From: Sistotremastrum niveocremeum HHB9708
Taxonomy: Eukaryota; Basidiomycota; Agaricomycetes; Sistotremastrales; Sistotremastraceae
Direction: 5' to 3'
Assembly (NCBI GenBank): GCA_001630475.1
Contig: KV419451.1
Location: 62,001-126,000, forward strand
Length of the DNA: 64,000 bases
Shown: positions 1 through 64,000 of the stretch, piece after piece
How the letters are laid out: every line of letters begins with the position of its first letter
Numbering within the stretch: position 1 is the first letter of the stretch
The notes under the pieces: generated by a model
Told to the model about the DNA's origin: nothing
Seen by the model: the letters and a program-made list of their open reading frames with translations, nothing else
The model's database searches: none
Made by a program: the position numbers and the translations under genes

Positions 1-1700
1 TCAACAGCAGATCGACCCACGTTGTATACGATCCAGGGTGTATTCGTCGCTGCTGTGTACGCCGTGGGACTGGGAAAGCTGAGTAAGGCGAGTGCATTAT
101 TAGCAGAAGCGATCACGCTGAGCGTGGACGCTGGTCTACATCGAAGTGCCGATGCGTGGGTTCCGTTTTTCTCCATTGCCGATATTGAGTCCCTGGAATC
201 TGATCTTATCTTTTCATGTTCACAGGTATGACCTCTTCGATCCGATCGAAGACGAAGTTCGAAAACGGACGTTCTTCTGTGTGTACATGTGGGACAAACA
301 AGCTGGGGCCGCATTTGGAAGACCGCCTATGATCCGCTTGAGAGACGTGGATGCTGCTGAACCCGCCATTGTCGATGACGAGTTTATTACCTCCGAGAGG
401 CTCGGTCCGCAACCCCTCGGCGTCGAATCGCGCATGAGTGCGTTCGTGTATACGGTTCGACTGTTCATCGTCCTCGAAGCCGTTCTGGATGCGCCACCCT
501 CGAGTAACACCATGGCCACCCCTTTCCGTTCACATGCATCCAACGTTCTATCAGGTTTCCGAAGACACAATGATCTTCGAGAAGAGGAAGCGTTATTGGA
601 CGAAATATGTCTCGATTTACCCGCCTATTGGAAACCGACCCCGGAAACCGGCGCGAGTGAGGACGTGATTCGGATTACTCAAAGTCAACGGATACATTGT
701 CTTGAACAATTCATTCGGATGTTGATTTATCGACATCGGTTCTCGGAACTGGTGACGAGGAGGACGTTGGCGGCTAATTCGGAGAACGGGAATGGGAATG
801 GAGTCGAACAATCTCAGAGTGAGGCTGAGAGGGATGCAATGATGGCTAGTCATGCGTGTGCGGTGAGGATCGTCGCAGCACATATGCACACCGCTAGCAG
901 TCAGTTGATGACGTATTGTAAGTTTTGTTCTTTTATCGTCGCAGCTCCGCGCTGAATATTGTTTAGACGGTGTGCATGTCATCCATCAGTTGACACAAGC
1001 GGGCCGTACTCTCGTTGCAGTTCTCTTGAACTGTAAAACTGAAGACCTGAGTCCTCTGATTGGACCTTCTCTCGATGCGCTTAAATCGTGTGTTGGATTA
1101 TTAAGAAGATTCAGCGCGCGGTATGTCTGCGGGTTGAGGAACGGAGACTTGATTGAGGAATTCTGTCGCTGTGAGTTCATTGTTACTTACGATTATTGTT
1201 GAAAACTAAATATAGTCTTAGTGACAAGAATTCCCTTGGAACCGACGCAGTTATACAGCAATCCAAGTCGACCACCATGGCTTCGACCTGTGCCCAAAAA
1301 GCAGTCGACAGCTCGCAGTCCCACCTCGAATGATTCCCCTCAATCTTCCGGTGGCCCATCTCCATCCGCAGCCGTTGATACACTTTTCTCATCGTCGTCG
1401 CCCGGCTTCAACCCCACCACCTTGACGGCCGAGCCTTCATCGTCAACCGATCTGGGATCAGCTACTAACGGAGCTGGTCCTCAAAGCTTCTTAGAACCCG
1501 TCAACATGCAGGATCCTGGAAGCATGTCGTCGGCTGAGTTTATGGCCATGCTGAATGACCCGAGTGGGATATTCGATCTGAGCAACATGTTCCACCCTGG
1601 TGCTATACCACCGCACCATCATTCTATGGCAGGTGCACGAACGACAATGAGCCCCAATCAGTTCGTCAACGGGATCCTTGACATAGGAGTATCGCCCTAG
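1..1700 (+). CDS. Fungal-specific transcription factor, 3' part (5' end outside window)
   Basis: Reading is open from base 1. I join four exons: 1-155, 226-917, 967-1170 and 1222-1700; the introns (156-225, 918-966, 1171-1221) have GT donors (GTGGGT, GTAAGT, GTGAGT) and AG acceptors and keep frame. The first junction gives [20 protein letters not shown], followed by RTFF..YMWDK and [12 protein letters not shown]. This is the signature of the Fungal_trans (PF04082) middle homology region of Zn2Cys6 regulators. The C-terminus is Ser/Pro/Asn-rich and low-complexity, as expected of an activation region. The zinc cluster would lie upstream of the window. It is probably a nuclear, DNA-binding regulator; the target pathway cannot be told from this part. 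Confidence 0.85.
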
Positions 1701-2059
1701 AATCAGGCACAAAATGCTTTGTTTCTCTGCGAGCTGATCTTGTGATATATTTTGTTGCGTTTCTAAACTTTTTTTGACACTGTATCCAAAGTTCTTTCTT
1801 CCTTTAGTTGTATCAGGTAGCTATGGATCTCCTTGGAACGCAAACGAGAATAAAAGTCCAAACCAGTTAGTGACATTGATCAGATAACCGATAATGAATT
1901 GCTTCCGTCCCCGACGGCTGTACCGCCACGCCACCGTGACTCCTGATCTTCAGTTATAGTACCGGTATAGGTCTAGGGCAATGGTCGCCGTAACCCTCTC
2001 TCCACGACCAGCTCGCCACATCTCCCATATCATATCGTCCACTCGCCTGCGTTGCAGAG
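1701..2059. other. Intergenic, gene 1 terminator side / gene 2 promoter
   Basis: No coding potential is seen. A T-rich stretch near 1735-1800 follows the stop codon and fits a 3' UTR. A pyrimidine-rich leader (CTCTCTCC, about 1996) precedes the next ATG. Confidence 0.4.
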
Positions 2060-2902
2060 ATGGCATCCATACAAGTCGACATCGGCAGCATCATCGAGCA
2101 GATCCGCGAGAGCATCGTCGTCATCCGAGATGAGCATAAAGCTCAAAAAGAAAAAGAGGAGCAGTCCAGACTTGTAGTCTACTACGCTCTGTCTATCCAT
2201 CCCGCCTTAGAATGGATGCATCCTCCATCCAAGGAGATGGGCGATCTCGATTGGTATCAAGAGCTCCGGAAAGAGAAAGCCTTATCTTGGTCTCTATTCG
2301 GCAATGTAGGCAAGAACGAGCATTTCAAACGACTTGCTTTGCTCGGCGAGACGGGGACCCGAGCACGTATCATGCTGCTGCTCCTGTGGGTCATCGGCCA
2401 TCGCTTGCCAAAAGATAAAATCGGCCAATTACTCTCGACTGCCGTCGGTGATGCCTTGTCCAGGGACAGAGTCGGGACATCACTGGATCATGTTCAGGAG
2501 TTGGGATCCGTGAATAAAGCCATGAAAGAGCTTGTTCGGATGATCCAGACGAAACTCCCACTTCCTCCCCAGCGCAATCCATTTTATGGAGACGATTACG
2601 AGCCTGCCGACGAAGGAAAATCCTTACCTCGTGATGAGCTCTGGGCTTACCAGCTTCCTGCGGAGAACTACTACGAGTTCGACGTCCAGACGAACCCTTC
2701 GGTGTTGTTGAGGAGGCATGAGCAGAGAGTGTTGATCCCGCAGACGAAGCTTTCGTTGCTGGCGATACAGTGGTGCACGAAGAACTTTGGGTTGGGGAAG
2801 AAGGTGCTTGGGACGTCGGAGGTGGATCTGACTCAGTTTTGGAATGCGGACCCTCCTCTAGAGCCGACTTCTAGCTCTGCGCCTCTTCCCTCTAGCTACT
2901 GA
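2060..2902 (+). CDS. Hypothetical protein, 280 aa, single exon
   Basis: An intronless frame starts at an ATG after a pyrimidine-rich leader and ends at TGA 2900-2902. I do not recognise the family. The first 50 residues are amphipathic and charged (IEQIRESIVVIRDEHKAQ, then KEKEEQ), likely a short coiled coil or helix. A hydrophobic helix follows (ARIMLLLLWVIGH, about residues 101-113), and residues 175-250 are acidic and aromatic-rich. There is no signal peptide. Codon use and length support a real gene, probably a lineage-specific soluble protein. It is convergent with the reductase gene downstream, about 310 bp apart. Alternative: a fragment of a larger spliced gene, but no flanking exons are evident. 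Confidence 0.6.
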   Translation: MASIQVDIGSIIEQIRESIVVIRDEHKAQKEKEEQSRLVVYYALSIHPALEWMHPPSKEMGDLDWYQELRKEKALSWSLFGNVGKNEHFKRLALLGETGTRARIMLLLLWVIGHRLPKDKIGQLLSTAVGDALSRDRVGTSLDHVQELGSVNKAMKELVRMIQTKLPLPPQRNPFYGDDYEPADEGKSLPRDELWAYQLPAENYYEFDVQTNPSVLLRRHEQRVLIPQTKLSLLAIQWCTKNFGLGKKVLGTSEVDLTQFWNADPPLEPTSSSAPLPSSY

Positions 2903-3213
2903 TATCATGATCAGGGCGGCGAAGAAGAAAAGAAAACAGGTTCGTTCATTCTTTGTCGTTAGATAACATTATCGCCTATCAACTTCACAGCGTCCTTCGC
3001 AACATGGATCTCACACGATTTTTTCAATATCGTGAACCTTTGCCATTTGTACTTCATATCAGATTCCCAATGGTATACCCGCATGTACATAGCATCTTCC
3101 AATGACTGTCAAAATTGAAACCACATCAATGAAGATTATATATCCGACATCTAGATCTATTACAAAGGACTATTACTATTCAAGTACATCTATTACTTTG
3201 ACCGTGGATTCCC

Positions 3214-4462
3214 TCAGGCTTTTGATTCCAAGGGCTTCAAACTGGTCATCAGATCCACAATACTCTGCTCGATCGGGAGATATTCCAGTCCCAGCAGTTT
3301 CCTGCTCTTGGAGTTGTCAACGCTGTACTTTCCTCCCACAGGCTCGCCCTCGGGTGTCAAACCCTCAGCCAGCTTAGTTGGAACGTTCGATGCACGATCG
3401 GGATACTTCTCGCGGAAAATGTCGGCAACTTCTTTGTTGGTGAAGGTGCCAGCCGCGATAACAAAGCGATGACTTCCAAGGCCCTGCTTTTCCTAAATCA
3501 AAATTTAGAAAAATGCACCAGAAAGGTCTCTGAGATGTACTCACATAAGCAACGACATGTGCATCCGCGCAATCTCTGACATCCACCCAGAGATGAACAC
3601 CATTTTTCTGGATCTCTTTACCCTTCAAGGATCCATTGATATACGAGTACAGAAGAGCGTTGGACGTGTTGATTGCGTCTAGTGAATCGAGATGTTGAAG
3701 TGCGGGACCAAAGATGTAGGGAGGGCAAATGGTGACAACTTCGAAGTTGGGTTTCTGCTCTTCAAGGAACTTCCAAGCAGATTTCTCAGCGTATGTCTTA
3801 GCACCGTAATATGCGTGAGCCCAGCTGCCGTCGTTGGCTGCTTCCCATGTAATCTAGGCGGGGTGTCAATTAACATCCCGGAAAATAAGAGATGGACGAA
3901 ACTCACAGGATTCCAATCAGCTTCGGTGTAAACGTGTCCGGGCCAATCTCCCTTCTCTTCCGAGATGACCGAAGCGCAAGAGCTGGTGATCACCATCTTC
4001 CGGATGTTAGGCCCATACTTGTGAGCCGCTTCGAGAATGTTGGTAGTCCCCTCGATAGCAGGTTTCAGCGTCGCCTGAGGATCCTGACTGTAAGGCTGTC
4101 AGCTCAATCCAACAGGATCTCAATGGAATATACGACTTACATTTTAGGATCGAAAGGCGTAGCAGTGTGGATGACGCCGTCGAAGTCATTCTCCTGAATG
4201 ACTTTATCGAAAGCTCCCGGCAGTCCGACGTCTTCAACGATAACATATACGAAGTTGGCTCGCAGATTTTCGGGGACCAGGGCAATCATTTGGTCTCCCT
4301 TCTTGGACGAGCGGACGGTTGCGGTGACGTGATGTCCGTTCCTGAGAAGCTTATGGACGACATGGGTCGCGACGAAACCAGATCCTGTTGACCATATTAA
4401 CACCTGGAATGTATCTTTCAATGATTGAAGAACGTACCACCAGTAACAAGAACTTTGCCCAT
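3214..4462 (-). CDS. Extended SDR NAD(P)H-dependent ketone/aldehyde reductase (Gre2/DFR-like)
   Basis: Starts at ATG 4462 with MGKVLVTGG; intron 4385-4437 then restores GGSGFVATHV, the Rossmann TGxxGxxG motif. Four introns in all, each about 50-60 nt. Later motifs are VIHTATPFDP, KMVITSSCASV and the catalytic YYGAKTYAEK (YxxxK), then VWVDVRDCADAHV-type substrate-domain sequence (VHLWVDVRDCADAH) and a C-terminal LPIEQSIVDLM. Length (about 340 aa) and order match the extended SDR family that includes yeast Gre2/Ari1 and plant dihydroflavonol and cinnamoyl-CoA reductases. It should be cytosolic and reduce a carbonyl with NADPH; the substrate cannot be read. Motifs are all intact, so it should be active. 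Stop is TGA at 3214-3216. Confidence 0.9.
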
Positions 4463-5539
4463 TGGAATTATATATAGGTGATTTTGTAGTTATAGAGGTG
4501 ATTTTGAGGAGTGTTTGTTAGAAAACAAGTGCGATGATGGATCACCTGTGCACTCCATGGCTTTTATACCTGCGAGGGGCAAAGTAGAAAAAAATATGAT
4601 CGACGGAAGGATCGACGTGACGCAAGCGTCTCTTCGTCCAGCTGCTTCTTCACGGGTCGGCTTCGGCCTCGGCTCCTCGGCTCCGCTACCATCGGAGTTC
4701 TCCAAACAGAGACAAACAACCTATTCTGTTCTCTGTCGAGTCATATCCGTGGTCATGAGCTGTCGACTCAATTTCACTCCTGAGAGCGCCCATAACTTTC
4801 GATAGGCTCGATCGGGCCACTTGCCATATCTATTTGTGTTTCTCACTTGAAAACGGTGAATATCGGGCTTGATCAGCAAAGTGAGCATTTGAGATGAGAT
4901 TACTGACGATTTCTTATCTCCAGGGCTGCATTTCAAAGCATCTTTGAGGTTCTAGTAAAGCAGTCGATGCCCGGGTTTTCTCGCTGTTGCCTCCACTGAC
5001 GTCGACGAACACGCCCTGTGAGCTGGGTCCCTGGATGTCTTGCACGACGACGACGCGTCACCCCTTCTGTCGAGTCAAGACGAAAGCCACGAATTTATGG
5101 AGCGGTCTGGCCCTGAGCTAATCTTCCGTTCGTTCGTAAGGAAGGTGCCGACGCTGCTCCATTCTGGTCGGTTGACCGGTGCTGTGGAACGAACTGTATC
5201 TCACTAGAGGCCTGGAGCTGCAAGACCCGCTTCTCGCTCCGGTCTTACGTGTCTGCTGATATTCAGTGGCATTCCAGAGCATCACGTCTACAGTTGATCT
5301 CCTGGTGAAAAATTGAAGACTCTGGAATGTCTTATTGACATGTGATAGTACAGACATTAGATACAAAGGCGGATAAGAAATGCTGAGTATGATACAATAT
5401 GCGAAAGGACGAAACCATTATGACCAGTCGATAAAAATCTGAACGATATATATCAGTGAGTGCTTCTTGCCACTTGCTGCGACAGTGACTTACATGGCAT
5501 AACGAGCAGATAATTTACGCAGCCTCGGAACATTTTCTA
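4463..5539. other. Intergenic, upstream of reductase
   Basis: No convincing exon chain on either strand. A GC-rich patch at about 4655-4690 repeats the unit CGGCTCC/CGGCTTC. The rest looks unremarkable and should hold the promoter of the minus-strand reductase and the 3' end of the next minus-strand gene. Confidence 0.35.
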
Positions 5540-5890
5540 TTAGATGGACTGACTGGGTGGTATCAACAGCTGCTCATCGTCCTGTCCTCGAGCCTGCGAT
5601 CGTTTCGCCGATCGTCGCTTCTTTTCTTGAGCAGCTCCAGCCTCCCATCGGCGCGTCGTTTCTTCGAGATCCAACCCATGTTGCTGTAGGTTAAGAATCT
5701 TCCAAGAACGTTTTATAGCGTCCTTTTCTTGACCTCCAAATTCCATGCTTTGGTTCATAAGAGCGATGAATGGTACTGGTAACCCGTCCTGCCAATCATA
5801 CTCTGGCGCTTTCTTAGGAATATCCTTCGAAGAAGCGCCACTGTTGTTCTTCGAGCGGGTGAGGGAAGCGAACCAGGTTGCCTTGCCCAT
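5540..5890 (-). CDS. Small basic protein, 116 aa, possibly mitochondrial
   Basis: ATG at 5890, stop at 5540. The product begins MGKATWFASLTRSK, has a conserved-looking centre (DWQDGLPVPFIALMNQSMEF, then a KDAIKRSWKILNL helix) and ends in a Lys/Arg/Gln-rich tail. I do not recognise it. Upstream the frame stays open through RRTLHSTPLLSPSSILP back to an acceptor. A 52 nt GTGAGT..CCCAG intron (5966-6017) then joins in phase to SIFTSLVARLITLPPR, which looks like a mitochondrial presequence, but no ATG is found for that extension. A TATA-like CTATATAAA (6112-6120, minus strand) would put transcription start between them. Either ATG 5890 is the start and the intron lies in the leader, or a non-AUG start makes a targeted isoform. 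Confidence 0.6.
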   Translation of the reverse strand: MGKATWFASLTRSKNNSGASSKDIPKKAPEYDWQDGLPVPFIALMNQSMEFGGQEKDAIKRSWKILNLQQHGLDLEETTRRWEAGAAQEKKRRSAKRSQARGQDDEQLLIPPSQSI

Positions 5891-6111
5891 TGGGATGGAT
5901 GTGGTTGTGGCGGGGAGAATAGAGGACGGAGATAGGAGCGGAGTGGAGTGGAGGGTACGACGAAGCTGGGAGTATGGTTAGGCAATGCTGCTGGCGACGT
6001 GTAGGGCTAGAACTCACGATGTAGGGCGAGCGGGGAGGAAGTGTTATTAGTCTCGCGACTAGGGATGTGAAGATGGATGGGGATGGAGCTTGGGGAACAA
6101 GGTTGGACGCG

Positions 6112-6120
6112 TTTATATAG
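6112..6120 (-). promoter_or_regulatory. TATA-box-like element
   Basis: CTATATAAAC on the minus strand lies about 220 bp upstream of ATG 5890 and about 95 bp upstream of a leader intron donor. The spacing suits a basidiomycete TATA promoter for the small gene. Confidence 0.4.
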
Positions 6121-6212
6121 GAGACGCTCGGCACTAAATTCCCGGGTCGCCAGATCTGGGTAGAAATGGAATATATTTGATCAGCGACATCCGATCGTTC
6201 GAAATAATGCAC

Positions 6213-9200
6213 GCGAACAATTTTGATTATTGTTGTGTGGTTTTATGTGATCCGAATGGGAGAAAAAGTGAAGTGGAAGCAAGCGGGACAAGAAAAACTC
6301 AGGGGCGGTGACCCCGATCGCACAGAGCCGAAAGGTTGTGGCAGCACCGCAACTTTTCACTCCCGCCTGCCGAGAATGCAAAATGTTTGAGAACTTCAGA
6401 GTCCCCTATAGACCTTTGTGGCTTTTTGAAGGGGTTATCCGAGATAGGAGCTGCCTCGCGGATGAGAAGAGAGTCGTATAGACTCACGGTCGCTGGCAGG
6501 AAAACTTTGCTTTCAGGTACGGTCGAACCATCCCTGCGCCACGCAACCCACATCAAAATCCGTTTGGCGCGGTCTTCGTTTCTTTCTCAGAAAACAAGGT
6601 ACGATAAACTGCTCGCTCATTGTTTACGGGGTCAAACTGTGTTAGTGTGGCATTGAAGTCCTCGGCGATATAAGCCTATTCGTCGTGTAGCAACATAGCC
6701 ACCATAATCCCAGCATTTTGAGACACCCAAGCTCATCGTCGATTGGTTGGATGCAAATCCTAGTTCGGATCGGAATGCGGGCTGTCTTGTTGTACAAAAA
6801 AGGAAAGTCAATCACAAATCAGGAAATCAGGATACAATTACGGTAGGCCATGAGGCGGAACACTTGGGTTTCCTGAGGCTTCTGAAACATCTACTACAGT
6901 CATTAGATCGGGATTTACCCCTGCTGACGAATAGGCGCGACATCGACGTGGTGCTACATGGCATAGAATACCCGGCAAATTTATTTCCAGTCAATGGTTC
7001 GGTGGAGTGCATGGAAGTGGCCTGGATGTCAGCGCCTCAGCCAAGGGTTGAAGTTTGTCGGGACCCACACTCAACATTGCAGCCGAAATTTAAAATATTG
7101 TTCCAGAGAAATGATTTAGCGACCGATCACCCCTGAAAGCAGCCTCCGAGGAACCCGGCCAGCGACCGCTTAAATAAGGCTTGCATGATTCATCGTGACC
7201 TTAGACCAGTATGACTTGATGGAATTGTCAGGCGTTTCCGGATGTATATCTAGTTTGTAGTGCCCCTTTTAACACGTTGGTAGCTCTTCGGAACGTGAAC
7301 AAACGCTGCGAGTGATGAATCGTGGCTCGCATCGATCATGACTTCGAATGACGTGACAAAAATTTTGTTCTTGTTCTCATTTTAGTCATACAAGCGGAGG
7401 CACATTCCAGACCGATCTTCGAACACGATATGCAACCACCCATACATTATGCCGGGCTTCCAAAGAGCGCCCTCTGAGACCCTATTGACTCTGTCAAGAC
7501 GGCAGGAACAAGGAACGGAGGCGTGGCACGGAAGTAGCCATCAAGATAGATCTCACACTACGAAGGTGGCTCCCCGATGTATCTAGGCTACTACGAAAAA
7601 CGTGCCTTGGCTGTCTTGTATCCAAAAAAGGAAAATCAATTTTGCACGCCCGGTGTTGAGTGACTTTTCTAGGGTTGTGGCTGGAGGTCGTGATGATGTT
7701 CTCGGGTGTTTCAGGTATCTCGAGTGACTGGTTTCTAGGGACACAGATGAGCAGGTTATCCTCTTCCATCTCTGGATATGCAGTCAACCCCGAGTGGACC
7801 GATGCAATTATTTGGCTTCTTTTACATTTCCGACTTCGCTATCTCACACACGCTGTTTCTTGCCAAGATCAGTGAGCCCAATTATACCCTGTCATTAATA
7901 ATTCACTCAGACTACGGACGGAGGGCAGATGAATGTCGGTGCCAGGAACCTAAGCTCAGTGCTCACTGGCCTCTTTCGGAGTCCATCAGGATAACAAGTC
8001 TTTGCCGCTTACAATATGCACGTCACAGATACAGTAGAGGTGATAGGAATCAATAGATACTGATGGCTCATCAAAGTCTAGTGCGCCGGTCTTGTACTCA
8101 GTGCGGTCATCTCAACCCAAACCCATCAATCGTACAATCTTAGGATTCTGAACGCATCTTCGCTAAATCCGGTACTCCGAGTCCGAGAACAAGTCAGGTT
8201 ACGGCAGACAACATCAGTGGTAGTATTATAGGGCGGCATAAAAGGCGCCACACCAGGGTCGTCAAAAATCGCTTGGCCTTCGCTGAGTCAGGCTGTCGAG
8301 TCTGAGGTCATCGAATTATACTGGTGTTTTCAGTGTATAAATTACGTACTGGATCCGGGTATGGGGCAAGTAGATAGAATGCAATACTTGAAGGTTGATA
8401 AACGGAAGCGCGTGCTCGTGGATGATGTGAAGCTGCCGGTGGGGAGGACAAGGTTTCAGTGGGCGGCCGTGTCGGAATCAATTGACTGTGATCTCATCGG
8501 TCTGCGATCAGCACATGTGATCTCACCATCTCACTTAAGCACCATTTCGGGACCTTCAAGACCGATAGAGAGAGACAAACATGCGAGTCTGAGCTGGTAC
8601 TGAGATATTTGACGCTCCGTCATGTAGTGAAGTATGTCAACAGCCGAACGGTGCGAGGGCGATCAGATTTCTCGTCGAGAACGCGGTGTGAACCATTATA
8701 AGACGATTCCATCAAGTAATAGTCCAATATCAAGCCGAATGGGGGATGCGCATGATCAAAACCGGCGCGCTATATTCCTGATACATGTATTGGCAGATCA
8801 GTCGCCAGGGACGTGATCTAGCAACACAGCACACAGTCTTGTGGTATTCTGGGATTTCCTCTTTGCGTACCAGAAGGAGATCAGCGCTTCCGTCCGATAT
8901 GCTGGACGAAAATATGATTTTTGCTTATTTCTCTGTTTTTCCTTCCCTCGGGAAGTGAAGCAAGCGGCAGGTTTCTTGATCCGTGTCGGTGAGAGATTTC
9001 AATCAGTCGGTAGGAGTCATGCGCCCGTACGAACAAGGCTATTTCCTTGTTCATATAATCCCCTTGTTGCGAGTTGTTGGATCAGCTCGTTGCGTACACA
9101 TGTCCAGGAGCATGTAACACCCGATCGTCCTTTGAGGTCGAAAAGAGGGTAGATCAAGCGAGATCAATGACACCAAAATAGCGGCCATGGACGCAGCCTA

Positions 9201-10342
9201 CTGCCAGGTTTGGCTGCCACGAGATTTCATTACACGAGTCGCAGAGGGAATTCGGTGTACTCGGCCACGCGTCTGCAGGATAACCTCAGTCACGTCGCAG
9301 TCTGAACAAAGGCTTGGTTTCAACAAGACCGAGACGCCCAAAAAGTGACGAAACAGTGGAAGCTAGTTCCTAGATGATTATCACCGTTACTTTCAGACGG
9401 AGAATCAGGCGATCAGTTTAATAGCACTTTGGACGCAGCGTTTTGGCGGCTGCTCCCGGCCACAAAACCTGACATTATAGAAAAATTGTGCACGGTCGTT
9501 CCAAGTTCCCGAGAACAATATCGTCTACTTTCAGCAGACCAGCAAGATACCGCGTGTCCGACCGCGTAAATGATGGTGATACCTGAAACCGCCGGGGCTT
9601 GCGCCCGCACAACTCTGGCTTCTGCATCAAAGGTATCGATATGTAAATTCAACGGACACTGTCTTTAGGAGCATAGCAAGAGATGAGGACTTACGAACAA
9701 CGGACCATGATCAGCCCTGTTAAACATCTAAGCGCGAGCAGCTGATTCGTGGCCACCGATGAAGCGATTCCGGTTCGAAACTCAGATCTTCCCAGATCTG
9801 GAACAACGGTGCTATGTCAAGATTGGTTATTTATCCGATCAAAGCTGGTTGCTAGACCGAAATAGTGCGATAGCGCTAGGGAAAAAAACAAGAAAAAGAC
9901 GGTGACTCGATTCTGAACAAGAATGCTTCCGCAAACAGCAATTGTGCTCCCAATACCATGCATACCCGACTGCTGATTGAGCGTCGAGGACCGCCAGGAT
10001 GTGTTCATATTAAGAATGGTTTAGGCGGATATGGACGAATTTTCTGGCCTCGATATATTGGCGGAATATTCGAGCGGAAAGAAATAAATGAGGGAGGAAG
10101 ATGCCGGTTACCGAGAAGGAGTATTTGGCGTAGTTTGGTGCTCGGTAGCTGTCCTCCCTCCCATTGGGCTGTGATACGCGGTGTCCTTGTCCTTTCTTTC
10201 TCTACCTTAAAAAGCCATCAAACAGTCTTCGTTTCTTGTCACATATCTCTTTTACACCTCAGTACAAACTTTTCCTAGTAAGTCATTTTTGATCCCGTCA
10301 TCATCAGCAGCTGAACGCGACCACTAGAAATAGTGAACTTCG
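6213..10342. other. Gene-poor stretch of about 4.1 kb
   Basis: Only short, unrelated frames occur here, none with recognisable motifs or a consistent exon chain. A short sequence is present twice (about 6771-6797 and 7607-7633: GGCTGTCTTGT, then AAAAAAGGAAA and TCAAT), which suggests old repeat-derived or decayed material. The last few hundred bases are probably the promoter of the F-box gene; a TTAAAAAG element near 10206 is a possible TATA variant. Confidence 0.4.
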
Positions 10343-12367
10343 ATGATCATCTCAGTTCCATCCCCTCATTCGTTTCTTTCGTCAACGTCGTCGTCGACGA
10401 CGACCATCTGTCAAACCCCCCGTACCCTGGCGCGCATCCGGCTCTCTCACTCCAGGGACTCTCCCACACCGCTGACCCCAACAATGGTACCCCTACCGCC
10501 ATCATCATCGCCTCTCGTCTCCCCATTTTCAACCAAAAAGAGGAAGACGGAAGAGCCTAGAAGAATGCTGGTCAGGCAGTCATCAAAAGCGACGACTTTG
10601 CCGACGGAGATGTTGTCGCACATTTTTCTTCTCTCCTCCATGACATCCCATCAGACGGCACTGGCTTTCCCTGTCACGATATCTCATGTCTGTCGCGCAT
10701 GGCGTTCCATTGCAATAGGAACTGCGAACCTGTGGACCACCATCCAGTTCACTCGGTTGCCTTCCATTCATCCGTCCTTGATGGACTACGAGCAGCAGCG
10801 AACCTGGTTGACTCGGTCCAAAGGTGCTCCTTTGCACATCCATCTGGTCCTCAATCAGAGTCCGAAGAAGGAATGGAACGAAGAAGTCCTTGACAGGCAC
10901 TGGTTCTCAGCCGACGACATGGATCGCGTCCTCGACCTTATCATCCCCGAGGCACATCGGTGGTCTTCCGCTCATGTCCTTACCGACTCCTACGCGCCGA
11001 TGTATCGTTTCTTGCAACGATCATCTCACATCAAAGCTCCGATCTTGAAAGATGTCGAGCTCTATCGCTGTAATCATTTTTATGGCCAATCCGCCGAATT
11101 CCACCCTCGGCGGTTCAAAGATTCGTTCCCTCTGTTCGAATCTGCCGAGAAGCTGGAGAGTGTTACTCTCTCCGGCGTTCACGTCGATTGGGGATCAACA
11201 GGCAGCTTGAAAGCGTTAAAGACGCTCAAGTTGAGGTATCATTCGGCGGAGGTAATGCCTCCGTTCGCAGACTTTCGCCGGATTCTGCTCGAGTCACCGG
11301 ATCTCGAAGAGCTCGTGCTTGAAGGGTCCGGGCCTACCTTCGAGAATATCACGCAGCTTTCTGCCGCTCCGGCTGCTGAATCTTCGTCGAAGACAAGACA
11401 CAGGAGGACGACGAGCGTCGATACTCCTGCTCTTATGACACCATCCAACCCTCTCCCCCTGCCCAATGTGAAGAAGTTCTCCCTCCATTTCTATTCCGCT
11501 ATGCATGCACTGTGGCTTATGCACTCTCTAACACTTCCCAATCTAAGGGAGCTCGAACTAGGTGACGCGGGCCGAGTCACCGAGTCACCGAGTTCTGTCA
11601 CTGAGAACGCGGATGGTCTGATTGAGAGTATGTTGGCGGTCTCGGGTATCGCAGGCGTTACGAAGCTCGTGTTGAATCGCCTTCATGTCGAGAGACCGGA
11701 ATCATGGTCCCCCTTATTCGGAAGGATGAAAAGCGTCGAGACGCTTGATATTATGTCTATGGATGGTAGTGTCGTCGAGGCGCTATTTGAGCAGGCAAAG
11801 ACCGTCATTCGAGAGGTCGCTGAGAAAGCTCGCGAGAGAGAATCGAGCATGTTGTGTTCAGCGAGTTCATCGGAAAGTGTTGTCCAGTCCGTGGATGCAC
11901 TCGTGGCAGCTAGTGAATCCGAGTTCCTCCTCCCGGCTCTGAAAGCTCTCAACTTCCGTTCCACGTCGTCGACGTTGTATAACCTTCCCGCCTACCTCCG
12001 CCTCAGATCTACACTCGCTAAGCCATTGACGAAAGTAGGATTCACCGACGGTGATGACGTGCTTCACGATGAGGAGTTCATTGGAAAGTTGGGGAAAGAA
12101 GTAGATGTCTACCGACTCCCTTTCCTCTCGTTCGGCAGCGCGCCCTCTGATAGCGACGATGAATCCGAGGTCGATTCATGGGATGAGGATATCGATGTGG
12201 ATGTGGATGAGGATGAGAGTGCGGATGTCAGCGCGGACGATGCCGAAGATGATGGGTGGCACGACGAGGGCGACACGGATGATAGTGAGGAAGAAGATCC
12301 ATATGCCCTCGGTGGGACGTTCAATGATCCTGAATTCGACAGGATGTGGGCTGCTGGAGAACTCTGA
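10343..12367 (+). CDS. F-box protein with LRR-like region and acidic tail, 674 aa
   Basis: One exon from ATG 10343 to TGA 12365-12367. After a Ser/Thr/Pro-rich, basic N-terminus (residues 1-80, containing KKRK) comes an F-box at about 84-135: LPTEMLSHIFLL, SHVCRAWRSIAI and ANLWTTI. This matches the F-box-like family greatly expanded in agarics. Residues 200-600 hold irregular Leu-rich segments (LESVTLSGVHV, LKTLKLRY, LEELVLEGSG, LRELELGD), an LRR-type fold. The last 75 residues are strongly acidic (Asp/Glu/Ser). Expected role: substrate receptor of an SCF (Skp1-Cul1) ubiquitin ligase; the target is unknown. An internal ATG near 10484 is a possible alternative start that would still keep the F-box. 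Confidence 0.85.
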   Translation: MIISVPSPHSFLSSTSSSTTTICQTPRTLARIRLSHSRDSPTPLTPTMVPLPPSSSPLVSPFSTKKRKTEEPRRMLVRQSSKATTLPTEMLSHIFLLSSMTSHQTALAFPVTISHVCRAWRSIAIGTANLWTTIQFTRLPSIHPSLMDYEQQRTWLTRSKGAPLHIHLVLNQSPKKEWNEEVLDRHWFSADDMDRVLDLIIPEAHRWSSAHVLTDSYAPMYRFLQRSSHIKAPILKDVELYRCNHFYGQSAEFHPRRFKDSFPLFESAEKLESVTLSGVHVDWGSTGSLKALKTLKLRYHSAEVMPPFADFRRILLESPDLEELVLEGSGPTFENITQLSAAPAAESSSKTRHRRTTSVDTPALMTPSNPLPLPNVKKFSLHFYSAMHALWLMHSLTLPNLRELELGDAGRVTESPSSVTENADGLIESMLAVSGIAGVTKLVLNRLHVERPESWSPLFGRMKSVETLDIMSMDGSVVEALFEQAKTVIREVAEKARERESSMLCSASSSESVVQSVDALVAASESEFLLPALKALNFRSTSSTLYNLPAYLRLRSTLAKPLTKVGFTDGDDVLHDEEFIGKLGKEVDVYRLPFLSFGSAPSDSDDESEVDSWDEDIDVDVDEDESADVSADDAEDDGWHDEGDTDDSEEEDPYALGGTFNDPEFDRMWAAGEL

Positions 12368-13193
12368 GACACCCCTACCTTGTCTCCGTAGTGCGAGAGT
12401 CAAGTTGTGGTCGGCATCAATTTACGGTGCCGATCTTTCGACTCCGCCTCCGCCATCAAGATCTGTTTGTGCTATTGTCCTAGGACAATGGGCAGCGCTT
12501 GTGCTTACTTCCATCGCTTCCTATGTCGCTTCCATTGCTTAAACCGCCCTCTATCTCCCGGACCTTTCTCTTCTAACCCATGATATGCCATGATCATTCA
12601 CGTCCTGCCTCTCCGTTCTCGTCTCCGCTCCATCTTCTCGTCATATGACATCCACTTCGTCTTCACCGTCACGCTTCGTGCTGTTCCCTGCAATGCCAGA
12701 TCCCTTGCTTGGTTAACTAACTTCGCTTTCTACTCGTGTTCTCTTGTTGCTTTGTCCTGCATGCTTTCTAATACTTAATGCTTTTCCTATTCCGTAACTA
12801 TCTAACATCTTGCGTGTGGCTACGTCTCACCCTATGTTCATCAATATCGTTCTACCTTACGTCTTACCACGTTCTCCTTCATTGGCATATTCTTGCCGTA
12901 TCGTACTCTCTCTTTAACCCTCTAGCCCGGATCTCTCCTTATTATTCTCTTTAGTAGTCCTCGTGTATCGTATTCTGATAACAAGAACTCATGAATATCA
13001 AAGAGTAGTCAATGTGTATTATTTCACTCGTCCTGTGATGGTCTAGATAATGACGGGGTGATAAAGCCAAGATATACGAGTTCGATGATACAAGAAATGT
13101 AGCAAGTACAATATATACATGCTGATCAAGTGACTGCGTGGCTGGAGAAGGACGCAATGAGCAAGGCCATTAATGTAAAGCAGCAGTTGATTT
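12368..13193. other. Convergent intergenic/3' UTR region
   Basis: Pyrimidine-rich sequence on the plus strand without coding sense lies between the F-box gene and the convergent gene at 13194. I see nothing else in it. Confidence 0.35.
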
Positions 13194-14128
13194 TCAAGAC
13201 GTGCGACGTTTCTTGGAGACCCCACCCTGTTCCGAGCCTCCTGGGCGAGGACCGTCCTTGCCACCACCGCTTTTTCCTGTCTTCCTTTTCTTCTTCGTCT
13301 GAACAGAAACTGCAGCCCCAGCAGCCGCTGGGGCCGAATTTTTGACTGGGATGCCAACGGCCTTTGCATCCCGAATCTTCTGCTCGAATTCCGCCTCTGC
13401 CTTCATCGCTTTCTCCCTCTTCAGGAGCCGTTCGGCTATCTGGCTCGGGGATTCACCCATGCAGGCGGAGAAGGATTGAATTTTATCTTCAGACATCTCC
13501 AACTCGGTGGCTTCGTCCCATTCTTCGCTGTCGTATTTCTCCTGCCTCAGTCTGGCCTTTTCGTCCGCAGTCAGCCATGACGCGGAGTGCGCGCTATCGA
13601 CCAATTTCTTTCCAAGAAGGTGTAGGTCTCCGTGACCGTTCAAGCCGTCCATGGACAAGACAAATTCGAGGTACGGAGTTCCGCCATCATCAACCTGCTT
13701 GCTGACGTAGAGCTCGTGTTCATCGTGAACGTCGATCCAGTCTCCATCATCCTCGTCGCGTTCATCGTCATCTCCTGTATATTTGAGATTCAATCGCCAA
13801 CAACTCTTCCGCAAGCCGTCCGTGTTATCAGAGTGTTCTCTGAACTTGAGAATGTCGCACTTGATCGACCCGTACTCGAGTTGGCCGGTGAGATTCTCCA
13901 GAGTGATGGAAGAAGAGGAATTTCGAAGGCTAATTGTCATGCCTCCCCAATCGACTACATGGGGATCAAGAAATCCGGGTCCGATGCTCATCAGAGCGTC
14001 CTTGAAAACCCATCGATATTGACCCACTATTTGCGAAAGTGGCGTCTGGACTTCATTGATATCGTCCTAACAGCGGAAAATGTGAGCTTGATTCTGAAAA
14101 GGTACTCTTCTGGTGTTCGTACCCACAT
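13194..14128 (-). CDS. Paralogue A of an unrecognised four-member nuclear-type family
   Basis: Exon 2 runs 14066-13194. It begins DDINEVQTPLSQIVGQYRWV after a TTAG acceptor (intron 14067-14122) and is open upstream of the internal ATG at 14027. Exon 1 ends ATG TGG (14128-14123) in phase 0; the minimal start is ATG 14128, an alternative in-frame ATG is at 14170. Core features shared with the other three copies: GQYRWVFKD, GGMTISLRN, CDILKFREH, WRLNLKYTGDD, DEHELYVSKQVDDGGTPYLE and LLGKKLVD. The C-terminal third is Lys/Arg-rich with KKKRK and KKRR, probable nuclear localisation signals. No signal peptide or TM. It is head to head with paralogue B, 364 bp apart, so promoter sharing is possible. 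Function unknown. Confidence 0.75.
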
Positions 14129-14492
14129 GAACGTAGGTCTGGTGGGAGCCTTTGGACATCCTATACACATTGCTATGTAAAAGGCACGTAAGTTCTTCTG
14201 GATGGTCGTTTTCTGGGGCGAGACAAATATAGAATACCTCTTATCTATGCACACCAAGTATAAGTCACGTCACGTCACTTGCGATGAAAGATCTTGAAGA
14301 GCTTTCAGGCGAGGAAGTTGGAACCAGTAAAGCGATGACCTTGGATTAGTCAGCCATTTGAGTTGCTCAACTCAACCTGCGGCGACGCCGCAACATAGGC
14401 GCCAGTTCTCTCAACCTTAAAAGCTTATATTCCTGGTCAGACATTTCATCGGATTGCCGCAGCCTTCCAGTCCCTATTCTCATACTTCTGAC
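14129..14492. promoter_or_regulatory. Shared divergent promoter region of paralogues A and B
   Basis: These 364 bp separate two divergently read family members. A short frame MKDLEELSGEEV (from about 14284) ends in a stop and is not in phase with either gene. The region must contain both leaders and start sites; no clear TATA box is seen. Confidence 0.45.
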
Positions 14493-15396
14493 ATGTGGGT
14501 AAGTAATACTAGAGGTATAAGGCAAACTTCCACGCCCATGATTAATTGACTTTTCTGTGGCGATCAGGACCACAAAGACACAGAGGAAACTCCAATTTCC
14601 GACATCATAGGAGAATATACATGGGTTTTCAGAGATGGAGCCGAGGTGGAACCAGGGTTCCTTGAAGATGATGAGGGTGGCATAACCATCGAACTCAAGG
14701 ACGCCTCATCCCCCACTGCCATGACAAACCTCACCGGCAAAATCAAATACTCGCACTTCCTGGAATGCGACATTCTGGAATTTCAAGAAAAACTTGACGA
14801 CGACGAAGAGCGTCAAAAGAGCGCGTGGAGTCTTGTGTTGAAATATACTGGCGACGATCCTGATTTCGACGGCGCGGACTGTGTAGACTCTGGAATAGGG
14901 CACGAGTTCTTCATTTGCAAAGAAGTCGATGACCATGGCACTCCTTTCATCACGTTGATTGTGGATGCAGACCCAGACATCATTCTTGTTGGCAAGAAAC
15001 GTGTTGCTGGCCGAAAAAAGATGTTGACTTCCAAGGAAAGGAAGAGGGTGGAGAAGGGAGGTATTAGTGGTTCTGCCGGAGAAGTGGAGGAGGTTGAGAG
15101 CTCTTCAGGTATGATCTGATGAGATACTGCTATCACGATTGACTTATCTCGATGTTCCAGTGAAAGCCAAAACGGCGAATTCCAACCACTTAGCTAAAGC
15201 CTCCTCAGAAGCAGCTAAGATCAGGAAAGAAGACAAGGAACAAAAGCCAACACTGAAAGATAATACGGTGGTTGGCGACAAAACAAGTGTATCCGGCTCT
15301 TCCGGGTCAAAGGCGAAATCCAGCGAGAAGCGGAAGATCACCGAGAACGGTGCTGAAAATCCTGACGAAAATCCGAAGAGGGCGCGAAAGACGTGA
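14493..15396 (+). CDS. Paralogue B of the unrecognised family
   Basis: Exons 14493-14498, 14568-15108 and 15161-15396. The first coding exon is only ATG TGG, followed by a GTAAGT intron and then DHKDTEETPISDIIGEYTWV, matching paralogue A in position and phase. The core follows: GGITIELKDASSP, CDILEFQEK, WSLVLKYTGDDPD, IGHEFFICKEVDDHGTPF, IILVGKKRV. The last exon is a Lys/Ser-rich tail ending PKRARKT, a likely nuclear signal. It lacks the long N-terminal arm of paralogues C and D. An upstream exon cannot be excluded, but no ATG in frame precedes the one chosen. Product about 260 aa, nuclear by inference. Confidence 0.75.
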
Positions 15397-15806
15397 CCAT
15401 TCCCGTTGATTGTTTTCCTCCGTCGCCCTTTAGACCGCAACCTACCTAACGGACTATTACGCGGTGGTTTTGGGCAATGACAGTTTTGGTGCATGTGGTG
15501 GCAAGGACCCCGGGAAAGTGCTGTTCGGGATTGCAATATTATGATCTCACATGTTTAGTATCCTTACTTTGTTTTATCTTTCCTCTAATTACATTTCCCT
15601 TGATCTAACTTTGCGTTTTATGGCATCAAGATAACAGGAAACTTGGCGTCCGGAGCGTGACGTCACGCGTTTCTTGGGCGCGATCTGCGACCAGTCAATC
15701 TGGTTCAGGTACATTGTCTCTGGAAAACTACTATTGACATCATCGTTTTACATGTACTGACTCTATCATCGCGTTCAATATAATCAGGCCTATTGTGATG
15801 CGCCCT

Positions 15807-18800
15807 TCAAAGATTTTCTTGTGCATCGTCGCGATACTGTCCAACATCTGCCAATCTCGATAGACACTCTTCAACCTCCTTTTGAGCACCCAAGTATCTA
15901 ATCGAGTCCAGGCATGCTTCGTAGCAGGCTCGGGCTGTGTCTGCGTCTCTGTTGGACAAACAGACATCCCCAAATCCTCGAATATTCTGCCAAACAACTA
16001 TCCTGCGAAAGGTTTTACGACCCAGCGATGCGGCAGTGATATAGTAGTTGGTTGCAACTTCATGTTTCCGCATACCAAGAGCAGCATCGCCCATCTTATG
16101 CAATAAATACGCTTCCGTGTCCAGCATTATTTGGCCGGTACTTCGGATGAGTATTCTCGCTTCACTGAGGTGGGCCCATGCGGTCGAGTAATGGCCCAGC
16201 ATAACATCTATACGCCCAATCTGACCAAGGCACATCCCCTGCGGAACTGATGCGCCAATTTTGACGTAGTATCGCATTGCGGCATATGACCGTACTTTTG
16301 CCAATCCAAAGTCGCCCTGCTCTAAAGCCAGAGAGCCCCACAGCAGGGTATGCATTGCAAGCGCGTTCGGATCTGCTCCTAGTTTGACAAAGAGTTGACC
16401 GGCCTCTTGAAATTGAGACTGGGCTTCGTCGAGTTTGCCTTCCGCTATCATAATCTCGGCTAGCTGGAGAAGAGTCCGAGCATGGAAGCGAGAATCGTGA
16501 ATGAGTCGACTGTAAGAATCGAGGGCGCGGTGGCTCCGCTTTTCAGCCTCGATGAGGAAGCCTTGATCGTGGAGAACAGCGGCCTGGGTATGATAGATCT
16601 CTGCTCTGATCAGCGGTAAATCTTGTGCTTCCGCAATCGTCAGCGCTTCACTATCTGCTTTGCTGGCATCCTTCGGACGTGACGCTTCATGGAATGTCAG
16701 AGAAAGAAGCTTCCAGGAGTCTGCAAGCCGCCACGTCGATTTATGCTTGGAGTACAATGCAATGGCTTCTTGAAGGCATTGAATCGCGAGATTGTACTGG
16801 CTATCAATGCGAGCACAGTCTGCCAAGCCGCGCAACGAGGCCGCTCTGGTCAGCGCAATAGACCGTTCATCACCACCCTTAATCGCCCCGAGTGCTCTTA
16901 ATCCGCATTCAACATTGACGCGATAGTCAGCGATCGAAATGCTCCGCTGAAACGCGCCCCGCCCAATATTCAAGCAATCCAACTCCAGCTTAGGATTGCT
17001 AATCTCACGGGCCGCAGACAGGGCAAGAGGAAGCAGATTCCAAACTAGAGATGTTGATCCGGAGAACTCCCCCATCCGTATTGTTGCCTCGATCGACTCA
17101 AGTGGAGGCTCCTTGCTCTGGAGTGTATTGAGAAGCACGGTGAAGATATTCATAAGTTGAGATTGGATCCGGTTCAGAACTTCCTTGTCCCGATAGGTTC
17201 CAGAATCGTCAACAGATTTCGTGAGTTCGAAGAAATATAATTGAAGGTGATGTAAGGCTGCACCATCAAGTGGATTATGCAGCTGGATATATTCTCGGAT
17301 CGGAGATAGCGACCGTAAACGACCTGAGCCATGTTCGACGTAGATAAGAGTCACTTGGCGCAGAGTTGAGATAGCTGCTGGTAGTTGAGCACCGTCTCCA
17401 TATAACATTGTCGGTAGCTCGGACGTTAAGACTCCATCCGGAAGGAGAGATAAGATTTGCAGAATGCGGATCGCGAGGGGCGTTCTGCGCAGTCGTTCGC
17501 TAGAAATGGAGACCTCAATGGAAATCTCAACACTCGACAGTCGACTATCGAAACCACGGGTCAACATCTTCGTTTTGTCTTCCTGCCATTGTGCAAGAAG
17601 TGCTTCGCAGCTGGTATGCTGACACATATTCGCCATCAATGTCACGGCGAGGGGAACATAATCAAGCTCCTCAAGAAGCTTCGGCAGGAATATGTCATCT
17701 TCAGCAGTGTCAGACACGGCCACGAATGTCTTTTTGGCTGCTTCATAGTCGATCGCTGCAAGGGGCGGTAGGCAGGGTCGCTTCCAAGCTATGCCTGATG
17801 GTCGTTCTGCACCTCGAAGGGTGAGAAGGAGGGAGAGTTCGGGCACATCGGCCAGCCTGGATAAGAGTTCTTCCGCTTTGCATCTCTCCTGCGCGCTTTC
17901 CCATGGCGTCTCGAAGTTATCAAAGACGATTAATGATCGAGGCCTTCGGCGAAACACGGCAACTATCTGACTTTGAGAAGCTTTGCCTTCGATGCCGAGA
18001 TAGTGGCCGAGGAATACGACAAGACTGTCCGCCGTGGACAAAGCTTCGCATGAGATGTAGTGTCGGTTATCTCGGAAGCTAGAGAGGACGTCGTGGTGAT
18101 GCAAGACGGCTAAGGCGACAGATGTTTTCCCTATTCCCGGTGGACCTAGAATCGCAACATGCGATTGTCCTGTAGTTGATAATTGTTGGACTATAGACTC
18201 GACGATCTCCGATCTTCCGAAGAAGACCTGCGGGGCAGGAGGCAAATTTGCTGGGATTGATTCTAACAGGTTTTGATCGTCGGACTACAGTTGAGTCTGA
18301 TCAGCATGGAAAAGAACAAGTTTGAGATAAGGAAGATGTCTCACTTCATTATTGTGACCATTCACTACCTCGACCTGCTCTCGATACACGTGAGAAACCG
18401 CGGCTTCGAATTCGTCATGATATCGGACAGTATTCCGCTGAATGGAGGCAGCAAGTATCGAGTTGGCGAACTGTGCCTCCACAAGGAAAGAAGAGATACA
18501 TTGATCCAATTCTTTCTCTAAATTATTGATCATGACAGCCTCGTTCGAGAACTTGAGAATTCGAACAACTTTGCCATGAGCGCGCAAACTCTCGAGGCCA
18601 TTCCTAATGATTTGCAACGTCTCCAGGAGCTTCCCAACTGCTCGTACTAGACCCTCGGTTATGGCTACAGGGCGTCCTTGCAACGGTTCAACCACGGCCC
18701 AACACATTTCAAGCGTCTTTTCGAGTAGCCGTGCAAGGTTATATTCATTATCGGTATGCCCCTAGAAGACAGCGTAAGCATTCGGCACGTTTGAGACATG

Positions 18801-18956
18801 CTTGGAGGCACTCACAGTGGCCGCATTATTGATGTCCAGTGCAAGAGAAGCAATAGCCCGTGGATATGGAAGTGTCGATAACATGGCAGTGGTTTGCAAA
18901 GCCTCCAATGCGATCGCAAAGTTCGACCTGGGTGCCACAGTGGGGGTGACTGACAT
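15807..18956 (-). CDS. NLR-like STAND NTPase: MLKL/HeLo-like N-terminus, NB-ARC-type domain, TPR repeats
   Basis: Exons 18956-18816, 18761-18345 and 18284-15807, both introns phase 0; about 1011 aa. Residues 1-180 are helical (IALEALQTTAML, YPRAIASLALDINNAAT, LEKTLEMCWAVVEPLQ, ending QFANSILAASIQRN), like the four-helix MLKL_NTD/HeLo-type domain found on agaric STAND proteins. Then PPAPQVFFGR leads to Walker A GPPGIGKTS, Walker B RSLIVFDNFETPWE and sensor LLTLRGAERP, followed by a winged-helix-like part. The C-terminal 500 residues are TPR-like helical pairs (for example EAIALYSKHKSTWRLADSW, AEIYHTQAAVLHDQG). By family knowledge such proteins are regulated switches, with helical N-termini acting in membrane-directed cell death or signalling. 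All nucleotide-binding motifs look intact. Confidence 0.85.
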
Positions 18957-19151
18957 GGCTGAGGCTCCGTGGGTTTCTGGACAGGGGCGTGATTGCTAGG
19001 CCGAGTGCTATACATTGCAGTCTCCATTTTATGGCTCCTCCTGATCAGCGGCAGCAGTAGTTAATGGGCGCGGAGGTTCTTTGATGGATGGCTCCCGCGT
19101 CAATCGCACATGACGCGTCAACGTCGACGCCGTCGCACACAGCATCCATTG

Positions 19152-19182
<31 letters not shown>

Positions 19183-19941
19183 TGTGTTCGCAGGCGCATG
19201 AAGGGCAAGAGGGGGGGAGTTGCTGTGAGCTGCAGCTGGTGTTCATGGGCCCGGGATCAGGGACTGTCGGAGTCTGAACGAGCCCAGTGAACTGAACCTC
19301 GCAGTCAAGCTGTTCCAAGTTATGATTTTAATGTATTTGGCAAAATCTATCTCTTCTGGAGGGTTTATCATGACTCAGAATATTCAACAAAAAACGGTAT
19401 CGACAGCGGTCTTTGTATATCGATCATACGTAATTCAACAGAGAGGAATAAAAAAACCTCAAAAAAATTGGCTATCATTCCGGCAACATCTTGACATTGT
19501 TTTGTTGCGCAGAGAGCTGAGATCATGCATGTACTTCGCCGAGGCCCCCTATACTGAGGCTCTAATGCGGAAGCTAGCTTATGATTAATAGCGCTCGAGG
19601 TCTCGACAACTTTCACTACTCCAGTGCTCAGCAAACAAGCCAAATGCACCAATATTGATCAACTAACCATCGACAAAACTCTTCAGAATCAACGTAAGAG
19701 ATATCCAAAGAGAAAGTAGAGAAGACGTACAGTATCAACCTTGGTATCGAGCTCCGAGCAGAAGGGAATGGGAGTCCGAGAGCCTCTGATCGCTTGACCC
19801 TTCTTTCAATAGACTGACTGTCTATGATCAGAATACAGTGGTTATCAATGGCATTTCTCTTTATACCTTGAGATCATGGATTCGTCCTACATGCTAATAG
19901 GAGGAGTGTGGTTTGGAAAATACGCACATCATCTAGTACCC
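18957..19941. other. Intergenic between NLR-like gene and WD40 gene 1
   Basis: Contains the poly-G run and otherwise no coding sense. A TTTCAATAG..ACTGACTG string near 19805 recurs downstream of the second WD40 gene (near 22188), consistent with duplicated 3' flanks. Confidence 0.4.
19154..19182 (+). repeat. Poly-G homopolymer, 29 bases
   Basis: An uninterrupted run of 29 G, followed 30 bp later by a second short G run (about 19211-19217). It lies in the region upstream of the NLR-like gene. It could form G-quadruplex DNA; run length is prone to slippage and sequencing error. Confidence 0.9.
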
Positions 19942-21345
19942 TCAGGATAATCTCTTCAGGTCCCAAACCCTCAGTACTCCATCAGCATCCAAGCTGATCA
20001 CTTGAGTTGCGTCAGGAGTCACAATGAAATTCCCAGGGCTCCTGTCCTCTTCCCACCTCCGCTCGATCTCCCACTTGACATTCTCCTGAGTGTCATAGAT
20101 AGTGATAGTTCCATCTCGGGTAGCAAAAGCCAAGATACTAGAATCCACATAATGCAGGTTGGTCACGTCGAGGGATGCAGGCATGGTTTGTTCAGTATGC
20201 GTCTGAAACGCTCCAAGATTCGACACATCGGTCTCCCATCGCTGCGCCTCCAACCCGGTTGTCATGTCAAAGATAATGACTTGACCACCCTCTGTTCCCA
20301 ATGCAAGATAGCGATTATCCTTACTGAAGGAAACCGACGTTATCCAGGTTGTAAGCACTTTGAGCTCATAGATCAATCGTCCCGTAGTGACGTCCCATAT
20401 GTTCATAGTCTTATGGTTTTCCCCCCTGAGAAAGGAAGGGAAAGCAAGAAAGGAGCCGTTTGGGGAGAAGGTAAATGGTCCCGTCATATGGTGATTTCGG
20501 GCTACGGTGAGTTCGTGAAGTCGACTACCATCCGCGCTGCTCCTGAGTTGAACGGTTTGATTGAACGAACGCAAAGCGAGAAATCGGCTGTCATCGCTTA
20601 TTGCGGAGGGATGATTGGGACCATCGTGCGGACATGACCAGACAGTTCTATTTTCGCGGATGTCCCAGCGTGCAGCCGTGCCGGGCGCTGAAGTCGGACG
20701 AAAGAGAACAGATCCATCCGAGGGGAAGAAGATAGATTGCAAGATGTACCCATCGACTGATATATGGATGCCCGGACTCGCAGAAAGATCGTAGATTGAG
20801 ATGAGTGGACGGCCGCTCACAACTTCTTGTTCGGAGATCAAAAGGTGATTTCCATCCAAACCGGGGCTGAACGCAATGCGGTCAATGTGAGCAGCTGCGC
20901 GAACAATCCCTATAACAAAACGGAGAGTTGGAAATCTAAACACATGGACGACAGATCGTGACAGGAGGGGAGGGTGAAGAGCGGTGACCGTATTTGCGAT
21001 GGCCAATAAAGAAGCCTGGGAATTCAGCGATACGTGGATGCCCCGAATATTTTCGTGGGGGAAGAGTGTAAAGGCGTGCCTCTCTTGACCTGCAGTCAAA
21101 GGGCCGCCGCCGGGATTGGTGACGACGTCGGCCCACGAAGCCTGTGAGCCGTTGACTGAGAACGGATGGGATACTCTGTGCGCATAGGCATCGTGGGTTT
21201 CCGCTCCTGTCATCCTGTCTGTGTTGATGCCGGCAGCTCGAGCGACGACATGATCGTCTGAACTCATCGGCGCTTGTGGAGAAAGGCTTTGGGAGATAGC
21301 ACTGGTGGCAAGAGAGCTGAGCTTCAAGAAAAGCCGTAACTGCAT
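19942..21345 (-). CDS. Secreted WD40-type beta-propeller protein, copy 1 (467 aa)
   Basis: Single exon. The N-terminus MQLRLFLKLSSLATSAIS is hydrophobic with basic start, a likely signal peptide. At about residues 56-85 is the conserved stretch HRVSHPFSVNGSQASWADVV then TNPGGGPLTAGQE, shared with copy 2. Degenerate WD40-like blades follow: ISDDSRFLALRSFNQTVQLR, FSPNGSFLAFPS..MNIWDVTTG, FSKDNRYLALGTEGGQVIIF, and the final DADGVLRVWDLKRLS. Several N-x-S/T sites suit a secreted glycoprotein. WD40 proteins are normally intracellular scaffolds, so secretion would be unusual. Copy 2 lies about 1 kb upstream in the same orientation, so the pair looks like a tandem duplication. Function unknown. Confidence 0.75.
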   Translation of the reverse strand: MQLRLFLKLSSLATSAISQSLSPQAPMSSDDHVVARAAGINTDRMTGAETHDAYAHRVSHPFSVNGSQASWADVVTNPGGGPLTAGQERHAFTLFPHENIRGIHVSLNSQASLLAIANTVTALHPPLLSRSVVHVFRFPTLRFVIGIVRAAAHIDRIAFSPGLDGNHLLISEQEVVSGRPLISIYDLSASPGIHISVDGYILQSIFFPSDGSVLFRPTSAPGTAARWDIRENRTVWSCPHDGPNHPSAISDDSRFLALRSFNQTVQLRSSADGSRLHELTVARNHHMTGPFTFSPNGSFLAFPSFLRGENHKTMNIWDVTTGRLIYELKVLTTWITSVSFSKDNRYLALGTEGGQVIIFDMTTGLEAQRWETDVSNLGAFQTHTEQTMPASLDVTNLHYVDSSILAFATRDGTITIYDTQENVKWEIERRWEEDRSPGNFIVTPDATQVISLDADGVLRVWDLKRLS

Positions 21346-21598
21346 CCTAAAATTTTGATGCAGGTGTTAGCCACAGCTAAGAGCGGCCAGCGCAACAACG
21401 CACCGAATGAAGTCGTCGTTACAATCCGTCGAGCTCAAGGTCTTCAATTATTGGGACGGATGAGGGAGATAACACAGGGGAGTGCGATTTCGGCGTGACA
21501 GTCATTGTAGACCAAGCCGTCATCTCAGTTCAATTCGAATACTGAGTATGCCGCGTACAAAGCACCAAGCGCCAGCTTGTTATTCACCGAGCGAATGC

Positions 21599-21999
21599 GA
21601 GGTGGATTTAAGTGTCCGCCCGTCCTTTCCTTACGTCATCCCGGCGTTAGCCGCAGAGAAGGTGGCATAGTGATCGCCCTGGGGCCTCGAAATGAAAGTT
21701 AGTTCGGGATAGCTTTGCGCTAATTGTCACTCCTGTACTGCATGTCCCGCTCTAAAATTTGGATATTTGCTCTCTGTATACCCGTCTCTATATACATACC
21801 ACTTTACAGCGTCCCATCCGCCGGATTGAACGACCCATGTCACCACAGCCTGGCAACGCGTCGACGGACTTATCGGGGATGACGGTCCTCGGCGCCTAAG
21901 TCCTTTCTCGCTTCAAATTTGAAATTCGAGATATTAGTTTTGAAGATAAAATTGTAGTATATATGCATGGTATCGAGATGAGACACTTAAATCCACCTC
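21599..21999. repeat. 18 bp perfect inverted repeat pair between the two WD40 genes
   Basis: GAGGTGGATTTAAGTGTC at 21599-21616 is repeated as its exact reverse complement at 21982-21999, with weaker similarity continuing outward (GCGAA). Spacer 365 bp. It could mark a small non-autonomous inverted-repeat element (MITE-like) or paired regulatory sites. No clear target-site duplication is visible. Confidence 0.6.
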
Positions 22000-22343
22000 C
22001 TTCGCGAGGTGGGCTAAAGCACCACGTGCTACGATGTTAATCATGAGCGGTGCGCATGGGAAGCTGACTATATAAGGCAGAAAAAGAGTGTTTTGGGAGT
22101 CCGACACAGGCGCCTGACGAATGCTTCCGCTGTCGCGGCTGGCTAATCCGACTTGTAGAAAGCCTCTGTAATGGCGTGGCCGTCCTTTCAATAGCTATAG
22201 ACTGACTGACGGCGCACAAGACTAGTGTCATGATTTTCAGACGGACGGTTCGCTCATACAGTACACATTTCTGAGAATCTGACTGAGATCTACATAGTAT
22301 TCACTGTTCTGTATGGGAGTGAGGCTTCGTCAACAACTACGTA

Positions 22344-23912
22344 TCAGTGAAGCATGCCACTCGTTCTCTTCAGATGCCATGACACCAATGAACCGTCTGC
22401 ATTCTTACTGACACAGATTAGACCCTTCTCCTTCCCTTCAGGATGCACAGAAACGCCAAATCGACCGGGCTCTCGGTCTCCATCCCACCGACGTTCGATT
22501 TCCCACTTTAAGTTCTCCGCTATATCATAAACGGTGATAGTCCCATCAGTGGTCTGGAAGGCTAGAATATCGTCGCCGATCCACTTGATATTAGTGGCCT
22601 CAATTCGATGCTTCGTTAATTCATGACCTGCGATATCAACTTCCCATCTTTGCACCTCAGCTCCGTCAGTCAGGTCGAAGACCCGGAGTTGACCAGTCGA
22701 TGCCCCACCCGCGAGATAGCGACCGTTTTCGCTGAATGAGGAAGCTTTGACAATGCCGCGGAAATCTGGGAATGAGTGGACTGGTTGACCCGAGCTGACG
22801 TCCCAAATTCTAAGGGTGCGATCACTTGAACCGCACGCAAGGAGAGAGCCGTCAGGGGAGAATTGAAGGCCCCAATTCTTGCCCTCTGCTTCGGTGAACT
22901 CGTGAATCAAATCACCGGTCGCACCGTTCCTGACTTGAACAGTGTGATCCCAGGACGAGGAGGCGACGAGCGTCCCATTGGGATTGAAACTGGAATCCAT
23001 GATGTCATTCGCATGGGAATGAGACCAAAGGGTCTTCCTTTCTGTTATATTCCATGCGGACAATGTGGTCTGCGTAGGCTGATACAGAAGAAGGGTGCTG
23101 TCACCAGAAAAGAATTGAGTCTGAAAGGGAGAAAAGAATCCGTCGAGGTAGAATTTGAGTGCTGGAGAACGAAATATGGACCTCAAAGCGATTATTCTTG
23201 GACCTGGCTGTCCACCATATGGGGAAGAGGACGCGACGAAAGTCCGGCCATCTCGGCTGAACCCCAGATGATCGACTGCGCCTTGAAGTCGAAAAGATAG
23301 GACGGGCTTCGTCTGGGGGTCGGCACTAGTGTTGACTACCCGGATTGTGGATTGCTTCAAGTCCTTAGAGACTACCATGGAACTGGCGCAGTCGGGAGGA
23401 GTGGACCCCCGCGCGGCGTGATACGCTTTTGGATCGAATACAAAGCTCCGATTGGCAACTTCCATCAAGGTATCAATTCTGATATGGCAGAGAGGGTTTG
23501 TTTGCCTCATTTGGATCGAGGGTTGTGAAAGGGCTATCAGGGAATGTGCGGGGCTGGAGACGATGCTTGGCCCCCGTGTATAACCCATTTTCTCTCTATG
23601 CGCCTCCTGACCGTCTACCAGAGGACCTCCACCGGTATTGGTGACAACATCGGCCCAAGAGGCATCGACTCCGTTCAAAGAGAACGGCTGAGATACTCGA
23701 TGAACATACGTGCGGAAAAAGTCCACGGTGCTCTCGGATTCGGTCAGCGGTAATTTCTCTTCAACGGCGGTGGCTATTCCGTTTGGTGTAGCGGGAATTT
23801 GAAATGTAGCCTGAGTATCCGGAAAGGAACTCTGCTGCGAGAGACTGGCAGCCCAGATCAATGTCCCTGTTATCTGAATGATGCTCAGGCCAGATAAAAT
23901 TCGTCTGTGCAT
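22344..23912 (-). CDS. Secreted WD40 beta-propeller protein, copy 2 (522 aa)
   Basis: Single exon, ATG 23912. Signal-peptide-like start (MHRRILSGLSIIQITGTLIW). The shared family stretch is HRVSQPFSLNGVDASWADVV, then TNTGGGPLVDGQE. Three canonical WD40 repeats are clear: SFNPNGTLVASSSWDHTVQV, FSPDGSLLACGSSDRTLRIW (then DVSSGQ) and FSENGRYLAGGASTGQLRVF (then DLTDG). It ends KNADGSLVSWHLKRTS, like copy 1. The better-kept blades here suggest this copy is closer to the ancestor while copy 1 has diverged. N-glycosylation sites (NTSAD, NRSF, NGT) fit secretion. Predicted extracellular or vesicular; partner unknown. Confidence 0.8.
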   Translation of the reverse strand: MHRRILSGLSIIQITGTLIWAASLSQQSSFPDTQATFQIPATPNGIATAVEEKLPLTESESTVDFFRTYVHRVSQPFSLNGVDASWADVVTNTGGGPLVDGQEAHREKMGYTRGPSIVSSPAHSLIALSQPSIQMRQTNPLCHIRIDTLMEVANRSFVFDPKAYHAARGSTPPDCASSMVVSKDLKQSTIRVVNTSADPQTKPVLSFRLQGAVDHLGFSRDGRTFVASSSPYGGQPGPRIIALRSIFRSPALKFYLDGFFSPFQTQFFSGDSTLLLYQPTQTTLSAWNITERKTLWSHSHANDIMDSSFNPNGTLVASSSWDHTVQVRNGATGDLIHEFTEAEGKNWGLQFSPDGSLLACGSSDRTLRIWDVSSGQPVHSFPDFRGIVKASSFSENGRYLAGGASTGQLRVFDLTDGAEVQRWEVDIAGHELTKHRIEATNIKWIGDDILAFQTTDGTITVYDIAENLKWEIERRWDGDREPGRFGVSVHPEGKEKGLICVSKNADGSLVSWHLKRTSGMLH

Positions 23913-24411
23913 TCTGAGACTCGCAGGGTGAGTACGATCGATGTGATAAACACACAGTGAGAATCTTACCTGATGCTAACAAGGCTTGTTTGACTTTATC
24001 ACAGAACCTGACGCTGCAAAGTCGACTCTGCCGCGGCCTTGGTATCAAAGGAGACACGACGGTGGGTCTCTCGCGCCCTTCAGGAGCCTAACGGGGAACA
24101 GACATGACTCCCATTTGATGCTGCGTCGAATGTAGATCCCAGCTCATCTGGCAATGAATTGAGCGGTACCGGTAGACAGGAGGCTGATTATGTAAGCCTC
24201 CCACTTGCGAAGATGCCGAAGCGGCATGTTTATCTTTAAAACTCTGCTTTCAGCCAGTGCAGTCGGGCATTTGAAAGTGCACGTACTTGGTGGGGACGAT
24301 TGATTTCTCGTGATGACTGACGCTGATGTCTCTCTTTGTACTCTCAGTCGTGAGCGGCCAGTATTCTCATGAGCACTGTTGAGGGCTTCAAAAGCCTGTT
24401 CTGACATCTCA
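23913..24411. promoter_or_regulatory. Divergent intergenic region, WD40 copy 2 / paralogue C
   Basis: About 500 bp between a minus-strand and a plus-strand gene; must hold two promoters. No clear core element or coding sense is visible. Confidence 0.35.
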
Positions 24412-25599
24412 ATGTCACTTCGTCTTTCCCCCGAATTCGTACCATGCGCATCGCCTGAGGAGCTTGCCAGGCTCGATATAGTACCAGACACTGTATCCAC
24501 TGCAAATATTGAAACAATTACCGGGGAGCGACAAGATGCAACGCCTGAGACAGGGGGACCTCCGCCGGCAGATGGTACTTGTCAGAGTACATCGAGCAAT
24601 GCGATACCTCTTGGAATGAAGGCTGCTATGGCCCTTCCAAAGGATATCCCAAAACGAAAGCCCAAAAATAGGAGAGCGAAGAAAAAGTTAGTCCACCCAA
24701 TGCGGCCAGAGGTACGCATTACCTTGCCCTCGCTCGATTGCTTGAACTGACTGATGGATTATTCATGACAGCCTATGGGTGACGAAAACACCGTCATACC
24801 TAGCATAATTGGAAGTTATTATTGGGTATTCAAGAAAGTCGGGGATCAAAAACCAGTGTTCCTAAACCTTAATACTGTGTCACCTCAAACGACGTCTCTG
24901 ACGCCTCCAAGGATGTCTCATGGCGCCCTTACCATTACGCTCCGGGACTACACCTCTCCCATCGTTCCATCGAACGTTGTCGGTTATTTCGAGCATGAAG
25001 CGGTCAAATACGTCATCACCAAGGTCGAAGAGCATGATATATATGTATGGCTCCGCGAGCGATGGACCCGTTGCTGGAGACTCGTTCTCGAGCATTCCGA
25101 ACCGAAGCCTCATGCAGCATCTACTTCAAAGCCTCCGAAACATGGAGAAACAAACATGGATGTCGGTACACCGCACGAACTTCTCATTTGTGGGCTCAGA
25201 GATTCCCACAACACGCCTTTTGTCGAGCTCGTGCTACGTACCAAAGGCACCAAGAGGCTGGTTCTGATTGGGAAGAAGTTTCGGGACAACGTTGCTCCGC
25301 AATTGAGCCAGAAAGAGATGGATGAATTAAAGGCGTTGACTACATTTGTGAAGATTGGAGCCGACCCAAAAGATGTCGGTGGGCTCGACAATGGAGGTGA
25401 CGAAGAAGACGGACCACTGATGATCACAACCATTCCGACCCCTCCTACTTCGCCTTCCCCGCTTGAAGATGGAGAGGTTGATGAATATACTTTCGCTGGA
25501 GGTTCAGCCGGTCCTTCGACGACATCATTGCAGAAACGGAGTCGGGAAGATCGATTGGACGTTCACTTTGAACAGAGGAAAAAAATGCGGACTGCTTGA
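24412..25599 (+). CDS. Paralogue C of the unrecognised family (375 aa)
   Basis: Exons 24412-24711 and 24772-25599, phase 0. The N-terminal arm starts MSLRLSPEFVPCASPEEL, nearly identical to paralogue D, then a disordered Thr/Pro/Lys-rich linker with KRKPKNRRAKKK. Exon 2 starts PMGDENTVIPSIIGSYYWV, aligning with the exon 2 start of the other copies. The core follows: GALTITLRDYTSPIVPSNVV, TRCWRLVLEHSE, GTPHELLICGLRDSHNTPFV, ELVLRTKG, RLVLIGKKFRD. A shared proline motif GPLMITTIPTPPTSP and LEDGEVDE comes next, ending in basic RKKMRTA. Predicted nuclear, with a folded beta-rich core flanked by basic arms. Function unknown. Confidence 0.8.
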
Positions 25600-25929
25600 C
25601 GATTTGTATTGTTAATATATTATACAGATAGAGCCTAATTTTATACCCAGTTAGTAGCTTTCTGAGCCTTTCTCCAGACCGCCGAGGTTACCACAGGACT
25701 CCTTATTTATTGATCCTTTCGGAGAATTCAAGTTTCTTCATCACAGTTAATTCGTTGTCTCCGAGCGGGGAGAGGAAAGATACGTTGTTCATGATTGTTC
25801 CTCTGCCTTAGTTAGTCGACAACAATTTCTCAACATAACTAAGCCCAAGTTCGTTGTTTTTATTAGCCGCCCACATTATGGGCGCTTATTCCAAAACCTA
25901 ATTCTGCTCTGCTATATCGATATCACGCG

Positions 25930-27120
25930 ATGTCGCTTCGCCTTTCTCCCGAATTCATCCCATGCGCGTCGCCTGAGGAGTTGGATAATCTCGCACCTGA
26001 GATAAAATACACGCCTACTATCCAGGAAAAGGCGAAAGAGGCACAGAAAAGCAAGTTGCAGAAAAGCCAAAAGCCAAAAGCGAACGGCCCGGGTACATCG
26101 AGCAACGCTCAGCCTCTTGGGAATAAATCTACTACTATTTCAACTGTTTCGACTCCTCCTTCCCAGGAAAAATCGAAGGGAAAGAATAAAAAGAAGAAAC
26201 AGAAGAAAGTAGATCCAACGTTAGCGGTAAGATTTCTCTGACTGTTCCTTGAAATATTACTCGTACCGACAGACCGGTTTGTGCTACAGCCCATCCTCGA
26301 CGAACATACTCTCGTTTCTCAACTAATCGGACGATATCTCTGGGTATACAAGAACGATAGCATCCATCCCCCAACATTCCTCGAGCCCAGCGCGTCCTCG
26401 CCATCGTCTGGCGGTCTAACGATCAAACTTCGAGATCCCACATCTCCCATCGTCCCCTCAAACATTTTCGGTTACCTCGAAAGCGGATCTATCAATTGCA
26501 AAATCACCCAAATCGAAGAACACGGTGTCCTAAAAGGCTCTCGAGATCGCTGGACACGTCGCTGGAGACTCACTCTCGAATATCCCGAACAACCTTCCAC
26601 AGGCACATTAGGCAGACCTTTGGAAATTGGAGAACCTTACACGATCCCGGGGACACCACATGAACTTTTTATTTGCAAGTTGCATGATTCTGAGGACGTT
26701 CCGTTCGTCGAGATGGTGTTGAGGATTAAAGGCGTCGATCGAGCGACGAGTGGACTGGTGCTTATTGGGAAGAAATTTCGCGGTGATGAAAAACCTACAT
26801 TATCTGCGAAAGAGATCAAACGGTTAAAGAAGTTGAATGGTTTGGTGGACGCTGCCCCGAGCTTGGCGCCCCGGGGAGGTAATGCAGGCAAGAAGAGTGA
26901 CTGTTTTGGTGACGATGAAGACGGGCCACTCATAATAACGACCATCCTGACTCCACCGCCTACACCCGTTTATCTCGAAGATGGGGAGATTAAGGAGGAC
27001 ATTCGGGAAAGTGATATGCCTTACTTCCCCATGACATCGTCGCAAAAAAGGGAGAGGGACTTCACGGAATATGATGGTTCCGAGAGGCTCAAAAGAGTTC
27101 GAACGACTCGGATGAGCTGA
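25930..27120 (+). CDS. Paralogue D of the unrecognised family (375 aa)
   Basis: Exons 25930-26226 and 26290-27120, phase 0; same length and intron position as paralogue C, 330 bp downstream of it, so a tandem duplicate. Starts MSLRLSPEFIPCASPEEL; linker ends KGKNKKKKQKKVDPTLA. The core reads VSQLIGRYLWVYKND, GGLTIKLRDPTSPIVPSNIF, CKITQIEEHG, TRRWRLTLEYPEQ, GTPHELFICKLHDSEDVPFV, LVLIGKKFRG, LSAKEIKRLKKL. The proline motif is GPLIITTILTPPPTP with LEDGEIKED. C-terminus KRVRTTRMS is basic. Predicted nuclear; function unknown. Confidence 0.82.
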
Positions 27121-27478
27121 TTTACTTTCTCTAGATTTTTTGGACAGGTAGGGCTCGTGGCCTCTTTCTTTCTTGTGTAAAAACGTCCGCCCCGCCATCT
27201 TTCTTGTAAAAAAAGTGTTTATGTATTATCTTGTGTATTACGTTCGTTTGGACCTTGCCGAGGTTCGGCTGACATCCGAAGTTCCGATTTACTTCCGTCC
27301 CCCAGACTTTTTGCTCTCGCGCGTTGCACTTATAATCTTCATCGCTAGCCAATATATTACATTTGGATACAAACACACGGCATTTTAATCGTTACAGAAT
27401 AACAGACTTCCCAAGAAAAGTTCAAGCTTACAGTTCCCCGCAGTCCGATCACAAAGCAGTGAAAGCACTCCTTGCGAG

Positions 27479-29378
27479 TTACAGTATTCCAGCCACCGCA
27501 GCGTGCACGGCATTCGGAATTTCTGATATAAACGAAAGAGTATGATGGTTGAACTGAGCCAACGATTGTCCGCCGGTAAGCATAGGAATAATATCCTGAG
27601 GTTGTTCGAAAGTCGGCTTTCCTGCCACCGGCGCCTATACAAGCCTTGATCAGAGGCCGCACAAATATACACCGCAAAGAATTCACATACCGGATCATTC
27701 CAAATAGCCTGCATCTTCAACTCAAAAGGTCCGAGCTCGGTATAGATAGGCGTCCAATCCTTCCCAAAGGCCTTATGCAGATCATTCAACGTGATCATAT
27801 TACTCGGATTATCCAACTCCAAAGGACTATTTGCGAGCGATTTATGGAATACGGATGTCTTGGCGAATTGCCCGCCTTTGAGTCGGTTCTCGGGCCCGAT
27901 GACGAATTTTTCGGCGAATTTGAGCTCCTGCCAGGAGTTGTGGGGTTGAGAGGCTCCCCAGGCTGGTTTGCCGGCGCGAGTGGAGCGAGTTCGAGCGATG
28001 AAGTCTGTGTCGATGTCGAGGAGTTGTAAAGAGGTTATTTGATCCTAGTATGCGGGCTCTATCAGACTTGGTCACCAAAATGAGAAGGAAAGTCGACGTA
28101 CGACCATCCAGAAGAGCGAGATGTCAGACATCTCGTGGATCTCGTAACCGCCTCCGACATCTGCATGTGCTCCTGCGAAAAACACCTGGAAGTCATTTAT
28201 TAGTACTATCGTCGCCGATGGTCATATTCGGAGCGGACCTGTTTGACGATTTGATTAGGCAGTTTGGTCTTTTCGTCCCATTGAGTGAGCATGAAGCGAT
28301 CGCGATCTTCGTGGAATGACATGGCGTGCAAAGCGACCTCACAGCCGGGAATGAGACTATCGTGAGTGCATATATGAGCACGGAATAGTGCGTTGACGGT
28401 TAATAGGATACGGACCTGTTATCTTCGATACTGAGGGCGTTGATAACTTGATCTTTGAGCCCAAGCCATACAGATCCGACAGTATCAAAGCATCCGATCA
28501 CCCTATATGCGCGATTAGACTCCGATCAAGGTTTAAAAATATGGCCCGTACTTTATGGGAATCTGAGTCGTCGGGATGGGGGGTGCGATGCCACTTCCGG
28601 GTTGTGCCAAATCTTGCCAGTAAGCATAGAAAAGACCCATCTGATCTTTGGAAAGGAGTCCGATCTTTTGCTGCATATATACACCGATATTAGCAAGATA
28701 TAATATCGGAAGTGAAGCTATCCACGCACGATAAGTCCTGATATTTTACGGACAGTATATGATCCTCGAGAAAAGCCGAAAAGGCAGATATCATCTCCCG
28801 GACGGTAATTTCCAGCAATGAAAGCATATGCGTCACGAATTTTGCTCGCTGATGATGGAGACATGATATCAATACGGAGGATAACTAGAGAGAGCAAGAT
28901 GGTCAGCGCACCGACTGTGGTTCCAAACGATGCGAGCAAGAGATCTCCATCCCAGGACTTGTTGTAAAAATCGGCCTCGCTGCCTACTCCTGTTTGGTAG
29001 AACACGATCTGCTCCTTATCGACGCCGCTGTGAAGAGATCAGAGAAAGATAGCGACAAAAATGCGAAGTATACTGACTTGAATTTGGAGTATGGCCTGAC
29101 GGAACGCGCTATGAAGATAGTCAGGATCAATCGACAAGCAACGCCGAAAAGACGTACACAAGCGAAGCACGTTCGTGAAATAGGTGGTGGCACCGTCAGA
29201 TGGGCCAGTGTCGTCCGCACCTATCCATTCACATCCTGGAGATTAGTTCTGCTCGACCTAGGTACACTCGTAGCAGCGACTCACGAGAGATCAACCCATC
29301 TTGACTCGTCCCGTCACAGAAAACGATGATAGACTTGGGAGGAATAGGATTACTTTGTTGGGATGCAGAAAAGGCCAT
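27479..29378 (-). CDS. DUF2235 alpha/beta-hydrolase
   Basis: About ten short exons. ATG 29378 gives MAFSASQQSNPIPPKSIIVF followed by CDGTSQDG, the DUF2235 opening motif. In-phase joins then give YFTNVLRLSRSVRPYSKFNG, QIVFYQTGVGSEADF, IRDAYAFIAGNYRPGDDICL with nucleophile elbow FGFSRGSYTVRK, LSKDQMGLFYAYWQ, VIGCFDTVGSVWLGL (Asp), CEVALHAMSFHEDR, VFFAGAHADVGGGYE (His) and SLFWMV. The last exon (27634-27479) ends TAA. The Ser-Asp-His set is complete, so an active enzyme is expected. The family resembles the catalytic part of type VI secretion phospholipases (Tle1); fungal members are common in agarics and their substrates are mostly unknown. Confidence 0.85.
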
Positions 29379-29892
29379 TTCGTCAAGGCTGGCGGGTTCA
29401 AATTTAGAGACGTCGCAGTTCCAGGAAAAGCCCCAACTCACCTCAGCCTTGATCAACGCGTCTTTTATCTTGCCGCTCCGTCCAGACTATTGTCTCGATC
29501 GCCCTCGACGCCCTGAGGATCATGTGAGGCTCAGCGGTACTGAATTGGATTGCTGTGCCTTTATCTTTGGGGAAGATTGATTAGGGAAACCCGGTCTTCG
29601 GCTTTCGCGCATCACGGCCCCTGGTCATCTCCGTTCTCGTCTTGGTCAAAGCGTATGCCATCTTCGCTGTGGACTGACGTTGAGGACTGAGTGCGGTCGT
29701 GGAAGAAAGGAGCTGAGGATGTCTTGGTGCGCCCAGACCTCGAGTGAGTCGTCCCAAACAGGCTTGGTGTCGCTTGGCTCTCTCAAGGTACCGAACCGTG
29801 CATTGACAGCCAGAAGACGTCTAACTGTCGTTCATCAAATGCAATGGATTCATGAATGTCAAATGTCAATGAAAGGGACTAATGAATGCTAA

Positions 29893-30270
29893 CTATGTGA
29901 CTACGATGCGAACAATTACCTATGCAGCCCAAGGCAGTGCCAAGATAGAAATCAAAATACAATGCGCCCAAGAAGACGAATACAGTACGTACCGCACTCG
30001 ACTGACTCGAGTACTATGGATCAAATGCGGGAAATGAAAGGGAAGGTTGTCTGAATCATCTGATGACCTGACTTACGATCATGTCGCCGAGCGCAGCCCT
30101 TCAGAAGAGTCACAACATTACACACTTGACATTACATCTTCACCCTCTTCAAGTTCACCTTCCTCGGGCTCACACTCGCTGCTGTCTTCTCGTTCTCATT
30201 CTGGTTCTGACTTCGTCGATTTTCTCTTCCGATCTTCACAGCTTCCGTCGGTGAGGAGCGTTTACCTGAA
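29893..30270 (-). pseudogene. Duplicated fragment of the DNA2 3' end and flank
   Basis: This segment matches about 32671-33010 in the same orientation at high identity: both carry CAATTACCTATGCAG..CCAAGGCAGTGCCAAG, CTCGACTGACTCGAGT, ATGCGGGAAATGAAAGGGAA, and TTCCGATCTTCACAGCTTCC. The source covers the last 60 or so codons of DNA2, its stop and about 150 bp beyond. The copy has diverged and has no upstream DNA2 exons, so it is a gene relic. A plus-strand frame across it (30047-30418) starts at TTG and is not taken as a gene. Confidence 0.8.
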
Positions 30271-30835
30271 TTTACTGGATGGGTTTATCTATGGAGTGCA
30301 ATTCTGCATTTTATTCATTGCCGCGGTCTTCAACGCACGATTCCACGAGTCTCATAAAGCTGAGACAGCATTGATAATCGCAAACGTAGGGTACAATTTC
30401 CTTCGCTACGTCACCTGATTTCCATGCGATATATCCGGGTTCGTCTCCTGGGTCTACCTCCAATGCGGCATTTAAATTCTCACTCGCAAACCGCCCGGGT
30501 TTCATTAGGACTTCCTTCTCCTCGGAATCACGACATTTCTCGTCGGGCTTCTCGGTCCACCCGCACTAAATGGATTGATTCCTCAGGCACCCATTCACAC
30601 TCGTTGTTCACGAATAAAGAGCACGACACGACCTAAAAACGACAAAAAATAGTCTAAAGCCGACGGATCGCCTGGACGGAAATGAGTTCCTTATCCCTTA
30701 GCACCTATGCTCAAAGACCACGGTGATTTACAGACAATCTCCTTCTTTCTTTTCTGTAGGCCCTCGGCATGTATACACAGCAATACCATTTCACAGTATA
30801 ACAAAATCAATACTCCATGTGTACATGTCAGATCT

Positions 30836-31789
30836 TTAAAACAAGGCCATCATGCCAAGGATAACGAGCCCATATGGAATAGGCATCTTTGTCGACGCCG
30901 CGCTCGAACTTACAGAGCTCGTAGCTGGTGACGAGGTGCTGGTAGATGAGCTACTTGTAGATGAGATCAATGACGAAGAGACAGTGCGCATGGAACTTGA
31001 GGTAGACGTTGCAACCCTTGAGGTTGAGCTTACAGTAGATGGTGCAGAACTAGCGGATTAGGTGAGACGGAAATTCCGTTTGTTGACAGAACAGTGAGAA
31101 GAACGTACGTGTTGTTTGAGATACTTGAGGTAGAGGTAGAAGCAGCTGATGTGGAGGAAGTGGAGGAAGTGCCACTTGTGACTGTTGCGCAGTGTCATGA
31201 GAGGACGCATGCATCAGAGAAGCTGTCTTACCGTCATGTTCGGCGATGGTGAATGTCCCGGAAGTAGCGAAAACCTGGGTAACGTTGCTGAGAAGAAGAA
31301 AGATGAGCTTATGTAGTTATGATCATTGAGGAGTCGATCCTACCTAACGTTAACAAATTCAAGAGTAAAACCGGGTCTGTGACATTGATGTCAGATAGAG
31401 GTTCAATGAGAAGTTGTAAGCAAACGCACCCAGCAGTAAGTTGGGGCAGAGGAATATCAAGGGAGCCGTCAGACAAATCCACATTATTGGCAAGGGAAAA
31501 CATTTCGTGAAAAGTGGACCGGATCAGTTCAATACCTGGAAAGATGAAATTCAATAACAAAAAAAAAACAAGTTGTTTTGAAATTTCATACTGAAGGTGG
31601 AAGGATCTCCAGCTACGCTCGTCCATTTGACCGTGTTGGTCTGATTACCCGCCCAGTTTGTGGGAGTGGTGATCGTGAGGGCGCGTACGGACGTCGCAAG
31701 TAGGGCAGAGCTACGAAGAAAGTCAACGACCGACTTGAACGGAGTGGCGTGAATAAGATTGGGTACTAGAATAGCAGTTGAGCAATCAT
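30836..31789 (-). CDS. Kre9/Knh1-like GPI-anchored Ser/Thr-rich cell-wall protein
   Basis: Start ATG 31789; a 56 nt intron (31711-31766) joins to give MIAQLLFYSALLATSVRA, a clean signal peptide. The N-terminal domain follows over several short exons: LTITTPTNWAGNQTNTVKWT, SVAGDPSTFSIEL, NNVDLSDGSLDIPLPQLTAG, GPGFTLEFVN, NVTQVFATSGTFTIAEHD. This matches the Kre9/Knh1-type N-terminal wall domain (PF10342). The rest is a Ser/Thr stalk (likely O-mannosylated) and a hydrophobic C-terminus (IPYGLVILGMMALF) after small residues, a GPI-attachment signal. Stop TAA 30836-30838. Expected location: plasma membrane or cell wall; family role linked to beta-glucan assembly, unproven here. Confidence 0.85.
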
Positions 31790-31890
31790 TTCGAGCGGCT
31801 GAAGGTGAAATGCAGGAGAGATTTTCGAAGAGTGGAAGTTGAGGACAGGATGTTGGGAGGAATGAGGAGGGGACTTGATCTGGCCCTCCC

Positions 31891-31899
31891 TTATTATAT
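31891..31899 (-). promoter_or_regulatory. TATA box of the Kre9-like gene
   Basis: ATATAATAA on the minus strand, about 100 bp upstream of ATG 31789. It supports the downstream short first exon rather than any of the upstream ATGs. Confidence 0.55.
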
Positions 31900-32821
31900 C
31901 CTGCGTAGAGAGGCCGTTTAGTGAGACAATGATCGTACCTGGCAAAGTTCCTTACGAAGGGATTTGGTTTCACTCCTCGATCCGAAAAATCCCTCAAATA
32001 GCAGTGTTTCATTCCACGCACGAAACGAAGTCGTCGGGAAATAGCACGAGCATCGCCGCGGTACGGGGCCAAAGGCAACAACTTTCGTGCCTTTGTGCCT
32101 TGAAACGCTAGAAAATCGACTATCTCCCCTGGCTAAAAATAATCAGTGTGAGGGTGACTGGTTTGGACGTATCCTTGTTGGCCATTTAGCCAGACCGCAA
32201 GGGAATATCAGATATCAGGAACGCCGAGAAGATGAGAAGAAAAGGGTCTTTATTCGACAGGAAGAGCGTCGTGGTGCATGTTAGAGAAGCCATCGGATTT
32301 GCCATTTCTCGGAGATAGCTGCCTTCTTCTTGAGGATTGCAAGAGAAATTAGAGTGTAGCTCAGAGGGACTTCTATAGCACGCCTTAATTTTGAACTTTG
32401 AAGTTTCTAGGTAACAATTGAGGAACAGACGAACATGCACAGGTGTCCGTATACTGATAACAGTTATGGGCAGCTCTGGAGACCTGGACCTTTGCAGTCC
32501 GTTCGGTGTCTTCTACAGTCGCAGTGATTCTTAGCGCATTGATTTGATGAAGCTTTCCTGCTCGAAGAGTTTCGAACTTGGTCTCCTGGTCGGGCTTCGG
32601 CGAGTTTGATACGCTGATGCCCGAAATCCGATTCCGGTTCCTGTTCTTCGTTCCGTCGTGATGCTTGCAATGATGTGTCTACAATGCGTACAATTACCTA
32701 TGCAGTCCAAGGCAGTGCCAAGATATGAATAAAAATACAATGCGTCCAAGACGACGACGAAAAATATAACACTCGACTGACTCGAGTGGTATCGATGAAA
32801 TGCGGGAAATGAAAGGGAAGC
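31900..32821. other. Intergenic between Kre9-like gene and DNA2
   Basis: No gene is seen. From about 32671 it is the 3' flank of DNA2 that is also present in the copy at 29.9 kb. Confidence 0.4.
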
Positions 32822-35800
32822 CTATCTGATGGCCTGATTGACAATGTCGCCGAGCACAGGTCTTCCCTTCAGAAGAGTTACAATATCCACCTTCGCCCTC
32901 TTCACCTTCCTCGGGCTCACAATCGCTCCTGTCGTCTCGTTCTCCTTCTGATTTTGTCGATTTTCTTTTCCGATCTTCACAGCTTCCGTTGGTGAAGAGC
33001 GTTTGCCTAACGAGTTCGATGGTCCAGTGGAATGCAACTGATGAGCATCAGGTGGCAGGGTCAATATCCACTTCTTCTCTTCCATGAGCTCAAAGAAATC
33101 GCTCATCAGAGGCAGATTATTCAAAGTACGCCGCGAACCGAATAGAATGAGCTTTGATCGCGCTCGAGTAAACGCGACGTTCATTCTTCGCCAGTCTTTG
33201 AGCAACGCTCCCACCTATCATTATGTCATTCAGGGTTATACGCAACATAATACGACGCAATTTACCTGTCCATCTTGATTAGACCGAACAAGAGAGATGA
33301 TCACACATTCTTTGTCACGCCCTTGACTTCGGTCCGCCGTTAGAAGTTCAAGATCTGAATGATCTCGAAGTTTCTCTCCGATAACCTTGAGCTGTTGTCG
33401 ATAGGGAGAGATTATGCCAATGTCTTTCGCAGCGATGCCACACCGAATGAGCATTTGCGTCACCTGTAAGACAGATCAGAGAGATAACTTTGGCACGTGT
33501 ACGAAGCCGACGTACCTCGAGGGTGTAGCTTGCTTCCGCTTCGTTCTGGACCAGATTTCCATCGTGTGAATCCTCTGCGGTACTAGCGTCGGTATCCACA
33601 AAGACGGCCTTACAACTACAAGTGTGTCAGTATCTCGAGCAACGCGTAGAACGCAAGCAGAGCGCACTTTGGATCAAGCAATTTCTGCAGCCAACATCCA
33701 TCAGGATGACACGGCTTCCCCGCCTCATGCAACTTCTTCAACGGCGCATCATCCGGTAATCTCAGACATCGCTTCGCAACCTCCGCCGAACCACACCTTA
33801 ATCGATCCGAATATACAAGTCGATTAGAGAGCGTCATTATATCTTCGTTCATTCGATATTGATATGCGAGATCGACGACGGCGTGTGGGTGGGCTTCGGA
33901 TAGTCTGCGGAAGAGTGATACGTCGAACCCTTTTTCGCGGGCTAGTCTGCTACGGACCTTCATGGACAGTTAGCGGACGATGAATAGAGGTAAAAGAAGC
34001 TCGTGACGGACGAGGGGGGGCAGTTGGAAGTGATCGCCGACGAGAACGAATTTATCAGCATAGCGCAAAGGACCGAGGCACGTAGGAAGAGTGATTTGAG
34101 AGGCTTCGTCGATGATGCAATAATCAAAGGTACGACGAGAGAACAGAATGCTAAGCAAATATCAATAGCTATTCATGGAAAGCGGAGAGTGACTCTTACT
34201 GATCGACGGATAAGCAAGTGGTAGCAACAACAGGCGGCCTGAGAATCTGGTCCTCCAGAGCTTCGATCGTCTCCGGCCGAGTTTTCGTATGCAGACTATA
34301 CCTGTGACAGTCTGGATGAATCTGCAATCCAAACCATCAAATCGGATTGAGATGCCATCAGGAACAATGGAACAGACCTTATCCAAATTCCCCAACCTCA
34401 AAATATCAAAATCAAAGCTTTTGAGTTTCAACAGAATATTGTCGACGGCCGAATGCGTATAAGAAGCCAGGAGAACAGTCTTCCCATTCGCGACTAGCGT
34501 CTGCATTATCTCCGCAATAACAGTCGTCTTGCCCGTCCCTGGCATACCGAGTATCAACGCATAATCGTCGGCCGTCAAGACCTTATCCATCGCTTGCTGC
34601 TGATTGACATTCAATATTGTCGACTCGAGTGCCGGGAATTGCGGCTCTGAAGTAAAAGTTGGAGCTCTCAGATCGACGACCAGCGATAAGCGTTTCTTGT
34701 CGCCCTCGGCGATGAATAATCTGGCAAGATTATCTCGGATACGACTGAGACCAGAAGCCATCTCGTCCTTATCGATGCGGAATTTGACCATATCTTGCGA
34801 GCCACCGCTTCGTCCAGTCCTGCTCATCAATTCCTTGACGTTGAGCGCATGATCGACGCCGACGACGACGTATTCGGGCGATAGACTGATCAAGAATCCG
34901 CGTGTTAAGCCGTATAGATCAGGTTCGATGGAGACCGTGACAGCATCGCCGACCGATAAGGTTCCTTTCAGAAGACTTCCGCCGCCAGCTGAAGAGCGTA
35001 CGAACTTGTAGCTGTGTCTGTGAATCCTTGAAGTTGCGGAGGAAGAGTGATTCTGATAGGATTCGACACGCATATCGGCGAAACAGCGCCCTTGGGATTC
35101 TCGTTCTTCTGCAGTCATCGTCCACAATTCCTTGAGGATCCGCCATGTATCTTGTTCTTCGATAGAAATGAGTTCCTCCCATTTCTGGAAGAAGTCGCAT
35201 TGAGCTTCGGTAAGATGTCCAGTCTTTTCCCGGTAAAGAAGAGCGATATCTGAAGTCGTGTCTTCTATTCGTTCGACTGCCTAAGAACCAATAAGCTTGT
35301 GTCGAAGAAAGCACTTAGACGATACTCACTTTACGATAAAGCATGCAGGCATCAACAGCATAACAGTGACCGCACGACCATTCATCGTCGATAGTAGGCG
35401 GAAGAAGTTCTTCTTCACCTGTCGACTGTGCCAAGGAAGTTCGCCTTTTACTGATGTATGATGCCATTTCATTTCGTGCGATTATCAATCCGCGAAGTTC
35501 GTTCCGAGTAGCAGGGACTTGAATGACTTCTTCCGACTGAGTGTAATATAAAAGTCCTGCAGGCACTTGGACTCCTGGGGCGGGGCGTGAGTATCTTGGA
35601 AGTACAGACGGTGATAATAACTACCGTATCGTTCTGCTACTAGCAATGTATACAACATTGTCTGCGCTCGGTGTTCGAGCATACTAAATGTCCTGCCGGT
35701 CTTGATCTCGAAAGGCATTGTCCCGCTGGTGGCCTTGATCTTTGAACATGTCAGATATCAATGGTGATCGAGCTGTAAGACGACCTACGACAGTGTTCGT

Positions 35801-37125
35801 CCGAATGCCTTGTGGCTGTTCCTGGATAATTGCTTGAACCGAGGCATCTATCTTTCCTTTCAAGCCGAAAGTGGGAGACCAAATGTCTTCTTCCGTGTCA
35901 TGAAGCTGGCTAATCGCTAAGCGAGGTTCGGCGCCCTCTTTACTTCGAGGATTGGATAGTATGGCATCCGGCTACAATGAATCGATAAGCGTTTGATACG
36001 CGTCGGAAGATTTGACGTACTTTGGGTATTTCTCCCAAATATTTTTGACTGAACCCTGCGAGCCCCTTCGCTCGCTCTTTAATTTCTTGTTTCGCTTGAT
36101 TCAAATTGACGCCAGATTGGACGATTTCTCCAAGAAAATTGGGAGATCTAATGACTTCATCGATCTTGCTGTCGGTGGCTTTTTCGGACCATTCATTGTC
36201 GGAGAGAGACCTTTGAAAGACTTCGTGCAGTATATTTCCCCAAACTACGGCGCTTGAGTACGGGGCAGGTGAGCCCGTCGAGCTCCCTGCTACGGGAGCG
36301 GATGATTTGAATAAAGCGGATATTAAGGGTTTTCGGGAGCACTTGGATGTGTGTGAGATGTATGTTGCGGATAGGAGCACGTCGGGATGGAGGATGATGT
36401 AGTTGTACTGGGATGATATTGAGATACGCGCTTTGATAGGTGATGATTGTTGCGCTGAGGTTCCAAGAAGCGTTGTAAATTCGCCAATCACATTCACGAT
36501 ATCGCCTTGGGGGAAGAATTTAGATTAAACAGGATTAAAGTTGAAGTAGCAATTACCTCGACGGACGATTGAGCATATCCAATCATCGCGGAGGATCACT
36601 TCACGCCTTTCGCCAGTTCCTTCAACTTTGACGACGATGATCTACGAAACATCAACGAAGGCTCGAGAATGACATCGAGAGGCGTACGGTGATGGGTCTC
36701 CCTGCCTCGCTTTTCTCATTTTCGGCAACGCTTTCGACTACACATCTCGTACATGTCGGTCGATCGTATCTGGGCGCCGGCGACACGTCCAGTTTGACAA
36801 CAGGTTCTTTCTGCACATATAAGACAATGTTTCAAAATGATCCGACTCAACGTACTGGAGGTACCGGGGTCACTGGAACGACTGCTGATGCTGCTTGAAT
36901 GAGCCCCGCGTCTTCCAACATATCGTCCCAAGAGCCAAAATCCCAGTCATCGGTTACTTCATCGATAAGACCACCGTCTTGGCCAGCGGCGGACGTCTGA
37001 TGGGGCTTCTTGGGACTTGTTGAACGCGACCGGGGCAGTACTTTCTCGAGAACGCCATCGATATCGCCGAGCAGAGACGCCATCAGCGCATCTTCTTCGC
37101 TTGAGTTTAGGGTTAGGTTGGACAT
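32822..37125 (-). CDS. dna2: DNA replication ATP-dependent helicase/nuclease DNA2
   Basis: Many exons from ATG 37125 ([20 protein letters not shown]) to TAG 32822-32824. Nuclease part: [12 protein letters not shown] (metal-binding His), [11 protein letters not shown] equivalent ([11 protein letters not shown]-x-K of PD-(D/E)XK) and the iron-sulphur ligands [12 protein letters not shown] (C-x2-C-x5-C). Superfamily 1 helicase motifs: GMPGTGKTT (Walker A), [13 protein letters not shown] (motif II), [13 protein letters not shown] (III), [10 protein letters not shown] (IV), [14 protein letters not shown] (V), [16 protein letters not shown] (VI). All catalytic residues seen are intact. The enzyme trims long 5' flaps in Okazaki fragment maturation and resects double-strand breaks, in nucleus and possibly mitochondria. 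The C-terminal tail is basic. Its last exon is duplicated at 29.9 kb. Confidence 0.95.
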
Positions 37126-37528
37126 GTTGGATATATATTGAGGAGCAAATGGGTCAACGACCCTGGGCGTCGCGTTGGACTCGTCGCTAGTGGTGGTTCG
37201 CTATGCAAGATGGATGAGACCGGGCCAGAGGGGTAAATGTGACCGAGTGTGACGGGCGCGTCGGAAGAAAATCATGTGACTGATTTCTCTTCTAATTTTG
37301 GAAAGCACCCTGAACCAGCTCGGAAGCGGGATTCGGAACGTCCTCTCCTTCACTCGACCAAGCCAACAATTAACGTTAAGTCTTCAAGCCCGCGAACCCG
37401 CTTTTACACACAGCAAAGCGAAACGACCTATTGTACAGTAAGCCTATGCCGAAGACCATATTCATTTATACATCGTTTATTGTCTGATTTCCTATAACTT
37501 AGCTCCTCGGGAAACTAAGTCGTCATGA
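37126..37528. promoter_or_regulatory. Intergenic, DNA2 promoter side
   Basis: Sequence upstream of DNA2 ATG with no coding sense; it also contains the 3' UTR of the first GNAT gene. Confidence 0.35.
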
Positions 37529-38167
37529 TCATTTGAACGCGGAAAACCTGAGGATATAATGTTCCCCATGTTCGGTTGGGAAATGCGTTGCCCCCAGCTT
37601 CTTATAGAACTTCTTTCCCTCTTCGTTCCTTGGGTCAACGCCAATCCAAAGCCCCTCCATCTTAGGATCCACCTCCTGCAGATGCTCAACCACCTTCTTC
37701 ATCAGCTTACGGCCCCATCCTTGCCGTTGTAGTGGAGGGAGGATATTCATGTGAATATGAGCAGGCGAAAACTCGAGTACGTTCTCTGGCGTATCGAAAG
37801 GTTTGTGAATGATATTGACGTAGAACTTGTCTAGGTCTGTGAGCTCTGGCGAACTCGCCAGTTCGAGGGGATATTTCTCGCGCAAGGGAGGAAACCACGT
37901 CTCCTCCGTCGCTTCGCGATATTTCTTGCTGTCGGAGGTGGCTACAATGTAGCCCACGACTTCTTCTGCTCCGTCCTTTCCTGCTGCCACCAGGACGTAC
38001 CCGAAGGTGGTGGGAAGGCTGACATAAGGCAACGCCCACATCAGTCCTGGTAGCTCCCCGATGGTATGGAGATGTTCGGCGGAAGTGCCGAAGTTCGATG
38101 TAAGAAGGCATATACGAGAGATGGAAGGTTTATCCTCCTCTCTAGCCTCTCGGATGTAGGTGGTCAT
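37529..38167 (-). CDS. GNAT-family N-acetyltransferase, copy 1 (212 aa)
   Basis: Single exon. Starts MTTYIREAREEDKPSISRIC, typical of the GNAT beta1-alpha1 start; the acetyl-CoA loop is LQRQGWGRKLMKKV (Q-x-x-G-x-G) and the C-terminal beta-strand/helix is GLWIGVDPRN then GKKFYKKLGATHF. Length and order match stand-alone GNATs of the kind annotated in fungi as O-GlcNAcase-like acetyltransferases. The acceptor substrate is unknown. It is tandem with copy 2, about 380 bp apart, and clearly homologous (SPELTDLDKFYVNIIHKPFD against SPEFDLTELDKYFIKRIHHP). Confidence 0.88.
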   Translation of the reverse strand: MTTYIREAREEDKPSISRICLLTSNFGTSAEHLHTIGELPGLMWALPYVSLPTTFGYVLVAAGKDGAEEVVGYIVATSDSKKYREATEETWFPPLREKYPLELASSPELTDLDKFYVNIIHKPFDTPENVLEFSPAHIHMNILPPLQRQGWGRKLMKKVVEHLQEVDPKMEGLWIGVDPRNEEGKKFYKKLGATHFPTEHGEHYILRFSAFK

Positions 38168-38549
38168 GATTTATCTGGATGAAATGGAGACTGAGGAGCA
38201 AACAGGGCTTGGGAGTACGATAAGCTGAAGAGCTCGGAGCAAAACCAGCTTTTCAAGACCTGTTCTTTATGCAATACGGCTTCCTCGAAGATTGTGCCTT
38301 CCGAATGGCGATTCATCGAAGTTCCTCCGAGTTTGTGCTCCGCTGGGGCCGAGCCTCTGAGTGCTCTGAAGCGGACCTCAATACGTGACCACTTCGGAGA
38401 GCTATGGCTTCCCTGGACTTCCGTTATCAATACAAGAGTGTACCATTGGCAAAAATCGCGCTTGACGTCAGCGTTTCCGACGAGTGGCACAGTTAACGAC
38501 GGTCTGCTACAGTACATAACAGGACACAACATTTGATACATTGAATCTC

Positions 38550-39209
38550 TCAAACCCCGAACGTAGAGAACTTGTGCTTAAAGTATTCATGCCCGTCTTT
38601 CCCTGCCTTCTGATATTCACCTCCGATTTTCGTATAGAACCTGATACTGGGCAAGTTCCGAGGCTCGATCCCATTCCAAACCCCTTCCATCGTAGGATCA
38701 ATCTCCTTCAACCTCTCTGCCACCTTCACAATCATCTTCCGACCCCATCCTTGTCCCTGCAACTCTGGAAGGATGGAGATATGGAAATGTGCCGGCGAGA
38801 AATCCAGCATTTCCTGCGCGTAAGTGATCGGATGATGAATACGCTTAATGAAATATTTGTCCAACTCCGTCAAGTCGAACTCGGGCGAATCCAACATCTC
38901 CAGAGGATATTTGATCTTCAGCGGCGGTTCCCAAATCGTCAACGCTGCTTCTCTCCACTTCACCGTATCTGAAGTAGCGACGATATATCCCATCACTTCT
39001 TCCTTCGCTCCATCCTCATCGCCTCGTTTGACTAGGACGTATCCGAAGCCTGTGGGGAGAGAAATGTAGGGCAATGCCCATGCTAAGGGTGGTAGCTCCT
39101 TGATGGTTAGGAGATGGTCGGCAGATGTGCCCGCGTCCGCCGTGAGGAGGCTGATATGAGCTATAACAGGCTTGTCAGCTTCGGTGGCTTCGCGAAGGTA
39201 AACGACCAT
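38550..39209 (-). CDS. GNAT-family N-acetyltransferase, copy 2 (219 aa)
   Basis: Single exon. Starts MVVYLREATEADKPVIAHIS; acetyl-CoA loop LQGQGWGRKMIVKV; C-terminal GVWNGIEPRNLPSIRFYTKI. Same architecture and local order as copy 1, with shared segments LPLAWALPYISLPTGFGYVL-like (PPLAWALPYISLPTGFGYVL) and GYIVATSDTVKWREA. Expected soluble acetyltransferase; substrate unknown. The two copies probably come from one duplication and have diverged moderately. Confidence 0.88.
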   Translation of the reverse strand: MVVYLREATEADKPVIAHISLLTADAGTSADHLLTIKELPPLAWALPYISLPTGFGYVLVKRGDEDGAKEEVMGYIVATSDTVKWREAALTIWEPPLKIKYPLEMLDSPEFDLTELDKYFIKRIHHPITYAQEMLDFSPAHFHISILPELQGQGWGRKMIVKVAERLKEIDPTMEGVWNGIEPRNLPSIRFYTKIGGEYQKAGKDGHEYFKHKFSTFGV

Positions 39210-39816
39210 TTTTTCGACTCTCGTCTCCCTCTTGAAAATCGACGGGATTGAACAGAGTGGGTCTGCTCTTTATATGACTCTTTCGTTGCTTTATTATACA
39301 GGCTAAACGCTTCCGCAGAGTCATAATGGGCGCTTAGCGTGAGAAACGTGTGCTTCCGTCTTTTTCCCGAGATTGCAACTCCGATGATAACTCCGATAGC
39401 TGGCACGTTCTCCCCTCAAAAGGCCCAAATGCAAAATCCAAAGAAAATTCTGCATATCTCTTCTTTCAGTTCGAAAATGAAATCTGGACCTTCTAGCGTT
39501 TGCCAGCCTCTGGGAACATTCAGGACGTCGACCCCTATAAGTCGCTCTACGATGGGCTCCAGAATTTCATATCGTACCATTAGAAGCCCCTATCTTGCCG
39601 GGACCTGATCCGTTATTGGCGGGTTGCTCAACGACAAGCTCAGAGTCCCTGCACTCGCCTTCTCATGACCTCGAATCTCTGCTATAAATATTCTTAGAGG
39701 CCGATCTCTGCACAGCCTCACGGCGTTGGAGACCTTCGTGACGAATATAAAGATCCTGTACGCGAGCTATCTTCTTCTTCCCCATCGCCTTATCGCGGAC
39801 GACACGACACGACACG

Positions 39817-40622
39817 ATGACGACGACCAAAGTCAGGCTTGATGTAGAGGAGAAGGTTTCACCAACGACGCCTGACGTCGAATCGAGGCCTGCGTTACCG
39901 AAGCGCACTTCGTCCATGGATTCGCGATACATGCAGATGCTCCTTGCGCACGATAGTGTCAACCGTTGGAACAATTTCTTGGCGGCGTTCTTCACCTGGC
40001 TTGTCCTAGCTGGGTTCATTCTCTTCCCTGGCACATTCACAAATATTCAAGAATTGGAATCGGTCAATAATGTACAAGTACAAAAAGCCAGTGCGGCATT
40101 GCTGAACTTCGTTCGTGTGCATTTGTCGTTGTGCGCTCTGTCGATACTGATTCCTTTATGCAGGTTAATCGTATTCCTCTTTTGGCCGTGGCCGGAACCT
40201 GTTGCGCCATCGGAGCGATTGGGATGCTGTGGCTTTGGTACAAATTCCGTGCCAACTACGTCTGGCTAATCGACCGCCTATTCGTGTATGTTCCCCAGTC
40301 CCCAGTCTTCGGCGCGCGACTAACACTCATCAGTGCCGGGGCCGTCAACTCCTTCACAGGGGTGATCTCTACCCTCGCCAACGTCTTCGGCAGCCAAAAT
40401 GGCAACTTCTCGATCACTGCACGAGTGACTATCATCGTCACTTCTGTCAGCTGCGTTATTTGCAGCCTGTTGTGGTTGTTTTACCTCATCTTCAAACTCG
40501 CTCCACTTCGATATGAACATCGTCGCGAGTATGGGAGCGGAGAGAAGGCGCGATCCTGCACTGAACGTATCTTCGGGCTCCTTGGGGATTTAGACCCTGC
40601 AGCAGGACCGATTTTGAAATGA
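39817..40622 (+). CDS. Four-TM membrane protein of unknown function
   Basis: Exons 39817-40110 and 40164-40622 (phase 0; donor GTTCGT, acceptor ATGCAG). Joined product about 250 aa. Cytosolic-like N-terminus (MTTTKVRLDVEEKVSPTTPD), then TM1 FLAAFFTWLVLAGFILFPGT, TM2 LLAVAGTCCAIGAIGMLWLW, TM3 LTLISAGAVNSFTGVISTLA and TM4 TIIVTSVSCVICSLLWLFYL, followed by a basic tail. This pattern is seen in uncharacterised fungal membrane proteins. The exon join is supported because reading straight through the intron would shift into a different frame. Confidence 0.75.
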
Positions 40623-40951
40623 TGTGATCTAGTTTTCTTTCACTGTATACGTATACAAAATTTCTTTTTGCTTGTAGTTTCAGACTCGGAAAATCGATTC
40701 CGGCCTGTTCATCATCAGAGCCACAGTCACAAAGACCGACCGCCAATTATGCTGCTTTCAAACTCTTCCATCTGGCTGCTTGACTCAAATCAGATGCGAT
40801 GGAATAATCATGTTATTCAAATACAGCGCAGACCTGCCTCGACTCCCACACAGCGCTAGCACAGACTAACACCGGTAACCAATCCGTCGCACATGATCCA
40901 ATCTCCATCGCTCGCGGTCCTCGACCATCTCAATAGCACACTACGAAGACC
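40623..40951. promoter_or_regulatory. Intergenic before kinase gene
   Basis: No coding sense; holds the 3' UTR of the four-TM gene and the promoter of the kinase-patatin gene. Confidence 0.35.
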
Positions 40952-43380
40952 ATGGAATCCAGATTCGCCTCACAAGAGAGTCTGTGGCGTTCTATAAATG
41001 AGAATCCACCAGAACTCAAAGGAGTCACCAAAGAATCTCGGAATCCAGTTGCGACTACCAACTTTTCTGAAGTTTATCGAGGAAGTTGGCTACCTCCTGA
41101 TCGGGGAGTGTTTGGGACGAGGATGTTGGTGGCTATTAAAGTGATTAGGACGATACCGGGAGCTTCATCCGCTCGACAGGAGCAGACGTTGCGGGTGAAC
41201 CACATTCTTCTTCATTTGCTCTTGGTTTGATATTCACGATCAGTTCAGCAATTGAAGAGAGAGATCACATTGCAGGAGCGTCTTAAACATGAGAATATTC
41301 TACCTTTCCTTGGTGTATCGATGGACTTCGGTGACCTTCCTTCTCCCATATCAGAATGGATGGCAAACGGTGCGTCATTACTAGACTATGTTTGTGGTAG
41401 CATTTCTTGATGTTACATAAGGCACCGTTCTACAGTATCTCAAGAAGAATCCACAAGCTAGCCGGCTAGACTTTCTGAAGGGCATTGCTCGTGGCATGCG
41501 GTTTCTTCATCAACCTACACGTACGGCTTCCTTCGTGAATCCAGCAAGGAAAGTCATCTGATTTCCCGCCTTGCCAGCTCATAAACCATCTATCGTCCAC
41601 GGGGATCTGAAAGGCGTACGTACCTCTTCGTAATCGATCGTGACTATCTGATATAACGCCCCTTCAGTCAAATATACTTGTGACGAACTGGGGAGCCCCT
41701 TGTCTCGCGGATTTTGGCCTCAGTCGAGTATACGATCCTGCGACGTTCTGGAATACTGCTACCGAATCAGTGAATGGGACAACACGATGGATGAGTCCTG
41801 AGCTCCTCAGCGCTAGCAATGATAGAAAGTCTTTGACAATTGCAAGCGACATCTATGCTTATGGAATCACGGCTTGGGTATCTGGGCTCTTCTTGATCCA
41901 TTTCTGCATGTCTCTAATCGTCCTGCATAGGAAATTGTGACTGGAAAGCTCCCCTATCATGACTTAATCGACACCAAAGTGATCCTCGAAGTGACTAAAG
42001 GCCTGCGTCCGACTCGACCTAGAGATATCTCCGACGCGCTGTGGAACGTGATGCAGCAATGTTGGGATGTGGACGTCAAAGTCCGGCCTTCGATGGGTAG
42101 CGTCCTGCGAGCCTTTCATAAGATAGCGGAGATGAACCCTCCGCTCAGGCTGTTATCTTTAGGTACGTCTTCGTAATTTGCACACCTGTGTGACTGACAG
42201 TAAAGCTCAGATAGCTGTGGTATCCGCATCATCACGTCTTTGCAAATCTTGCAGAAGATTATGGAGGAGATAGGGCCTAACGAGCGACCGTGTGATCATT
42301 TTGATATGATAGCTGGGTCTGGTACGGGAGGGTGCGTCGCTGCTTCTTCTTGACTGGCATATGCTAATACTGTCTAACCAGGCTAGTTGCTTTGATGCTC
42401 GGCGTAAGCTTTGCGAATACGAACAGCAAGCCTTGGGCTCAATAGTGTGCAGCGGCTTCGAATGTCGATTGAAGATTGTCTCTCTATTCTCCCGAGACTC
42501 TTTGCAACCATCTATTCGACACCCGTCGAAAAGCAGCGGGAACGCGCGTCGAAGGATAAAATGAGGTTCAACTATCTCGAGCTTCAGGAGCAATTCAAGA
42601 AGATCGTGCAAGAAGCTGCTAGTGATGGATCCCGAGAGAATAAAGAGATGGCGGATAATGGCCCCAATACATGTCGAACGTGTGTGATCTCTACTCTCAA
42701 TTTTCGCGTCAAGTCTGACTCTCTACAGCTTCGTCATCGCCAACAATTCCAAATCCACCAGCGTGCCTGTGCGACTTCGAACATATCCATCAAGAGACGG
42801 ACGTCCATGGCCATATCGCATTTGGGCAGCCATGGCTGCAACGATGGCTATCCCCACCTGCTTTGACCCCTACGTCCACGGCGTCTTCTCAATGGAAGCC
42901 TTCAACAACTTCATCATCAACCGCGTGAACCCCTGCGAAGAACTCGTCGACGAAGCCCGCGCTACATTCGGCCTAAACCGTCCATTGGGCTGCGTCATCA
43001 GTTGTGGCACCGCTCTATCCTCATCGATCTTCGTGAAAGACCTAGACCTAGCCGCACATCTCCCACCTTCCTTATCATCCGTCCTGCAGAGCACCTCGAT
43101 CGCTGTGCGGGCTGTTCACCAGAAAGCTGGGCGCCTATGTGATCCAGGGTCGTATTTCAGGTTTGACCCGTCGAAGATTATCATGACGCGTGATCCTGGG
43201 TGGAAGGAGGGGGCGATATGGGAGCGCCCTGATAAGATAACGTTGTTGAGACAGTTAACGGCGGAATATATGCAAGGCCACCAGGGAATCTTGCGTGTCC
43301 AAGGCTGCGCGAGAAGACTGGCGCCTAATCGAGATATGGACGAGACGGAGTCATTGCAAGATGCAAGGTCAGGAAATTGA
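40952..43380 (+). CDS. Protein kinase fused to a degenerate patatin-like domain
   Basis: ATG 40952; first exon to 41194, then many short exons. Kinase: VAIKVIR (Lys), SEWMANGTVLQYL hinge, GIARGMRFLH, IVHGDLKGSNIL (catalytic loop), CLADFGLSRV (DFG), TTRWMSPELL, SDIYAYGITAW, RPSMGSVLRAF. The glycine-rich loop is poor (ATTNFSEVYRG). After MNPPLRLLSL an intron (GTACGT..GCTCAG) joins in frame to DSCGIRIITSLQIL, the start of a patatin domain, then HFDMIAGSGTGG, LRMSIEDCLSILPRLFATIY, RIWAAMAATMAIPTCFDPYV, LGCVISCGTALSS. The lipase nucleophile position is Gly (GSGTGG in place of GTSTGG), the oxyanion DGGG is DSCG, and the usual DG[A/G] Asp is missing. So the kinase looks active but the patatin part looks dead. 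Likely a signalling protein. Confidence 0.8.
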
Positions 43381-43485
43381 GGAGAGGGTGGGATTGTAGA
43401 GACCTGCAGTAGTGTTCAGATAATGGAATATCAGTTGCGTATCCTAAAGAAAACTGACATGGTCCAAGATGAGGGTTATTGGCGG

Positions 43486-45691
43486 CTACGCAGCTATTAT
43501 GGGGGATTTGCAGTCTTTCTTATGCACTTTCCAATGCGCTTTTTGACTGTTTCATATTTAGGTTAGTCAACTGAAAATAAAATCGAGCGGCTAGCACACT
43601 AACCAATCTTTGTCGCAATAAGAAGTTTGGCCGCAGATGGAACATTTCCGTAACGAAGCATTTGGTTTCCCACATGACGAGCAGCGATAAAAGTGAACAT
43701 CTTTGTGGGCGCCTACGAGGCTCCTGATCAACAATTTTCGGTTTGCATTGGTTGACGGTGATCCATCGAGGCGTAAAGTTTCAATATTCTCGGATAGAAT
43801 GTCAATTGGCGCTTCTCTATTCTGCGAAGCTTGTTCCTCTTCGGCCCACTGACATGTGTTAGCGCGCGCGAGGAAATGTTTCCATTCAGATGCGGTCGTC
43901 GGGAAGTACTTGAATATCATGTCCTTCACAGTTCCAGACGGAAAGCCCTGGCCCGGTAAACCGCCCTCTTGCACGGCAACGAAGTCATTAATCTTTTGTA
44001 TGAGAGGGATCTTCTTCATGATGTACTGTGTATGAATGTGATTAGAACTGGGTACCAGGTGACATCCGCTTTGAGGAATTATCTACTCACATTCAACTCT
44101 TTCAAATCCGGACTGAGACTCGGCCCGTGACGCAGCACCTCGACAAGAACGGTGAGATTGATGAGCCCAATCAGACCGGTAGAGTCTGGAGGCGCAGTAT
44201 CAATGAGCATCAGAAAATGCCGATATGACGAATTCAGATGCTCAATTCCTTCGGTAAACTGGGAACTACGCGGAGGAAGGACAAGCAGTTGAAGAGCTCG
44301 CTCCCATCCACGTGTAGAGCTTTCCGTGAGAAGAGCATAACGCTCGTATGCAGGGAGATCAGGACACTCGAGGCCTTTCAAAGCCAGTTCCAGCACCTCG
44401 GGATCGATCGTGTCCATCGCAAAGGTGAGTGCGTAATACCAAAATCCGATTTGTGGCGATCGTATGGCCGCCTTTCCGGCAATCTCTTTTACGCGTTCGA
44501 ACTGTCCAATACGCAGCAAGAACTTGAGCTCCAGAATGTCTCCAAGATCAAGCTCAGATCTTGATCGAAGAATCTGGGCTGCGTAAGGAAGAGTTTCGAA
44601 CCACGTGTTGTAAGGGAGCTCCGAGCTCTTCCACGCAAAGGGGGCAGCTAATGCCAGGCGGTCAGCTCCTAGCATTGCTTTGGCAAACGTTTTGCCGAAC
44701 TCGAAGAAGTCAAGACTCTCATCCTGCTGAGCTAGAAACTCAGACAGTTCAGCAGTAGCGCTCATGATAATAGGCCCATGGCAACGCGAATGTCCGTAAG
44801 CCTCTAAATCAGACTGCAGATTAGGAGGGAAACCATTCGTCCAAGCCTTGACAATATGTCTACTGGCGAAGACTTGGGATTCCGGGTCTCGGCGACGACA
44901 AAAGTCGAAAAGCACTCGCATCCCATGTGCCCGGACATGCAGGGAAGAACTTCGAAGACAAGCAACGAAGAACTGAACGGAACGCGGATTGGAGAATACT
45001 ATGTCGGGGAACAGATACGCGAGGGCGACGGCCAACCAGATCTCGTCGCACGTGGTTTCGGAAATTTTGGCTTGTGTGCTCAGAGCTACCTCTGCTATGG
45101 GAGCCTCTCTGACTATTTCTCCTTGTAATCGGTCCAGCAGAAGGGTATTGAGTCTGCGGACATCCACACGTTTGCGAGCGATCGCAGAGCGTATCATAGG
45201 ATACTCCACGCCGTGAAGGAACGTACATTTGAAACAGAATCCCATGAGCTGAAGTATCACCCCAACATAGTTGCGCTTGACGGTCGGACTGAACAGGAGT
45301 GCAGAAAGCTCAGGAAGATGATTCAATGAAACATCGTTGCAGATGTCTACGTCCGGAGGATATTGCCGTAGAAATCGCCATAAGGCTTCTATCGCAAGAT
45401 ATCGATCTTCTGATGGACGCTTGAGCACGGCTACTATTCTAGGCAACCAACCTGTGATAGCTTCAGCGTCAGGAATTACGACAACAGAATAGTCAGATCC
45501 CAACCGTCTTGATAGATCTTTGTCCGCAAGCCACCATCGAGAAACAAATCTCGCAGGCATGCTAGCACTAAAGCACTGACAATCGGGACCTTTGTATGCC
45601 CGGTATACAGCTCGAGGATGCTGGCCATAATTTCTGGATAATTGTCATGCACTTTCTTGAATCCACTGCGTGACTTCAAGTCTTTGAACAT
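43486..45691 (-). CDS. MYND zinc-finger protein with alpha-helical N-terminal region, copy 1
   Basis: ATG 45691 (MFKDLKSRSGFKKVHDNYPE); earlier in-frame codons begin with TTG only. A phase-1 intron after QDG joins to WLPRIVAVLKRP; later introns join LKELN to YIMKKIPLI and, within the finger, YCDKDC to QKAHWKVHKKDC. The MYND finger is FYRCSSCGKPNASLRKCSIC then GQTSYCDKDC, complete. The 600-residue N-terminal part is helical with Leu-rich segments (armadillo/HEAT-like in look). MYND fingers bind Pro-rich peptides; agarics carry many such proteins of unknown role. No SET domain is present. Stop TAG 43486-43488. Copy 2 follows upstream on the same strand. Confidence 0.8.
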
Positions 45692-46265
45692 AGTTTCAGC
45701 TTCATCAGTCCCTTCACATATCAAGTACTAGACTGACCGAATCCAAGATAGGATGCGATTGACGGCCCTCGCCAACCGGGGGGCCGGGTGCAAACTTTCG
45801 ATCTACTCATCGCACCTAGGACTTCGAGGTTTTGAAGGGTCTGGCGTTTTATTCTTGATCTTTCTGATGGGGGCTAGTATTGAGAAGAAGATTTGAGGCA
45901 ATGGTAGGCGCCAGGTGCATTTCATCAGCCCGAGCGCAGCGAGACATCCTGAGTGGATTACCTAAGCAGCTTTCGCAAGCGCCGCTCAAAGTCTCGGTCA
46001 TGACGAACCCAGATAATACTCAGCGTTTCGGAATATTTCCATGAAAAATTAGAAACAAACTCAAAGATGAAAACAAAAATTGCATTAAAAATGATATAGG
46101 TATAAGAGCAGTGAGAAAGAAAAGGTCCTCTGAGTCAGCTGTGAAAGAAGTGGACGAGAATGTTACCGCTTGTACCAGCAACTGGGATTCTCAGCGTTAC
46201 AAGTATAAGGATTGGTACTTCCAGGCACTCAGAGCGCACGCGAGAGAACGAGCCAAACGCGGGCC
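45692..46265. other. Intergenic between MYND genes
   Basis: No coding exon recognised. The region upstream of copy 1 lacks a counterpart of copy 2's first exon. Confidence 0.35.
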
Positions 46266-48585
46266 CTATATCGTGATCTCCTGCGATTTGCAGACTTTTT
46301 TGTGCGCCTTCCAATCCCGTTTCTGGCTGAAATAGAGATCAGTGTTCGCTTAAGGAAAGTCCCGAGATGAACCATACCATTCCTTGTCGCAGTAGCGAGC
46401 CGATCCACAAACAGCACACTTACGCATGACCGCACTGGGATTCAGACACCAGGAGCAGTTGTACAGGTGCATTCTACGACGGCTCGTAGCATCAAGTACC
46501 GTCGTTTTCACAAAGCTTGCGTTTGGGGAGGCATCAAAGAACTTCATTCCAAGACCTGACGGCCCTAACGGCGTTCCTCCGCGTTCTTCTTCGGCCCACA
46601 CACAAGAGTTTGTGCGTATAATGAGACTCTTCCAGTTGGAAGTCCCAGAAACGATATTGTCGAGGAAGAACCTCTCAACCATTCTTTCCACAGAAGGCAA
46701 GGAATCAGATGCTTTCTTGTTCGTTAAGAACTCATGGATTGTCATGATAAGATCGTAGTGGCGAACAATTGAACGTAGCTTGGGAGTGGGAACGATCAGA
46801 AAACTCGATGAGGTACTCAATATGGAAAATTCTGGCTCACTTCTCTGCTGCAAGAATTTGGATGCAATTTGTGTCCGTGGATCAGAATGTGAAAGAGGCA
46901 TACGATGGTCGATAAAAAGTTTAGATGTGGGGTGTCTGGAGCAGCATCGTTAACGGCAGCCTTGAGATTCTCATACCAAAATGCAAGACGAGAAAGCGCT
47001 TCTTCCCACATCGGCTCAGCTGGCCGCGTGGACCGCAATTCATCAGCAATAAAATGTAGTGCGAGGGAGGAATATTTGTAGAGCACATAAAAACGCTGCT
47101 CAGAAGACAAATGGCGGTTCTGGAGATGTTCCCGAATTTGCCTCAGAATGTCACCGTTAGTTCCTGTGGCAGTCAGCGCCAAGGCATAATACCAAAATCC
47201 TACTTCAGGTGTTCGTTGAGCCGCGTTCTCTGCAAGTTCTCGTACTGCTGCCAGTTTCCCGCAGTGCAAGATATATTTAAGGTCCAGAATATCTGCGCTA
47301 TCAAACTCTGAGTGTGATCGGAGAATGTCTGCCATATGTGGGAGAGCCTCAGCCCATGTGTCAAACGGATATTCTAGACTCTTCCATCGGAAAGGTTGAG
47401 AGAGAACGTAGTGATCCATTCCCGGAGTGACATTTGCCATGTCAAGGCCGATTCTGAAGAACTCCAGTGCCGCAACTTCGCTGCCAACGACGGCGGACAA
47501 GCTGTTCAAGCAGGAAAGGCACTGGAATCCATACGTACGCTCCTTGCCATAGACATTCAACCTACTCGCTATTTCCGAGTTCAGTCCGCCGAAATATCCT
47601 CTCATGAGGTCTTCCACATTGAAGGATGAAGGCGGCCCAAATTTAGCGGACCAGGCTTTAAGGAGCCCGTGCATAGCGCTTGCTCGGACTTTGCAGGAAT
47701 CACTTCGCAGGCATGCGACGAAACATGAGAGCAGGCGTGGAGTGGAGGAAGCTACATCCGGGAATATCTGGGTCAAGGAGACAATCATCGATATCTCGAA
47801 ACAAGTGGTTTTAAAAAGGTCGGATTCTTTGGTCCGGGATGATGACATCCTGTCCATGAGAAGATTGACGATTTTCGCAGGTTCAAGTTTATTCTCTTTC
47901 AGAACAAAAGAGAGTCCTGATAGTGACACAAAATTTGTGGCATTTGCAAGAAGAACACTCAGCGTGTTGATCGTCGAACCCACATCCTCAGAACGTAGTG
48001 TGGGATTGAGGAGATGACGAGACAGTCTTGGAATGACATTAGTACACAGATCTTTGAAGAGTTCAGGGGACGGATGCATCAGGAAGGTCTGGAGTACAGG
48101 AAGAGGGGAGTACTGTCGAATTCGAGGGCGTTCGAGGGCCTGCAATATTCGGGGAAGCCATCCTTGAAAGTTCACGATGAGTCACGACGACACTGGAAGC
48201 GCAATAGATGAACAAATCAAACCGTCTCTATATATTTTGTTCCTCAACACAGCATCGATACACATATTGCCTATATGCCCGATCACTTCATTGACAATGT
48301 AGTCATTCTTTTCGTTCTCCGTATATAATCTTGACATGGCGGCTATGATCTCGGGAAAGTTCTCGTGTATTTTCTTCATACTACTTCTTGAGTTCATATC
48401 TGTTCAGAGAGACACTTCAGAATTTCATGATCCAGTCCTCCATAGGATTTTGGGCACGAAGGAAATTGACCTAGCTGAAGGTATTCTTGTACGATATGAA
48501 CCGTTTCCCCAGCCTTATCTCGGGCGTACATGTCCTCAACCAAGGCTCGTGGAATACCTTGAATAGAGTCGAAGACCCAATGCAT
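46266..48585 (-). CDS. MYND zinc-finger protein, copy 2
   Basis: ATG 48585 starts an extra N-terminal exon (MHWVFDSIQGIPRALVEDMY). A GTCAAT..GAACAG intron joins its QEYLQL in phase to DMNSRSSMKKIHENFPEIIA, homologous to the start of copy 1. Introns then match copy 1 in place and phase: after YRDG to WLPRILQALERP, after CSRE to LRSIVRHYDLI, and inside the finger. The MYND finger is LYNCSWCLNPSAVMRKCAVC, then GSARYCDKEC and QKRDWKAHKKVC, complete. The central region is helical like copy 1 (RTPEVGFWYYALAL matches RSPQIGFWYYALTF). Stop TAG 46266-46268. Function unknown. Confidence 0.8.
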
Positions 48586-48791
48586 GACCGAGGCAAATAA
48601 ATGGTGGATGTTGAAAGAATTGGGAGCTCTGCAGAACTGCCCCGTGGAAAGAAGCCGAAGCCGAAATGGCCGAACTCGACCGAGAGAAGCCGTAAAACCC
48701 TGGCGCTGACTGTGTGGAAAATTAATACAAACTAGATATTAAACACTCGGACTCCTGGGATAGTGTATGCTGCTATGCTAAGTAATGTTAA

Positions 48792-51701
48792 TTAAAAGGC
48801 GTTCGGTCCGGGTGTGTATTCTAAATTCGCGCTGAGTTGCGAATAATCCAGGTCCGACATATCAAAGGAAGTCTGGTCCCATGCACCGAAACCAGCACTA
48901 CTCGTCGTAGGAATATTCAAGTTAGCTTCTCCAGGCCCACATGCATAGGCCGCGTCACCGTAAGGAAACATTGGAGGGAATAGAGCACCGAAGCTGTTCG
49001 CTACGTTGTTGCCGCATGATGGATCGGTTGAAGGACATATCTCGAAATCTGGTTCCATCAGTGGGCCAGTTAAATTTTGAGGATTTTGAGTCGTGAACTG
49101 GGACGGCCAGTTTGCTCCTTCATCGTTGAAAGTCTCGAGGAACCAATTTCTGCAAGCAAACAATGAGTAATGCGCTTCACAATTAGAATTAGGAGAAGAA
49201 GTTTCCACTCACACATCGCATTCGGCGCTGTCCTCACAAGGCTGCGTGCCGTCCGTAATCTCCGCGTCTACTAATCCTTTCTCTACGAGCGACTTCTGCA
49301 GGATCATAGCAAATTGTTTGCCACTGTCGAGCGTCTGTCCGATCTCCCCAAATAAGGCAATACACTCCTTGATTTCAGCCAGATAATTTGCCTTCTCCTT
49401 CAACGCCCTCGGAGAAGCTCTGGAAAGTGCAAGCAGGTTAGTGGTAGCTGCTCCGAACAAGGCACTAGTGAGCGTGATCGGCGTAACGTGTAATGTGTAT
49501 CTTTGTTGCCATATTTTGACGAGCTTCAGGATATGCTCGACTCCTCTTCGACACCACTGTTTGCAACATCAGCGATGAACTACAGTCCAATTTAACCACT
49601 TGCCTTCCTGGATACTCCAGCAGCCTGCGCATCACATCCATAGAAGGGCCGCTCGAGTAAAATGACACACCACCAGTACGCGATATGCATCATCAAGACG
49701 TTCGGAAGGGCCTTATCCGAGACTTTCAATTCAGGCCCCAAGTTTTCCACCCATTCTTGTAATTCAATTCTGCAAAACGGGTTAGCAGGATATTACTAAC
49801 GCCCGCCAAAGGAGCTTACCTCAAGCTCGGGAGGAATTGTCGGCAAGTGCCGCGAGGATTGCCATTAAAACGATATCTTCAACGTCAATGAAGAGGGAGT
49901 TTGCATCAAAGCAGAGTTATGCGTACATGAGGTTCATGATCCGGGTAGCAATGATCGTCAGGGTACAGGACGGCACGAATGCTTCTCGAAGAAGGTTGGG
50001 CCTGGGAACATCGTCGACTCCAGGTAAAATCCACAACATATCGTCCTCCGGGAGGTTTTCGAAACTCGGTAGCGGGAGAACCGCGTTATTGAGGTTGATA
50101 CTGAATTCGCGTCCGATGTAAAGGGACCAGAAAACGTCCTGCGTGTGAATATGTTAGCCGCAAGTGAAGCGATCGAGTTTGAGTTCCGTACCTGGCTGTA
50201 GATCATCCAGAATCCCCAGTACCTGTCCCTCATTTCCTCTTCCGAGATTTGCCCGGAGTCAACCCAATGACGACAACCTATATTCAGGCCCACTGAAATG
50301 AGGCCGAGGGAATCAGGACTTAGTCATATGCGAGGAGTCATAAACCGAGAAGAAACGCACAAGCCATAGCGACCCTAACAGCAATACCTACGTCGAGTCA
50401 GAAAGACTGCACCCTCGAACGGTGTTGACTCACCTGAATAGACATATCCCAGAACGTGCTCACTGTGACCTGAATGATATGATGCGAGCAATGAAAGCCC
50501 TGCGACAGTTGCAATAGTCGGATCTTGGCACTCTTTTTCGATAGCAGCTTTAGCGGCGTTGACGAATATATCTCGATTGGCTTGACTTCTGATTTGATGG
50601 TCGTCAGAGTAGGAAGTGCAGATGGCTAAGAGCGCGTTGTGAAGGAAGGGTGAATAGTGGTTGGTCCGTAGAGCTGAAGGTTCGGCGCCGGGTCTGAGAG
50701 CGTATCGCATGTCTCGCCAGAAGAGTGATGGACAAAGTCGCATACCCCAGGATAAAAAGAAAGACATCTCGGTGTCACAAATTCTAAAGAATTGTGCAGC
50801 TTGACCCCTGTGAAAGGGTTGACATGCTTACTTGTCGTGTTCGGAAGGATCAAAGGGGTCTTGTTCGGGACGGGTGAGGATGGCACCTTCAGGAATGTGG
50901 CGTTTCCACGCAGTTCGATCTTCACCGTGAAGAAGAGCCCGATGATTGACGAAATGGGATTGAACCTTTGCCTTGACTGGAGGCTCTGGTTCGGCTATAG
51001 GACCTGGTCCTGAGGTTTCGAGTGGGTAGGAAGGTCCTAAACTGACGAAAGGAGACCAGCCGCCATGAAGCACCAACCGTTTGTCGTCCAACTAGAATAC
51101 ATCAATGAGCCGCGATGAAACCGACGAACCATGGAGACTAACGACTAGATGACGGTCGATGAGGTCACAGAGACTCTCACCGTCGCTCTCTGACGTATTT
51201 CCCGATGAAGCGGGCGGAATTGCAGAGGAAGACGAGGCTACTGCATTATTTTGGACATTTTCGGGTTCTCCGCCGAGTCTGGCAGTCAGAGCTTCCACCT
51301 TGGCTTGCAAAGCCATATTTTTGGCTGTAAGGTCGTCTATGGCCACGCGATAGGCTTCCATAGTAGCTTTGCCCCATGATGGACCTCTAGCGTCCAGTGG
51401 ATTGAAGCTGCACTAAATAGGAGGTTTCAGCATAAACGACGTTCCGTGCTGACTGCGGAATCAGAAAATACTTCATGACCATGTTTCAGACAATAGGAGC
51501 AAGTCCTAAGACCATTCTCGCCATCACATCGACCTTTCCTGTGAAAGCCAAAACAAATATCAGCGACTTGTGGTGCTACTCGAGTTAGCGCCCGAGATTG
51601 CTCCTCTGGAATTCGAAGCTTGTCTCGGAAGTTGACACTGACCTGTCACGACATTTGTTGCATGCTTTCTTCGCATGTTTGACGGCTCGGTTGGACGCCA
51701 T
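48792..51701 (-). CDS. Zn2Cys6 binuclear-cluster transcription factor (complete)
   Basis: ATG 51701. Two introns interrupt the zinc cluster; joined it reads ACNKCRDRKGRCDGENGLRT then CSYCLKHGHEC, spacing C-x2-C-x6-C-x8-C-x2-C-x6-C. A heptad-like linker follows (IDDLTAKNMALQAKVEALTA), the usual dimerisation coiled coil. The middle homology part includes LSFFLSWGMRLCPSLFWRDM-type sequence, HYSPFLHNALLAICTSYS, and GLNIGCRHWVDSGQISEEEM, with RDRYWGFWMIYSQ, all typical of Fungal_trans. The C-terminus (48794-49208) is Asn/Pro/Asp-rich, a probable activation region. Nuclear DNA-binding regulator; no clustered pathway genes reveal its target. A tRNA lies 208 bp upstream on the other strand. Confidence 0.85.
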
Positions 51702-51909
51702 GAAGGTTCCAGATAGGACCCGCCGACGCGAATGGTGGTGGTTCGGGTAGTATACGTGGAGCGCTTTAGCAGTGCTTTTGAGTAAGAATGACTAGGAAGA
51801 TAGACGCCGACTCGGGTTCGGATGGAGTCGGATTTAGATCTCATCTGGCACAGCAGTTGTATTAAAAAAGAATGAATTATGTACATAATTTTGAAGGCCA
51901 ACACTATCG

Positions 51910-51980
51910 GCTTAAGTGGTTTAGTGGTAAAATCGCTGCTTGCCATGCAGTGGCCCCGTGTTCGATTCACGGCTTAAGCA
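51910..51980 (+). tRNA. tRNA-Gly (anticodon GCC)
   Basis: 71 nt. Acceptor stem GCTTAAG pairs with CTTAAGC at 51973-51979, discriminator A at 51980. Anticodon stem-loop CTGC-TTGCCAT-GCAG gives GCC. T arm CCGTG-TTCGATT-CACGG is complete. Internal A box (TGGTTTAGTGG) and B box (GTTCGATTC) are present, and a short T run (TTGTTTTT) just downstream fits an RNA polymerase III terminator. No intron. Confidence 0.95.
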
Positions 51981-52651
51981 TTGTTTTTCGCGCGTCCAAA
52001 CCTCTCTTAGGTGTATCACTCGCTCCGTGACTGTCAATGGTCTCATTACTTTTTGTACATTGTATTTTGTATGTGCTTTCGATACAACCTTCCTATTAAA
52101 TAGTCCGATACATGTTGGCAGCTACACATCGAGACCGGCATCCGAATCCAAGACCACAACTTCAGACGGAACCGTATAAATAGACTCAGGAGTTCGACCG
52201 ATAGACTGATGGTACGTACCGACAATCCTTCAACTGCCGAGAGCTAGAGGATCTAAGGAACTCAAGAGTAGTCCGGGGAGCCACCGGTCCAAGCTAAAAG
52301 GGAAGACGATTTGGCCGAACCCATCAGTCTGGATCACATTCGCAGACTGCACAGTACCTAGGGTCATAGTGCAGGTCGCGAAGAACGTAGCTAGTGCTGG
52401 TACCCAGATCAAAGCTGATTAGCTTGATCCACAGCTATTGGGGACCGGCAAGCCCTATAACGATTTTGTGACGCTTACATAATACTATCACTGGTCGCGT
52501 CGTGGCAAGTCTGCACGATTACCGTTCTCCCTGTCTTTCCTCGCTATATCGCTATTATAAAATCAAGTAAATATTATACGACTTTCCTATGATACTATAA
52601 ATGCTATATATATATATATATGATATGATATAAATCAGAAGCCCTCCTCTG
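51981..52651. other. Intergenic with (TA)n tract
   Basis: Pol III terminator Ts at the start; a short TA microsatellite at 52605-52621. Otherwise nothing recognised. Confidence 0.4.
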
Positions 52652-52885
52652 TCAACAGTCATCCATTTCGTCTTCATCTTCGAGGCCCTCCCCAGATAGA
52701 TTCTCCTGCTCGATTGGAATCTCTATGCCTGCCGACGAGCCTGACTGCCGTCTCAAGGCCTCAGCTTCATACCTCTTCACAGCTCCCAAAACAGCTTTGA
52801 GTCTTTCCGCCCTCCTCGGCATGTCTTTACCACGCGGGATCTTGGGATCTGTGAGCCTACGTCGTTTGATTTGTGTATTCGACAC
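52652..52885 (-). CDS. Possible small protein (about 60-77 aa), start uncertain
   Basis: The frame codes for a basic N-terminal part (IKRRRLTDPKIPRGKDMPRR), a helix (AERLKAVLGAVKRYEAEALR) and an acidic end (GLEDEDEMDDC). It opens with GTG, so the real start is either the internal ATG (at about 52822) or an upstream exon starting near 52916 (MDSPSHRRMGSRLGAKK) whose join I cannot settle. The charge pattern looks protein-like rather than random. Function unknown. Confidence 0.4.
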   Translation of the reverse strand: MSNTQIKRRRLTDPKIPRGKDMPRRAERLKAVLGAVKRYEAEALRRQSGSSAGIEIPIEQENLSGEGLEDEDEMDDC

Positions 52886-54006
52886 TTCTTAGCACCTAAA
52901 CGGGAGCCCATGCGCCGGTGTGAGGGTGAGTCCATGCGGAAGCGCGACGCGACGCGACGCGTCGAGTGGATTATGTAAGCGCTTTTCCTATGTTTCGAGA
53001 GAAACTCCTTTCTGGAGCCACACGCTCCCCGAAAAGGCGCAGTTTCTGGCGGAAACTCTTTTTATGCACATGCCCATGAAAATGTTGGGAACAGATTTTT
53101 CAGATATAGCCATTCAGGGGAGATACCGGCACTAACTATATGCTACAGGCCGAAACCGAAAAAACTGCTCCCAACATTTTCTTCAGAACCCCGTAAAACC
53201 TCGATCTAGAACTCATTTGGATTAAATTTGAGGGTGGGGAAGCCAATTTAGAAGATTTCCACGAAAAACAAGCCTCCCTGCCAAACGACGCGACACGTCG
53301 GAGTTGAATTTTTGGCGCGTCGTTGCCTGTCCCCACAGCTATGGATGATGCGATGCGAGACTGGGGGAGTGTTCCGAGACGTCTCATAAGTTGCCAGGCT
53401 GAGTAAATGGGTACCGGAAAGAAGTTCATTTACAATAATAGGCTTCGCTTCGTATGTGCCGTGTATCAAGAATGATAGGTCGATCGTCAGTCCAGGGGTG
53501 ATCTCGTCGTGCAGGAACAGCGGTTTGCAACCCAGAATATATATAGCGAGCAGTCTTTTAAAAGAAAATGACTGATGTGTGTCGGGGGCGATGATGGTCT
53601 CCTGATGCCGAGTAAGACTAAATATAAATGAAGCGTACTGAAGTGCTTTAGATCCTGATTGTTGTAACCAAGGAGGGGAAATACAAAGCCGGTCTTGTGG
53701 GCCAAACAAGACACGCTCTCCTTCTCCCAGTCTCGGAGTTCAACGACGCACTGGCTGGTCCGAGACTTGCCAATTTCTTTTCCATTTAGACCAGTGTCGG
53801 AAGCTCTTCATTTTTAGCATCCGTCCCGAGACTGTGAGCTGCCTGGACTGTATAAATTTCTGTATTTCTAAATTGACGGTCTTAGATATTGCATTCCCCT
53901 GGCGGGCTCAGCATTCCATTCGCTCAAACCCATCCACTCTTTCATTCATTGACTTCAAGCATCCAAGGCATCCATATCATCTTCCAGCATTATAGATATT
54001 CGCATC
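52886..54006. other. Intergenic, protease promoter side
   Basis: A tandem GCGAC repeat (52944-52964) stands out; a related CGACGCGACACGTCG lies near 53285. TATAAAT at 53851-53857 is about 150 bp upstream of the protease ATG and is the likely TATA box. Minus-strand frames here have no recognisable content. Confidence 0.4.
53851..53857 (+). promoter_or_regulatory. TATA box of the aspartic protease gene
   Basis: TATAAAT in a TATA-consensus context, about 156 bp before ATG 54007, followed by a pyrimidine-rich leader. Confidence 0.5.
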
Positions 54007-55955
54007 ATGACACGATCATCTCTTCCTCTCTTAGTCGCACTCGTGGCTCCATCGTTATGTCTCGCCATGCCATTTTCTACCGACAATCTTCATAATCATC
54101 CAGAACGAACACCAGGCGCCGTTCATCTCCCTATTTACAAACGAACCACACCCTCATCCTCAAAACTTGCACGACGAAGTGGGCAGAGTAGTGCGATCGG
54201 TCTTGGCGACGACGAGGACATCACCTACAACGTCATAGTCAAAGTCGGACCAGTATCCACGCCTGTCGTTCTCGACACAGGATCATCAGATCTCTGGGTC
54301 ATCTCCGATGCCTGTACAGGAAACTGTACTGCAGGCGTTCCCCTCTATCCCATGTCATCTTTCAACTCCTCCGGTCTTGATGCCCAGTTGCTGTATGGCG
54401 ACTCTCAGACCGGAACTCATGCATTCGGACCAATAGGTTCAGATACTGCCAGTGTGGCAGGATTGTCACTTCCCAATCAGTTCTTCGCAGCCATCAACAA
54501 CACGAATGCCAGTGTCTTACAAACCGGCAGTGCTGGTATATTCGGATTAGGCTTCCCCATCAACTCGTGAGTTCATTCTGATTCTTTGGGACGTCCCTTC
54601 TGATGCAACGACCGTAGGGTGATCTTCAGCGAGTTGTTCAAGGCTGTTGATCCCAATACGCCCAGCAGTGATTTGGCGAATGCGAAGCGAGCGACTGACA
54701 ACCATCGATCAACATTCCCATCACTTCCGTCAAAGATCAAATCATCGCGAAATTATCACCGCTCGTCCTTCCCTACTCTCCCTAAGCAGCTCAAGTCCGG
54801 CACCAATCTCGCCGGCCGCCAAAACAGCGGAGGTGCGGGAACAATCGATGACGTTCTCGCAAGCTTCGCGACCAATGGTCCTCTGATCTCTCGTCTCGCC
54901 GAACTCGGACAGCTTTCATCTCCTCAAATGACTATCACGCTGCAGCGCGATTCGGTCGATATTGGAGGCAATGTCGGTCTTCTGTCGATCGGTGATCTGC
55001 CTCAGGGCATTTCAAATGACTCTCTTACTTGGGTCCCGATCAGGGCATACACCCAAGCCCAAGGCGGTCTACCCGCACCCGCTGATTCGCCGAACGAAGT
55101 CTACCCAATTGCTTGGGAGGTCCCGATTGATAACGTCTTTCTCGATGGCGTCCAGCTCCCTACGTCCAACCTGTCGGATCCCAGCATCACCCTGACTGCC
55201 TTGGTCGACACTGGGAACTCCCTCATTCGAGGGCCACAGGACGTTACGAATCAGATCATGAATTCCCTGACCGGATCCACCGACCCCAGACGAACGACCA
55301 TCCCTTGTTCGGCTTCTCATAATCTTGCTTTCCAGATTGGTGGTCAAATGTTCCCCATCGATCCGCGGGACTTTGTGAGCCAGGACGTTGAAGGCAATGT
55401 CAACCGCTGCGATCCCAATCTCGTCTCTACAGACCCGCCGAGCAATGGTTTCCTGTACAGTTGGAGTCTGGGAGACCCTTTCCTGAAATCGTACGTCCCT
55501 GATTCGCGATTTGAAGTCCCTGAATTAACGTCATTGACAGTGTCCTGGTTTCATTTTACTACGGAAATCTGACGCACCCCTCTGTCGATCCCCCTCGGAT
55601 GGGGTTCCTGTCTACCGTGCCGCAGAACGCCGCTGCCCTGCTCTCATCTGCGATCGCATCTGCATCGGCTGATGGTAACCTTGCAGCAACGAGTGTCTCC
55701 GCACCATCCGGGCTTCCCACGCCAGGCGGTGGCTACGGAGCTAACGGATTTGTCACCGGATCCAGCTCAGCCGCTTCTTCGACGGCTTCGCCAACGCTAA
55801 AGGCCCAACAGACCGTTTCGACTGCTTCGAGTATTTCGTCTACTACGAATACTGCAAGCACTCATGCGAAGACCAGTGGAGCTACCGTTGTGAAAATGCC
55901 GAATTGGTTCATTGGTATTTGTGCGGTGTTGATCAGTGCTGGTTCCTTATGGTAG
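54007..55955 (+). CDS. A1 aspartic protease with GPI-type C-terminus (yapsin-like)
   Basis: Exons 54007-54566, 54618-55490 and 55541-55955. Signal peptide MTRSSLPLLVALVAPSLCLA; pro-region; mature domain starts YNVIVKVGPVSTPVVL with first catalytic motif DTGSSDLWVIS. Second catalytic motif is ALVDTGNSLIRGP. Both Asp are intact, so active protease is expected. N-glycosylation sites are frequent. Between VIFSELF and ASFATNGPLISRLAEL is an unusual basic insert with a repeated unit (HRSTFPSLPSKIKS then HRSSFPTLPKQLKS). After SVLVSFYYGNLTH and MGFLSTV the tail is Ser/Thr/Ala-rich and ends in a hydrophobic segment (FIGICAVLISAGSLW), a GPI signal. Expected at the cell surface, processing or degrading proteins at acid pH. 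Confidence 0.9.
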
Positions 55956-56606
55956 TGCACTTTTGAGCCAATCTCGTCTTTTCTTGTTGGTTTGTAGTTG
56001 GCTTCTCGCATTTGTTCTGGGCTCCTATAGTATTCTGTAATCTTTGAGAAATACAATCCATTATGATCATTCTCTATTTATCCGTTTTCGGTCCCGAATC
56101 TTATGGACAAAGTAGTACGCTACTAATACCTGTCACCTGTTAACGCCACTTTTCGGACTGAGAATTAGACCGTGTTTAGCGCATTTGTGGCTTGACATTG
56201 ATTCCAAAGATGGTCATAGGGGAGTATCATGTAGCGTTCTTTCTGGGCGCTTGTGTCGGAGTTTGCTAGTGTCATCCTTACCCGCAGACTGTTTCTTCGA
56301 ACGTCGACCCTGATCATGCCAAAAAGTTCAGAGACGCTCCGTCTACGGACTCCTACATGGTTACAATTCCAAGAACAACTCTTCCTGCTGCTGATAAGGC
56401 CAACGACCTCCCTCTTGCGCTCATCGTCATCTAGACCTCTGCACATTCGTTCTTGCATTCGTTCCTATAGCTTCATAGATCTGCAACATATAAATTTCTC
56501 TTCAACACCGTGGCAAGCGCACGGACCTATGGCATCCCTCTCTTAAGCCAATTCAATCTGACAATCTTGACTGCGTCTGTCTGCACTTCGTTCCCCGCCA
56601 CTGTTG
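55956..56606. other. Intergenic between protease and seven-TM gene
   Basis: No exon chain with sense; frames here lack motifs. Confidence 0.35.
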
Positions 56607-58586
56607 ATGGCAACACTGGGTCCGACATCCTTCCAAAACGTATCTTTTGAAAGTGACTACGTCCAGAAAGTCGTTATTGGAATCATGGGAGTTTATTTGT
56701 ATGATCTTGCAATTTATTTTCTCCGAAGGCTTCATTTCTAATTACCAGTAATATCGTGCAGCTGGGAAATCCTGAACACTCTTTCCTCGGACCTCGAGAT
56801 CTTCGGACGGCTTCGTGATGCCATATTCGACAAGCCGTCAGTACAGCGTCGCTCTGACATTACGTCTTACGTGCGCCTTTGAGTTTACCTCTAAGCGCCA
56901 GTACTCAATCTCAATTTTTAGGGTTTCTATTTTTTGTCAAGATGCGTCTTCCTTGGAGCGCTGGCGACGGGGTAATTCGGCCGATTATTGTATCATTTGG
57001 CGTCACCGACGGCTTCGCTAGCATTGCATCTCTTCAGGTCCCTCTCCAAACGACAGGAGTCGAACTGCCATGTCGAAGTACACGTTTACTCAGTTCCGGG
57101 ATTCCTCTTCTCTAATTCGAGATCTAGCTGTCTATGCCACAACGCAACTCCTTATATGTCTATCTCACGGCTCGGCGTTCATCATCTTCTTATTTCGAAC
57201 GTTCGTGTCGAAGTGTTTGTCTTTGTTGAATCTGTACTCAGAAAGATTTTCGTAAACAGAGCTGCTCTACTTCGTTATAATCGCCTCATTTGTTCCATCT
57301 TAATTTTCCTGGCTTTATTCCACTGGGCGATTCTTGTCGCGAACGTTTTCGCAGAGAGATGGCCTGCGAAATGTGGTAATATCGGTGTTTCCCAGCTCTC
57401 TAGATTGACAGTTCGGAGTTGTCATATGTTCAGTAAGCACATTTCCATTTCAGCTTCGAGGGACTGTCAGCGATTTCTTTTGCCCATCTAGCTACTATGC
57501 TCGGAACGTCAATGGTCATTATAATATTTGTCGCGATTGGAAGGCGCTTTCTAGCACTGTCCATTCGCGTGGCTCTGTTTCAGGGAGGCGTGATATACAT
57601 TGTGATCACTACTTTTGCGGCTCCTATTCCAGCGGCATGTCCCTCTGCGAGATTATTTGCCGCATACTCATGTGGCCTAAATAGGTGTTTATGCTTCTTA
57701 ATATCAGAGGTTCGTTGATATCCGGATTTGTTGCCTTGGCGCAGAAGGACTCACATCGTTTCGCACTCCAGATGATTTCTCTGCAATTGCCGTCATGGCA
57801 TCGACGTGCGTGGTCGTCGTTTGCTGTAATCGGTTAATACAGCAAGGGCGCTATAGAGACATAGCTCCTACCTTTTCGTGCGTTCAGAACTTGGATTTCG
57901 CATATTTCCTCATTGAATATTACCAATAGAACCAACGGCAGTGATAAAAGTGAAGACACTGATCAGTTCCCGATATCTCCGGATTCGAATTTCGAATCTC
58001 AGCGATTGGAAAGTTTGAAGTCATGGCTTAAGCGAGCCCCTCCACCGATCGCCAGCTCTAGCTACGCCCTTAGAAATCTTTCAACCCACAGCACGTCGCC
58101 GATGATGCAGGATACTCCCGGAGAAACATCGGCAAGTCGTGCCGAAGCCGAGTGGGCATCTATTTCCCTTGCAGATTTAAATCGTGTTGGACTAATTGGT
58201 ATATCTTTCTCAAACGTTGTAGCCCTGAAACCGGCATCATAATCTCCGATTGCATGAGATCCAATGACGAGGTCGATTCACACTCTTGTGCTCCAAAAAT
58301 TGCCAGTTCGGACTCGAGCGATTCGTTTTTCACGGATATGGAAATCGCGGGCGATGAATTTGCAAACGTCGAAGACCCAAAACCTACGCGCATTCGCGTC
58401 CCCAAGAACACCTGGCTACTCTCTACTCCAACTTCATTCTCTAATGATCTACATTCTACTCAAAACACGACGTCGAGACGCCAAAATGATATTCGGGCAA
58501 CGCCACCTATTCCGGGCCGGAGTGAAAGAAGTAAAGGAAAAGGTAAAGAGGTGATTCCATCGGCCACTTACGATCGATGGAGATAA
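56607..58586 (+). CDS. Seven-TM agaric membrane protein family gene (exon borders uncertain, may be decaying)
   Basis: ATG 56607 and a GTATGA..GTGCAG intron give QKVVIGIMGVYFWEILNTLS, then SDLEIF, the usual start of a large agaric multi-TM family (DUF6533-like). Further segments that fit later helices are ICSILIFLALFHWAILVANV, LSAISFAHLATMLGTSMVII, IRVALFQGGVIYIVITTFAA and DDFSAIAVMASTCVVVVCCN. They lie in order but in different frames, and the joins in between would need introns of only about 20-30 nt, so either splice sites are unusual or the gene is broken. A hydrophilic tail follows (RAEAEWASISLADLNRVG) and a further exon ending at 58586 (TRIRVPKNTW). Predicted membrane protein; function unknown. 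Confidence 0.5.
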
Positions 58587-59097
58587 CAGTGGCTAAGTGG
58601 ACGGTCTGGATTGATGGACAGTGACACTGACTTTGTAAGATGTTATTATCTCTAACTTAATTTCGTACGCTTTTACTGCGAACTTTCTTGTCCTCTCAGC
58701 TCATACACGTTGTAGCTTAGATGGGATTCAAAGAACTCTTATACCCTGGTTATCAAGTCAATGCTGTAGATTTAATCTGTATCATTAATAGACGGATAGA
58801 GAGGGTACAACGTGATGTAGATGTCTACGCTTACGACGCTTATCGTGGCTTCAGCGGCATTCGACCCGAATCAAGCCATCACATGTAGCCTGATTCTACT
58901 GGTCTCGAAGACATCTGAAGCAGTTTGAGTCAGGTCTCCGTGCTATGTCTGGGTTCTGAACATTGATTATAGTACAGCACATAAGAACTTGATTCTCTCG
59001 CACAAGATGTACTGGTACATAGTCCATACACTCTCTAAACCTTACTGTGAATGAGACTAAGAAACTAAGAAATGTGTCGTCTTTTACTTGTCGTACT
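58587..59097. other. Intergenic (convergent)
   Basis: Nothing recognised; AT-richer than surrounding genes, consistent with two converging 3' ends. Confidence 0.35.
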
Positions 59098-60098
59098 TCA
59101 AAGCACACCTAATACCTCTAATGCCTTTGTGCCAATTATTCCAAGCCCATCATGAGGTAATCGAGCCCTCTTAAGAGCATCTTCAGCGGTCGCAGGATCA
59201 ACGACGCCGGTACCATTAGGGCCACGCGCATGCACTATGTGTTGGACGATCGATGCCGTAAATTCGGGATGTCCTTGAAGTGTAAATATATGCGTGGACG
59301 AGGCATCTTCACGGGGGACGATGAATCCGTGAATGGGGGTGAGGGGAGTTGAACCAAGTAGTTTAATGTTGGGATACGGAGGAAGAGAGGGGACGTGATC
59401 ACGATGGACCTGTTGGAGTTTCTATATAATTGAGGGTCGTTAGTTGTGAGTTACATTGTTGGTTTTCAATGTTAGGGTTATCAAACCAGGTAGACTCGGG
59501 GGTCTGCGGGTGTCGACTGGTTGACTCACAAGAACTGGAACGCCGAAGAATTCACGGCCAACTTCGTTTAGTTCCATCTCATAAACGCCTAATTCCCAAT
59601 GTCCATTATTTGGAGCAACACTTCCTCCAAGCGCTCGGGCCATGATTTGGTGACCGAGGCAAAGCGCTGAGAGCCAGTATGTCAGCGTTTGGATATCCAT
59701 CGTACTCACTGAGTACTCACCGACGATTGGAAGGTGAGGGCGGGATTTTACAACGTCTGTCATAAAATTGACCAATTTCGTGATCCATTCCAGAGGCTCA
59801 TATGCAGATGCAGCTATCCAAGGACGTCGCAAGACTGCCTTAACCTTGCAGATAAGCACGTACATGATCCCGTCAAGACTAGCGCTTCATATTGATCCAA
59901 ATCAGGATATTCCATCTTGTGAACGACATCATATCCATCCATGATGAATCTTGACTCTGGAACCACAGTATCTCCCAAGGCAGTTCGAAGTGAGTTGCGT
60001 AGCCAGTCCCCATAAATCTGCAGATAATCTCCTGATTCTCTGACGACCGGTGGAACAGGCGTGTCGCATATCAGCAGAGCAATCCTGACGGGAGCCAT
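59098..60098 (-). CDS. Class I glutamine amidotransferase-like protein
   Basis: ATG 60098 (MAPVRIALLICDTPVPPVVR). Later exons give EYPDLDQYEALVLTGS, EPLEWITKLVNFMTDVV, RPHLPIVG, then a splice to ALCLGHQIMARALGGSVAPN with the nucleophile Cys elbow, HWELGVYEMELNEVGREFFG, QQVHRDHVPSLPP, IFTLQGHPEFTASIVQHIV (catalytic His-x-Glu). All three triad residues are present. Stop TGA 59098-59100. Stand-alone GATase1 proteins of this type are cytosolic and include gamma-glutamyl-peptide hydrolases; the substrate is not defined by sequence. It is divergent from the next gene, 395 bp apart. Confidence 0.85.
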
Positions 60099-60493
60099 TG
60101 TCAATGATAACGGTGGTTAGGGCGGAAGAACCTGGACGTAAGACGACATCGGACGCACCGGACGGGAACGTCTAAGTAGGGATTCGACGTCAGCATTTCC
60201 TGAACCGGCTATCTTCGGCTCAGAGAACCGGAGATCTAGCCGGCTCGGAAACGGAGCGGAAATCGGATTCATTGGCTCATTGTGCCTTGATCAGGAAAGC
60301 TCGTTGTGGTTCAGACCTTATTATGAGTCTCAGGTGGTCTCAGTCCTGGCAATCTCTTATACATCATCCACCATCGTTTGATACTCTGGAACCGTCTTGA
60401 AATTGATTTGAAAACGCCCTGCGCCTGCGGGTACGCGGAATCCTACCGTATCCATCTTTTTCGCCGACAAAGTCAAAGCCACCATTCACGGGG
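60099..60493. promoter_or_regulatory. Divergent promoter region, GATase / nucleotidyltransferase gene
   Basis: About 395 bp between two divergently read genes. A repeated CCGGCT/AGCCGG motif occurs near 60208-60250. No clear TATA box. Confidence 0.4.
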
Positions 60494-63400
60494 ATGAATC
60501 AGACCATCAGGTATCATTCTCTGCTTGATCAAGATAGCCAACTACTTCTGAATGTATGTTCTCATCTTTCCTGCCTATTTTCCGTGTATTGAACGCGTCG
60601 GTGTTGCTCCAGACGTTCACAGTGAGAGATGAGACATTGCGGATGCACGATGCTGTGGTCGCGAAAATCAGGAAGATCGTTCAGCTTTACGAGATTGAGA
60701 AAGGGGAGCAATGGGATGTTGAAGCCGTGAGCCCATTCGTGGATCACGCGCCCTTGGAGTTGGTTGTGGTGGTGCGTTGAATTTTCTCTAGTCCTGAAGG
60801 TCGCTGACTGGTGGCACAGGACAGAAGAAGGCCGTTTGGTGTACCCCCAGAGCACGGCAATAGACCTTTGCCATCTCTGTATGATCACGAGTGCGTCATT
60901 TTATATTTCTCTCACGTATGCCACTGTCTAACTGGTCTCAGGAAGCTTGCCTGGGTCCTACTACAGCACAACGTTGTGTCATCACTCCTTCCTCATACAA
61001 CTACACCGCTTACACAGTTTCCGCGAAATATCCTGAGCGATAGCGATGGTAAATCGCTGTTGAACCGGCAATACTCAAGTCTTCCAGCCTATACATGGCC
61101 TACATATCGACCTCCATTCACATGCGAAACCATGTATCCTCCTACACTGTTCTCAATCGACAATGGAACGCCGTTCTATATAAGTCCGGCCTCACCGTTT
61201 CATAGAATGCACCAAAGGATTCTGCACGAACTTGGAGACATGGAGGGTGTAGGAAGTACCTCGGGGGAGCTCATAGGCTTGGTCTGGTTGTGGATCATGA
61301 GTCATGGGGTTACGTGTATGGAGGTGGAACTGCGAACCGTAGTGTGGATGGTTTTCTCGTTCCTCCGGGTGCGTGATTTAATTTGCTTCGCGTCTCGAGG
61401 CCCACCAAAGCTGATTGACGCACATAGCATCAGAAGTTTATCCCGGATATCTTTGACACCAGACCCGCGGCACACAACCCGGGGGATGGCCCGGTGGAGA
61501 AAATGGAGGCTTGGATCCGTCGACCAGTATATGCTGGGACGGAAGGATTTTCAACGGGACCCTCTTACGAGGCATTCGAGATTGAGTATGTTGCAAGAAA
61601 GAAGCATGGGGTCACGTCAAGGCCGATGCCTAGCGCAGGCGTATTGTTTCATCTCTTCCACTCGTTCGTTGTCACCTTTTTGTATGGGAGTTTTGCCTGA
61701 TATGCTTCATATTGTCATAGATGGCTCTCCGGTCATCCCATTGTGCCCCCTCAAGTCGCGATATTCGATACTGATATCAAGGGCTCCCCCTTCAAACGGA
61801 ACTCTTGCAAGGCGCAGACGGGGTTCGACTACTTCTTTTGTATTATGTCCGTTCGAGAAGGAGGTCTAATCTGGAGGGAAGAGGCACCCATTGAGAGCAC
61901 ATCAATGGAGTCAGGTGCATCGAACATTGAGCGGCAGCAATGTAGAAGCTTCGGCGAAAAGCAAAGGAGCGGAGGGGCATTCGACGAGGGTGAAAGACAA
62001 ACGGATTGGTTCGCTATCAATGCTGTCGTCGTCCGAGATCCTATCTTGATGCAATATGTGAGTGATCCCACACCGTCATCTCCTCCGTCTCATAGTAAAA
62101 TGCGAAGAATCACGCAAGGACTATATCGCGCGAAACGTGGTTCCATATCGCGTATCACTCGTCTGCCGCTGTCAAAGCTCTGGGCAGTGGCTTTCCGCTC
62201 ATCGCAACCTTTGGAGACTTGAGCAGCATTGGCAAACAAGATGCTCACGCTCAAGCTCGACTCAATGCGATTCGTGGAATTCATGTCAATCCGAGGGACC
62301 TGTTCATCGTGCAGGGTGCGCTGCAAGCGAAGACTAGAGCCTTCCAGGCTCGTGTGCCCCGGACGCGATTGTCCCAGTATCTTGAAGATCTACATCAGGT
62401 ACATCCCGTTGGCAACGGTCATCTCATGATTGATACTGACTGGCTTCGGTGCAGCGCAATCTCGTGTCGAGCTCAACGATGCAAAGGCGCCAACATACCA
62501 TCGAAAAGATCAGCAAATGTATCTGGCTCTGGTTCGGGCGCAAGTATAGGTTGGAAGTATTCGGAAGCACCAAGTACGGTGTTGATACCGAGAACAGTGA
62601 TTTGGATCTGGTCATTCTGGTAATCATGCGTTTTCCCTCCTCGGGTAGCTGAAGACTGATGATGATGTTAGGATCCCGAAAGGATGAGTGGCCCGAAGCC
62701 AACTAGATTTCCAACTAAATTGCCAGGTACTGATTCATCCTATAAATGCTCAAGATGCCCCTCTGACATGTGTCCCAGACATGTACGACGTACGGTAGGT
62801 TCATTTTGGACAGTCGCTAAGATACCTAATGACCGCTATGCAAAGACTTCTGGCAAATGTCTTTCGAAGATCCGGCTTCACAAACATCATCGCGGTCCCT
62901 TTCGCCTCCGTTCCAATCGTCAAGTTCCTCGATCCAGAGACTGGTATTCGAGGCGATATAAACATGAATCACCAGCTTGGCTTCTTCAATACCAAACTCA
63001 TCTCAGCGTACTGCGTTGAGCCAAGGTCGAAGGTGTTAATCAGGGCTGTGAAGACGTGGGCGAAGAGCCTTGGATTGAACGAGCCTAGTCCGAAAGGTGC
63101 AGGAGAGCAGACGAGCTTCAGTAGCTATGCCTTGACGTTGATGGTTATCGTCTTTCTGCAGGTGAGGTGTAGTATTAAAGACGGCCCGTACGAAGCTCAC
63201 GAGTATCCCAGGTCAAGGGTATGCTACCGAATCTTCAATCCACAATGGAACCCTTTGATCCTTTAGCGTCAACGGGGGTGTTCTGGTTGAGCAAGAAGGC
63301 AGAGGAAAACATAGCGTGCGACATTCGCTTTCGGACTTCAGAACATTGGCCACGCCCAGCCCCGGTTATTGGGAAGGAACATGTGGGCGATCTTCTGATC

Positions 63401-64000
63401 GAATGGTTCCGGTAAGATCGTAATACCCATGGATAACGAGCCTCTGAAGATGCTGATAATGAAACAGGTTCTGGGGGTATGAGATGTCCTATGAGAAAAG
63501 TCAAGCAAGCATCAGACACGGTGGATTCGTGCCCCGAGCGCAAAGAGCAGCGCATCGCTCTCTCCATCAAAGCTTCCATGCCATATCTTTGAGCGACCGC
63601 TCCGGCAATACGTCGCAGGAACAAGATCTATCAGCGATCCTAGAGTCGGATGCGAGCAATGAACTCAACGACGTGACGGAGAACGGAAAGAATTGGAGGG
63701 ATCTCTTGGTTGATTTACGGAAGCTCGACGAAGTCGAATATCGCCAATGGAGGAAGAACATGGATGCCGCGGAACAGGAAGAAATCCGACAGACTATGAA
63801 AGCTGCGGGACTATCTGTCCCCAAGGTCGTCGATTGGAACGACGAACCTCCAACGCCCACGGTCAGCATCGATACGGGTCGAAAGTATCAGGCGATAGGG
63901 ATAGATGGCGCGACGGAGGGCATCCACGAAAATGACATCGATGAAATGGCAGAAACTGCTGCTGCTGGCGGACAAATGACGGGCAACAACCGTAGACACG
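60494..64000 (+). CDS. Long protein with C-terminal Cid1-like RNA nucleotidyltransferase (continues past window)
   Basis: ATG 60494 (MNQTIRYHSLLDQDSQLLLN), exon 1 to 60553, then in-phase joins through TFTVRDETLRMHDAVVAKIR, PFVDHAPLELVVVDRRRPFG, YDHEKLAWVLLQHNVV, FSFLRHQKFIPDIFDTRPAA, FLWLSGHPIVPPQVAIFDTD, then ILMQY to NHARTISRETWFHIAYHSSA, and LEDLHQ to RNLVSSSTMQRRQHTIEKIS. The N-terminal 500 residues are unrecognised. The C-terminal part has VFGSTKYGVDTENSDLDLVI (GS plus D-x-D), VPIVKFLDPETG with GDINMN (third Asp), and a PAP-associated region EHVGDLLIEWFRFWGYEMSY. These are the motifs of Cid1/TUTase-type poly(A)/poly(U) polymerases, complete, so activity is expected. Reading is open at base 64000. 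Two separate genes remain possible, but every join I tried keeps frame. Confidence 0.75.

Follow-up and report, generated by a model that had tools for sequence, protein, structure and literature searches.

A paralogous gene family with a predicted lipocalin-like core lies beside NLR and Tle1-like genes in the fungus Sistotremastrum niveocremeum

Analysis of a 64,000-nucleotide stretch of S. niveocremeum DNA (hereafter the window) demonstrated that four of its genes, A to D, form a real paralogous family which, together with gene E on the same contig (C58), comprises five genes and six cores of two subtypes. We propose, with a rough probability of 0.4, that these genes encode an intracellular, probably nuclear family of lipocalin-like barrels, which diversified next to NLR and Tle1-like genes and is possibly read or guarded by NLRs. 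The preliminary description of this locus had reported a four-copy family with no recognised domain; the four genes are genuine paralogues, but the count was incomplete, gene E lying outside the window.

Genes A to D have intact frames at the coordinates given in Table 1, with A and B arranged head to head and C and D in tandem, as originally described. The spacer inside the head-to-head pair may possibly serve as a shared promoter. A phase-0 GT-AG intron lies upstream of each core in A to D (56, 69, 60 and 63 nt, respectively), and these introns, also proposed in the preliminary description, are required because three of them contain in-frame stops and the 56-nt one disrupts the frame. The first exon consists of only two codons (Met-Trp) in A, B and E, which are the genes carrying an A/B-type core. 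The gene model of E additionally assumes a 66-nt intron, in frame, ahead of its second core.

Table 1 Features of the core gene cluster and its neighbours (window positions unless a contig is named)
Feature	Position	Strand	Description
Gene A	13194..14128	-	292 aa; exon 1 ATG TGG (14123-14128), intron 14067-14122, exon 2 with core and Lys/Arg-rich tail
Core of A	13542..14060	-	A/B subtype
Tail of A	13194..13331	-	C-terminal, bipartite NLS-like (last 45 residues)
A-B intergenic	14129..14492	.	364 bp separating the divergent A and B start codons
Gene B	14493..15396	+	260 aa; exon 1 ATG TGG, intron 14499-14567, core exon, intron 15109-15160, tail exon
Core of B	14568..15056	+	A/B subtype; model m025c891b6146
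Tail of B	15259..15396	+	C-terminal, bipartite NLS-like (last 45 residues)
NLR-1	15807..18761	-	N-terminal open frame (18285-18761), NACHT/NB-ARC-like NTPase and TPR repeats (15807-18284)
WD40-repeat protein 1	19942..21366	-	open frame; may not be part of the unit
WD40-repeat protein 2	22344..23975	-	open frame; closest relative on contig C26; may not be part of the unit
Gene C	24412..25599	+	375 aa; exon 1 (MSLRLSPEFVPCASPEEL...), intron 24712-24771, core exon including tail
Core of C	24772..25338	+	C/D subtype
Tail of C	25462..25599	+	C-terminal, bipartite NLS-like (last 45 residues)
Gene D	25930..27120	+	375 aa; exon 1 (MSLRLSPEFIPCASPEEL...), intron 26227-26289, core exon including tail
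Core of D	26293..26835	+	C/D subtype; model m5de0c8448a20
Tail of D	26983..27120	+	C-terminal, bipartite NLS-like (last 45 residues)
Tle1-like alpha/beta-hydrolase	27688..29038	-	matched stretches only, several exons; convergent with D
Gene E	C58:46029-47705	minus	two cores (E1, E2); ~14 kb outside the window

The region common to A to D is a core of 163-189 aa behind the phase-0 intron, and the four cores can be aligned end to end with pairwise identities of 32-51%. BLASTP gave E values of 1e-22, 3e-26 and 6e-20 for three of the six pairs, each as a single comparison, and in the whole-genome searches all six pairs scored between 2.8e-8 and 7.0e-44. The ordered motifs that had been quoted for the core, from IIGxYxWVFK to LIGKK, are present, the last of them as LLGKK in A and LVGKK in B. 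Gly-x-Tyr-x-Trp in the first strand and L-[ILV]-G-[KR]-[KR] at the last strand, ahead of the final helix, are shared by all six cores. These fall into two subtypes, {A, B, E1} and {C, D, E2}, with a split support of 99/98, and gene E contains one core of each.

All six cores fall inside a 43-kb interval of a single contig. When four of them were used as queries, the 34.7 Mb genome yielded no further convincing copy. A single match at C9:711378 (E 0.028) was rejected as a chance hit because it covers 34 residues, belongs to a gene that looks J-domain-like by eye, and was absent with the other three query cores. Likewise, when the window and nine other stretches of the same genome were searched by tblastn with all six cores, only the known six were recovered, the best other matches having E values of 0.51-0.98. 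Gene B matches once in the assembly, as does a flippase exon lying between the cluster's two halves, and an artefact arising from a second haplotype was therefore rejected. No core (0/6) was matched in Pfam, NCBIfam or PADLOC, Pfam and PADLOC being searched up to E 10, although in the Pfam search the HMMER filters discard most matches above ~0.1. In A, a match to SeqA_N (E 0.16) falls under its cut-off and outside the core. Core profiles retrieved no lipocalin and nothing convincing from the PDB sequences, and core D found no relatives among viral contigs or bacterial and archaeal genomes. The absence of a recognised domain stands at the level of sequence, where Pfam, NCBIfam, PADLOC and the PDB sequences gave no convincing match to a known domain. 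In a search of open-access literature by general terms, the family being without a name, no title or abstract opening among the papers listed describes it.

The Lys/Arg-rich, nuclear-signal-like tails noted earlier were confirmed. Lys and Arg make up 18-27% of the last 45 residues of A to D, compared with 13-15% overall, and a bipartite NLS-like pattern is found in this region in all five proteins, compared with 3.6-9.5% of 1000 shuffles per protein; the pattern was set after the tails had been viewed, and the count of five spans paralogues that are not independent. None of the five proteins has a hydrophobic leader, their start exons not being hydrophobic, or a transmembrane-like stretch, as mean hydropathy stays at or below 1.19 in every 19-residue window. 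These features suggest that the family is intracellular and probably nuclear.

The family is grouped around an NLR-like gene, as had been pointed out: NLR-1 is convergent with B, with 410 bp from the end of B to the end of the NLR-1 frame, adjacency by itself being no proof of partnership. For the N-terminal part of NLR-1, Pfam gave only AAA_9, under its cut-off, while that of a second NLR (NLR-2), which may resemble MLKL-type bundles, had no match among PDB sequences. Along the stretch of C58 that holds the core genes lie three NLRs related to one another, as well as a pair of related Tle1-like hydrolase genes. The two best genome matches of NLR-1 are on this same contig (55 and 54%), the next being 46%, and direct comparison of four NLRs gave 53-61% among the three on C58 and 46-48% to one on contig C6, a mutual closeness that holds for the four compared rather than for all 35 NLR matches. 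A fourth NLR match on C58 is 47 kb from D. Gene E ends ~3.2 kb from the match of the third NLR, with a Tle1-like gene in between. The Tle1-like genes on C58 reach 57% in comparison with each other, and 47% and 42% in comparison with one on contig C13; the closest relative found for the copy beside D is the one that adjoins gene E. Unrelated flippase, F-box and WD40 genes lie within the same stretch.

These neighbours may nevertheless be incidental. It is quite possible, although at somewhat less than even odds, that this is a lineage-specific nuclear family with no immune role, for instance a chromatin or transcription cofactor, in which a barrel or sandwich core mediates protein contacts and proximity to NLRs reflects a duplication-prone region. 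The NLS-like tails and missing leader would fit this, as would the other genes in the region. Moreover, 31 of the 35 NLR matches in the genome, some of which may be fragments of one gene, are on other contigs, on which no core was detected, so that the clustering of cores with NLRs may be passive. What argues against such a passive association is that all copies found keep to a single NLR sublineage and a single Tle1-like sublineage, and that each of the two Tle1-like genes on C58 converges with a core gene.

The barrel component of the proposal derives from structure prediction. Two AlphaFold models (pLDDT 72.8 and 77.2, pTM 0.73 and 0.76) were obtained from the same four window cores with different lead sequences, those of D and B; ranks 2-5 were weaker, with mean pLDDT as low as 61.8 and 59.8. 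In both models a short helix is followed by eight main strands and then by a final helix, the B model having one additional 3-residue strand. In Foldseek searches, lipocalins and similar barrels came out on top for both models, albeit weakly, as no match reached E <= 0.001. For the B model, the best 25 PDB matches are all lipocalins, judged by name; for the D model, they comprise 12 lipocalins (including CirpA1, which we take to be one), three Cap15, three avidin-type and three TbpB structures and four others; at ranks 26-50 of the D model, barrels are mixed with unrelated folds. A search of viral structures gave nothing convincing. The predicted fold of the core resembles a lipocalin-like eight-stranded beta-barrel, which qualifies the earlier statement that the core has no recognised domain, although the comparison with fold databases that had been suggested then gave no significant match.

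There is a smaller but real chance, which we consider unlikely, that the core adopts another all-beta fold and that models built on four sequences, together with weak Foldseek matches, are misleading. Apart from the E values, the query-normalised TM of the best 50 matches per model did not exceed 0.50, with rmsd of 4.4-20 A, and support from sequence is absent. Comparison by hhalign with 31 bacterial Blc-type lipocalins, picked from 80 fetched relatives to cover the more diverged ones, gave no sequence homology and scores no better than controls: in local mode, 4 of 100 column shuffles scored equally high and the reversed profile reached 18.4 against 18.75, and in global mode 8 of 100 shuffles were as high. 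An exon-by-exon search of the genome did not find Lipocalin_2, the same search being positive in 4 of 14 control genomes; a Lipocalin_5 search was silent, as were its controls. On the other side stand the shared element order, which is not independent evidence because both models were built on the same four cores, and the lipocalins and similar barrels heading both Foldseek lists. A secreted or surface carrier whose signal peptide was missed by the gene models would accord with the resemblance to secreted lipocalins but is very improbable, given the start exons, the low hydropathy throughout and the NLS-like tails of all five proteins.

Under the proposed lipocalin-like reading, each protein would combine an eight-stranded barrel with disordered linkers and end in a bipartite NLS, and the family would have duplicated and diversified in one chromosome stretch alongside duplicated NLR and Tle1-like genes. 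Since gene E holds one core per subtype, we infer that the subtypes may act together, A/B- and C/D-type cores pairing in a double barrel or a heterodimer. A small molecule or a protein might be bound by the barrel with its variable loops, and the adjacent NLR and hydrolase products could read or guard the bound state as part of a defence or self/non-self response; subtype pairing, ligand binding, the link to NLR signalling and an immune role are all conjectural. By analogy with bacterial Cap15, one may further speculate, as a long shot, that paired nucleus-targeted barrels sense a small molecule, possibly a nucleotide, and that the NLRs and a Tle1-like phospholipase form the killing arm of a hitherto unknown eukaryotic ligand-sensing immunity module. 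If the main proposal is correct, a fungus would possess an intracellular, probably nuclear, lipocalin-like family adjoining NLR and lipase-like genes, providing a concrete candidate for what certain fungal NLRs sense or guard, and the two-core gene E yields the testable prediction that the subtypes function as a pair. Should the neighbourhood be incidental, this would still be a domain family missing from the profile libraries searched.

Lipocalins are built in the order of a short N-terminal helix, eight strands and a C-terminal helix, and carry Gly-x-Trp in the first strand. The predicted element order of the cores is consistent with that of these members of the calycin superfamily, such as siderocalin, the nitrophorins and Blc. 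The cores have Gly-x-Tyr where lipocalins have Gly-x-Trp, with Tyr rather than Trp second after Gly. The family differs in having an NLS-like tail, long linkers and one two-core gene, and in being without detectable sequence homology to lipocalins or a secretion signal. The D model retrieved the Cap15 barrel at ranks 3, 4 and 7 and the B model at rank 31, with target-normalised TM of 0.57-0.66 and E of 0.03-0.10. In bacterial CBASS and Panoptes, cyclic dinucleotides are sensed by the receptors Cap15 and OptE (S-2TM-beta). PMC12657218 places them within defence systems. Their barrel is fused to two transmembrane helices and accompanied by a nucleotide-making partner, whereas A to E have no transmembrane-like stretch; in PADLOC, whose library may be without a Cap15 model, none of the six cores matched any model up to E 10. 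In fungal NLR clusters, additional genes or domains accompany NLRs, as described in PMC9815663 and PMC12258605, and the latter reports one Sordariales head-to-head NLR that carries a Lipocalin_5 domain. In contrast to that NLR, the cores here do not match the Lipocalin_5 model, and the predicted barrel is encoded on separate genes.

All four genes of the preliminary description (A to D) were present as described, with the start codons of A and B pointing apart over 364 bp. The phase-0 intron that it had placed ahead of the shared domain (the core, 163-189 amino acid residues) has GT-AG ends and lies directly before the core in all four genes. Three of these introns contain in-frame stops and the remaining one measures 56 nt, so the ATG and the core can be connected only by splicing; the first exon of A and of B is ATG TGG only. 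The window cores share 32-51% pairwise identity, with BLASTP E values of 1e-22, 3e-26 and 6e-20 (each for a single comparison) in three of the six pairs, a likeness at the sequence level that is far beyond chance. C and D are 81% identical over their first 64 coding bases (window 24412-24475 and 25930-25993), past which exon 1 is strongly divergent; either the N-terminal MSLRLSPEF[VI]PCASPEEL segment is under constraint or gene conversion has acted here.

Positions of the core genes and neighbouring features (C58, contig KV419451.1, of which the window is C58:62001-126000; L015, L016, L110 and L111, stretches taken from the same genome)
Feature	Position	Strand	Remark
A	window 13194-14128	minus	
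B	window 14493-15396	plus	
C	window 24412-25599		tandem with D
D	window 25930-27120		tandem with C
E	C58:46029-47705	minus	outside the window, ~14 kb from its edge
NLR-1	window 15807-18761	minus	NACHT/NB-ARC-like and TPR matches
NLR-2	C58:36520-38961 (in L015)		
PF09994 match	window 28718-29038	minus	Tle1-like catalytic model
Acetyltransferase-like ORFs	window 37529-38170, 38550-39269	minus	tandem
Long ORFs	window 44079-45644, 46817-48181	minus	tandem
GHS-x-GG regions	L016:6701-7570, 9371-9998	plus	upstream of window
Shared contig ends	C58:136151-140949; C22:499032-503831 (L110, L111)		inverted

A search of the whole genome (34.7 Mb, 111 contigs) with four of the six cores as queries (D, B, E2 and A) returned the four window cores and two further ones, E1 and E2, the first and second core of a single gene, E; a 43 kb interval of a single contig thus contains all six. 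This search works one exon at a time and scores only its top candidates, and may therefore overlook distant copies; a further match on contig C9 (34 residues, E 0.028, one query only) was taken as chance. E begins with a Met-Trp exon, like A and B, and probably has a 66-nt intron ahead of its second core, although this falls short of proof because the stretch is in frame and open. The core tree separates A, B and E1 from C, D and E2 (support 99/98), so that E carries one core of each subtype, although E2 forms a long branch and its placement is less sure. Fusion of two subtypes in one protein is often a sign of joint action, and we infer that the two core subtypes act together.

Consistent with the earlier claim of no recognised domain, none of the six cores matched Pfam, NCBIfam or PADLOC at E values up to 10; by profile search, the core is absent from all three libraries tried. 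AlphaFold2 modelling of the four window cores, with D or B as lead sequence and five models each, gave best models with pLDDT 72.8 and pTM 0.73 (D-led) and 77.2 and 0.76 (B-led), the weakest having mean pLDDT of 61.8 and 59.8, respectively. In both best models a short helix is followed by eight main strands, whose order is shared, and a helix closes the structure; the B model has one additional three-residue strand. Comparison of these models with known folds, as the preliminary description had suggested, brought lipocalin-type barrels to the top of the Foldseek lists, but with no PDB match at E ≤ 0.001 for either model. The top 25 for B were lipocalins throughout, judged by name (best E 0.0089), with query-normalised TM ≤0.50 among the best 50 rows and rmsd often >10 Å; the best 25 for D were made up of 12 lipocalins, 3 Cap15 chains, 3 avidin type, 3 TbpB and 4 other, followed by a mixture at ranks 26-50. 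Foldseek against viral structures gave nothing convincing. Homology to bacterial lipocalins failed in hhalign against 31 Blc-type sequences (out of 80 fetched), with a probability of 1.1%: the local score was 18.75 versus 18.4 for the reversed profile (4 of 100 column shuffles at or above the real score), and the global score 6.65 versus 3.3 (8 of 100). Given the weak Foldseek E values and an hhalign result no better than shuffled or reversed controls, a lipocalin-like fold is a moderate prediction that falls short of showing lipocalin identity.

No hydrophobic leader or transmembrane-like stretch was found in the five proteins (top 19-residue mean hydropathy 1.19). The nuclear-signal-like tails noticed earlier in A to D correspond to a bipartite NLS-like pattern that all five proteins, E included, carry within their C-terminal 45 residues and that also arises in 3.6-9.5% of 1000 shuffles, protein by protein; because this pattern was set after the tails were viewed and the five paralogues are non-independent, it supports nuclear localisation short of proof.

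With the main exon of the window NLR-like gene, NLR-1, as query, the best two of the 35 genome matches listed lie on the same contig, NLR-3 at 40.3 kb (55%) and NLR-2 at 36.5 kb (54%), the third-ranked among those listed being on contig C6 (46%). Direct comparison gave 53-55% for NLR-2 and NLR-3 against NLR-1, 58-61% between NLR-2 and NLR-3 over the main stretch (47% in the N-terminal 135 residues), and 46-48% for all three against the C6 gene. A fourth NLR match on this contig, at 136.8 kb, is 33% like NLR-1. NLR-2 has one in-frame TAG in its matched stretch, either an intron or the mark of a broken copy. The contig end shares 4.8 kb at 99.8% identity with the end of C22, stopping 251 bases before the C58 end; this is probably an unmerged overlap, in which case C58 and C22 may adjoin each other. 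The last 31 kb of C22 holds three NLR matches, one inside the shared stretch.

Tle1-like alpha/beta-hydrolase genes adjoin D and E, each convergent with its core gene. The D-side gene (119-aa part) is 57% like the E-side one and 47% like a copy on C13, its sole other match; likeness between the E-side copy and the one on C13 is 42%, and no core gene was found in the 10 kb examined around the latter. The PF09994 model had 37 exon-wise genome matches on eight contigs (C7, C13, C14, C16, C18, C44, C58 and C69) and none in 14 control genomes; by these matches, the Tle1-like family is present in many copies in this genome. Two WD40 genes stand between NLR-1 and C but need not belong, since the second has its best match on C26 (54%), and a flippase exon between the cluster halves is single copy. 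Elsewhere, similar acetyltransferase-like ORFs (named by eye) and long, related-looking ORFs (by eye) occur in tandem, and two similar, alpha/beta-hydrolase-like GHS-x-GG regions (by eye) are probably tandem duplicates; Pfam up to E 0.1 gave no match for L016:6701-7570 or L016:9371-9751.

Literature searches in general terms, covering titles and abstract starts, found no description of the core family. The simplest account is that it was duplicated along with the local NLR/hydrolase neighbourhood and encodes lipocalin-like barrels that stay inside the cell, probably in the nucleus; the sober alternative is that these nuclear proteins sit by chance in a duplication-prone region. If the predicted barrels served self/non-self recognition, as a sensor or as a partner under guard, this would agree with the picture of fungal NLR loci outlined in PMC9815663 and PMC12258605.
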